The notes under the pieces were generated by a model. That model saw nothing but the letters and a program-made list of their open reading frames with translations. It was not told the origin of the DNA and ran no database searches. Positions 1-37,124 of a stretch of 37,124 nucleotides of DNA are shown piece by piece (within the stretch, counting starts at the first letter, position 1; every line of letters starts with the position of its first letter). Position numbers and translations under genes: made by a program. Origin of the DNA: Thermoleophilaceae bacterium (GTDB lineage: Bacteria; Actinomycetota; Thermoleophilia; Solirubrobacterales; Thermoleophilaceae); the NCBI GenBank assembly GCA_025928345.1, contig JAICJR010000008.1:1-37124 (forward strand), read 5' to 3'.

Positions 1-1
1 C

Positions 2-673
2 GACAACCTCACGCTCGCCTCGCCCGTGGAGACGTGGCACTCGCTGAAGGTCGACCACGCGCTGCTCTTCTCGAACATGTGGGTGACCCTCGAGGAGGTG
101 GCGCTCGGCCTCGCCATCGCCGTCGTGGCCGGCGTGGGCAGCGCCGTGCTCATGCACATGTTCCGGCCGCTGCGCGACGCGGCCTATCCCCTGCTCGTCG
201 CCTCGCAGGCGATCCCGATCGTGGTGCTGGCACCGCTGTTCGTGCTGGCGTTCGACTACGGCATCGGGCCGAAGCTCGCGATCGTCGCGCTGATCTGCTT
301 CTTCCCGCTCACCGTCAACGTGCTGGACGGCCTGCGCTCGGTCGACCCTGAGCTCCTCAAGCTCATGCGCACGCTCGGCTCCTCGCGCCTCGGCACGCTG
401 GTGCGCGTGGAGCTGCCCTCCTCGCTCCCGTTCTTCTTCAGCGGGCTGCGCGTGGCCGCCACCGTCTCCGTGATCGGCGCCGTGTTCGGCGAGTGGGCGG
501 GCGCCGACCGCGGCCTCGGCCGGCTCGTTCTGCTCGGCAACAACCAGCTTCAGACGCCGCGCGTGTACGCGGGCGTCGTGATCCTCACGCTCATGGCCGT
601 CGCTCTGTTCGTGCTCGTCACGCTCGCGGAGCGCGTGGCCGTCCCCTGGAACCAAGGAGAAGACCACGTATGA
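2..673 (+). CDS. ABC transporter permease, SsuC/ThiX type (5' end cut by the window)
   Basis: Integral membrane subunit of a binding-protein-dependent importer. The frame is open from base 2, and the residues before the first GTG (base 26) still look like permease sequence, so the gene starts outside the window. Several hydrophobic segments are visible. A cytoplasmic EAA-type loop (LMRTLGSSRLG...VELPSSLP) is the contact site for the ATPase and is the family hallmark. The stop overlaps the next gene as ATGA, so the permease and the binding protein are translationally coupled. Because the receptor that follows resembles ThiY, the cargo is probably a pyrimidine thiamine precursor, but nitrate/sulfonate/taurine-type permeases look the same. 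The ATPase gene is probably just upstream, out of view. Confidence 0.9.
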   Translation, partial: DNLTLASPVETWHSLKVDHALLFSNMWVTLEEVALGLAIAVVAGVGSAVLMHMFRPLRDAAYPLLVASQAIPIVVLAPLFVLAFDYGIGPKLAIVALICFFPLTVNVLDGLRSVDPELLKLMRTLGSSRLGTLVRVELPSSLPFFFSGLRVAATVSVIGAVFGEWAGADRGLGRLVLLGNNQLQTPRVYAGVVILTLMAVALFVLVTLAERVAVPWNQGEDHV

Positions 674-1692
674 CCCGTCGCCCACGCCTGCTCTCGCTCG
701 CCCTCGCCGCCGTCGCGCTGCTCGCCGCCGCGCTGCTCGGGGCAGGCTGCGGGACGAAGAAGGAGCGCACCGAGCCGAACGGCCTCGTGCCGTTCGAGCT
801 GATGCTCGACTACTTCCCCAACGCGGACCACGCGGCGATCTACGCCGCGAAGTCGCAGGGCTACTTCAAGCAGGCGGGGCTCGACCTGAAGATCCGCACT
901 CCCAACGACCCGTCGGTGCCGATCAAGCAGGCGGCGGCCGGACGCGTCGACCTCGCGATCTCCTACGAGCCGGAGCTCCTCCGCGCCCGCGACAACGGGC
1001 TAAGCGTGATCTCGGTCGGAGCGCTGGTGCAGAAGCCGCTCACCTCGATCATCTCGCTCGACAAGCCGGCGATCACGAACCCGTCGCAGCTCGCCGGCAA
1101 GACGGTGGGCACGGCCGGCATCGACTACCAGTCCGCCTACCTCAAGACGATCCTCGCGCATGCGCACGTGAACGCGGACTCCGTGAAGGAGCGCAATGTG
1201 GGCTTCAACCTCGTGCCGGCGCTCGTCTCGCACAAGGTGGACGCGATCCTCGGCGGGTACTGGAACTACGAGGCGGTTCAGCTGCGCCTCGCGAAGAAGC
1301 ACCCGCACGTGCTGCGGCTGGAGCAGGTGGGCGTGCCGAACTACAACGAGCTCGTATTCGTCGCGAACGCCGACGGGCTCGACCGCAACGGCAAGGAGAT
1401 CCGCCGCTTCCTCGGCGCGGTCGCGCGCGGGGTGAAGTTCCTGAAGCAGAACGAGTCGGCCGGCGTGGATGCGCTCCTGAAGGCGAATCCGGACCTCGAC
1501 CCGAAGCTCCAGCGCGCTTCCGTGAAGGTCACGCTGCCGTCGTTCCAGCCGCCGCCGGGCAAGTCGTTCGGCTGGCAGGATCCCGCCCAATGGGGCGCGT
1601 TCGCGAGCTGGATGCATCAGAACGGAATCCTCAAGAAGGGCGTCGCCACCGGTGCGTTCACCAACCAGCTCCTGCCCGGGCAGGGGTTGTAG
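670..1692 (+). CDS. ABC transporter substrate-binding lipoprotein, NMT1/THI5-like (ThiY-type)
   Basis: Periplasmic-type solute receptor of 340 aa, anchored as a lipoprotein. The N-terminus has arginines, a hydrophobic stretch and a lipobox ending at Cys27 (L-G-A-G-C). The mature part opens with LMLDYFPNADHAAIYAAKSQ and then has GYF..AGLDL and PNDPS, the typical start of ThiY-like receptors for formyl-aminopyrimidine thiamine precursors. I chose the ATG at 670 because it overlaps the permease stop, follows an AAGGAGA ribosome site and gives a proper signal peptide; the longer frame from 493 has no signal peptide. Substrate assignment is inference: NMT1-domain receptors also serve nitrate, sulfonates and riboflavin-like compounds. 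No thiamine riboswitch can be assessed because the operon start is missing. Confidence 0.88.
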   Translation: MTRRPRLLSLALAAVALLAAALLGAGCGTKKERTEPNGLVPFELMLDYFPNADHAAIYAAKSQGYFKQAGLDLKIRTPNDPSVPIKQAAAGRVDLAISYEPELLRARDNGLSVISVGALVQKPLTSIISLDKPAITNPSQLAGKTVGTAGIDYQSAYLKTILAHAHVNADSVKERNVGFNLVPALVSHKVDAILGGYWNYEAVQLRLAKKHPHVLRLEQVGVPNYNELVFVANADGLDRNGKEIRRFLGAVARGVKFLKQNESAGVDALLKANPDLDPKLQRASVKVTLPSFQPPPGKSFGWQDPAQWGAFASWMHQNGILKKGVATGAFTNQLLPGQGL

Positions 1693-1729
1693 GGAAGAAA
1701 TGCCCGCGCGACCGCGTCTTGCCGGTTAG

Positions 1730-2089
1730 ATGCGCAGCCTGAGGCGCAAACCGCTTCGTTCTCTCGCACTGCTGCTGATCGCCGTGCTGGTGGGCCTCGC
1801 CGTGCCAGCACTCGCGGCGCAGCACAGCCGCACGATCCCGGTCGGCGACTTCTACTTCGTCAAGGACGTAAACCACACGCCTACGGTCCACGTGCGCAAG
1901 GGCACGCTCGTGAAGTGGCACTTCGTGGGATTCGAGACCCACAACGTCACGGTCCTTCACGGCCCGGCCAAGTTCCACTCGCGCGACAAGGACCACGGCT
2001 TCTACGACCACACGGTCACGAAGCCGGGCACCTACCTGATCGAGTGCACGATCCACGGGTTCAAGATGCGGCTCGTGGTGGCCAAGTAG
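1730..2089 (+). CDS. Secreted cupredoxin (plastocyanin/azurin-like blue copper protein)
   Basis: Small exported protein of 119 aa with an N-terminal signal peptide (basic start, hydrophobic run from about 11 to 29, AxA-type end near Ala30). The mature domain has the type 1 copper ligand set of cupredoxins: His71 in F-E-T-H-N-V, then Cys106, His109 and Met113 in the C-terminal C-T-I-H-G-F-K-M loop. Length and spacing fit a single plastocyanin-like domain. Likely role is electron transfer or copper binding outside the membrane; no redox partner is adjacent. It stands alone between the importer and the LolD/FtsX operon, 37 bp after the receptor gene, with no clear ribosome site before the ATG. 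Confidence 0.85.
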   Translation: MRSLRRKPLRSLALLLIAVLVGLAVPALAAQHSRTIPVGDFYFVKDVNHTPTVHVRKGTLVKWHFVGFETHNVTVLHGPAKFHSRDKDHGFYDHTVTKPGTYLIECTIHGFKMRLVVAK

Positions 2090-2091
2090 CG

Positions 2092-2112
2092 GGCTTCCTA
2101 GCCTAGGAAGCC
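2092..2112 (+). promoter_or_regulatory. Perfect 9-bp hairpin abutting the next start codon
   Basis: GGCTTCCTA-gcc-TAGGAAGCC lies directly between the cupredoxin stop (2089) and the GTG start at 2113. It could end the cupredoxin transcript, although there is no T-run after it. It could also control translation of the ABC ATPase, because the only purine-rich ribosome-site-like stretch (AGGAAG) is inside its 3' arm. Confidence 0.5.
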
Positions 2113-2778
2113 GTGCGCCTTGTCACGGCCACAGGGCTTGTCAAGTCATACGGGAGCGGCCGCGCCGCGCGGCGGGTGCTCGACGGCGCGGATCTCGAGG
2201 TTCATGCGGGAGAGCTCGTGGCGATCGTCGGCCCGTCCGGCTGCGGCAAGTCCACGCTGCTCCACCTGCTCGGCGGGCTCGACCTCCCGGACGAGGGCAG
2301 CGTCGAGCTGGGCGGCCGGCGGCTCGAGCGCGAGACGGCGCGCGGACTCACGGAGCTGCGGCGCGACTACGTGGGCTTCGTCTTTCAGTTCTTCCACCTG
2401 ATCCCTGAGCTCACCGGTGAGGAGAACGTGCTGCTGCCGGCGCGCCTTGCGGCAGACCGCCGTGCTGCGACGCGCCGGGGACGGAAGCTGATCGCCGACC
2501 TGGGACTCAGCGAGGCGGCGCGGCGGCGGCCCGGTGAGCTTTCCGGCGGTGAGCAGCAGCGCCTCTCGATCGCGCGTGCGCTGGTGAACGATCCGCGCGT
2601 GCTACTCGCGGACGAGCCGACGGGCAACTTGGACGAGGAGTCGGGGCATCACGTGCTCGGGCTGCTGCGCTCGCTGGCCTCCGGTGAGCGCGCCGTGGTG
2701 CTGGTGACGCACGACGCCGAGGCGGCGCGAATCGCGGACCGCGTGCTGCGGGTGCAGCGAGGGCGGCTCGAGGAATGA
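2113..2778 (+). CDS. ABC transporter ATP-binding protein, LolD/MacB type
   Basis: Cytoplasmic ATPase of 221 aa. Visible motifs: Walker A GPSGCGKST at residues 40-48, signature LSGGEQQR at 143-150, Walker B VLLADE ending at Glu168 followed by P-T-G-N-L-D, and the switch His200 in VLVTHD. The ADEPTGNLD run is typical of the LolD/MacB/FtsE branch, whose partners are FtsX-fold permeases rather than classic importers. The partner follows at once and overlaps by four bases (ATGA). The start GTG sits directly after a hairpin. Likely function is driving a mechanotransmission-type transporter that moves lipids, lipoproteins or peptides or controls envelope enzymes; the substrate cannot be told from sequence. 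Confidence 0.93.
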   Translation: MRLVTATGLVKSYGSGRAARRVLDGADLEVHAGELVAIVGPSGCGKSTLLHLLGGLDLPDEGSVELGGRRLERETARGLTELRRDYVGFVFQFFHLIPELTGEENVLLPARLAADRRAATRRGRKLIADLGLSEAARRRPGELSGGEQQRLSIARALVNDPRVLLADEPTGNLDEESGHHVLGLLRSLASGERAVVLVTHDAEAARIADRVLRVQRGRLEE

Positions 2779-5027
2779 CGTTGCCGGGTGGGCTCACGGC
2801 CTCTGTGAGGCGGCTGCGTGTCCACCCCGGGCGCACGCTGATCGCCGCGCTTGGGATCGCCGCCGCGGCTGCGATGCTCGGCGCGGCCGTGACGGTGGCC
2901 TACGGGCTGCACACGGGCTTCGACCGCTCCGCTCGCCGCGCTGACCTCCCGGACGTGATCGCGCGCTTCGACGACCAGCCGCAGCAGCGGGTGGACGCCC
3001 GGCTGCGCACGCTTCCCAACCTCCGGGCGCGCTCGTACCGGCGCGAGTTCACCGGCGTGCCGCTCGACGCGAATGGGCACGCGTCGCAGAACGGCGTGCT
3101 CCAAGCGGTCGGCGGCGGGCGCCGTGGCTACGCGATCGTCGCCGGGCGCGACCTGCGCCGGCCGGACGAAGCCGTGGGCGAGCGCGGCGTGGCGCGTGAG
3201 TGGAACATCAGCGTCGGTCAGCGGATCGGGATCGGCAACGCCCGCCTGCGCGTGGTGGGCGTGGCGGTGTCGCCGGACAACGTGGCGTTCCCGCTGGCGA
3301 AGGGGCCGCGGGTGTACGTGAGCCAGTCTGCTCTCAGTCCGCGCATCGGCACGCGCGTGAACATCGCGCTGATCTGGCTCAACGATCCGAGCCTGCTCGA
3401 CCAGACGCTCACCCAGGCGCGCGCGGCGAGCTTCGGCGTCGGCGGGCTGCGCTTTCTCACGCGCGCCGGCGTGCGCACGACGATCGACCAGGCGGCCGGG
3501 ATCGTGATCGCGCTGCTCGTGGCGTTCTCCGTCGTCGCGCTCTGCTCCGCGGGCGTGATGTTGATGGCGTCGGCGCAGGCCGAGGTGGAGCGCAGGCTTC
3601 AGGGAATCGGCGTGATGCGCGCCATCGGCTTCAGCCCACGCGCGGTTGTTGGCCAGCACGTGCTGGACGCGGGCGTGCTCGCGCTGCCGGCGGGCGCAGC
3701 CGGTATCGCGGCGGGCGCGCTGGTGGCGTCGCGACCGTCCGCCAACCTGCTCGAGAGCATCAACGAGCTGCCGCCCGGCGCCGCTCTGCTCGGGCCGCTC
3801 GCGCTTGCGCTGCTGCTCGTTGTGTTGCTCGTGGCCGGGTCCGCTGCGCTGCCCGCGTGGCGGGCCGCGCGCCGTCCGGTGGTGAGCGTGCTCCGCCGCG
3901 GCGAGCTCGCACCTGTGTCACGGGCGTCGCGCTTCCCGGCCGGCTTCCTCGGCATGGGCATGCGGCTGACGGCCGCGCGGCGCGGCCGGGCTTTCGCCAC
4001 CGTCGCCGTGCTCACGATCTCCGCGGCCGTCGTGCTCGCGATGCTCGGCATGGCCACGCTGCTGAACGGCCTGCGCAACGACCCGGGGCTCGTGGGCAAG
4101 CGCTACCAGCTCACGGTCAACGCCCCGGCATCTGAGGTGGCCGCGATCCGGCGGGTGCCGGGCGTGCAGGCGGCGGCGCCACGCTACGTGTTGTTCGCTG
4201 CGGACTCCTTTCTGCTCGGCGAGAGCCTGAAGGTGGTCGCCTACCCGGGGGACCACACCCCTTTCGAGGATCCGCCGCTCGCCTCCGGGAGGCGGCTGCG
4301 TTCGAACGGCGAGGCCGAGGTGGGCACGGGCATCGCGGACGCGCTCGGGGTGCGTCCGGGCAGCGAGCTGGCGATCGAGCTGCCGAGCGGGCGCGAGGTC
4401 CGCTTCCGCGTGACCGGCCTCGTGCGCGCGTTCGACAACGATGGCCGAGTGGTCTACACGCGGCCCGCGCGGCTGCTGGCGGCGGACCCGTCGCTCACCG
4501 GCGAGATCGCCGTGAAGCTCGCGCCGGGAGCGGACCAGCGGGCGGTGGCACGGCGGCTGTTCGCCGGCGGCCATCCCGCGCAGCGCATCACCGGGGGCAC
4601 GACTCGCAACGCGTCGTTCCTCTCCGTGCTCGCGGCGCTGCTGCGCGCCGTGGCGCTCGTGGACGGGCTCGTGTGCCTCTACATCCTGGTGCAGGCGCTG
4701 GCGCTGACCGCGCGCGAGCGGCGCTCCACGATCGCCGTGCTGCGCGCCTCGGGGGCGGGCCGGCGTGAGGTACTGCTGGTGCTCGCCGGCGCGGCGCTCG
4801 TCGTGGTGCTGGCGGCAGCGCCGGCCGCGGTGCTGCTCGAGCTGGCGGTGCTCGGGCCGGCTGTGAGTCACCTCGCGGCGAGCTACGTGTCGCTGCCGCT
4901 GCACGCTCGCGCAGGCCAGGTGGCGATCGTGGTGGGAGCGCTGCTCGTTCTCGCGGTCGCGGCGGCGGCGCTCGCGGGGCGGCGGCTCCAGCGCGAGCCG
5001 GTGGTGGCGGGACTGAGAAGCGACTGA
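2775..5027 (+). CDS. FtsX-like ABC transporter permease, duplicated type (750 aa)
   Basis: Large membrane protein paired with the ATPase in front. It has a first membrane helix near residues 19-41, a long extracytoplasmic domain, and a cluster of three helices around 235-360. A second copy of the same plan follows: a helix near 400-425, another outer domain, and three C-terminal helices around 615-740. This two-times-four-helix layout is the doubled FtsX/MacB_PCD architecture of one-polypeptide permeases, so no second permease gene is needed. Outer domains are Arg/Asp-rich and not recognisable by eye. The stop is followed one base later by the GTG of the metallophosphoesterase, indicating one operon. 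Substrate unknown. Confidence 0.88.
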   Translation: MTLPGGLTASVRRLRVHPGRTLIAALGIAAAAAMLGAAVTVAYGLHTGFDRSARRADLPDVIARFDDQPQQRVDARLRTLPNLRARSYRREFTGVPLDANGHASQNGVLQAVGGGRRGYAIVAGRDLRRPDEAVGERGVAREWNISVGQRIGIGNARLRVVGVAVSPDNVAFPLAKGPRVYVSQSALSPRIGTRVNIALIWLNDPSLLDQTLTQARAASFGVGGLRFLTRAGVRTTIDQAAGIVIALLVAFSVVALCSAGVMLMASAQAEVERRLQGIGVMRAIGFSPRAVVGQHVLDAGVLALPAGAAGIAAGALVASRPSANLLESINELPPGAALLGPLALALLLVVLLVAGSAALPAWRAARRPVVSVLRRGELAPVSRASRFPAGFLGMGMRLTAARRGRAFATVAVLTISAAVVLAMLGMATLLNGLRNDPGLVGKRYQLTVNAPASEVAAIRRVPGVQAAAPRYVLFAADSFLLGESLKVVAYPGDHTPFEDPPLASGRRLRSNGEAEVGTGIADALGVRPGSELAIELPSGREVRFRVTGLVRAFDNDGRVVYTRPARLLAADPSLTGEIAVKLAPGADQRAVARRLFAGGHPAQRITGGTTRNASFLSVLAALLRAVALVDGLVCLYILVQALALTARERRSTIAVLRASGAGRREVLLVLAGAALVVVLAAAPAAVLLELAVLGPAVSHLAASYVSLPLHARAGQVAIVVGALLVLAVAAAALAGRRLQREPVVAGLRSD

Positions 5028-5028
5028 G

Positions 5029-6456
5029 GTGAGGCGCGTGCTCGCACTTCTGCTGGTCGCCGCCGCGGCGGTGGCGGGCTGCGGCAGCTCGGGCGCCAGC
5101 GACTCCACGCTGCACTCGACCTGGATCGATCCGCACCACAGCGGGCAACTCGAGCGCGGTCCCGGCGAGCCGTTCGTGGAGCGCACCGAGCTCGCCCGGC
5201 GCTCGCGGCCGGTGCGACAGCTCGCGCTGTTCGCGCAGTTCACCGACGCTCACGTGCGCGACGAGGAGTCGCCCGCCCGCGTGCCGTTCCTCGACCGCTA
5301 CGGCGGCGCGTTCAGCTCCACCTTCCGGCCGCAGGAGGCGCTCTCGCCCCAGGTGCTTACCGCGACCGTTCGGGCGATCGACGCGCTGCGTCCGCAGGCG
5401 GTTGTCGAGACGGGCGACCTGATCGACAACGACCAGTTCAACGAGCTCACCCAGGCGCTTGCGATCCTGCACGGCGGCGAGGTCGATCCGAACAGCGGCG
5501 CGCCCGGCTACTCGGGCGTGCAGAGCCGCTCAAGTCCCGACCCTCTCTACTACCGCCCGGATGTGGACGCGCCGCGGCATCTCGGACTGCTCGCTGCCGC
5601 CGAGCGCCACTTCCGCTCGCCGGGGCTGAAGGCGCCGTGGTACCCGGTGGTGGGCAATCACGACCTGCTCGTGCAGGGAGAGGTGGCCCCCACGGCCGCG
5701 CTCAACGCGGTGGCCACCGGCTCGCGGCGGGTGGTGCAGCTCGACCCGTCCGTTCGCGTGTCGGCCGCCGACGAGCGCTTCGCCGCCGCGGAGGTGGCGC
5801 ACCTGCTTGCGAACGGGCTCCCCGGCCGCACTGCGTACACGCCCCCGGATCCACGGCGCCGCCTGCTGCAGCCGCCCGAGCTGCTCGCGCGGCTGCGCGC
5901 CGCCAGTGCCGCCGGTGGCTCGGGGCCGCTGCTCAGGTACTCGTTCGACATCGGGCCGGATCTGCGCGCGATCGTGCTCGACACCGTCCGCCGCGACCAG
6001 GGTTCCGGCGGCATCATCTCGCCCGTTCAGGTGGCGTGGCTGCGCAGCCAGCTCGCGAGCGCCGGCCGGCGCTGGGTGGTGGTTTTCTCGCACCAGGCGC
6101 TCACCACGTTCCCCGAGGCCCAGCCGGCGCTGGCGCTGCTCGACCATGACCCTCACGTGATCGCCACCATCGCGGGCAACAGCCATCGCAATCGCATCGA
6201 GGCGCGGCGCACTCCCGCGGGCGGCTACTGGGTGATCACCACGTCGTCGCTTGCGGACTACCCGCAGCAGGCGCGCGCCTTCCGGCTCGTTCAGACCGCG
6301 GATGGTCGCGTGGCACTCGAGACCTGGATGATCGATCACGACGGCGGCGACATGGCGGGGGTGGCGCGGGAGCTCTCCTACCTCGACGTGCAGGGCGGTC
6401 GGCCGAACGGCTTCGCCGGCGCGCGCTCGGACCGCAACGCGATCCTCTTCCGCTGA
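5029..6456 (+). CDS. Lipoprotein metallophosphoesterase
   Basis: 475-aa calcineurin-like phosphoesterase predicted to sit outside the membrane on a lipid anchor: hydrophobic N-terminus with lipobox V-A-G-Cys18. The metal-binding motifs occur in order: Asp73-x-His75 (FTDAHV), Gly129-Asp130 (ETGDLIDN), Gly-Asn210-His211-Asp (VVGNHDL), His355 (FSHQ) and His386 (AGNSHRN, where many members have GHxH). The two-metal site is therefore complete. Substrate is unknown; relatives cleave phosphomonoesters, phosphodiesters or nucleotides. It is translationally coupled to the FtsX-type transporter, one base apart, which suggests a joint envelope function. The GTG at 5038 is an alternative start three codons in. 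Confidence 0.85.
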   Translation: MRRVLALLLVAAAAVAGCGSSGASDSTLHSTWIDPHHSGQLERGPGEPFVERTELARRSRPVRQLALFAQFTDAHVRDEESPARVPFLDRYGGAFSSTFRPQEALSPQVLTATVRAIDALRPQAVVETGDLIDNDQFNELTQALAILHGGEVDPNSGAPGYSGVQSRSSPDPLYYRPDVDAPRHLGLLAAAERHFRSPGLKAPWYPVVGNHDLLVQGEVAPTAALNAVATGSRRVVQLDPSVRVSAADERFAAAEVAHLLANGLPGRTAYTPPDPRRRLLQPPELLARLRAASAAGGSGPLLRYSFDIGPDLRAIVLDTVRRDQGSGGIISPVQVAWLRSQLASAGRRWVVVFSHQALTTFPEAQPALALLDHDPHVIATIAGNSHRNRIEARRTPAGGYWVITTSSLADYPQQARAFRLVQTADGRVALETWMIDHDGGDMAGVARELSYLDVQGGRPNGFAGARSDRNAILFR

Positions 6457-6497
6457 TATCGCTGGTATCGCCCGGCGGTGCGTGGGTACAACCGGGA

Positions 6498-6884
6498 ATG
6501 ACAGCGGAGACTTCACGATCAGATGACGAGGGATCTGTCCGCACGGCGCTCGAGAACGCGATCGTCGGCCTCTTCAAGAAGCACTACGGACGCGGCCCGA
6601 GCGCAGCGCGGGCCTGGGTGCTCGACGAGTACGTGTTCGTCGCGCTCGAGGAGGGACTTACGCGCGGCGAGGAGACGCTCCTCCACTCCGGCAAGGAGGA
6701 CGAGATCCGGAAGTTCAGGCTGGAGTACGAGGACGCGGTGGCGGAAGAGGCCAAGCAGCTCGTCGCCGACATCACGGGGCGGCACGTCCTCGACTACCAC
6801 AGCCAGATCGTGTTCCATCCGGTGCGTTCGTTCGAGATATTCGTGCTCGAACGCCAGGGATCCCCGGAGACCGATTCGGGCTAA
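6498..6884 (+). CDS. DUF2294 (YbcI-like) protein
   Basis: 128-aa soluble protein matching my recollection of the DUF2294/YbcI family: a helical start (ALENAIVGLFKKHYGRGPSA), a central strand region (RAWVLDEYVFVALEEGLTRGE) and an end containing LVADITGRHVLDYHSQI. No enzyme motif or membrane segment is visible, and the family function is unknown. It follows the phosphoesterase by 41 bp and is probably separately expressed. No good ribosome site precedes the ATG at 6498; a TACAAC sequence 11 bases upstream may be a promoter for a near-leaderless transcript. Family assignment is from pattern memory. Confidence 0.72.
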   Translation: MTAETSRSDDEGSVRTALENAIVGLFKKHYGRGPSAARAWVLDEYVFVALEEGLTRGEETLLHSGKEDEIRKFRLEYEDAVAEEAKQLVADITGRHVLDYHSQIVFHPVRSFEIFVLERQGSPETDSG

Positions 6885-6926
6885 CGGTCTTCGGGCGCCG
6901 CGAGCCGGTCCAGCTCCGCGACGACC

Positions 6927-7469
6927 TTAACGCGGCGTATACGCGAGGTGGACCACGCCACTGTCGTATGCCTCGGTTTGCGAGAGCTCGAGCTTCAGCG
7001 AGGAGCCTTCCTTGAACAGCCGCTGGCCCGCGCCGAGCACGACCGGGAAGGTGAAGAGGTGCAGCCCGCCCACGAGGCCGTCCGCGAGCATCGCCCGCAC
7101 AAGGGTGCCGCTGCCGCTCACGTAGATGTCGCCGTCCACCTCGTCCTTCAGCGAGCGGATCCTCTCGGCGCTGTAGGGGCCGAGAATGGTGCTGTTGTTC
7201 CAGTCCGCGCTGTCGAGCGTGCCGGACACCACGTACTTCGGCGTCTCGTTGAAGAAGGGAGCGCCGGGGTCGTCCTCGGCGGTGCGTCCGGACCAGGCGG
7301 GCGCGAACTGCTCGTAGGTGCGGCGGCCGAGCAGGATCCCCTTGCAGCCGGACATCATCCCTCCGATCGCCTCGCCCATCTTGGGGTCGAACGGGTAGTC
7401 GATCGTCCAGCGCGGATCCTCGAACACGCCGTCGAGGCTGATGAACTCGTGTACCAAGATCCTGCCCAT
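6927..7469 (-). CDS. Dihydrofolate reductase-family protein (RibD C-terminal fold)
   Basis: 180-aa cytoplasmic oxidoreductase-like protein. Recognisable family blocks: MGRILVHEFISLDGVFEDP at the start, ILLGRRTYEQFAPAW, KYVVSGTL, DIYVSGSGTLVRAML, and GGLHLFTFPVVLGAGQRLF. These are the strand and nucleotide-binding turns of the RibD_C/DHFR fold, with the G-S-G-T loop expected to bind NADPH phosphate. Such stand-alone proteins are common in actinobacteria, and their substrates are mostly unknown; true folate reduction is unlikely. The ATG at 7469 is preceded by a strong AAGGAGA site (7475-7481). It diverges from the kinase gene at 7557 and faces the DUF2294 gene. Confidence 0.87.
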   Translation of the reverse strand: MGRILVHEFISLDGVFEDPRWTIDYPFDPKMGEAIGGMMSGCKGILLGRRTYEQFAPAWSGRTAEDDPGAPFFNETPKYVVSGTLDSADWNNSTILGPYSAERIRSLKDEVDGDIYVSGSGTLVRAMLADGLVGGLHLFTFPVVLGAGQRLFKEGSSLKLELSQTEAYDSGVVHLAYTPR

Positions 7470-7556
7470 CGCTTTCTCCTTAGCCGCTCAAGGTTGAAGT
7501 GCTTGCACCGTAGACCGTCCCTGATCTCGCGAATCATCGGTTGACACACTCCAGTC

Positions 7557-8057
7557 GTGCGAGTGCTGCTTCTCACTGGCCCACCGGGTGCTGGCAAGAC
7601 GGCGGTCCTCACGGCGTTGATGGGTCTGCTCGAAGCAGACGACGTCAGCTACGCGGCGCTGGAAGTGGAGGCGCTGTCCCTTGTGCACCCCTGGCCGGAT
7701 GACGACGCCGCGTTCGCGCACCTCGAGTTCGTCGCCAACTCGTTCCACAGCCGCGGCTATCCGCTGCTGCTGGTGAGCGCGACCATCGAGGACGACAACT
7801 ACCTGCGCCGGGTGCTCGACTCGCTCCCGCCAGGCGACGTCTTCTTCGTCCGACTCGAGGCGCCACCGGAACTGCTGCGCGAGCGGCTCATGCAGCGCGA
7901 ACCGCCGGACTGGGTGGGACTTCCGCGCCTGCTTGACGCGGCTGGCGAGGTCGCACTGTCAAACGCCTCGCTGCCGGGCGTCGATCTCGTCCTCAGCACT
8001 GTCGATGCCGACGAGCGCGAAGTCGCAGCGGCCATCCGCGACGCCATCGCCGCATGA
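7557..8057 (+). CDS. P-loop nucleotide kinase-like protein
   Basis: 166-aa protein with an N-terminal Walker A loop (L-T-G-P-P-G-A-G-K-T, residues 6-15) and a kinase-like LID stretch LRERLMQREPPDW about residues 104-116. Together these resemble small-molecule kinases of the adenylate/shikimate/gluconate superfamily. The substrate cannot be assigned. The end overlaps the GNAT gene as ATGA, so the two are co-translated. A small kinase beside an acetyltransferase is often seen in resistance-like or metabolite-modification pairs, but I have no direct support for that here. Start GTG at 7557 lacks a clear ribosome site, and no other start precedes the Walker loop. Confidence 0.75.
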   Translation: MRVLLLTGPPGAGKTAVLTALMGLLEADDVSYAALEVEALSLVHPWPDDDAAFAHLEFVANSFHSRGYPLLLVSATIEDDNYLRRVLDSLPPGDVFFVRLEAPPELLRERLMQREPPDWVGLPRLLDAAGEVALSNASLPGVDLVLSTVDADEREVAAAIRDAIAA

Positions 8058-8545
8058 CCCTGATCCTCGAAACCGAGCGGCTCAGGTTTCGCCAGCTTCA
8101 GCCCGATGACCTTGGCGAGCTCGCTGCCATGGTTGGAGACGAGGAGCAGATGCGCTTCTATCCGGCCATTCGGAGTCACGCGGAAACGTCCGCCTGGCTG
8201 GACCGCCACCTCGCTCTCTACGAGGAGCACGAATACGGGTTCTGGTGCATCGAGCTCGGCGGTGCCTTCGCCGGCTACTGCGGGATCCGGCCGCTGGAGC
8301 TCGACGGTGCCACCGAGACGGAGATCGGGTGGCACATCCACAAGCGGTTTTGGAACATGGGCGTCGCGACCGAGGCCGCGGGCGCGGTCCTGGAGCTGGC
8401 CCGCGGGCGCTTCGCCGTGCCCTATGTGGTGGCTCTGATCAATCCGGACCACCTGGCCTCGCGTCGCGTAGCGGAGAAGATCGGCCTGCGCGCCACGAGG
8501 ACTACGGTCTTCGAGGGCGACCCGTACGTGGTCTACATCAGGTAG
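8054..8545 (+). CDS. GNAT acetyltransferase, RimJ/RimL type
   Basis: 163-aa acetyl-CoA-dependent N-acetyltransferase. It starts with the canonical LILETERLRFRQLQPDDLGE strand-helix. Further blocks are GYCGIRPLELDGATETEIGW (strands 3-4), HIHKRFWNMGVATEA (the pyrophosphate-binding loop, with N-M-G-V-A in place of the usual GxGxA) and ALINPDHLASRRVAEKIGLR (motif B). These define the Acetyltransf_3 branch that modifies protein N-termini, antibiotics or small amines. It is coupled to the kinase before it. Its last 13 bases overlap the end of the glycosylase gene on the other strand, a convergent overlap. Confidence 0.88.
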   Translation: MTLILETERLRFRQLQPDDLGELAAMVGDEEQMRFYPAIRSHAETSAWLDRHLALYEEHEYGFWCIELGGAFAGYCGIRPLELDGATETEIGWHIHKRFWNMGVATEAAGAVLELARGRFAVPYVVALINPDHLASRRVAEKIGLRATRTTVFEGDPYVVYIR

Positions 8546-9336
8546 CGGCTGGCCAGCAGGTACGTCCCGGCCAGCCCCTGGAAGGGCGCGAACGGCTCGA
8601 AGAACTCGCGCACCTCGTCCTCGGTGGCTCGCCGCCCCAGCCGCGCCATCCGGCCGACCAGCTTGATGTAGGCCAGGTCGCCGGCCGGAAGCCGGTCGTC
8701 GCGGCCCTGGCCCTCGACGGCGAGCTTGTCGACGGTCCACGTGCCGATCTCCCGGATCGTCATCAGCCGCTTCCACGTGGGCTCGTGCTGTGTGAGGTCG
8801 GCGCGGCCGGCAGCCACCTCGCGCGCCGCGCGGATCATCGCGAGCGCGCGCTTTCCGGCCAGGTCGCAAGCCTGAAGCTCCGCCGGCGCGCGGCCGGCGA
8901 TCAGAGCGGGCGCGGGCGTGTCGCGCAGGGTGCCGCAGGCACTCGGCCGCCCATAGCGGTACACGAGCCGCCGCTGGATCTCCTCGGCCCGCTCGGTGTC
9001 GATCAGCTGCTCGGTGATCGCCCAGGCGAGCGCCTGCCACGGCTCGGCGCGGCGCGTGGGACGAATCCACGGCCTGCGCCTGATGATCGGGCCGAGCAGC
9101 GGGTGCCACTTGAACTCGCGGTGGAAGGGAGCGAGATCGTGGTCGACGTTGGTGACGAAGCGCATCCGCTCCACTCCGTACTCCGCAGCCGCCTGCGAGC
9201 GCGACTCCGCACGGAAGCGCACACACGGCCCCGCCGCCCATGCGCGGACGACGACCGGGTCCTCCCCCACGTGGAAGAGCCGCACCAGCGCCCGGTCCCG
9301 CCGCCGCAGCAGGCCGTCACGCCCGGCCCGCGGCAT
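8533..9336 (-). CDS. AlkA-type DNA glycosylase (HhH-GPD superfamily); true start probably upstream
   Basis: Base-excision repair enzyme removing alkylated bases. From the ATG at 9336 it is 267 aa. Helix-hairpin-helix around residues 191-216 (LMTIREIGTWTVDKLAVEG), followed by the catalytic Asp220 in LPAGDLAYIKLVG, corresponding to the LPDD region of AlkA. The N-terminal strands are present, but homologous-looking residues (VVELDVRPRGPYR) continue upstream of the ATG in the same frame. That upstream frame contains no ATG, GTG or TTG before the in-frame TGA at 9399-9397; a CTG at 9381 is the only plausible start, 4 bases after the upstream gene's stop. Convergent 13-bp overlap with the GNAT gene. 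Confidence 0.85.
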   Translation of the reverse strand: MPRAGRDGLLRRRDRALVRLFHVGEDPVVVRAWAAGPCVRFRAESRSQAAAEYGVERMRFVTNVDHDLAPFHREFKWHPLLGPIIRRRPWIRPTRRAEPWQALAWAITEQLIDTERAEEIQRRLVYRYGRPSACGTLRDTPAPALIAGRAPAELQACDLAGKRALAMIRAAREVAAGRADLTQHEPTWKRLMTIREIGTWTVDKLAVEGQGRDDRLPAGDLAYIKLVGRMARLGRRATEDEVREFFEPFAPFQGLAGTYLLASRYLM

Positions 9337-9385
9337 CCGGTACGGGCCACGTGGGCGGACGTCGAGCTCGACGACCGCCAGCGCT

Positions 9386-9715
9386 CTACCTGTCCTTCAG
9401 CAGATGGACGTCCACGAGGAACGAGCGGCTGCTCGCGATCTCGACGCCCCGGCGCCCGCGCCGCCCGGCTCGGCCCAGCGAGCGGCGCCGGCCGCCGCGG
9501 AGCACCCGCACGGCAACCCAGGTGACGACGCCCGTGACGAAGCCTCCTGCCGCCGCCACCGCGGGAGCGGGAAGCGACGCGAGGAACGCTTGAAGCCCGC
9601 CGCCCGGCGAAGACCCGGTCTCGACCGGCCGCGCCTCGACCACCGGCGCATGCACCGGCAGGTGCCGCAGCTCGCCCTCGTCGGGCTGGATGGGATCGTT
9701 GGCCGGCTCGGGCAT
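9386..9715 (-). CDS. Small single-helix membrane protein, uncharacterised
   Basis: 109 aa, not recognised. Residues 1-40 are polar and acidic/proline-rich. A hydrophobic segment at about 48-70 (LPAPAVAAAGGFVTGVVTWVAV) is followed by an Arg-rich patch (RVLRGGRRRSLGRAGRRGRR). The C-terminal 25 residues (VEIASSRSFLVDVHLLKDR) look folded. By the positive-inside rule the basic C-terminus is cytoplasmic. It is sandwiched between the GNAT-like acyltransferase (14 bp upstream) and the glycosylase, all on one strand, so it is probably in that operon. It could be lineage-specific. No ribosome site is clear before its ATG. Confidence 0.55.
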   Translation of the reverse strand: MPEPANDPIQPDEGELRHLPVHAPVVEARPVETGSSPGGGLQAFLASLPAPAVAAAGGFVTGVVTWVAVRVLRGGRRRSLGRAGRRGRRGVEIASSRSFLVDVHLLKDR

Positions 9716-9729
9716 GGAGCCGTGCGAGT

Positions 9730-10878
9730 CTACTCCTCGGTCGGACGTTCCCCGTCAAGCGCCTTCTCGTACAGGCGATAGCGCTTGACGATCCGGCCGT
9801 TCATCGCCTCCATCCCGCGGTTCATGGCCGTGTTGGTCTCGAGGATCCAGCCCATCTCGCCCCAGGTCTGGGGCGTCCGGCCGGCCGAGTTGAAGTGCTC
9901 GACGTAGAACTTCGCGGCGACCCCGGTGTGCTGCCAGTCCCGCTTCACGCCCAGGGCGAACACCCGCACCGAGTCGATCTTCTTCCGCGCTCGCAGGGCC
10001 TTTGCCCAGCCAATCGGGAACAGGCGGCCGTTCAGCTTCGCCAGCACCTGGTTGTAGTCCGGGATCGACAGCGCCGCGCCCACCACCTTGCCGTCCTCGG
10101 ACTCGGCGATCCACGCCCAGTTCTCGTCGAGGATCGGCTTCAGCTCCTTCGCGTACGCCCTCAGCTCCGCGTCGGTCAGCGGGACGAAGCCCCAGTTGTT
10201 CTCCCAGGCGGCGTTGTAGACCTCCATGAACGCGCGCACCTCGTTCTCGAAGTTGCGCTTGTTCATCGGCCGCACCTTCACGCCGTACTTCGACTCGACC
10301 TTGTCCGCCAGCTCGAACATGATCGGGAGCATCTTCTCCCGGTCCGCGATGTCGAGCTCCCACTTGTAGAGATCCATGACCTTGGTGAGCCCGTACTCCT
10401 CGATCAGTGCCCCGTAATAGGGGTGGTGCCAGTTCTCGAGGATCTGCGGCGCGCGCTCGAAGCCCTCCACGAGCAGGCCGCACTCGTGGTTGGTGTTGAA
10501 GTCCATCGGGCCGACCATGTTGTCCCGCCCCCGGGCGCGCAGCCAGCGCTCGGCGTGCATGAGCAGCGCGCCCGACACCTCGGGGTCGTCCTCTGACTCG
10601 AAGAAGCCCCACAGCCCCCAGTCGTTCTGCTGGAACTCGTTGAAGCGCTGGTCCACGTGGGCGCTGATCCGGCCGACGGGCTGGCCATCGCGGAAGGCGA
10701 GGAAGTACTCGGCCTCCGCGTGCTCGAAGAAGGGGTTCTTGTCGCGGTCGAGGTGGTGCTTGCGCTCCGAGATGAGCGGCGGCACCCAGCGCGGCGAGTT
10801 ACGATAAAGCCGCCAAGGCAGCTTGATGAAGCGCATCAGGTCGCTGCGCGATTCGACTGGACGCACCTCGACAGACAT
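9730..10878 (-). CDS. GNAT-fold N-acyltransferase family protein (YghO-like; ceramide-synthase candidate)
   Basis: 382-aa soluble protein with the features of a large GNAT-related family: a start like MSVEVRPVESRSDLMRFIKL, then W-V-P-P-L, KNPFFEHAEAEYFLAFRDG, GRISAHVD, FGFFESEDDPE-like WGFFESEDDPEVSGALL, and GPMDFNTNHECGLLVEGFE. A second acetyltransferase-like half contains WAWIAESEDGKVVGAALSI and GVKRDWQHTGVAAKFY (acyl-CoA loop region). Known: the bacterial ceramide synthase of Caulobacter is a GNAT-superfamily protein of this general type. Inference: because it stands head-to-head with an SPT-like gene, it may N-acylate a sphingoid base or a related long-chain amine. Alternative: one of many family members without known function. 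Confidence 0.75.
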   Translation of the reverse strand: MSVEVRPVESRSDLMRFIKLPWRLYRNSPRWVPPLISERKHHLDRDKNPFFEHAEAEYFLAFRDGQPVGRISAHVDQRFNEFQQNDWGLWGFFESEDDPEVSGALLMHAERWLRARGRDNMVGPMDFNTNHECGLLVEGFERAPQILENWHHPYYGALIEEYGLTKVMDLYKWELDIADREKMLPIMFELADKVESKYGVKVRPMNKRNFENEVRAFMEVYNAAWENNWGFVPLTDAELRAYAKELKPILDENWAWIAESEDGKVVGAALSIPDYNQVLAKLNGRLFPIGWAKALRARKKIDSVRVFALGVKRDWQHTGVAAKFYVEHFNSAGRTPQTWGEMGWILETNTAMNRGMEAMNGRIVKRYRLYEKALDGERPTEE

Positions 10879-10901
10879 CGGCGCGGCACCTTATCCGAAC
10901 C
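10879..10901. promoter_or_regulatory. 23-bp divergent gap between the GNAT-like gene and the SPT-like gene
   Basis: Only 23 bp separate the two start codons. On the minus side, AAGG about 10 bases before the ATG can act as a weak ribosome site. On the plus side there is no ribosome site and TTATCC lies where a -10 element of a leaderless transcript would be. The promoters must reach into the opposite coding regions, which would couple the expression of the two genes. Confidence 0.45.
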
Positions 10902-12140
10902 ATGCCCACGGTCACCGATCTATTCGAGAAGGCACGCACTCACGAGCGCCTGGAGCAGCTCCAGGCCGCGCGCGAGCACGACCTCCTCCCCTTCTTCCGG
11001 CTGATCGAGTCAGAGGCCGGACCTCTCATGGAGGTGGAGGGCAGGGAGCGCGTGATGCTCGGCTCGAACAACTACCTCGGGCTCACGGGCGACCCGCGCG
11101 TTAAGGAGGCCGCGCGCGACGCGCTCGAGGTCTACGGCACCGGCCTCACGGGCTCCCGGCTCCTGAACGGCACCACGCCGCTCCACTTGGAGCTCGAGCG
11201 CGAGATCGCGGAGTGGATGCGAACGGACGACGCGATCGTCTTCACCACCGGCTACCAGGCGAACGTGGGAGTGCTCTCCACCATCCTCGCGCCCGGCGAC
11301 ACGGTGATCTGCGACTCCGGCGACCACGCCTCGATCATGGACGGGGTGATGATGTCGCGGGCGCGGCTGCGCCCGTTCCGCCACAACCGGCTCGACAAGC
11401 TCGCCCAGATGCTCGAGCGCGCCGCCGACGATGGCGGCGGGGTGCTCGTGGTGGTGGACGGCGTCTACTCGATGGAGGGCGACGTGTGTGACCTGCCGCC
11501 GATCGTCGAGCTCTGCCGCCAGCACGGCGCGAGGCTCATGGTCGACGAGGCGCACGGCGTCGGCGTGCTCGGCGCGCGCGGGGCGGGCGCGTGCGAGGCG
11601 TTCGGCCTCGAGGACGAGGTGGACCTGCGGATGGGCACGTTCTCGAAGTCGCTCGCAAGCTGCGGCGGCTTCATCGCGGGGCCCGCGGACGTGATCGAGT
11701 TCCTGCGCATCCAATCGCGGGCGTTCCTGTTCACGGCGTCCGCGGTGCCGGCGGCCACGGGCGCCGCTCTCGCCGCCGTGAAGATCTGCCGCTCCGAGGA
11801 GGGGCCGAAGCTCTTCGCCAAGGTGCTCGAGAACGCGAGGTATCTGAACCGCGGGCTGCATTCGCTTGGCTACGACGTCGTCGATCCGGTGCGGATGGCT
11901 GATGGCTCGGAGATGTTCACCTCGGTCGTGCCGGTTCGGATCGGCGACGACTGGCAGGCCGTGCTCTTCTGGAAGGCGCTGTACGACGCCGGCGTGTACT
12001 CCAACGTCGCGATCCACCCGGCCGTGCCCCACGGGCACGCCCTGCTGCGCACAAGTGTGATGGCCACGCACGAGCGCGAGCACCTCGACCGTGCGCTCGA
12101 GATCTTCGAGCGCGTGGGACGCGAAGCGCAGCTCATCTGA
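10902..12140 (+). CDS. Alpha-oxoamine synthase, serine palmitoyltransferase-like (PLP enzyme)
   Basis: 412-aa PLP-dependent enzyme of the KBL/BioF/HemA/SPT family, which condenses an amino acid with an acyl thioester and releases CO2. Active-site residues visible: His142 (SGDHASI) stacking on the cofactor, Asp215 and His218 in VDEAHGVG, and Schiff-base Lys249 in MGTFSKSLASCGGF. Spacings His-Asp 73, Asp-His 3, His-Lys 31 are close to those I recall for Sphingomonas SPT. N-S-R-type substrate loop GTGLTGSRLLNGTTPLHLELE is intact. Family members form 3-ketosphinganine, aminolevulinate, 2-amino-3-ketobutyrate or 8-amino-7-oxononanoate; no biotin, haem or threonine gene is near. The lipid genes on both sides favour a long-chain acyl substrate. 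No acyl carrier protein gene lies in the window. Confidence 0.85.
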   Translation: MPTVTDLFEKARTHERLEQLQAAREHDLLPFFRLIESEAGPLMEVEGRERVMLGSNNYLGLTGDPRVKEAARDALEVYGTGLTGSRLLNGTTPLHLELEREIAEWMRTDDAIVFTTGYQANVGVLSTILAPGDTVICDSGDHASIMDGVMMSRARLRPFRHNRLDKLAQMLERAADDGGGVLVVVDGVYSMEGDVCDLPPIVELCRQHGARLMVDEAHGVGVLGARGAGACEAFGLEDEVDLRMGTFSKSLASCGGFIAGPADVIEFLRIQSRAFLFTASAVPAATGAALAAVKICRSEEGPKLFAKVLENARYLNRGLHSLGYDVVDPVRMADGSEMFTSVVPVRIGDDWQAVLFWKALYDAGVYSNVAIHPAVPHGHALLRTSVMATHEREHLDRALEIFERVGREAQLI

Positions 12141-12156
12141 TCCGGTACGGCTAGCC

Positions 12157-12172
12157 CCCTCGTATAAGAGGG
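12157..12172 (+). terminator. Weak hairpin after the SPT-like gene
   Basis: CCCTC-gtataa-GAGGG lies 17 bp after the stop codon. The stem is only 5 bp and no T-run follows directly, so it is a weak terminator candidate. The loop holds TATAAG, which could alternatively be part of a promoter for the next gene. Confidence 0.3.
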
Positions 12173-12182
12173 TGTCCCGATT

Positions 12183-12188
12183 TAGAGT
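12183..12188 (+). promoter_or_regulatory. -10 element (TAGAGT) for a leaderless lipid operon transcript
   Basis: TAGAGT fits the TAnnnT -10 consensus and lies exactly 12 to 7 bases before the GTG at 12195, the spacing expected when transcription starts on the start codon. No ribosome site precedes that GTG. No good -35 is visible. Confidence 0.4.
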
Positions 12189-12194
12189 TTTCGG

Positions 12195-13118
12195 GTGCAT
12201 GCCCTTGACCGCGCGCTAGACCTGACGGTCGTGCCTGGTTACACGCGGCTTGGCTACTCGGTGAGGAGCCGCTGGTGGGACGAGTTGCCGCGCATGGACG
12301 GGCGCGTGGTGCTGGTGAGCGGCGCCACGAGCGGCATCGGCCTGGCCGCCGCCACCGCCTTGGCCGGCCTGGGCGCTCGCGTGCAGATCATCGCCCGCAA
12401 CGAGCAGCGCGGAGAGCGAGCGCGCGAGCAGAGCGGCGCGGAGCGCGTGTGGGAGTGCGACGTGTCGAGCATGCGCTCGGTGCGTGAGCTCGCGCGCCGC
12501 TTTCGCGAGGAGCACAGCGAGCTGGACGTGCTCGTGAACAACGCGGGCGTGCTGCCCGCCGAGCGCTCGTTGTCGGAGGAAGGCCACGAGCTCGCGCTCG
12601 CCACGAACGTGCTCGGGCCGTTCCTCCTCACCGGCCTGCTCGTGCCGGCGCTCGAGGCGGCGGCGCCGTCATCGATCGTCAACGTGTCCTCGGGAGGGAT
12701 GTACACGGCGCGGCTGGGGGTGAACGACCTTCAGACCGAGCGCCGCAGCTACGACGGCGGGGCCGTCTACGCCCGCCACAAGCGCGCGCAGGTGGTTCTC
12801 AGCGAGCTCTGGGCTGAGCGGCTGAACCCGCACGGAGTGGCGGTGCACTCGATGCACCCCGGCTGGGTGGACACGCCGGGCCTCGAGCGCTCGCTCCCGC
12901 GCTTCCACAGGCTCATGAAGCCGGCGCTGCGCTCACCCGAGGAGGGCGCGGACACGATCGTCTGGCTGGCCGCCACCAAGCGGCCGGGCGGCGGCTTCTG
13001 GCACGACCGCGAGCGGCGCCCCACGCACCTGCTCCGCCGCACCCGCGAATCGGACGAGGAGCGCGCGCGGCTGTGGAGCGAGTGCCTGCGACTCACCGGG
13101 CTGGAGCTGCCGTCATGA
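12195..13118 (+). CDS. Short-chain dehydrogenase/reductase (DHRS12-like)
   Basis: 307-aa NAD(P)-dependent oxidoreductase. An N-terminal extension of about 34 residues (TVVPGYTRLGYSVRSRWW) precedes the Rossmann fold and is typical of the DHRS12-like SDRs found next to cyclopropane-synthase-like genes. Classical motifs: S-G-A-T-S-G-I-G at 42-49, NNAG at 115-118, catalytic Ser165/166, Tyr192 and Lys196 (YARHK). It is the first gene of a four-gene overlapping set, with its stop overlapping the next start (ATGA). Likely acts on a fatty-acyl or lipid carbonyl/hydroxyl. It could also reduce 3-ketosphinganine made by the SPT-like enzyme next door, but the Caulobacter reductase CerR is, to my knowledge, an epimerase-type SDR, so this is speculative. 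Confidence 0.85.
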   Translation: MHALDRALDLTVVPGYTRLGYSVRSRWWDELPRMDGRVVLVSGATSGIGLAAATALAGLGARVQIIARNEQRGERAREQSGAERVWECDVSSMRSVRELARRFREEHSELDVLVNNAGVLPAERSLSEEGHELALATNVLGPFLLTGLLVPALEAAAPSSIVNVSSGGMYTARLGVNDLQTERRSYDGGAVYARHKRAQVVLSELWAERLNPHGVAVHSMHPGWVDTPGLERSLPRFHRLMKPALRSPEEGADTIVWLAATKRPGGGFWHDRERRPTHLLRRTRESDEERARLWSECLRLTGLELPS

Positions 13119-14359
13119 AGATCGCGGTCGTCGGCGCGGGCGTGTCCGGCCTCGTGGCCGCGTACGTGCTTCAGGGCCAGCATGAGGTCACCGTGTTCGA
13201 GGCGGGACCGAAGCCCGGCGGCCACACCAACACGATCCGCGTGGACACCGAGTACGAGACGCACCACGTGGACACCGGGTTCATCGTCTTCAACGACCGC
13301 AACTACCCGAACTTCGAGCGCCTGCTGGCTCGGCTCGGCGTGGCCTGGCAGCCGTCGCAGATGAGCTTCGGGGTGAGCGACACGACCGGTGAGTTCGAGT
13401 ACTCGAGCGTGTCCGCCAACGGCCTCTTCGCCACACGCAGAAACGTCGTATCGCCCCGCTTTCACCACATGCTGCTGGAGGTCCGCCGCTTCCAGCGCGA
13501 GGCGCGCGCTCTTCTACTCGGCGACGGTGACCCCTCGCTCGGCGAGTGGCTCGAACAGCTGCGCTTCTCGCGGCTCTTCATCGACCGCCTGATCGTTCCG
13601 CAGGCCTCCGCGGTGTGGTCGGCCGACCCGCGCCAGATGTGGAGCTTCCCCGCGCGCTTCCTCCTCAGCTTCTTCGACAATCACGGTGTGCTGCACCTGC
13701 GCGACCGGCCGAAGTGGAGAACGGTGACGGGCGGCTCGCACACCTACGTGCGCGCGCTCACCAGCGGCTTCGCGGGCAACATCAGGACGCGGACGCCGGT
13801 GGTCGCGATCGAGCGCCACGGGGACCACGCGTGCATCACGCCGCGCGGCGGCGAGCCCGAGCGCTTCGACCAGGCGATCCTCGCCGTGCACTCGGACCAG
13901 GCGCTGCGCATGCTCGCCGACGCGAGCGACCGCGAGCACGAGATCCTCGGCGCGATCCCGTACCAGCTCAACGAGGCCGTGCTCCACACGGATCGCCGCC
14001 TGCTTCCCCGCCGGCGCCGCGCGTGGGCGAGCTGGAACTATCACCTCGGCGCCGAGAGCACCGGCCGCACGCGCGTGACGTACCACATGAACCGGCTCCA
14101 GTCCCTGTCAGCCGACCGCGAGTTCTGCGTCACGCTCAACCGCAGCGAGGCGATCGACCCGGACCAGGTGATCAAGACGATCGAGTACGCGCACCCGGTC
14201 TACACCTCCCGCGGGGCGCAGGCACAGAAGCGTCACGCGGAGATAAGCGGCACCGCGCGCACCCACTACTGCGGCGCCTACTGGGGCTCGGGCTTTCACG
14301 AGGACGGCGTGGTGAGCGCGCTGCGCGTGTGCGAGCTGCTGGGAGCGCGCCTGGCGTGA
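13115..14359 (+). CDS. FAD-dependent oxidoreductase (COG2907 amine-oxidase-like, lipid cluster)
   Basis: 414-aa flavoprotein. The dinucleotide-binding loop V-V-G-A-G-V-S-G-L (GxGxxG at residues 7-12) and the FAD motif EAGPKPGGHTNT are intact. Further blocks: HHVDTGFIVFNDRNYPNFE, FPARFLLSFFDNHGVLHL, WRTVTGGSHTYV, the C-terminal GAYWGSGFHEDGVVSAL (second FAD-binding signature). This subgroup is found with DUF1365 and CFA-synthase-like genes. In alpha-proteobacterial furan fatty acid synthesis a flavoprotein (UfaD) desaturates a methylated acyl chain, and a similar role in acyl-chain oxidation is plausible here. I used the ATG at 13115 (overlapping the SDR stop) because it places GxGxxG at the normal distance. 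Translationally coupled on both sides. Confidence 0.9.
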   Translation: MKIAVVGAGVSGLVAAYVLQGQHEVTVFEAGPKPGGHTNTIRVDTEYETHHVDTGFIVFNDRNYPNFERLLARLGVAWQPSQMSFGVSDTTGEFEYSSVSANGLFATRRNVVSPRFHHMLLEVRRFQREARALLLGDGDPSLGEWLEQLRFSRLFIDRLIVPQASAVWSADPRQMWSFPARFLLSFFDNHGVLHLRDRPKWRTVTGGSHTYVRALTSGFAGNIRTRTPVVAIERHGDHACITPRGGEPERFDQAILAVHSDQALRMLADASDREHEILGAIPYQLNEAVLHTDRRLLPRRRRAWASWNYHLGAESTGRTRVTYHMNRLQSLSADREFCVTLNRSEAIDPDQVIKTIEYAHPVYTSRGAQAQKRHAEISGTARTHYCGAYWGSGFHEDGVVSALRVCELLGARLA

Positions 14360-15102
14360 GCGTGAGCGCGCTGTACGAAGGCACCGTCCGCCATCGCCGA
14401 ATGGCGATTCGTTCGCGCGAATTCCGGTATTCGGTCTATATGGCGTACGTCGATCTCGAGGAGCTGCCCGGCCTCCTTGGAGGCCGGCTTGTGTCGCCGC
14501 GCCCCGGGGTGGTCCGGTTCCGCCGCTCGGACTACCTCGGCGACTCGCGCGAGGACCTCGCCACGGCCGTGCGTGAGCGCGTACGGGAGCTGACCGGCAA
14601 GCGGCCGGAGGGATCCGTACGGGTCCTCACCAATCTCCGCAGCTTCGGTCACTGCTTCAACCCGGTGAGCTTCTACTACTGCTTCGACGAGCCGGGCGAG
14701 CGCGTGGACGCCGTGCTCGCGGAGGTGACGAACACGCCGTGGGGCGACCGCCACGCGTACGTCCTTTCGCACTCAAACGGTGGGCGTGTTCTGAGCGGTC
14801 ACTCCGAGAAGGCTCTTCACGTGTCTCCATTCATGGGCATGGACCACGAGTACGAATGGCGCGTGAGCGTTCCGGGCGAGACTCTCAGCGTGCACATCGA
14901 GAGCCACTGCGCAGGCGGGCGCGCCTTCGACGCCACGCTCAACCTCGCGCGGCGCGAGCTCACCCGGCGCTCGCTCGCGTCCGCCACTGCGCGTCATCCG
15001 ATGAACACGCTGCACGTGCTGGCGCGCATCTACGGCCAGGCGCTCCGGCTCAAGCTGGGCGGCGTGCCCGTGCACCCACATCCGGGAGCAACGAAGCGAT
15101 GA
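14356..15102 (+). CDS. DUF1365 protein of the CFA-synthase cluster
   Basis: 248-aa protein of unknown biochemical function. Family blocks seen: ALYEGTVRHRR and FRYSVYMAYVDLEELPGL at the start, RVLTNLRSFGHCFNPVSFYY in the centre (the DUF1365 hallmark), EVTNTPWGDRHAYVL and SEKALHVSPFMGMDHEYEW after it. No membrane helix is evident. It is almost always encoded between the COG2907 oxidoreductase and a CFA-like methyltransferase, as here, implying a common pathway on phospholipid acyl chains. Start GTG at 14356 overlaps the previous stop (GTGA); a second in-frame GTG at 14362 is possible. The stop overlaps the methyltransferase ATG. Confidence 0.88.
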   Translation: MSVSALYEGTVRHRRMAIRSREFRYSVYMAYVDLEELPGLLGGRLVSPRPGVVRFRRSDYLGDSREDLATAVRERVRELTGKRPEGSVRVLTNLRSFGHCFNPVSFYYCFDEPGERVDAVLAEVTNTPWGDRHAYVLSHSNGGRVLSGHSEKALHVSPFMGMDHEYEWRVSVPGETLSVHIESHCAGGRAFDATLNLARRELTRRSLASATARHPMNTLHVLARIYGQALRLKLGGVPVHPHPGATKR

Positions 15103-16385
15103 ACGCCGAGGCTCTCGGCCGGCGCGTGATCGGCGGGATGCTCTCGCGCGTGCATACCGGAACCCTGGAGATCGTGGAGAACGGCGATACGCGCCGCTTT
15201 GGCCGGGGCGAGCCAAGCGCAACCGTGCACGTGCGCTCGCCGCGCGTGTGGCCGGCGCTCCTGCGCGGCAGCCGCGGCCTCGCGGAGTCGTACGCCGACG
15301 GGCTGTGGGACTCGCCCGACCCCTCGAACGTCGTGCGGGTGTGTGCGCTCAACATCGAGCCGTACGACCGCCTGCGCGCGCGCCTCGCGCCGCTGCGCGC
15401 CCCGCTTCGCCGCGTGCTCGGCAGCAGCGGGCGCAACAACCGCGAGCGCGCACAGAAGGCGATCGCGGCGCACTACGACCTCGGCAACGACCTCTTCGAG
15501 CTGATGCTCGACCCGACGATGACCTACTCGTGCGGCTTCTTCGAGTCGCCGGACGCGACGCTCGAGGAGGCGTCGCTCGCGAAGCTCGACCGCGTGTGCC
15601 GCAAGCTGCGCCTAGGGCCGGACGACCACGTGCTCGAGATCGGCACCGGCTGGGGCAGCTTCGCGCTGCACGCCGCGGGCGAGTACGGCTGCCGCGTCAC
15701 GACCACGACGCTGTCGCGCGAGCAGTACGACCACGCCCGTCAGGCCGTTCGCGACGCGGGCCTCGACGACCGCGTGACGCTGCTGCACGAGGACTACCGC
15801 GACCTCCGCGGCCGCTACGACAAGCTCGTCTCGATCGAGATGATCGAGGCGGTGGGCTGGCGCGAGTTCGGCACCTTCTTCGCGCGCTGCTCGCGGCTGC
15901 TCGAGCCCGACGGCACGATGCTCCTCCAGGCCATCACGATCGACGATCGCGCCTACGAGGTGGAGAAGTACTCGGCGAGCTTCATCCGCGAGCTCATCTT
16001 CCCGGAGGGCTGCCTGCCGTCGGTCGAGGTGATCTCCACCGAGGTGGCCGGGCATACGGACCTGCGCTTCATCGGCCTCGAGGACATCAGCGCCCACTAC
16101 GTGCCCACGCTGCGAGCCTGGCGCGACAACCTCGAACGCTCAGCCGGAGAGCTCACCCGCCGCGGCTACGACGAACGCTTCCAGCGCCTATGGCGTTTCT
16201 ACCTCGCCTATTGCGAAGCGGGCTTCGCCGAAAGGCGCATCAGAGATATTCAGCTGCTGCTGGCCAAGCCGGAGTTCCGGGAGGAAGCGCCCGCGCTACT
16301 CAACCGTATGAACCTTGAACAGGTTCGTTCCGCCGGCCTTGCCCGCCGGCAGGCCGGCGGTGATCCCGATCCGGTCACCCGGTGA
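15099..16385 (+). CDS. Cyclopropane-fatty-acid-synthase-like SAM methyltransferase
   Basis: 428-aa enzyme that transfers a methyl(ene) group from SAM to unsaturated phospholipid acyl chains. SAM motif LEIGTGWGSF around 179-188, AAHYDLGND at 123-131, Cys145 in TYSCGFF, Glu250 in IEMIEAVG and FIRELIFPEGCLPS later are all CFA-family landmarks. The residue matching His266 of the E. coli enzyme (bicarbonate ligand, LLHTIG) is Gln277 here (LLQAIT), at the same 27-residue distance from the Glu. That variant is, as I recall, usual in the DUF1365-linked subgroup and may indicate methylation rather than cyclopropanation. The final 30 residues are read from DNA antisense to pyruvate kinase. Confidence 0.88.
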   Translation: MNAEALGRRVIGGMLSRVHTGTLEIVENGDTRRFGRGEPSATVHVRSPRVWPALLRGSRGLAESYADGLWDSPDPSNVVRVCALNIEPYDRLRARLAPLRAPLRRVLGSSGRNNRERAQKAIAAHYDLGNDLFELMLDPTMTYSCGFFESPDATLEEASLAKLDRVCRKLRLGPDDHVLEIGTGWGSFALHAAGEYGCRVTTTTLSREQYDHARQAVRDAGLDDRVTLLHEDYRDLRGRYDKLVSIEMIEAVGWREFGTFFARCSRLLEPDGTMLLQAITIDDRAYEVEKYSASFIRELIFPEGCLPSVEVISTEVAGHTDLRFIGLEDISAHYVPTLRAWRDNLERSAGELTRRGYDERFQRLWRFYLAYCEAGFAERRIRDIQLLLAKPEFREEAPALLNRMNLEQVRSAGLARRQAGGDPDPVTR

Positions 16386-17714
16386 CACCATGCCCGCCGC
16401 CTTTGCCGCCTGAGAGCACTCCTCGAGCAGGTCGAAGGTCTCGCTCGGCTCCTCGTTGAGCTGTGCCCGCACGCCCCAGTGGAGCGACAGGCGGCGCACC
16501 ACGTCGGGCCGGGGCGAGAGCGCAAGCACCGGCATCCGCGGCCGGTGGGCGGACATCAGCGCCGCGGTGCGCCCCGTGAGGGTCGGGACCACGAGCGCCT
16601 TGAGGTTGAGCTGGTAGGCGGCGCCCACGGCGCCGTAGGCGATCGTGGCGGACTCGTCGCTGCCGTTTTCATGACCGCCGCGGTCGGTGAGCCAGCGCCC
16701 GTAGGGCAGCTCGCGCTCGGTGGTCTCCGCGATCGACGCCATCATCGCCACCGCCTCCACCGGGTAGCGGCCGATCGCCGTCTCCTGCGAGAGCATCACG
16801 GCGTCGGTGCCGTCGAAGATCGCGTTGGCCACGTCGGTCACCTCGGCGCGGGTCGGCCGGCTCGAGTGCACCATGGACTCGAGCATCTGCGTCGCGGTGA
16901 TCGCCGGGGTGGCGTACTTCCCCGCGAGCATCAGCAGCCGCTTCTGCACGAGGGGCACCTCCTCGATTCGGAGCTCGATGCCGAGGTCCCCGCGGGCGAC
17001 CATGATGCCATCGGCCGCCGCCACGATCTCCTCCGCGTTGGCCGCGGCCTGCGGCTTCTCGATCTTCGCGATCACCGGGATGTCGCGCCTGTGCGCCTGG
17101 AGGCGCTCCTTCACCGGCTCGAGGTCCGCGCGGCTGCGGACGAACGAGAGCGCGAGCAGGTCCACGCCCATCTCCACGCCGGCGTCGATCAGCCTCAGGT
17201 CCTCCTCGCTCACCGCGGGCAGCGCCATCGTCACGTTCGGCAGGTTCAGTCCCTGGCGCGAGGCGAGCGTGCCGCCCACCTCCACCTCCGTGATCACCTC
17301 GCCGTCGTTCACCTCGTCCACGCGCAGCCGGATCGCGCCGTCGGCGAGATAGGCCACATCGCCCGTGTGCATGATCTCGGCGAGCCCTGGCCAGGCCACC
17401 GGCAGCCGCTCCGCGGTGCCCTCGATGCGGTCCGGGGTGAGCACAACCCGGGTGCCAGTGCCGAGCTCGATCACGCCGTCCTGCACCGGGCCGATCCGGA
17501 GCTTCGGACCCGGCACGTCCTGGAGCACCGCCACCTCGCGGCCCGCGTGCTCGGACGCCTCACGGATCATCGTGACCGTCTCGGCATGCTCCTCCGGCGT
17601 CTCGTGCGCGAAGTTCAGCCGGGCCACGTCCATGCCCGCGCGGATCATCCGCTCGAGGACATCCACCGAGCGCGAGGCCGGGCCGATCGTGGCCACGATC
17701 TTTGTCGAGCGCAA
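16296..17714 (-). CDS. pyk: Pyruvate kinase
   Basis: Glycolytic enzyme making pyruvate and ATP from phosphoenolpyruvate and ADP. Landmarks: RSTKIVATIGPAS at the start, ARLNFAHE, catalytic-lysine region VIAKIEKPQA, metal site MVARGDLGIEL, TATQMLESM, and the allosteric-domain end ITAGLPAGKAGGTNLFKVH. Lys71 in GPKLR replaces the Glu of GPEIR enzymes, and Ala36 replaces the Ser of NFSHG that helps bind K+, so a K+-independent enzyme is predicted. I chose the TTG at 17714 because a perfect AAGGAGG (17726-17720) lies 5 bases before it and the protein then starts like other pyruvate kinases; the GTG at 17729 would translate the ribosome site. 472 aa. Overlaps the methyltransferase end by 90 bp. Confidence 0.95.
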   Translation of the reverse strand: MRSTKIVATIGPASRSVDVLERMIRAGMDVARLNFAHETPEEHAETVTMIREASEHAGREVAVLQDVPGPKLRIGPVQDGVIELGTGTRVVLTPDRIEGTAERLPVAWPGLAEIMHTGDVAYLADGAIRLRVDEVNDGEVITEVEVGGTLASRQGLNLPNVTMALPAVSEEDLRLIDAGVEMGVDLLALSFVRSRADLEPVKERLQAHRRDIPVIAKIEKPQAAANAEEIVAAADGIMVARGDLGIELRIEEVPLVQKRLLMLAGKYATPAITATQMLESMVHSSRPTRAEVTDVANAIFDGTDAVMLSQETAIGRYPVEAVAMMASIAETTERELPYGRWLTDRGGHENGSDESATIAYGAVGAAYQLNLKALVVPTLTGRTAALMSAHRPRMPVLALSPRPDVVRRLSLHWGVRAQLNEEPSETFDLLEECSQAAKAAGMVSPGDRIGITAGLPAGKAGGTNLFKVHTVE

Positions 17715-17754
17715 CTCCACCTCCTTCACAGTGTGACGATCGGGACCATCCGGC

Positions 17755-17772
17755 TTGTCCAGATTTGGACAA
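17755..17772. promoter_or_regulatory. 18-bp palindrome upstream of pyk, probable operator
   Basis: TTGTCCA-gatt-TGGACAA has perfect 7-bp arms and is AT-richer than its surroundings. It lies 41 bp before the pyk start and upstream of the IHF-like gene, where a repressor or activator dimer would bind. A stray TTGATG element lies further upstream on the pyk strand, but I cannot define a full promoter. The protein that binds is unknown. Confidence 0.5.
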
Positions 17773-17826
17773 ATAGGACGGCATCAAGAAAAGCCCGCTC
17801 TTAGCGACTGGCCCACCTGGCGAGGG

Positions 17827-17856
17827 TTGACCGATGCGCCGCCGACATCGTAGGTT
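17827..17856 (+). promoter_or_regulatory. Sigma70-type promoter candidate for the IHF-like gene
   Basis: TTGACC (17827-17832), an 18-bp spacer and TAGGTT (17851-17856) resemble a housekeeping promoter. Transcription would start near 17863 and leave a leader of about 130 bases before the ATG at 17995. I see no defined structure in that leader. Confidence 0.4.
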
Positions 17857-17994
17857 TTCCGAGTCGGTCACGGCCTCGCGGCTTTTCAGGAGAGAGGGAT
17901 ACGCCGGGCTTCGCAAGTTGGGGTCCGCCCGATCCGGGGCATTGCCGCGCGGTGTCGTGGAAACTCAAATAGTTGACGTACGCGGGGAGGTTTC

Positions 17995-18390
17995 ATGGGC
18001 GACACCGCCACGGTCGATGCTGCGCCACAACACTTGCGCGCGCTCGAAAGGGCAAATCGCGTTCGGCTTGCACGGGCTGAGCTGAAGCGAAAGGTCGCAC
18101 TGCAGGAGATGAGTGTCGTAGAGGTGATCCGCGCCTGCCCCTGGGAGGCCGAGAGCATGTCGATCAGCGATCTGCTGATGAGTCAGCGTCGCTGGGGCCG
18201 CGCACGCTGCCGCCGGCTGCTCTTATCACTCGGCATTCCCGAGAACAAGAAGATCGGGACATTTACGGAGCGGCAGAGAAGCGCGCTCGTGACCGGATTG
18301 TCGGCGAGGTATGCGGAGCCCTGCCCCGTCCCGGCCGCGCCGGTGTTCGAGCCCGAGTCATACGAGCTCGTGGGCGCGATCGCGCACTGA
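17995..18390 (+). CDS. Actinobacterial-type integration host factor (mIHF-like) DNA-binding protein
   Basis: 131-aa nucleoid-associated protein. The helical ALERANRVRLARAELKRKV matches the first helix of mIHF/sIHF, and SISDLLMSQRRWGRARCRRLLLSLGIPENKKIGTF matches the helix-two-turn-helix DNA-binding part (usual form VGKxRAxxIMxxLGI). mIHF bends DNA and compacts the chromosome and occurs only in actinobacteria, which supports the taxonomic reading. Unusual points: Trp replaces Val in the V-G-K motif and the protein carries an extra C-terminal tail of about 30 residues ending in EPESYELVGAIAH. A strong GGGGAGG ribosome site (17984-17990) fixes the start. Could be a lineage-specific paralogue of the main mIHF. 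Confidence 0.83.
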   Translation: MGDTATVDAAPQHLRALERANRVRLARAELKRKVALQEMSVVEVIRACPWEAESMSISDLLMSQRRWGRARCRRLLLSLGIPENKKIGTFTERQRSALVTGLSARYAEPCPVPAAPVFEPESYELVGAIAH

Positions 18391-18395
18391 GAGCG

Positions 18396-18460
18396 CGAGG
18401 TCGGAGGCCGGAGGTCGGAGGCCAGAGAGCACGACCTCCGACCTCCGACCTCCTACCTCC
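18396..18460. repeat. Inverted array of heptamer repeats between convergent genes (likely bidirectional terminator)
   Basis: Four heptamers of the GGAGGTC/GGAGGCC type (18396-18423) are followed by four of the (G/T)ACCTCC type (18433-18460), the reverse complement. The centre forms a perfect 13-bp stem (18409-18421 with 18435-18447) and a 13-nt loop. It sits between the stop of the IHF-like gene and the stop of the membrane-protein gene (the last heptamer covers that stop), so it is well placed to end both transcripts. Confidence 0.75.
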
Positions 18461-18968
18461 CCCCTCGAAATCCCACCCCGCCAGAACGCTTCTTGAACGC
18501 CTGTCGCGTGAGATAGAAGGTGAGCGCGGCGATAGCGAGCGCGATTATCGCCACGATCCACAGCTTGATCGGGTGGACGATCAGCGTGACCACGACGATC
18601 GTGAGCACGCCGGCCGCCGCGGCGAAGATCGTGGTGTGCGAGCGGTAGCCGGCGAAGTGCTCGCGGATGCTCACCTCGAGCCCGCCCAGCGATCCGAGCA
18701 GCAGACCCGCGGCAAGCATCGTCCGGCCGCGCTCGCCCCGCACGATGAAGGCGCCGATCAGCAGTCCGAGCGCCAGCAGCACCACGAGCTCGGTGAGCGG
18801 GAAAGGGCCCCACGGGGCGGGCAGCCGCTGATCGCCCGACTCCATCCGCTGGCGCGCCGCCTGCTGCGCCCGCACCCGCCGCGCCTCGTCACGCTCGGCA
18901 CGCGTGCTCGTGTCGCGCTCCACCACGCGGGCGTCCCGCGGCATGCGCTTGCGGCTACGCCGTCCCAT
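18453..18968 (-). CDS. Uncharacterised membrane protein with four predicted helices
   Basis: 171 aa. The first 50 residues are highly charged (many Arg, Asp, Glu) and probably cytoplasmic. Four hydrophobic segments follow: about 58-75 (LTELVVLLALGLLIGAFIV), 83-95, 112-130 (TTIFAAAAGVLTIVVVTLIV) and 134-153 (LWIVAIIALAIAALTFYL), then a basic tail. No family is recognised with confidence. It follows the 160-aa uncharacterised gene by 33 bp on the same strand and may be cotranscribed. Its stop lies inside the heptamer-repeat hairpin. Start ATG at 18968 has no obvious ribosome site. Confidence 0.65.
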   Translation of the reverse strand: MGRRSRKRMPRDARVVERDTSTRAERDEARRVRAQQAARQRMESGDQRLPAPWGPFPLTELVVLLALGLLIGAFIVRGERGRTMLAAGLLLGSLGGLEVSIREHFAGYRSHTTIFAAAAGVLTIVVVTLIVHPIKLWIVAIIALAIAALTFYLTRQAFKKRSGGVGFRGGR

Positions 18969-19001
18969 CGATGTGACCGTTCAAGTTCGGAAGAGGCGGG
19001 G

Positions 19002-19484
19002 TCACGGCCACAGGCCGCGCCCCATGGCTAACGGACAGCCGGAGGAGATGCGGACTCGCCACCACCCCATCAGCATGCCAAGCAGGCCGTAGCGGGGGCG
19101 CACGTGCCAGTGCTTGCAGCCCGTCTCGCCGATGTCGCAGTTGCCGACTCGGACCCAGCGATGCTTCTCGGGCTCGAGCAGCATCTCCTCGATCAGGCGG
19201 CGGTTCTGCTCCTCCACGAGCGTGCGGTCCGAGAGCTCCCGGCGGTTGTGCTCGAGCCGCTCCGCCATCTGGTCGCGGATCGCCTCGAGTTCACCGAGCG
19301 TGAGGATGCGGGGGCCGCCGCGCGACGGTACGGCCCACTCGAACCCGGTGCGCGGATAGGCGCTGCAGAAGAGCGTGGCGAGCTCGCGCTCGAGCTTGGC
19401 GATCTGGTCGAGCAGTGAACGGCGTGCGGCACGTTCGTCGACCGCCGGCGCTGCGACCGTTCTCCCCACCATCAACTCGGCCAT
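19002..19484 (-). CDS. Uncharacterised 160-aa protein with a Cys/His/Trp-rich end
   Basis: Not recognised. The N-terminal half is helical and charged (ARRSLLDQIAKLERELATLF, then LGELEAIRDQMAERLEHNRR and EEQNRRLIEEML), suggesting a coiled coil. The last 50 residues are distinctive: WVRVGNCDIGETGCKHWHVR then GLLGMLMGWWRVRISSGCPL, with three Cys and two His that could bind a metal, plus an amphipathic Trp-rich segment. The ATG at 19484 is preferred over the longer frame from 19547 because a GGGGAGGG ribosome site lies just before it. A TACGAT sequence (19517-19522 on this strand) may be its -10. Probably a lineage-conserved regulatory or nucleic-acid-associated protein; function unknown. Confidence 0.65.
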   Translation of the reverse strand: MAELMVGRTVAAPAVDERAARRSLLDQIAKLERELATLFCSAYPRTGFEWAVPSRGGPRILTLGELEAIRDQMAERLEHNRRELSDRTLVEEQNRRLIEEMLLEPEKHRWVRVGNCDIGETGCKHWHVRPRYGLLGMLMGWWRVRISSGCPLAMGRGLWP

Positions 19485-19530
19485 TTCCCAGCCCTCCCCG
19501 GTCGGGTTCTCCGGCCATCGTAGCACCGGC

Positions 19531-20178
19531 CTAGGGGGCTTCCGCAAGCGTCTCCGCCGCTGTCCAGAGCGCTTCTTCGGTGCTCACGTCCGGCACTCCC
19601 TTCACCTGCACGGCCGCCAGCAGCACGCGCCGCGTGCCGCCGTGCGGGGCGTACTCAGCCGCCTCATCGCCGAAGAGCACGGCCACCGCGCGCGCCTCGT
19701 CGGCCACCACGATCTCGCCGCCGCGAAGGTCGCGACCGCTTTCCCCGAGCCGTTCGCCGGCGATCGCCAGCCGCAGCCCCGGCTCCCCGCTCAGGCGCTC
19801 GGCGTCGTATGCGAGGACCGGAACGCCGGTCTCCACCGTGGCGATCAGCAGCGCGTCGTGTAGCAGACCCCCGCTGGCGAAATGACCCGCGCGCATCCGC
19901 TCGAGCGCGATTGCCTCGACGGGCGTCTTGGTCCTGTCGGGGTCGATCCCGATCTGGCGGAAGAACACGCGATACGCCCACGGCACAGGCTGCTGGCGCA
20001 CCTGCACGGCCTTCGGCCCGGTGAAGCGGTCGCTCATCGTCTTGAGCCTGTGCTTCACCGTCCGCGGGCTGCGACCCGGGCGCATCGGCACGTCGGTCTG
20101 AATCAGGCGAAGCTCCGGGAACTCGGCCGCGAGCTCCTCCCCCACCCAGCCGCGCCGCAGCTCGAGCTCCGCGGTCAT
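19531..20178 (-). CDS. Stand-alone B3/4-domain protein (COG3382-like)
   Basis: 215-aa protein resembling the B3/4 domain of phenylalanyl-tRNA synthetase beta chain, where it edits mischarged tRNA. Blocks seen: WAYRVFFRQIGIDPDRTKTP, AIALERMRAGHFASGGLLHD, ALLIATVETGVPVLAYDAER and LRLAIAGERLG. These correspond to the family's R...gldP..rps-eAllrr..kg....n.lvDa.n..sl.t.lPv..yD. pattern. Free-standing versions may act as trans-editing or RNA-binding factors, but this is unproven. The ATG overlaps the stop of the thioredoxin-fold gene (ATGA), making it the last gene of the MMPL set. The longer upstream frame is only an antisense-like shadow of the preceding genes. Confidence 0.8.
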   Translation of the reverse strand: MTAELELRRGWVGEELAAEFPELRLIQTDVPMRPGRSPRTVKHRLKTMSDRFTGPKAVQVRQQPVPWAYRVFFRQIGIDPDRTKTPVEAIALERMRAGHFASGGLLHDALLIATVETGVPVLAYDAERLSGEPGLRLAIAGERLGESGRDLRGGEIVVADEARAVAVLFGDEAAEYAPHGGTRRVLLAAVQVKGVPDVSTEEALWTAAETLAEAP

Positions 20179-20912
20179 GCGCCGCCGATCGCGCGCAGTC
20201 CCGCAAGCACCCCCTGCTGGCTGAGCGGCTTGATCGAGGTGCGCTTCACCATGCCACCCGGCAGCGCGAAGATGGTGGTTGGGCAGACGGCCACGTGGTA
20301 GAGGTTGAAGACCGAGAGGTCGCGGTCCACCGCCACGGGGAAGGTCCACCCGTGCCGGCGCACGAGCGTGGCCACCTTGGCGTGACTGCCGCCACTCACC
20401 ACCGCGGCGAACTGCGCCCGCGGATGCGCGCCCGCCATGCGCTGGAAGAGGTCGAGCTGGGCCTCGCACCTCGTCGCCCCCGGGACGATCAGCGACAGCA
20501 CGAGCGGCTTGCGGCTCAGCGCGCACGAGGTGACGCTCCCTGGCACGTGCACCTGGCAGGCGGGCTCTGCGCCGAGCTGGTTGGACTGCCTCCTTGTCTG
20601 CTTCACGTTTGCGTCCCCGTCGAGGCTGCTCGTGGCAAGCGGCGCGGCGAACTGCGGGAGCGGCCTGTTCAGCGGCGGCCCGTGCAAACTGCCGCCGCTG
20701 TGGCGAAGGGCGTTCACTCCCGCGAAGGCGATCGCGATCACGAACACCACGCCCACCACCCACATGTAGCGCCCGGCGGGGCGTGGCGGCGGGCCCGCCG
20801 GCTTCGACTTCCTCTCCTGGGCGAGGTCGAGCTCGTCGAGCTCCGCGAGCCGCTGTGCCGGGGATTGCTTGCCGTCGCCCGAGCCGAGGTCCGCGAAGCG
20901 GTCCTCGGTCAC
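20175..20912 (-). CDS. Membrane-anchored thioredoxin-fold (redoxin/TlpA-like) protein lacking CxxC
   Basis: 245 aa from the GTG at 20912, which overlaps the MMPL stop (GTGA); the longer frame to 21038 lies inside the MMPL gene. A cytoplasmic acidic N-terminus of about 45 residues is followed by one helix (YMWVVGVVFVIAIAFAGV) and an outer domain. That domain has the TlpA/AhpC layout: PLVLSLIVPGATRCEAQLDL where W-C-x-x-C is expected, an FPVAVDRDLSVFNLYHV strand-helix and the cis-proline loop V-C-P-T-T-I-F. Only the second cysteine of the redox motif remains (G-A-T-R-C), so a normal disulfide oxidoreductase is doubtful. Three other cysteines are present. Coupled to both the MMPL and the B3/4 gene. 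Confidence 0.78.
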   Translation of the reverse strand: MTEDRFADLGSGDGKQSPAQRLAELDELDLAQERKSKPAGPPPRPAGRYMWVVGVVFVIAIAFAGVNALRHSGGSLHGPPLNRPLPQFAAPLATSSLDGDANVKQTRRQSNQLGAEPACQVHVPGSVTSCALSRKPLVLSLIVPGATRCEAQLDLFQRMAGAHPRAQFAAVVSGGSHAKVATLVRRHGWTFPVAVDRDLSVFNLYHVAVCPTTIFALPGGMVKRTSIKPLSQQGVLAGLRAIGGA

Positions 20913-23662
20913 TGCCCCTGCGCCTCGACAGCCGGGGCGTCCGGCCGCGGCCGCCGCAGGCGCGGCAGGCGGAGGCGGGAGAGCGCGCGGCGGGGATCGA
21001 GGTCGCCGAGGGTGAAGCGGCCATGCTGCTCGGCCCACATGAGCGCCGCCGGGAGGACGACCATCACGCCGAGCAGAGACACCGTGAGGTCAACCACCGT
21101 CACAATGCCGAACTGGCGCAGCATGGTGATGTCGGACGCGATCAGTGCCGCGAAGCCCGCGATCGCAGTAGTGCCCGAGGCGAGCACCGCCGCGCCCGTG
21201 GAGGCGTACGTGCGCTCGAGCGCGCGGGCCGGCCCGGCGCCGGAGCCGCGCTCCTCCTTGTAGCGGGCGGACAGCAGCACGCTGAACTCCGTGGAGATCG
21301 CGATAACGAGCGCGCCGAGCCCGGCCGACATCGGGTTGAGCGGGATCCGCAGCAGGAACAGGACGAGCGCCGACCAGCCGGTGGCGAACGCGATCGGGAT
21401 CAGCGGAACAGCGGCCTCGCGGAGGCTGCGCCGGATGGCGAGGAGCACGAAGAACACCGCGGCGAGGCCGGCGAGCAGCGTGAGCGCGCGGCGGCTGGTG
21501 GACGACAGCGCGCTGTTCGCGTCTGCTGCCAGCACCGGCAGACCCACCACGTCCGCCCTCACCCCGGCCGGCGGGTGAAGCTGGCCGCGGATGTCGTCGA
21601 TCAGCCTCTTCTGACGGTCGAGCGGCATCAGCCGGATGCCGAAGGCCATGTTCGCCACCTTGTGGTCCGGCGAGATCACGCCCTGGGAGAAGTACGTCGG
21701 CACGGCCGCCAGCAGCGAGCGCACGCCCTGCCTGGTGATCGGCTGGCCGCTCGCGCTGAAGAGGTCGGGCAGCGACAGCGCGGGGCAGAGCTCAGGCGCG
21801 TTCTTCGCCTGGCTGCAGCGGTCGCCCGGCTTGTAGCCGTGGGCGGCCAGGACGCGCTGCTCGAAGTTCGTCATCCACTTCACCACGCTCGGATCCGTGA
21901 GGTCCTTGGCCCGCACCGTCACGTCGAGCTCGCCGGACACGCCGGTGGCGGCCTCGAGCTGCTTCACGTCCTTGAGCGCCTGGAGGTTCTGCGGCACGAG
22001 CTGCGTGACGTCCGAGACGACCTTCGTCTGGGTGTCCGCCGCCCAGCCGATCGCGGCGAGCAGCAGCCCGACCGCGAGCACCCGGCGCGGGCGCTCGACA
22101 GCGTTCGCCACGGACGCCGACGCTCCACGCCGGATGAAGTCCCAGGCACCGGTGGCCCCGTTCACGAGCAGGTTCCCCGGCCGGGTGGCCCCCGCGCGCG
22201 CGAGCCACTCGCGTCCGCGCGGGAAGAGCGGCGGAACGTCCTCGGGCCGGACGCGCGGCCCGTGGCCGAAGCGCGAGAGCGCGGCGAAGCCCGCGGTGAG
22301 CGCCACCGCGAAGGCGAGGACGATCCCGAGCACCAGCACAGCGCCGAACCCGCGCACCATCGGCACGGGCGAGAGGAGCAGCACGAGGAAGCCCACCGCC
22401 GTAGCGAGCCCTGCGCTGGCGATCGTCGGCCCGCCGGCCGCTGCCGCCGTGGGCGCGGCATCCTCGGGACGCAGCCCGGCCGCCGCGCCCTCCTCGAAGC
22501 GGGAGTGGAACTGAATCGCGTAGTCCACGGCCAAGCCGATAAGCACCGGAAGCGCCGCCACCGAGGCCATCGTCAGGCTGCCCCCGACGAGTGTGACCGC
22601 GCCGAACGCGAGCGCCGCCGCGGCGAGCGCGAGCGCCAGGGGCAGCATCCGAAGCCGCGCGCGGAACACGAGCGCGAGCGTGGCCGCCATGACGACGAGC
22701 ACCGCGATCAGCAGGACCACCACGGCGTGCTGTACCGACGTCGCCAGCGCGTCCGCCACCACCGGCACACCGCTGACGATGTACCGCTGGCCGTTCTGCA
22801 TGTGGAAGAACTTGTCCTTCGTGGCCTTCTGGATCAGGCCGATGGCGTGGCGTCGCTGCGCGTCCGAGAGGTCGGGCTTGAGCCGCACCTGCACGAGCGC
22901 CGCATTGGAGCTGGGCGCGAGGAACGCGAAGCGCGCCTTCGGCACGTTCACGCCCTTGCTCGGATCGAACCAGAGCTGCGACACGAACTCCGTGTTGTTG
23001 ATCGCCGGCACGCTCGTGAGGCCGTACTGGAGCGCGAGCGACAGCGTCTGCTTCACGAACTGCGCGTACACGAGCTGGCGCGCCTCGAGCGCGAGCTTGT
23101 TCTGCCGCGCCTTCGAATAGCCCTTCGCCGCGGCTGCCTGGCGGGCCGCCTGCGCCACCTCGTCCGCCTTGGCGGCCTCCTGATTGCGCTCCTGCGTGAA
23201 GCCCGCGCCGATCCGCTCAACCGCGGTGTTCGTGAAGGTCCCCGGGCCGAACACCACCTTCGCCGCCTTCGCCTGGGCGATCTGCGTGCACACATGCGGC
23301 ATCCGGTCGAGCCCGGCCGCCACGAGCTTCCCGTTCTGGACGATGCTCTTCGCCGGCACGTTCCCGGACAGGCAGCCCTCGAGCTTGATCAGCGTGTCGA
23401 GGTCCGACGTGAGGAGGGTGCGCTCGAGGTTGCCCTTCACGAGCACGACGACAGCGTCGTCCCCAAACTCCTTCTTGAACTGCTCGGTGTCCTTGAACGA
23501 CTGCGACGAGCGGTTGACAAGCGTGTCCGTAGACGCACTCGGCTGAATCCGCAGCGCATACACCGCAGCAAGCACGGCGAGCAGACCAACAGCAGCGAGC
23601 ACGGGAATGGGGCGCCGGACCACGAAGCGGACCAGGCGTGCGAAAGCTGCAGCACCCCTCAT
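20909..23662 (-). CDS. MMPL/RND-family transporter (917 aa)
   Basis: Proton-driven lipid exporter-type membrane protein. Plan: helix near 18-38, a large outer domain of about 260 residues, a five-to-six-helix block containing PVLIGLAVDYAIQFHSRFEEG, a helix after a cytoplasmic linker (PRRVLAVGLLLAAIGWAADT), a second outer domain, and a second helix block with LVIAISTEFSVLLSARYKEE. The two G-L-x-x-D-Y and S-T-E-F sites mark the RND-type MMPL repeat, the Asp/Glu being the proton-relay position. It follows the sixth mce gene by 125 bp on the same strand, so export and import of a hydrophobic substrate, or trafficking by one machine, may be linked. Hopanoid or mycolate-type cargo are family precedents only. 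Confidence 0.9.
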   Translation of the reverse strand: MRGAAAFARLVRFVVRRPIPVLAAVGLLAVLAAVYALRIQPSASTDTLVNRSSQSFKDTEQFKKEFGDDAVVVLVKGNLERTLLTSDLDTLIKLEGCLSGNVPAKSIVQNGKLVAAGLDRMPHVCTQIAQAKAAKVVFGPGTFTNTAVERIGAGFTQERNQEAAKADEVAQAARQAAAAKGYSKARQNKLALEARQLVYAQFVKQTLSLALQYGLTSVPAINNTEFVSQLWFDPSKGVNVPKARFAFLAPSSNAALVQVRLKPDLSDAQRRHAIGLIQKATKDKFFHMQNGQRYIVSGVPVVADALATSVQHAVVVLLIAVLVVMAATLALVFRARLRMLPLALALAAAALAFGAVTLVGGSLTMASVAALPVLIGLAVDYAIQFHSRFEEGAAAGLRPEDAAPTAAAAGGPTIASAGLATAVGFLVLLLSPVPMVRGFGAVLVLGIVLAFAVALTAGFAALSRFGHGPRVRPEDVPPLFPRGREWLARAGATRPGNLLVNGATGAWDFIRRGASASVANAVERPRRVLAVGLLLAAIGWAADTQTKVVSDVTQLVPQNLQALKDVKQLEAATGVSGELDVTVRAKDLTDPSVVKWMTNFEQRVLAAHGYKPGDRCSQAKNAPELCPALSLPDLFSASGQPITRQGVRSLLAAVPTYFSQGVISPDHKVANMAFGIRLMPLDRQKRLIDDIRGQLHPPAGVRADVVGLPVLAADANSALSSTSRRALTLLAGLAAVFFVLLAIRRSLREAAVPLIPIAFATGWSALVLFLLRIPLNPMSAGLGALVIAISTEFSVLLSARYKEERGSGAGPARALERTYASTGAAVLASGTTAIAGFAALIASDITMLRQFGIVTVVDLTVSLLGVMVVLPAALMWAEQHGRFTLGDLDPRRALSRLRLPRLRRPRPDAPAVEAQGQ

Positions 23663-23668
23663 ACGCCT

Positions 23669-23674
23669 AGGTTA
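23669..23674 (-). promoter_or_regulatory. -10 element (TAACCT) for a leaderless MMPL transcript
   Basis: On the minus strand TAACCT lies exactly 12 to 7 bases before the ATG at 23662, and no ribosome site is present. This suggests that the MMPL genes can be transcribed separately from the mce genes. No good -35 is visible. Confidence 0.4.
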
Positions 23675-23754
23675 GTGCGGCGTAGCGCGTCCGGCGCTGA
23701 GTGAAGTCATTGACCACACACACACCTAAGTCAAAACGCCCGAGCCTTCGCCCC

Positions 23755-23782
23755 TATGACCCATGACCCATGACCTATGACC
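23755..23782. repeat. Four tandem heptamers (T/C)ATGACC after the last mce gene
   Basis: Units TATGACC, CATGACC, CATGACC, TATGACC run head to tail and end 5 bp before the mceF stop. The rest of the 125-bp gap holds a short CA run (23714-23725) and nothing else I can assign. The same unit length and copy number as each arm of the 18396-18460 array is striking. Confidence 0.75.
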
Positions 23783-23787
23783 TCGCC

Positions 23788-25368
23788 TCAAGGCGAATCA
23801 GGCGCAGCGGTCACATGCGGGTACTTCCCGCTCTGCCCGATCAGGTTGCCGAGCGGTGCCTGCTCCCTACACGGCGGCGATGCCACGTTCGCCGGGCCGT
23901 TGCCGCCGTAGACGAACTTGTCGATGAGGGCGAAGGTGTCCGGCGAGATCAGGCTGGTGATGGCGCCGACGCCTGGCAGCAGCGGATCGATCGTCTGCAC
24001 CACGGTGGGCACCGGGTTGGTGGTGCACAGGTACGAGCCGAACACCTTGAGCCCGCCGCGGGCGAGGTCCAGGTAGCCGAGCGGCTGGAAGTACGGGTTG
24101 TTGCGGTTGCTCGCGATCCGCTTGGGATATGCGGCCAGCGCCTCCGGGTTCACCGGGTTCGTGGTGCGCAGGTAGTGCACCTGCTTCGAGTTGTCGGCCG
24201 CGGTGCAGCGCTGCACCGGCTTGTCGCACACCGCGGCGGTGGCCTGCGTGGCGGCGGCGTCGAGTGCGAAGAACGCGGCGGCCTCGTGCTTGTAGATGCC
24301 CACCCAGTCGAGGAACGGGTTGAGGCTGCGCAGGAACGGGTCGGCCTGCGCGAGCACCGGTCGCGTGGAGTCGAGGAATGACGACACCGCCGGCAGCCCG
24401 CGCTTGGACGCCTTCACGAGCGGGTGGATGTCCTGGAACAGCGCCTTCAGGTTCGGCGCGAGCTTGGCGGCGCTGATCAGCGTCGGCGAGAGCTGCCGCG
24501 CGGCCGGCCGCAGCTGGTTGATCAGCGGGTTCGCGTTGTTCGCGAACTTCGTGAGCCGCACCGAGATCGCGCGCGACTGGTCCTCGAACGTCGGGAACGC
24601 GATGAACGCCTGCTTGAGCTGCTGGTCGCGCGATGCCGTGGTCTGGAACACTCGGTTCGAGTTCGAGATGAGATCCGCGAGCTGCCCGTCGCGCTCGGTA
24701 AGCGCGTTGAACACCACGCCGGTGTTTCGAATGAGCCGCGACGTCGCCCCCTGCTGGCTGTGCAGCACCGCCAGCACCTTGTCCACGTTCTCCGCGAACG
24801 GCGTGAGGTTGCCGAGCGCGTCGTTCAGGTCCTGGCCGCGGCCCGTGAGCGCGATCCCCTCCTGCTGCATCCAGTTCTGGAACGCCAGTCGCGTCTTCGG
24901 GTCGAACGCGCGGAAGATCTCGTCGAGCTGCACCGTCTGCGCCACCTGGCCGTTCGCCAGCGTGCCGTTGTCCGGCAGCTTCGGCCCGGACCTGTTCCCC
25001 GGCGACAGCTCGACGTAGGTCTCGCCGAGGAGCGTCTTCTGCCGCAGGATCGCGCGCGTGTTCCGCGGGATCGGCGCGTACCTGTGGTTCATCTCGATCG
25101 TCACGGCGGTGAGCGGCTTCACCTGGCCCTTGTGCACCACCACCCTCAGGCTCACCACCTTGCCCACGTTCACGCCCGAGATGCGCACGTCGGCCTGATT
25201 GGCGAGCGTGGTGGCCTCCGGGAAGTTCACGGTCACGCGGTAGCCCTTGGCCCGCAGCGGCACCGGCCCGCCGAAGGTGATCCAGAGGTAGAGCAGGATC
25301 GCCACGCAGGAGACCGCGAAGGCCACCATCACGAGAATCCGCCCAAGGCTCGGTGCCTGCTTCTGCAT
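23788..25368 (-). CDS. mceF: MCE-family protein, sixth of the operon (MceF-like)
   Basis: 526-aa subunit of the MCE lipid-transfer tube. One N-terminal helix (residues 9-32, ILVMVAFAVSCVAILLYLWI) anchors it. The MCE/MlaD domain spans about 42-125 (YRVTVNFPEATTLANQADVR, then ISGVNVGKVVSL, ILRQKTLLGETYVELSPG). A long helical, Asn/Gln-rich region (130-380) contains typical MCE motifs such as ALTGRGQDLNDALGNLTPFA. A C-terminal outer part holds four cysteines (AVCDKPVQRC, YLCTTN, PPCREQ). ATG at 25368 overlaps the previous stop by one base. Letter names follow gene order only; orthology to individual mycobacterial Mce letters is not shown. Confidence 0.9.
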   Translation of the reverse strand: MQKQAPSLGRILVMVAFAVSCVAILLYLWITFGGPVPLRAKGYRVTVNFPEATTLANQADVRISGVNVGKVVSLRVVVHKGQVKPLTAVTIEMNHRYAPIPRNTRAILRQKTLLGETYVELSPGNRSGPKLPDNGTLANGQVAQTVQLDEIFRAFDPKTRLAFQNWMQQEGIALTGRGQDLNDALGNLTPFAENVDKVLAVLHSQQGATSRLIRNTGVVFNALTERDGQLADLISNSNRVFQTTASRDQQLKQAFIAFPTFEDQSRAISVRLTKFANNANPLINQLRPAARQLSPTLISAAKLAPNLKALFQDIHPLVKASKRGLPAVSSFLDSTRPVLAQADPFLRSLNPFLDWVGIYKHEAAAFFALDAAATQATAAVCDKPVQRCTAADNSKQVHYLRTTNPVNPEALAAYPKRIASNRNNPYFQPLGYLDLARGGLKVFGSYLCTTNPVPTVVQTIDPLLPGVGAITSLISPDTFALIDKFVYGGNGPANVASPPCREQAPLGNLIGQSGKYPHVTAAPDSP

Positions 25369-26717
25369 CAGGGGCCCGCCGGAGGAGTCGGGGTGCCGGT
25401 GCACACCTGCTGCTGCGTCGGCGCGTTCAGCAGGTCGATCAGGACCTTGAGCTGCGGGTTGAGGCCCTCGATCGCCTGCAGCACGCCGAGGCTCGTGCAG
25501 TCCGTGATGAAGAGGCCGCGGCGCACCACGCCGTGCGCGTCCTGCGTCGAGAAGATCGAGGCGCCCGCGTGGTTCACCCACGCGGCCCAGTAGAGGAAGC
25601 CCTCCTCCGGGCCGGGCGGGTTGTAGGCCAGCTCGTTGAGCAGCACGTTCAGGAACTGGGCCGTGCGCGTGAGCCGCGGCGCCACCGGGTTGAGGTGCTG
25701 GGCCGCGATCCGCAGCTCGTGCACGGTCGGCTGCGCCTTCACCGAGAACGGCCGCAGCTGGTTCTTGATCACCGGGGTGGTCTGCTTGAGGAACGGGCGT
25801 GTGGCTGCGAGCGACGGGCCGAGTGCGCGCGCGCCCGGCCGCAGCGCCTGGAAGGTCGGCCCCAGCACCTGGGCGAGCTTGTCCGCCTTGGTGAGCGTTG
25901 TGCTGCCGGTTTGGAGCGTGCCGGGGAGGAGCTGGAGAGTCTCCTCGAGCTTCTGGTCCTCGCTCGCGATCGCCTGGAAGTTCGCATTCGACGCGTCCAC
26001 GAGCTGCGTGAGCTGGTGGTCGCGGCCGGCGAGCGCCGTCGTGAGCAGCTGGAAGTTGTGGATCACCCGCTGCAGGTTCGCCCGTCGCTGCGAGAGGAGG
26101 CTGGTGAAGCGGGCGGTGTCACGCGCCGTCGGGTCGAAACGCTTGAAGGTCTCGCGAAGGTCGGCCGGGTAGCCCTTCGTGCCGAACGCCTGGCCGCCGG
26201 CGCTGATCAGGATCTGGAGATACGCGCGCGTGTCCGCGTCGAGGTTCGAGAGGATCTCGTCGAGGTTGACGTCGGGCAGCGTGTTCGACACCGGCAGCGT
26301 GCCGCCGTCGGGCACCGCGCCGGCGGACTTCGTACCGGGGTTCATCTCGATGTACATGTCCTTCAGCCCGGTCTTGGGCCGCAGGAGCAGCGTCGCGTTC
26401 TTGTAGACCGGCGCCTTGCGCTGGGACTTCTTGATCTTCATCTGCACGATGGCAACGCCGTTCTTGAGCTTCACGCCGCCGATCTCGCCGATCGGCACGC
26501 CGGCGATGTTCACGGTCTGCCCCTGCCCCGGCACGACGGCCTGCGCGGTCGAGAACTCGGCGTTGACCGTGTAGAAGTCCGTGCCCACGAACGGCACCCA
26601 GCCCGGCAGGAAGAGCCGCTGGTGGCCGAGTACATAGGCCGCCACCGCCAGCGCGATCACGAACAGGCCGATGATCGCCACGAAGTCGCGCAGGTGCTTG
26701 CGGATCGCCGTTCTCAT
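25368..26717 (-). CDS. mceE: MCE-family protein, fifth of the operon (MceE-like, no lipobox)
   Basis: 449 aa. N-terminal helix about 12-30 (VAIIGLFVIALAVAAYVL), MCE domain about 48-128 (YTVNAEFSTAQAVVPGQGQT, VNIAGVPIGEIGGV, LLLRPKTGLKDMYIEMNPG), then a helical region with the LSNLDADTR motif seen in all six proteins. In mycobacteria the MceE position is a lipoprotein; here there is no cysteine near the N-terminus and a plain membrane anchor is used instead. Two cysteines lie near the C-terminus (TDCTSL, QVCTGT). The end is proline-rich (GTPTPPAGP). The ATG overlaps the mceD stop (ATGA). Confidence 0.9.
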   Translation of the reverse strand: MRTAIRKHLRDFVAIIGLFVIALAVAAYVLGHQRLFLPGWVPFVGTDFYTVNAEFSTAQAVVPGQGQTVNIAGVPIGEIGGVKLKNGVAIVQMKIKKSQRKAPVYKNATLLLRPKTGLKDMYIEMNPGTKSAGAVPDGGTLPVSNTLPDVNLDEILSNLDADTRAYLQILISAGGQAFGTKGYPADLRETFKRFDPTARDTARFTSLLSQRRANLQRVIHNFQLLTTALAGRDHQLTQLVDASNANFQAIASEDQKLEETLQLLPGTLQTGSTTLTKADKLAQVLGPTFQALRPGARALGPSLAATRPFLKQTTPVIKNQLRPFSVKAQPTVHELRIAAQHLNPVAPRLTRTAQFLNVLLNELAYNPPGPEEGFLYWAAWVNHAGASIFSTQDAHGVVRRGLFITDCTSLGVLQAIEGLNPQLKVLIDLLNAPTQQQVCTGTPTPPAGP

Positions 26718-28168
26718 GGACCGCTCCCGACCGGCGCGTTGTTGAGGTTCGGCAGCGCGTTCTTGTAACAGGCGACCTTGGAGTTGTAGGGCGGCTCGCG
26801 GCCCGGGAACTTCGGCTGGGTGCCGAGCGGCTTGCTCGCCGCGTTGCCGAACAGCTGGCCGCTCTGCGAGAGCCCCGTGTGCACGCTCTGGTCGCCGCCG
26901 CCCGGCTGGAAGCGCGTGTACTGGCCGTTGCCGTCGAAGTTCGAGGACTCGGAGGAGAGCCCGACCATCGCCTGCCAGAACTCCTTGTAGTTGGGGAGGC
27001 CCGTGGTGAGGAAGCCGTCCTGGATCGGCACGTCGCCCGTGGGCAGCACGAGGCCGGTGGCGCAGCGGTTGATCAGGTCGAGCTGCGGGATCAGCTTGAT
27101 CGACTCGTCGGTCACGCCCGCCAGGTCGTGGATCGAGGGCCGCAGCTCGTTCACGAGGCCGCCGAGCTCCTGTGGCGAGACCAGCTTGCGCGCCTGCGCC
27201 ACCCACGGGAACGAGGCGTTGATCGTTGCCGGCGTCTCGCGGACACCCGGCAGGATCTCGCGCGCCCACGCGCGCGTGGGCGGGAACGACTGGTTGAGGT
27301 GGAGCAGCGTGGAGTTCGCCTTCGTCAGCACCGGGCCGAGCAGGTGGATCGACTGCCGCAGGTTCGATTGCTGCGCCGCGAACGCTGCCACGGTGCGGTT
27401 GAAGTTGGTGATGAAGTCCTGCAGCACGCCCTCGTTGCTGTCGAGTGCGGCCGCCACCTTCTGCGTCCCCAAGATCAACTTCGACAGGTCATGTGGGTCC
27501 TCGCCGAGCGTGGCCTGGTTCACGAGCGCGACGCCGCGCAGCGCCCTCGGCGAGTAGTTGAGCGAGCGGTTGAGTGCCTGCGCCGCCGTGAGCCCCTTCA
27601 CCGACGGCACCTGGTCCGCGTCCTCGCCCGGCAGCGGCTTGCCGTTGAGCGCGTCGCCATAGCCCTTCAGAAGCACCTGGAGGTTCGTGCGCGTGTCGGT
27701 CTGAAGCGAGCTCAGCACCTGGTCGATCTGCACCGGCGCACTCGTCTGCGTGACCGGGATCGTGCTGCCCGACCTGAGGTTGCGCGCGCTCGGGCTGCCC
27801 GGCGAGAGCTGCACGAAGAAGTTGCCCTCGAGGAAGAGCTTGGGCCTGACCTTGAGAGTCGCGTCCGAGTGGATCGGCAGGGCGTTGTTGTTCAGGCTCA
27901 TGGTCACGAGCGCCGCGCCGGTGGCCGTGCCGTTCGCGTCCTTGTAGAGCTTCACGTTCTTCACGGTGCCCACGTTCACGCCCGCGATCCGCACGGGCGA
28001 GTTCGTCCGCACGTTCGAGGCGTTCTGGAAGACCGCGTTGAGCTGGTAGTGGTGCGTGAAGAACGGGACGTGCTTCTCGAACGCGAAGTAGGACGCGATC
28101 ACGACCACCACGATCGCGATCAGCCCTGCGCGGAAGGGGCTCATGCCGGTTTTTTGGCCGCGGCGCAT
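26714..28168 (-). CDS. mceD: MCE-family protein, fourth of the operon (MceD-like)
   Basis: 484 aa. Short basic start (MRRGQKTGMSPFRAG), helix about 15-32, MCE domain about 43-126 (YQLNAVFQNASNVRTNSPVR, IAGVNVGTVKNVKL, LKVRPKLFLEGNFFVQLSPG). The helical tail follows with VLSSLQTDTRTNLQ. After it comes a longer C-terminal part with GFLTTGLPNYKEFWQAMVGL and a glycine-rich stretch (FQPGGGDQSVHTG). Two cysteines (NRCATG, VACYKN). The ATG at 28168 overlaps the mceC stop as TAATG, which I prefer to the longer frame. Predicted to form one ring position of a hetero-hexameric tunnel with the other five proteins. Confidence 0.9.
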   Translation of the reverse strand: MRRGQKTGMSPFRAGLIAIVVVVIASYFAFEKHVPFFTHHYQLNAVFQNASNVRTNSPVRIAGVNVGTVKNVKLYKDANGTATGAALVTMSLNNNALPIHSDATLKVRPKLFLEGNFFVQLSPGSPSARNLRSGSTIPVTQTSAPVQIDQVLSSLQTDTRTNLQVLLKGYGDALNGKPLPGEDADQVPSVKGLTAAQALNRSLNYSPRALRGVALVNQATLGEDPHDLSKLILGTQKVAAALDSNEGVLQDFITNFNRTVAAFAAQQSNLRQSIHLLGPVLTKANSTLLHLNQSFPPTRAWAREILPGVRETPATINASFPWVAQARKLVSPQELGGLVNELRPSIHDLAGVTDESIKLIPQLDLINRCATGLVLPTGDVPIQDGFLTTGLPNYKEFWQAMVGLSSESSNFDGNGQYTRFQPGGGDQSVHTGLSQSGQLFGNAASKPLGTQPKFPGREPPYNSKVACYKNALPNLNNAPVGSGP

Positions 28169-29580
28169 TACTTCACCTTCACCTGCCCGTCGGTGTGCGT
28201 GCCCTGGTTGCCGGGCACGTTGCCGATCACGGTCTTGCCCGGCGTGTAGACCTCGTTGCCGGCCTCGCACTCCTTCTCCTGGCCGGGCGAAGCCGTGTTC
28301 GGGTACGGGTTCGCGTGCAGGTGGTTGGCCACGTCGGGTCCGTTGGCGGGGGCGCTCGAAGGGCTGCCCTCGCTGTTCGGCCCCGTCGGCGTGGCGATGA
28401 TGATGAAGCGCTGCCAGGTGCCGTTGCCGTCGCCGACCGAGAGCAGGCTCGAGATGTTGCGCAGGAAGAGCGTGATGTAGTTGCAGGTGGTCTGCACCGG
28501 CGTGAGGAACGCGAGCGTGGGCTTCAGCGAGCTGAACGTGTGGTTCAGCTGGTGCACGCCCTTCGGCACGAGCGGGTCGGTGGCGAAGCGCTGCAGGGCG
28601 CGGAAGGTGCCCTCCAGCTGCTTGTTCATCGCCGGCGTCTCCGGCAGGTGCTTGGCGCCGGCCGTGAGCGCATCGGCGAGCACGGGCGCCGTGCGCGGGA
28701 GCACCGCCACGCCTGGTCGCAGCTCCCTCATGAAGCCCGTGAGGTTGCGGATGAACGGGCGCTGCAGAGGAAGCTGAGCGGTGACCGTGTCGAGCGTCGG
28801 CGGGCCCTTCGCGATCGTCTCCTGGAGGAACGGCTTCGCAACGGCCGCGAGCGCGGTGAAGGTGGTGTCCAAATTCGTGAACAGGTCGGCCTGCGTCTGA
28901 GCCACCGGCGCGGTGATCGACGCCGCGCGGTTCAGCGCCGGGAAGAACTGGCGGAGCTGCGTCTGCGGCGCCGCGAGGTTCGCGGCCACCGGCTGGAGAT
29001 TGGTGAACAGCGGCCGCAGCGCCAGAATCGCCTCGTTCAGGTCCTCGCCGCGTCCCGCGAGCGCGTCGCCGAAGCCCTGGAGCGAGCGCTGCTGCCCGGT
29101 TCGCGTGGGCTTGTTGAACATGTTGAAGATCTGGTCGATCTCCACCGGCCGCGGCTCAGCCTGCGACAACGGGATCGTCGAGCCGGCGGGATAGCCCGAG
29201 CCGGCGCGCCCCGGGGTGATTTCCACGTACTTAAGGCCGAGGGCCGAGCGCGGCCGCACCAGCACCGTCGAGTCGCGCGGCAGCGGCTCCACGCGCTTCT
29301 CGAGCTTCATCGAGATCACGGCCGTATCTACGCCGTTCGCGTGATGGCGAGGCTCGATGTTCGACACGGAGCCGACGCGCTCGCCGCCGATCCGCACGTC
29401 GTTGCCCTTCACGAGGTTGGCGGCGTTCGGAAGCTCCGCCTTCACGTTGTAGGTGGGCACGAACGGCAGGCCGTTGTTCGCGTTGTAGGCGAGGAAGACG
29501 GCCACGATCGTCACGAGCGTCGTCACCGCCCCGATCAGGACGGGGCTTCCGGCGAGAGATGCCGATCCGCGCCGTCCCAC
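28168..29580 (-). CDS. mceC: MCE-family protein, third of the operon (MceC-like)
   Basis: 470 aa. N-terminal helix about 13-31 (VLIGAVTTLVTIVAVFLAYN), MCE domain about 43-125 (YNVKAELPNAANLVKGNDVR, IGGERVGSVSNIEP, VLVRPRSALGLKYVEITPG), then MFNKPTRTG and the conserved FGDALAGRGEDLNEAI. The C-terminal domain contains two cysteines (TTCNYI, KECEAG) and a polar, Pro/Asn-rich end. Starts at GTG 29580, which shares one base with the mceB stop (TAGTG). In the operon order it corresponds to the middle of the hexamer set. No ligand-specific residue can be picked out by eye. Confidence 0.9.
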   Translation of the reverse strand: MGRRGSASLAGSPVLIGAVTTLVTIVAVFLAYNANNGLPFVPTYNVKAELPNAANLVKGNDVRIGGERVGSVSNIEPRHHANGVDTAVISMKLEKRVEPLPRDSTVLVRPRSALGLKYVEITPGRAGSGYPAGSTIPLSQAEPRPVEIDQIFNMFNKPTRTGQQRSLQGFGDALAGRGEDLNEAILALRPLFTNLQPVAANLAAPQTQLRQFFPALNRAASITAPVAQTQADLFTNLDTTFTALAAVAKPFLQETIAKGPPTLDTVTAQLPLQRPFIRNLTGFMRELRPGVAVLPRTAPVLADALTAGAKHLPETPAMNKQLEGTFRALQRFATDPLVPKGVHQLNHTFSSLKPTLAFLTPVQTTCNYITLFLRNISSLLSVGDGNGTWQRFIIIATPTGPNSEGSPSSAPANGPDVANHLHANPYPNTASPGQEKECEAGNEVYTPGKTVIGNVPGNQGTHTDGQVKVK

Positions 29581-31100
29581 TACGGCCCCAGGAGGTAGTT
29601 GAGGGCGGGGGCGGCCTGGCCGAGCGCCGGCGACGAATCCCGCTTCGCGCCCGCCCGGATGCGGTTCAGCGCGGCCTGGCGCTGCTGGTTCGCGTTCGGG
29701 CTCGCCAGCTCGATGAAGCGCTGCAGCAGGCTCGGCTTCCGCGTGGCGGAGGTGTTCGTCTGGCCGCTCGTGGAGGGCGCGACCTTCTGGCCGCTCAGCG
29801 CCTTCAGGATCGCCGCGTGCGTGCGATCGAGAATCGGATCGCCGGTGGAGCTCGAGGATGAGCTCGCGCTCGCCGCTGAGGTCTTGTTGAAGTTCGCGAG
29901 GCAGTCCGGCGCGACCACCTTCGTGACGTAGGTCGAGCAGGCATTGAGGATCAGGCCGGCTCGCAGGTAATGGCTGATGCTGTCGAAGCCGTTGATGGCC
30001 TGCATCTGGAAGAAGATGTAGTCCATCAGCCTGTTCACGGCGCCCGTGGCGGAGAGGCTCTTCTGGAGCGCGTCGAGGTTCTTCGACACCGGGTCCGCGT
30101 TCACGGCGAGCTGCGCCAGGTCAGTGGCGATCGGCAATGACTTGACGAGCGCCGGGGTACCCACGGTCGTCGCCTGCCCGAGCGACTTCACCGCCGGGAT
30201 CGACGCCTTCGAGAACGGGCCGAGCTCGATGATGAAGCGGTTGAACCCCGGCGCCGCGCGCCCGAGGTCCGTGATCACCGGAGTCATCTCATCGGAGAGC
30301 GCGCCGAGGTCGGTGAGCGTGGGCTTCAGCTGCCGCAGGAACGCGGGGAAGCGGTGGATCCCGGCCGAGATGTCGCCGCGCACGGCCGCCGTGGCCTGCG
30401 CTGTCCTGTTCGCCTGCGTGATGAAGTCCGCCACCTGCTGGCGGCGCGCGGCGAGCGGCTGCAGCACCTGGTCGGAGTTCTTCGCCAGGTCGGCGAGCGT
30501 GCGGTTCTGCTGGGCGAGGATGGCGAGCACCTTGTCGGTGTCGCGCAGCGCCGGGTTGGCGCGGTGGATCGCCGCATTCAGGTCCTTGCCGCGTCCCGCC
30601 AGCGCCGTGCCGAACTCGTTGATCAGGATCGACAGGCGCTCGCGCGTGGGCTCGCGCATGATGTCGCTGATCTCGTCGACGTCCACCGGCGAGCTCGTGT
30701 GCTGCACGCCGAGCAGGTGCTGCCCCTTTCCGTCGCCGTGCTTGATCGCGGGCAGCACCGGCGCGCGGGCGCTGCCCGGCGAGCACTCGGCGAACGTCTC
30801 GCCGATCAGCGACTGCGGCCGGATCGTGCAGTGGGCGTCCGTATGGAAGGGCGAGAAGCCGGCCCTGTTGATGTCGAGCACCACGGCGGCCTTGTTGTCC
30901 GGCGTGACGTGCAGCGAGGAGATCTTGCCCACCTTCGCGCCCGCCACCTTCACGTCCTCGCCCGGCACGGCGCGCACGTAGTCGAAGATCGCGCGCACCT
31001 GGTAGTTGCCGCCGCCTCCTCCGCCGCCCGCGCCGGTGCCGAACACGAGCACCACCGGCACCGCCACGAGCACGAGGAATATGAGCGCGAGCCGCCTCAT
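29580..31100 (-). CDS. mceB: MCE-family protein, second of the operon (MceB-like)
   Basis: 506 aa. Very short N-terminus and helix about 4-21, then an unusual run of glycines (about residues 23-31) before the MCE domain (about 33-112; YQVRAIFDYVRAVPGEDVKV, AGAKVGKISSL, IRPQSLIGETFAECSPGSA). The MCE domain itself carries two cysteines (AHCTIR, AECSPG), unlike the other five. Two more lie near 390-405 (NACSTY, PDCLANF). The tail has a poly-serine stretch (SAASASSSSSS) and ends near LNYLLGP. Conserved FGTALAGRGKDLNAAI in the helical region. ATG overlaps the mceA stop (ATGA). Confidence 0.9.
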   Translation of the reverse strand: MRRLALIFLVLVAVPVVLVFGTGAGGGGGGGNYQVRAIFDYVRAVPGEDVKVAGAKVGKISSLHVTPDNKAAVVLDINRAGFSPFHTDAHCTIRPQSLIGETFAECSPGSARAPVLPAIKHGDGKGQHLLGVQHTSSPVDVDEISDIMREPTRERLSILINEFGTALAGRGKDLNAAIHRANPALRDTDKVLAILAQQNRTLADLAKNSDQVLQPLAARRQQVADFITQANRTAQATAAVRGDISAGIHRFPAFLRQLKPTLTDLGALSDEMTPVITDLGRAAPGFNRFIIELGPFSKASIPAVKSLGQATTVGTPALVKSLPIATDLAQLAVNADPVSKNLDALQKSLSATGAVNRLMDYIFFQMQAINGFDSISHYLRAGLILNACSTYVTKVVAPDCLANFNKTSAASASSSSSSTGDPILDRTHAAILKALSGQKVAPSTSGQTNTSATRKPSLLQRFIELASPNANQQRQAALNRIRAGAKRDSSPALGQAAPALNYLLGP

Positions 31101-32491
31101 GGGCCGGGCGGGACGGTCGAGGGATCACAGGTCGTCTGCGGCTCGCGGTACGGGTTGGAGCCGTCCGGCGCCGGCTGCGTGGCGCCGCCCGGGCACTTCT
31201 GCTGCCGGTGCGTCTGGAATCCGGCGAGCCGCTGCGACGCGGGCGCCGCGGTGAGGAAGGAGCCGCTCGCGTTGTCCGTGAGCTGGAAAGCGTTGAACAT
31301 CGGCATGATGCGCGCGAAGTGGCCGTTGGCGTCGTAGTTGGCCGCGCCCTCCGCGAACTTGGTGAGCCAGCCGGTGAAGTCGGGCGCGTACGGCCGCAGG
31401 TAGTCCACGACAGGCTGGCCCTTCTGGAACGCCCGGATCGTCCGCGGGAAGTCGGCCTTCGCGAGGCTCGCGAGCTTCGGCTGCTTCGTCAGCAGCTCGA
31501 TCAGGTCGTTGTTCGACCCCTTCGTGCGGATCAGGTGGCGCAGGTCCGTGATCGTCGGCGTGGCGTCGCGCACCAGCGGGCGCAGCTGCTTGAGGAACGG
31601 TGCGAGCCGCTTGGTCGCCGGCTTCGACGCGTTCACGAGCCTGTCGAGGTCGTCGAGCGTGGAGTTGAGGTCGACAAACGTGGTGTTCGCCTGGCGCAGC
31701 GTCTGCGGCAGCACGCCCAGCGCCTGCGCGAGCGACACGTTCTCGTCCCCGATTGCGCGCATCGTCGTGTTCGCGTTGCCCACGAGCGCCGAGAGGTCGT
31801 TGCGGCGGCCCGCGATCGTCGTGACCACGTTCGATGTGTCCGTGACGAACTTCTGGAACTCCACCTGGTCGCGCGCCAGCTCCTGGGTGACGAGCGAGGA
31901 GGTGGACAGCGTCGGCGCCAGGTAGCGGAGGCTCTGGTTGGCGAGCTTGCCCTTGCCCTGCAGCTGCTCGGCCGAGCCCTGGATCAGCTGCTGCAGGCCG
32001 TGGCGGGTGGGCTTGTCGAGGGTGTTGAAGAGCTGGTCGAGGTCGACCGCCGAGTTGGTGTTGTCGGCGCCGATCGTGCCGCCGTCGGGGATCTTGTCGC
32101 CCGAGTTCGGCCCGGGCTGGAGGGACACGTAGCGGTTGGCGATGCCCGACAGCGAGTTCACGCGGATCGTCGCCACCGTGCCCTGGTGGAGCGGCGCGAA
32201 GTCCCCGCTCACGCTGATCTTTACCTGCGCCATCCCGTTCGGAGCGAGCGAGATGTCGTTGACCTTCCCCACCTCAACGCCGCCGACCTCCACGAGGTTG
32301 CCCCTCACGAGCTGGCTGGCGTTCTGGAAGTCCGCCGTGACCTGGTAGCCGCCTCCGGTGCCGAACAGGAGCACGCCCAGCAGCACGACGGCTGCGATCA
32401 CGGCAACTATCGCGATCGTGCGGGCAAGTGCCGTACCGGCCTCGCCGCGCCTTTGTCGCGGCGCGTTATGTGGAGAAGTGGGAGAGGGCAA
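31097..32491 (-). CDS. mceA: MCE-family protein, first of the operon (MceA-like)
   Basis: 464 aa. N-terminal helix about 24-43 (TIAIVAVIAAVVLLGVLLF), MCE domain about 48-127 (YQVTADFQNASQLVRGNLVE, VGGVEVGKVNDI, IRVNSLSGIANRYVSLQPG), then LFNTLDKPTRHG and a long helical part. Two cysteines near the C-terminus (QKCPGG, TTCDPS). The start is uncertain: the only start codon in this frame after the in-frame TGA is a TTG at 32491 with no ribosome site, while a good GGGAGG site precedes an ATG (32504) in another frame. It begins 89 bp after the ATPase stop, the only real gap inside the operon. Confidence 0.88.
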   Translation of the reverse strand: MPSPTSPHNAPRQRRGEAGTALARTIAIVAVIAAVVLLGVLLFGTGGGYQVTADFQNASQLVRGNLVEVGGVEVGKVNDISLAPNGMAQVKISVSGDFAPLHQGTVATIRVNSLSGIANRYVSLQPGPNSGDKIPDGGTIGADNTNSAVDLDQLFNTLDKPTRHGLQQLIQGSAEQLQGKGKLANQSLRYLAPTLSTSSLVTQELARDQVEFQKFVTDTSNVVTTIAGRRNDLSALVGNANTTMRAIGDENVSLAQALGVLPQTLRQANTTFVDLNSTLDDLDRLVNASKPATKRLAPFLKQLRPLVRDATPTITDLRHLIRTKGSNNDLIELLTKQPKLASLAKADFPRTIRAFQKGQPVVDYLRPYAPDFTGWLTKFAEGAANYDANGHFARIMPMFNAFQLTDNASGSFLTAAPASQRLAGFQTHRQQKCPGGATQPAPDGSNPYREPQTTCDPSTVPPGP

Positions 32492-32504
32492 CGGCGAGTC
32501 TCAT
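32466..32504 (-). other. Possible 12-codon leader ORF overlapping the mceA start
   Basis: ATG at 32504, preceded by GGGAGG (32520-32515, 10-base spacing), opens a frame of 12 codons ending with TAA at 32468-32466. It overlaps the TTG start of mceA in a different frame. It may be a translational-coupling leader, or a sign that the real mceA start is joined by a frameshift in the sequence. No conservation evidence is available. Confidence 0.3.
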
Positions 32505-32580
32505 CGGTGGGACGCCTCCCGTTGCGTCCGCTGTGTGATTCGGGCGACGCATCGTGCGCCGTCTAGCCGGCAAAACGTTC

Positions 32581-33477
32581 CTACTCCATCCCGAGCGGGC
32601 CCTTGGCCTCGCCTGAGAGGAACTGCCGCACGAACTGGTTGTCGGAGTTGAACAACTCCTGCGCGGGACCGGACTCCACGATCCTGCCCTTCCACAGGAT
32701 CGCGATGTACTCGGCCACGCGGCGGGCCGACATGATGTCGTGCGTGATCACGACGTAGCAGCCGCCGTTCTCGTCGTGGATCTCCTTGATCAGCTCGCAC
32801 AGGAGCGCGGTGCGCACCGGGTCGAGCCCCGAGTCCGGCTCGTCGAAGAGCACGATCTGCGGGTCGAGCACGAGCGCGCGCGCAAACCCTGCCCGCTTGC
32901 GCATCCCACCCGAGAGCTCGTTCGGCATCTTGTCGTCCGCGCCGCCGAGGCCCACCTCCTTGAGCCTGCGGTTCACGATCTCCGCAATCTCGTCCTCGCC
33001 CTTGTCGGTGTGCTGCCGGAGCGGGAAGGCGACGTTGTCGTACAGGTTCATCGAGCCGAACAGCGCGCCGTCCTGGAACAGCACGCCGAACTTCTTCCGC
33101 ATCTCGAACAGGTCGTCGTCGGCCATGTTCGGCACCGACTCGCCGTGCACGAGGACGTCCCCCTCGTCGGGGTACAGGAGGCCGACCATGTGCTTGATGC
33201 AGACCGACTTCCCCGTGCCGGACGGCCCGAGGATCATCGAGATCATGTTGTCGGGAATGCCGAGGTTGAGGCCGTTGAGGATCGTGTTGCGGCCGAAGCT
33301 CTTCTTGACGTCGATGAACTCGATCGCGTCCTCGGAGCCGTGGTCGCGCTGTTGCCCGACGTGGTACTGGTACTCGTCCTGCTCTTCGGGCGAACCATCG
33401 TCGTCCACCACCTGAGTGGGCTGGTCCTCGGGCTCGAGCTCCCCCTGCTCCTCCGTGCGCTCGTACTCCTCAGCCAC
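32581..33477 (-). CDS. MCE transporter ATP-binding protein (MceG/MlaF type) with acidic N-terminal extension
   Basis: Cytoplasmic ATPase powering the YrbE/MCE lipid importer, 298 aa. Motifs (numbering from the ATG at 33492): Walker A GPSGTGKSV near 89-97, signature LSGGMRKRAGFARAL near 193-207, Walker B IVLFDE ending at Glu218, then PDSGLDPVRT, which is diagnostic of MlaF/MceG, and VITHD. About 50 residues before the ATPase core are very acidic (EEYERTEEQGELEPEDQ, DDDGSPEEQDE), absent from typical MlaF. I favour the GTG at 33477: an AAAGGAGAGG site lies just before it, and the alternative ATG at 33492 (overlapping the permease stop) would translate that site as MKGEG. In mycobacteria this subunit is usually encoded away from mce operons; here it is inside. 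Confidence 0.92.
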   Translation of the reverse strand: MAEEYERTEEQGELEPEDQPTQVVDDDGSPEEQDEYQYHVGQQRDHGSEDAIEFIDVKKSFGRNTILNGLNLGIPDNMISMILGPSGTGKSVCIKHMVGLLYPDEGDVLVHGESVPNMADDDLFEMRKKFGVLFQDGALFGSMNLYDNVAFPLRQHTDKGEDEIAEIVNRRLKEVGLGGADDKMPNELSGGMRKRAGFARALVLDPQIVLFDEPDSGLDPVRTALLCELIKEIHDENGGCYVVITHDIMSARRVAEYIAILWKGRIVESGPAQELFNSDNQFVRQFLSGEAKGPLGME

Positions 33478-33488
33478 TCCCTCTCCTT

Positions 33489-34289
33489 TCATCCGCCGAT
33501 CGGCGCCCGTGGGTTCGAGCCCCAGAAGATCTGGGTGCCGAGCATCCCCACGAGGTGGACGCCCACCACGTTCAGCACCATCGACTTCGCGGTCGCGGTA
33601 CCCACGCCCACCGGTCCCCCGCTGGCCGTATAGCCATAGTAGGCCCCGACGATCACGATGAAGGTGGCCATCGTCATCCCCTTGATGAGGCTGTACAAAA
33701 GGTCGGGCGGGTTCTGGAACATCCAGAAAATCAGGAAGTAGCCACCTGAGGACACCTCGCCGATCTGCTGCACCACCGCTAGGTAGGAGGCGAAGAAGCC
33801 GGCGCCGACGGCGGCGAGGTACATGAACGGCAGCACCATCCACGACGCGAGCAGGCGCGTGGCGCAGAGGAAGGTCATCGAGCTGATGCCCATCACCTCG
33901 AGCGCGTCGACCTCGTCCGAGATCCGCATCGCGCCGATCTCCGCCACGAGGCCGGTGCCCACCTTCGCGGCCATCATGTAGCCGAAGGCGTAGGGCATGA
34001 TCTCGCGCAGGTCGCACCACGCCGAGAACACGCCGGCGTACGCGGGCGCGCCCACCGAGCGGTCGAAGTAGGCGCCCTCGATGCCGCACTGGAGGCCGAG
34101 GATGAAAGTGGTGCTCCAGATCACGAGCGTGGAGCCCAAGATCAGGATGCCGGCCTGGCGCAGCGCCTCGCCGAAGAACTTGAACACGCGCCCGCCGAAG
34201 ATCTCGTAGAAGTCGCGCGCGGCGAACTTGGCGATGTCGCCAAGAGATGCGACCCAGTCGCGCGGAACCGTTAGCCAGGTCCGGCCCAT
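33489..34289 (-). CDS. yrbEB: MlaE/YrbE-family permease, second (YrbE-B)
   Basis: 266-aa membrane subunit of the MCE importer. N-terminal amphipathic part (GDIAKFAARDFYEIFGGRVF), then five or so helices. The family segment is KVGTGLVAEIGAMRISDEVDAL followed by EVMGISSMTFLCATRLLASW, the cytoplasmic EIdALraMG motif contacting the ATPase. The C-terminal helices include GMTMATFIVIVGAYYGYTAS and GGPVGVGTATAKSMV, matching the G-A-x-G-V-G-x-A motif of MlaE. The ATG at 34289 overlaps the previous stop (TAATG); the stop at 33489 overlaps the ATG candidate of the ATPase. Functions as a heterodimer with YrbE-A. Confidence 0.92.
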   Translation of the reverse strand: MGRTWLTVPRDWVASLGDIAKFAARDFYEIFGGRVFKFFGEALRQAGILILGSTLVIWSTTFILGLQCGIEGAYFDRSVGAPAYAGVFSAWCDLREIMPYAFGYMMAAKVGTGLVAEIGAMRISDEVDALEVMGISSMTFLCATRLLASWMVLPFMYLAAVGAGFFASYLAVVQQIGEVSSGGYFLIFWMFQNPPDLLYSLIKGMTMATFIVIVGAYYGYTASGGPVGVGTATAKSMVLNVVGVHLVGMLGTQIFWGSNPRAPIGG

Positions 34290-35095
34290 TACTTGATCAC
34301 CGAGATTTCGGGATGCGTTGCAAGCAGCGTCTGCGTGAACACGTAGTTGAAGGCGAAGATGCCCAGGAAGGCGATCACCACGCCCTGATTCACGGCTCGG
34401 CCCACGCCCTCGGCGCCGCCCGAGGCGGTCATGCCCTTGTAACAGGAGACGATCGCGATGATCGCGCCGAAGAGGGTGGTCTTGACAACGCTGCCCCACA
34501 GGTCGGTGACGGACGCGTTCGTGAGCAGTGTGGAGAAGAACGGCCCGAGCGGTGCCTTGAACGTGAGCGTGGCGAGGACGCCGCCGAAGATGCCGAAGAT
34601 CAGCGCGTAGATGTTGAAGAGCGCGGTGACGATCATCAGGGCGAGGAAGCGCGGCACCACCAGGTTCTTCACCGGGTCGACGCCGAGCACCTGAAGCGCG
34701 TCGAGCTCCTCGCGGATCTTGCGCGCGCCGAGGTCCGCCGTGATGGCCGTGCCGGCCACGCCGGCGAGGATGATCGCCGTGACGAAGGGGGCGAACTCGC
34801 GGATCGTCGCGAGCACGAAGAAGCCGCCGAGGCGGTCGATCGCTCCGAACAGGATCAGGAAGTTGCCGGCCTGGAGGCCAGGCGCGCCATAGCCGAACGC
34901 GATGGTGGAGATCAGCAGCGGGAACCAGCAGAGCCTGAGCGCGAACAGGAACTGGTTCACGAACTCGCCGCCGTACGGGTAGGGCGGGCGCAGCGCCGAC
35001 AAGATCGTCTTGCCGGTCAAGATCATCATGTCCCCTACCTGCTCGAGCAGGTTCTTCGTAGGTAGAAACGCTCGATCGGCTACTGCACGAACCAC
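34289..35095 (-). CDS. yrbEA: MlaE/YrbE-family permease, first (YrbE-A)
   Basis: 268-aa membrane subunit, first gene of the mce operon. Family segment: GTAITADLGARKIREELDAL then QVLGVDPVKNLVVPRFLALM. C-terminal block FGAIIAIVSCYKGMTASGGA with EGVGRAVNQGVV is the MlaE end motif. I set the start at GTG 35095, which follows a GGGAGGAG ribosome site by about 9 bases; the longer frame up to 35584 lies antisense to the divergent lipoprotein and is not a real N-terminus. A promoter candidate lies at 35154-35182. Together with YrbE-B and the ATPase it forms the inner-membrane pump that feeds or draws lipid from the MCE tunnel. Confidence 0.92.
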   Translation of the reverse strand: MVRAVADRAFLPTKNLLEQVGDMMILTGKTILSALRPPYPYGGEFVNQFLFALRLCWFPLLISTIAFGYGAPGLQAGNFLILFGAIDRLGGFFVLATIREFAPFVTAIILAGVAGTAITADLGARKIREELDALQVLGVDPVKNLVVPRFLALMIVTALFNIYALIFGIFGGVLATLTFKAPLGPFFSTLLTNASVTDLWGSVVKTTLFGAIIAIVSCYKGMTASGGAEGVGRAVNQGVVIAFLGIFAFNYVFTQTLLATHPEISVIK

Positions 35096-35153
35096 TCCGT
35101 CGGCTCCTCCCGTAAACAGGGCAGCAAGGGGCTCCCCTCTCCTCCGGCGGGTA

Positions 35154-35182
35154 AGACTACGGGATCGCCTGTGGGCGGGCAA
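35154..35182 (-). promoter_or_regulatory. Sigma70-type promoter candidate of the mce operon
   Basis: On the minus strand TTGCCC (35182-35177), a 17-bp spacer and TAGTCT (35159-35154) fit a housekeeping promoter. Transcription would begin near 35147, leaving a leader of about 52 bases to the GTG at 35095. A short palindromic stretch (AGGGGctCCCCT, around 35127-35138) lies in that leader and could be an operator. Confidence 0.45.
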
Positions 35183-35279
35183 CCGGGAACCGTCGCGTAC
35201 CCCACCTCGGAAAGTGCGCCGCGGCGCCCTTTGCCCGTGGTATGTTCCGCCCGCTTTGGACGCGAGGGGAGCGCAGGGA

Positions 35280-35846
35280 ATGCGTGCGGGCGGCGTGGCG
35301 CTTGTTGCCCTCGCCGCGCTTGCCATGTCCGCATGCGGCGGAGCGCAGCAGGACGCGCACGAGCCGTCCGGCAAGTTCAAGGTCGAGGTGCACGGCAGCT
35401 TCCCGTCTAAGCAGAAGCTCGCCAAGCAGTCCGTGATGGTCGTGACGGTGAAGAACCTCGACAGCCGGCCGCTGCCGAACCCGTCCGTCACCGTCAACTC
35501 GTTCAACCGCAACAGCGCCCAGGCGGACCTGGCGGCCGCGAGCCGGCCGGTGTTCATCGTGAACCGCGGCCCGCTTGGCGGCAATACGGCGAATCAGAGC
35601 ACGTCTGCCTTCGGGCGCGAGCTCAAGCCGGGTCAGGTGGCCACGTTCCGCTGGAACGTCACCGCGGTGCAGGCCGGGCCGTTCAGGATCAAGTACACGG
35701 TCTCGGCCGGGCTGTTCGGCAAGGCCGTGGCCGTCGATGCAACGGGCCACATCAACCCCACCCGCCAGTTCCACGGCGTGGTCAGCCAGGCCGCGCCGCA
35801 CTCCACCGTCAACTTCAAGAACGGCAAGACGGTCCAGGGCGGCTGA
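35280..35846 (+). CDS. Small lipoprotein divergent from the mce operon, uncharacterised
   Basis: 188 aa. Signal peptide with lipobox A-M-S-A-Cys19, so it is exported and lipid-anchored. The mature part is strand-rich and reads like an immunoglobulin-like or CARDB-type domain: KFKVEVHGSFPSKQKLAKQS, VMVVTVKNLDSRPLPNPSV, LKPGQVATFRWNVTAVQAGP and FRIKYTVSAGLFGKA, a pattern typical of bacterial beta-sandwich domains that describe averaged or extended strands. No enzyme residues stand out. The start ATG at 35280 follows a GGGGAG site; the longer frame from 35010 runs antisense through yrbEA. A TATGTT sequence at 35241-35246 may be its -10. Its position suggests an accessory function for the MCE importer, which is inference. 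Confidence 0.75.
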   Translation: MRAGGVALVALAALAMSACGGAQQDAHEPSGKFKVEVHGSFPSKQKLAKQSVMVVTVKNLDSRPLPNPSVTVNSFNRNSAQADLAAASRPVFIVNRGPLGGNTANQSTSAFGRELKPGQVATFRWNVTAVQAGPFRIKYTVSAGLFGKAVAVDATGHINPTRQFHGVVSQAAPHSTVNFKNGKTVQGG

Positions 35847-35852
35847 CGCGGC

Positions 35853-36320
35853 TCAGGCCGCGCGGCGCACGGGCACGCGCACTACGGGCGCGTCGTCTTC
35901 TCGGGTGAAGCGGTCGGCCAGTTCCGCCACCGCGTCGAGCGCGCGGCCCGCATGACCTTCGGCCACGCGGCCGAGCAGCGGCCAGGCGGCGAGCAGCTCG
36001 GTGCGCGATGCCGAGCTGTCGGCGCTCGCGCGCATCTTGATCGAGATCAGCGATCCGTCGGCGCCGTCGCTGCTCACCCACGCGGTCCAGCTGAGCTCCA
36101 CGCGCCCGCCGTGCGCCAGCCGCCACACGAGCGCATGCCCGACGGCGCGGCGGGGCGCCACCTCGATGCGGTGGCTCGAGATCACTCGGTCCTCCACGCC
36201 AAGCGCGCTGAGCGCCTCCTCGAGCCGCGGCCGCGCCTCGAAGCGGAGCAGTGCCGCGTAGGTCTTGTCCGGGCCTGCGGCCACCGGCTGGCAGAAGTCT
36301 CTTGTGATGGGACGGTTCAT
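35853..36320 (-). CDS. SRPBCC/START-like domain protein
   Basis: 155 aa, no signal peptide. The sequence alternates strands and a long C-terminal helix, as in the SRPBCC (polyketide cyclase/START) fold: DKTYAALLRFEARPRLEEAL at the start, HALVWRLAHGGRVELSWTAW and GSLISIKMRASA as antiparallel strands, and LGRVAEGHAGRALDAVAELADRF as the closing helix. Such proteins bind a hydrophobic ligand in a central pocket; ligand unknown. Assignment is by fold pattern only, with no specific motif. It converges with the lipoprotein gene (6 bp between stops) and is preceded by a small inverted repeat. Confidence 0.55.
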   Translation of the reverse strand: MNRPITRDFCQPVAAGPDKTYAALLRFEARPRLEEALSALGVEDRVISSHRIEVAPRRAVGHALVWRLAHGGRVELSWTAWVSSDGADGSLISIKMRASADSSASRTELLAAWPLLGRVAEGHAGRALDAVAELADRFTREDDAPVVRVPVRRAA

Positions 36321-36334
36321 CGTCAGCTCCGGTT

Positions 36335-36357
36335 ATTGGTATGGACGGTGAACCAAT
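36335..36357. promoter_or_regulatory. Inverted repeat ATTGGT-N11-ACCAAT upstream of the SRPBCC gene
   Basis: Perfect 6-bp arms (36335-36340 and 36352-36357) with an 11-base spacer give half-sites 17 bp apart centre to centre. It lies 15-37 bp before the ATG at 36320, where an operator would overlap the promoter. The sequence is much AT-richer than its surroundings. Confidence 0.4.
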
Positions 36358-36576
36358 GATCGCCGCGCGGTACCTCAACGGCATTGGGGCCAGCCAGCGT
36401 TTCGGCGGGGCGGTTAACCGGAGGTGGCGCCCCGAGCAGGCCCGAGTCCCGCAAGCGGCGGCAGGGCCGCGAGGGAGAGATATGTGAGCATCGCGGCCGC
36501 CGCAGCCGCCTGCTCAAACGGCTACCGGGAGCGTGGCCTTCTAGTCGCGAAATACCGCGGAGCGGCGATCCCGTCC
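36358..36576. other. Intergenic region, no gene supported
   Basis: Apart from a perfect 10-bp palindrome CGGTTAACCG at 36411-36420 I see no feature. A 69-codon frame (36384-36593) has Arg/Gly/Ser-rich composition typical of random high-GC frames and no ribosome site. Confidence 0.5.
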
Positions 36577-36589
36577 TATCGTGGGGGCA

Positions 36590-37124
36590 GTGAGCACGCC
36601 GCGGCAGAGCACCCCATGGGAAGGCCGCGCCGAGCGGGCGGACCTGATCATCGTCGCGGGGATAGTTGCCAGCGGCCTCTACGCGCTGATCCTGCTGCCG
36701 CTCGTGCCGTCGCTCGTGGGTTCGCATCCGCTGCTGCTCGAGCTGATTCGCGGCTCCACCACCTCGATCGTGACCATGGGCGCGCTGGCCCGCACCGGAC
36801 ATGCGGACCTCGTGGTGGCGCTCCTGGCGAGCATCCCCGCGCTGATCGCATTCGACTGGGCGTACTGGTGGGCGGGCAGGCGCTGGGGCGCCGGCGCGTT
36901 GCACATGATCGGAGGCTCGCACCCCAAGGGCGTCCGCCGCGCCGAGCGCGTCCGGCGGCTGATGCACCGCTTCGGCCCGGCGGCGGTCGTGCTCGCGTAT
37001 GTCCTCCCGGTTCCCACCGCGCTCGTCGACGCCGCCGCCGGCTGGGCGCGGATGCGGCTCGTGGTCTTCCTGATCTGCGACGCGATCGGCGCGCTCATCT
37101 GGACAGCTCTCCTCGTCGGCCTCG
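36590..37124 (+). CDS. DedA-family (VTT/SNARE-associated) membrane protein, 3' end outside the window
   Basis: At least 178 residues, still open at the window end. After a polar start (STPRQSTPWEGRAERAD) come hydrophobic segments LIIVAGIVASGLYALILLPL, a re-entrant-like LIRGSTTSIVTMGAL, and VVALLASIPALIAFDWAYWW. Then the family signature A-G-R-R-W-G, a basic loop (GVRRAERVRRLMHRFGPAAV) and LAYVLPVPTALVDAAAGWAR, matching the DedA pattern of G-R..G, E-R....R-H-G and R..P..R. DedA proteins act as flippase-like transporters for undecaprenyl phosphate or phospholipids. GTG at 36590 chosen; GTG at 36581 is in frame too. TATCGT at 36577-36582 fits a -10 for a leaderless start. Confidence 0.8.
   Translation, partial: MSTPRQSTPWEGRAERADLIIVAGIVASGLYALILLPLVPSLVGSHPLLLELIRGSTTSIVTMGALARTGHADLVVALLASIPALIAFDWAYWWAGRRWGAGALHMIGGSHPKGVRRAERVRRLMHRFGPAAVVLAYVLPVPTALVDAAAGWARMRLVVFLICDAIGALIWTALLVGL

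What the first reader, a model, noticed from the sequence alone, without database searches (positions are those of the whole stretch)
23788..32491. All six MCE proteins have paired cysteines outside the membrane
Excluding one cysteine within an anchor helix of the sixth, the counts are 2, 4, 2, 2, 2 and 4 from A to F, mostly in the C-terminal regions. Even numbers in every subunit predict disulfide bonds or inter-subunit links stabilising the tunnel. The downstream thioredoxin-fold protein could interact with them.
Basis: partly seen in the sequence, partly recalled or inferred. Interest (0 to 1): 0.5.

Follow-up and report, generated by a model that had tools for sequence, protein, structure and literature searches.

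The report
Paired cysteines staple MCE tunnel tips
The six proteins that build this bacterial lipid-import tunnel each carry a pair of cysteines near the outer tip; relatives keep, gain or lose such cysteines almost only two at a time, which points to a staple (disulfide bond) inside each protein rather than links between proteins.

Summary
In detail: MceA-F hold 2, 4, 2, 2, 2 and 4 cysteines plus one in the MceF membrane helix. Twelve are conserved across Solirubrobacterales: one C-terminal ("portal") pair per subunit, in nearly all of 83-111 distinct sequences. MceB has a second conserved pair in its MCE domain. MceF C381 and C388 are private to the window, 1 of 110. The needle has 4 cysteines in 128,994 residues, the portal 1,189 in 84,391. 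Outside the order, 229 of 230 C-terminal regions hold an even number; permeases and ATPases of the same loci, 50 of 90. Evenness per subunit favours a disulfide inside each subunit, not inter-subunit links. Chains of the solved M. smegmatis Mce1 carry such cysteines in A, B, C, D and F. The downstream thioredoxin-fold protein is tied to MCE (full length in 26 of 27 MCE genomes, 0 of 12 without) but lacks CXXC and was not found at such scores in 34 MCE genomes outside the order, so it is not the general catalyst. No bond or distance was measured.

The parts
31097..32491 (-). MceA; portal pair C433 (31193-31195) and C455 (31127-31129)
   Evidence: Pfam MlaD and Mce4_CUP1; both Cys in 82 of 83 distinct sequences
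29580..31100 (-). MceB; portal pair C388 (29937-29939) and C400 (29901-29903); MCE-domain pair C91 (30828-30830) and C106 (30783-30785)
   Evidence: Pfam MlaD; C388 and C400 84 of 86, both lost together in L118; C91 82 of 86, C106 81 of 86
28168..29580 (-). MceC; portal pair C366 (28483-28485) and C438 (28267-28269)
   Evidence: Pfam MlaD; 98 and 97 of 99
26714..28168 (-). MceD; portal pair C369 (27062-27064) and C467 (26768-26770)
   Evidence: Pfam MlaD; 104 and 105 of 106; AlphaFold2 model puts C369 near the end of the last long helix 338-372
25368..26717 (-). MceE; portal pair C407 (25497-25499) and C439 (25401-25403); no cysteine near the N-terminus, so no lipobox
   Evidence: Pfam MlaD; 104 and 99 of 111 by column
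23788..25368 (-). MceF; portal pair C448 (24025-24027) and C500 (23869-23871); private pair C381 (24226-24228) and C388 (24205-24207); anchor-helix C21 (25306-25308)
   Evidence: Pfam MlaD; C448 108 of 110, C500 107 of 110, C381 and C388 1 of 110, C21 103 of 110
20909..23662 (-). MMPL-family membrane protein following mceF
   Evidence: Pfam MMPL 3.8e-57; present in 39 of the 40 order operons (of 76 with enough downstream sequence) that have the thioredoxin-fold gene after mceF
20175..20912 (-). membrane-anchored thioredoxin-fold protein, 245 aa; C119, C130, C149, C210; no CXXC
   Evidence: AlphaFold2 pLDDT 88.3, pTM 0.71; Foldseek best ResA 1su9 E 2.3e-10; single full-length copy tied to MCE
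32581..33492 (-). MceG-like ATPase
   Evidence: Pfam ABC_tran 1.7e-25; start inferred
33489..34289 (-). YrbEB permease
   Evidence: Pfam MlaE 4.1e-50; start inferred
34289..35029 (-). YrbEA permease
   Evidence: Pfam MlaE 2.1e-57; start inferred

Best explanation
The window holds a complete MCE lipid transporter operon of a Solirubrobacterales bacterium: two permeases, an ATPase, six MCE proteins A-F, an MMPL-family protein and a thioredoxin-fold protein. Each of A-F carries one conserved cysteine pair in its C-terminal region. By homology with Mycobacterium smegmatis Mce1, these regions make the portal, the globular mouth at the outer end of the tunnel. I infer that each pair is oxidised after export to a structural disulfide inside its own subunit and staples the irregular loops of the portal. 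MceB has a second pair across a hairpin in its MCE domain, inferred to hold that hairpin in the ring. Shown here: positions, conservation, evenness and the near absence of cysteine from the needle. Inferred: the bonds themselves, their intra-subunit nature and their stabilising role.
For: Conservation in nearly all of 83-111 distinct sequences per subunit, while sequences aligned for B, C, D and F are only 30-61% identical to the window's. Evenness of the number of Cys after about residue 200: outside the order 229 of 230 closed proteins from 40 loci, or 202 of 202 in the 34 operons with exactly six hits; in the order 542 of 547. The five odd ones in the order: L074 MceC lacks the conserved C-terminal end, L140 MceD is short with a gap at C369, L127 MceE holds a run of X, and L112 and L150 MceF have one extra Cys outside the usual pair. 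Control: MceG, YrbEA and YrbEB are even in 50 of 90 outside and 68 of 116 inside the order. At least 35 changes of the number by parsimony on one tree of 58 operons, with states 0, 2, 4, 6, 8 and two odd tips (odd tips are one MceC and one MceF). Paired loss in MceB of L118; private gains come as close pairs (window F C381/C388, L047 A, L122 A, L059, L060 and L068 E). Cys density: needle 4 of 128,994, portal 1,189 of 84,391; in the ring 170 of 175 are in MceB. The portal is made of the C-termini of the six Mce1 proteins (PMC9882608, passages). A probably mycobacterial operon (L189) aligns over nearly the whole length of 8fed chains A-F, and its C-terminal cysteines in A, B, C, D (two each) and F (eight) are matched by cysteines in the chains.
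Against: No disulfide was observed and no distance could be read: the AlphaFold2 model of MceD is uncertain in the portal (pTM 0.37, ten-residue blocks down to pLDDT 38) and the tool gives no coordinates. Parity counts sequences that share ancestry; the tree count is a partial remedy only. Inside the order nearly every subunit has exactly two, so parity there is close to one inherited state. One odd case outside the order (L152, last subunit, one Cys), and one subunit each of L152, L153, L154 and L160 scored too low to be among the 230. Eleven MCE genomes with paired portals have neither of the two oxidation-gene families I searched. Conserved paired cysteines could in principle bind metal or be redox active.
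Confidence: 0.85

Rival explanations
1. The cysteines form inter-subunit disulfides that lock neighbouring subunits around the portal.
For: Six subunits each with a pair could make a closed ring of links; the portal is built jointly by the six C-termini (PMC9882608, passages).
Against: Evenness holds per subunit (229 of 230); the fifth subunit has none in 21 of 34 outside operons while in most of these the fourth and sixth keep two or more; MceB of L118 lost both of its own while the other five subunits of L118 keep theirs.
Confidence: 0.07
2. The thioredoxin-fold protein is a dedicated oxidase, isomerase or holdase for the portal cysteines of MCE complexes in this order.
For: One full-length copy (167 bits or more) in 26 of 27 MCE genomes and 0 of 12 MCE-less genomes (MCE status); Fisher p 3e-9 overall and 6e-6 within the order, phylogeny not removed. 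In 12 genomes it lies with MceG and MMPL, most with permease genes too, and no MCE gene nearby; in L054 and L065 it follows mceF directly. Four conserved cysteines, ResA-like fold.
Against: No CXXC: the position of the N-terminal nucleophile has no Cys. No match of comparable score in 34 MCE genomes outside the order, which have even-numbered portal cysteines too. DsbA-like proteins (Thioredoxin_4) are present in all 27 MCE genomes of the order. A weak near-full-length match occurs in an MCE-less genome of the order (G011, 50 bits).
Confidence: 0.2
3. The pairs bind a metal or act as redox switches that gate the portal.
For: Strict conservation; some D and F subunits outside the order have 6 to 8 Cys.
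Against: Mostly one lone pair per subunit, variable spacing, change in whole pairs; no conserved neighbouring His was noticed in the contexts printed, which was not a systematic test.
Confidence: 0.05
4. Even numbers are chance or a by-product of common ancestry.
For: Six even counts alone are about 1 in 64; sequences in the order are related.
Against: At least 35 changes of the number on the tree; membrane and cytosolic proteins from the same loci are near half even.
Confidence: 0.02

Closest known systems
Mce1 transporter of Mycobacterium smegmatis (PDB 8FED, 8FEE, 8FEF)
   Same: Two permeases, ATPase and six MCE proteins; MCE domain and needle helices match by fold; paired C-terminal cysteines in A, B, C, D and F
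   Different: In the window MceE also has a portal pair and no N-terminal lipobox cysteine, MceB has a ring pair, and the operon carries MMPL and thioredoxin-fold genes. Disulfides do not appear in the preprint by word search.
MlaD / LetB / PqiB MCE proteins of Gram-negative bacteria
   Same: MCE fold of the ring domain (5uw8 Z 16.4, rmsd 1.7, 100 aligned)
   Different: Homo-oligomers (recalled, not tested)
ResA / StoA / DsbE (MPT53) thiol-disulfide oxidoreductases
   Same: Membrane-anchored thioredoxin fold (1su9 E 2.3e-10; MPT53 profile E 7e-14)
   Different: First Cys of CXXC absent; the kept Cys aligns with the second, and another Cys sits just before the presumed cis-Pro; an extra conserved pair C119/C130 lies ahead of the matched core
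DsbA-VKOR oxidative folding pathway of mycobacteria
   Same: General route for disulfides in exported mycobacterial proteins (PMC12421883, passages)
   Different: A word search of that paper's main text gave no Mce

Membership tests
Actinobacterial MCE (Mce1-type) transporter | Six consecutive genes with one MlaD/MCE domain each | tested here: met
Actinobacterial MCE (Mce1-type) transporter | Two MlaE/YrbE permeases and an ABC ATPase encoded alongside | tested here: met
Actinobacterial MCE (Mce1-type) transporter | Heterohexamer with needle and portal | not testable with these tools
   Only single chains could be modelled; the listed alignments of the MceD model to 8fed-type chains end at model residue 336
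Portal disulfide (one bond inside each subunit) | Paired, conserved, extracytoplasmic cysteines | tested here: met
   extracytoplasmic by homology with Mce1
Portal disulfide (one bond inside each subunit) | S-S bond or Cys-Cys distance of about 2 angstrom | not testable with these tools
   No coordinates are given by the structure tools
ResA/DsbE-type thiol-disulfide oxidoreductase | Thioredoxin fold | tested here: met
ResA/DsbE-type thiol-disulfide oxidoreductase | CXXC active site | tested here: not met
   Cys at 119, 130, 149, 210 only; alignment to ResA and MPT53
ResA/DsbE-type thiol-disulfide oxidoreductase | N-terminal membrane anchor | tested here: met
   Predicted helix 51-72 ahead of the core, hydrophobic by sequence; prediction only
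MceE lipoprotein (LprK type) | Lipobox cysteine near the N-terminus of MceE | tested here: not met
   MceE of the window has Cys only at 407 and 439

The most novel reading that the evidence does not exclude
The thioredoxin-fold protein is a new kind of dedicated MCE assembly factor: it gave up the CXXC nucleophile, pairs the remaining active-site cysteine (C149) with a cysteine placed just before the cis-proline (C210), and oxidises, shuffles or holds the portal cysteines of every MCE complex in the cell from a single gene, or stays bound as a part of the transporter.
Probability: 0.2. Interest if true: 0.72.

Novelty: new variant of a known kind. Interest (0 to 1): 0.5.

Why it matters
MCE transporters feed lipids to actinobacteria, mycobacteria among them. 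A near-universal rule that portal cysteines come in pairs inside each subunit makes oxidative folding a likely condition of MCE assembly. It links these transporters to the disulfide-forming pathway and can be checked at once in deposited structures. The co-travelling CXXC-less thioredoxin-fold protein offers a concrete candidate assembly factor in Solirubrobacterales.

Tried and rejected
Foldseek and VIA-align on MceD matched MCE chains; the listed VIA ranges for them end at residue 336, so the portal was barely tested, which says nothing for or against.

Oxidative folding genes as a correlate: VKOR (PF07884) is in 18 of 27 MCE genomes of the order and 16 of 34 MCE genomes outside; Thioredoxin_4 (PF13462) in 27 of 27 and 0 of the 3 Cys-poor genomes and in 17 of the other 31. 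The three genomes whose sampled operon has few portal pairs (G355, G154, G182; L151, L156, L172) have neither, but 11 of the 31 with paired portals also have neither, so this is only suggestive (Fisher p 0.06). Only these two families were searched; other DsbA families were not.

Thioredoxin-fold gene as the general cause of paired portals: rejected, since paired portals occur in 34 genomes outside the order without a match of comparable score and in operons of the order that lack it nearby (36 of 76 with at least 3.7 kb after mceF; the 76 include duplicates of the same loci). Limits of that absence: the search scores at most 70 or 80 first-look candidates in many genomes, and weak matches over most of the model exist in G011 (50 bits, no MCE), G218 (54.6 bits) and G384 (43.4 bits). 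Two of the 26 full-length matches (G145, G115) are reported with one TGA inside the matched stretch.

MceF C381/C388 as part of the conserved set: rejected (1 of 110). Inter-subunit links as the main mode: disfavoured, see rivals.

Rows dropped: removes proteins with identical last 250 residues and MCE hits under 140 bits; one search's count for the order drops L151, proteins open at the 3' end or cut at the 5' end, and L034, L036, L039, L042, L070; its outside count uses only 34 of 40 loci (those with exactly six hits) and leaves out ORFs open at the 3' end. One search takes all 40 loci and brings in the one odd case; one weak-scoring subunit each of L152, L153, L154 and L160 is still outside it. 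One search drops L151 and sequences over 900 aa, with region borders set by eye. Starts of proteins from other genomes are approximate, so 'residue 200' is too. Subunit names outside the order are by position, not by orthology.

Print: searches (MCE and disulfide) show no paper on MCE portal disulfides in what was listed (4 of 5, 3 of 3, 15 of 109, 10 of 78, 12 of 16 and 10 of 24 papers listed); the published Nature version of the structure is not held, so I cannot say that it is silent. Papers seen, passages only: PMC10517005, PMC9882608, PMC12421883, PMC10792529, PMC6544083.
Full report
Observation. The six MCE genes are on the - strand at 23788-32491, mceA first. Upstream lie two MlaE permeases and an ABC ATPase; downstream an MMPL protein and a thioredoxin-fold protein. 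The genome is an incomplete assembly of 3.45 Mb with 18 MCE domains on five contigs. The named relatives are mostly Thermoleophilaceae, Solirubrobacteraceae and other Solirubrobacterales.

Conservation. An MceC search found matches in 27 of 149 genomes of the class, all in the window's order. From these I took 40 operon regions, and a pattern scan gave 80 named loci. In the first set, the window included, the two C-terminal cysteines are present in all 38 MceA, 41 MceB, 41 MceC, 40 MceD and 38 MceF; MceE shows 35 and 38 of 39, where L036 is cut and L051, L052 and L056 have the Cys shifted in the alignment. In the larger set of distinct sequences (83, 86, 99, 106, 111, 110 for A-F) the same columns hold in nearly all. 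L151, from outside the order, lacks the canonical columns in all six, though its third subunit has two C-terminal cysteines elsewhere. MceB of L118 has lost both portal cysteines. MceB C91 and C106 are in 82 and 81 of 86; the misses are cut sequences and L151. In 34 operons outside the order no second subunit has two cysteines in residues 46-200. MceF C21 is in 103 of 110. MceF C381/C388 are only in the window.

Place. Along the chain, cysteine is almost absent from the needle (4 in 128,994 residues) and concentrated in the portal (1,189 in 84,391); in the ring it is nearly confined to MceB (170 of 175) (region borders set by eye on the window numbering). In the M. [quoted passage not shown] In the MceD model C369 is near the end of the last long helix (338-372) and C467 is near the C-terminus, but the portal confidence is low. 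By eye, MceB C91 and C106 correspond to MceD L105 and L121, which face each other across strands 104-109 and 117-122 of the model. That this hairpin carries the pore-lining loop of MCE rings is recalled, not tested.

Evenness. I took 40 further regions from actinobacteria outside the order. Of 230 proteins with a closed 3' end, 229 have an even number of cysteines after about residue 200 (55 with none, 155 with two, 11 with four, 5 with six, 3 with eight) and one is odd (L152, last subunit). In the 34 operons with exactly six hits it is 202 of 202. In the order it is 542 of 547; the five odd ones are a tail that lacks the conserved end (L074), a short sequence with a gap (L140), a run of X (L127) and two MceF with one extra Cys (L112, L150). 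Proteins of the same loci serve as control: outside the order MceG 11 of 21, YrbEA 21 of 34, YrbEB 18 of 35 are even; in the order 32 of 48, 18 of 33, 18 of 35. On one tree of 58 operons the number changed at least 35 times by parsimony. Private additions are local pairs, for example window F C381/C388, L047 A C370/C378, L122 A C412/C421, L059 E C384/C390. Evenness per subunit is what bonds inside each subunit predict.

Solved relatives. The bond can therefore be looked up in deposited structures where those residues are modelled; the preprint says parts of the C-termini of Mce1C, D and F are not. I had no access to coordinates. The preprint has no hit for disulfide (listing) or disulphide, and two for cysteine, neither about the portal in the passages shown.

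The thioredoxin-fold protein. It is 245 aa with C119, C130, C149 and C210, all four conserved in its family apart from one cut and five spurious rows. The model is good (pLDDT 88.3) and ResA-like. Against ResA and MPT53, C149 takes the place of the second Cys of CXXC, the first is missing, and C210 stands just before the proline taken to be the cis-Pro. In 39 genomes, full-length matches (167 bits or more) occur once in 26 of 27 genomes with MCE and in none of 12 without, where the best match over most of the model has 50 bits (G011) (MCE status). The exception, G035, has its MMPL gene running off a contig end (L037). All 26 copies lie beside MCE-system genes: after mceF and MMPL, directly after mceF in L054 and L065, or in a separate group with the ATPase gene and MMPL, most with permease genes, in 12 genomes. 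In 34 MCE genomes outside the order no match exceeds 71 bits and nearly all are thioredoxin domains only; G218 and G384 have weak matches over most of the model. So it is an MCE partner of this order, with an unknown and perhaps non-catalytic role.

Oxidation route. DsbA-like Thioredoxin_4 proteins are in all 27 MCE genomes of the order and VKOR in 18 of 27, the window's own genome included. Outside, three genomes whose sampled operon has few portal pairs lack both, but so do 11 of 31 with paired portals. This is suggestive only.

Verdict. The disulfide reading is very probably right in its intra-subunit form, and looks general in actinobacterial MCE systems rather than special to this window. 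The inter-subunit form is unlikely. The thioredoxin link is real as genetics, open as mechanism.

Noticed in passing
25306-25308 (MceF C21): A cysteine in the MceF anchor helix, in a strongly conserved stretch, is kept in 103 of 110 sequences. The stretch continues hydrophobic, so a plain lipobox is doubtful; it may pack against the permease.
   Followed up: partly
25368-26717 (MceE): MceE of the window has no lipobox cysteine, unlike mycobacterial MceE, which has been proposed to be a lipoprotein.
   Followed up: partly
20175-23662: MMPL and CXXC-less thioredoxin-fold genes form a two-gene unit that follows either mceF or, elsewhere in the genome, the ATPase and permease genes.
   Followed up: yes
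L151, L156, L172: Operons from three genomes with few portal pairs, whose genomes also lack VKOR and Thioredoxin_4 matches.
   Followed up: partly
L118, L125, L137: Records titled Bifidobacterium breve MAG carry Solirubrobacterales-type MCE operons, so their titles are probably wrong.
   Followed up: no
L068: MCE operon with extra cysteine pairs in A, B and E.
   Followed up: no
14739-16385 and 2113-5027: A cyclopropane-fatty-acid-synthase-like gene (CMAS) and an ABC ATPase followed by an FtsX/MacB-type gene lie in the same window.
   Followed up: no
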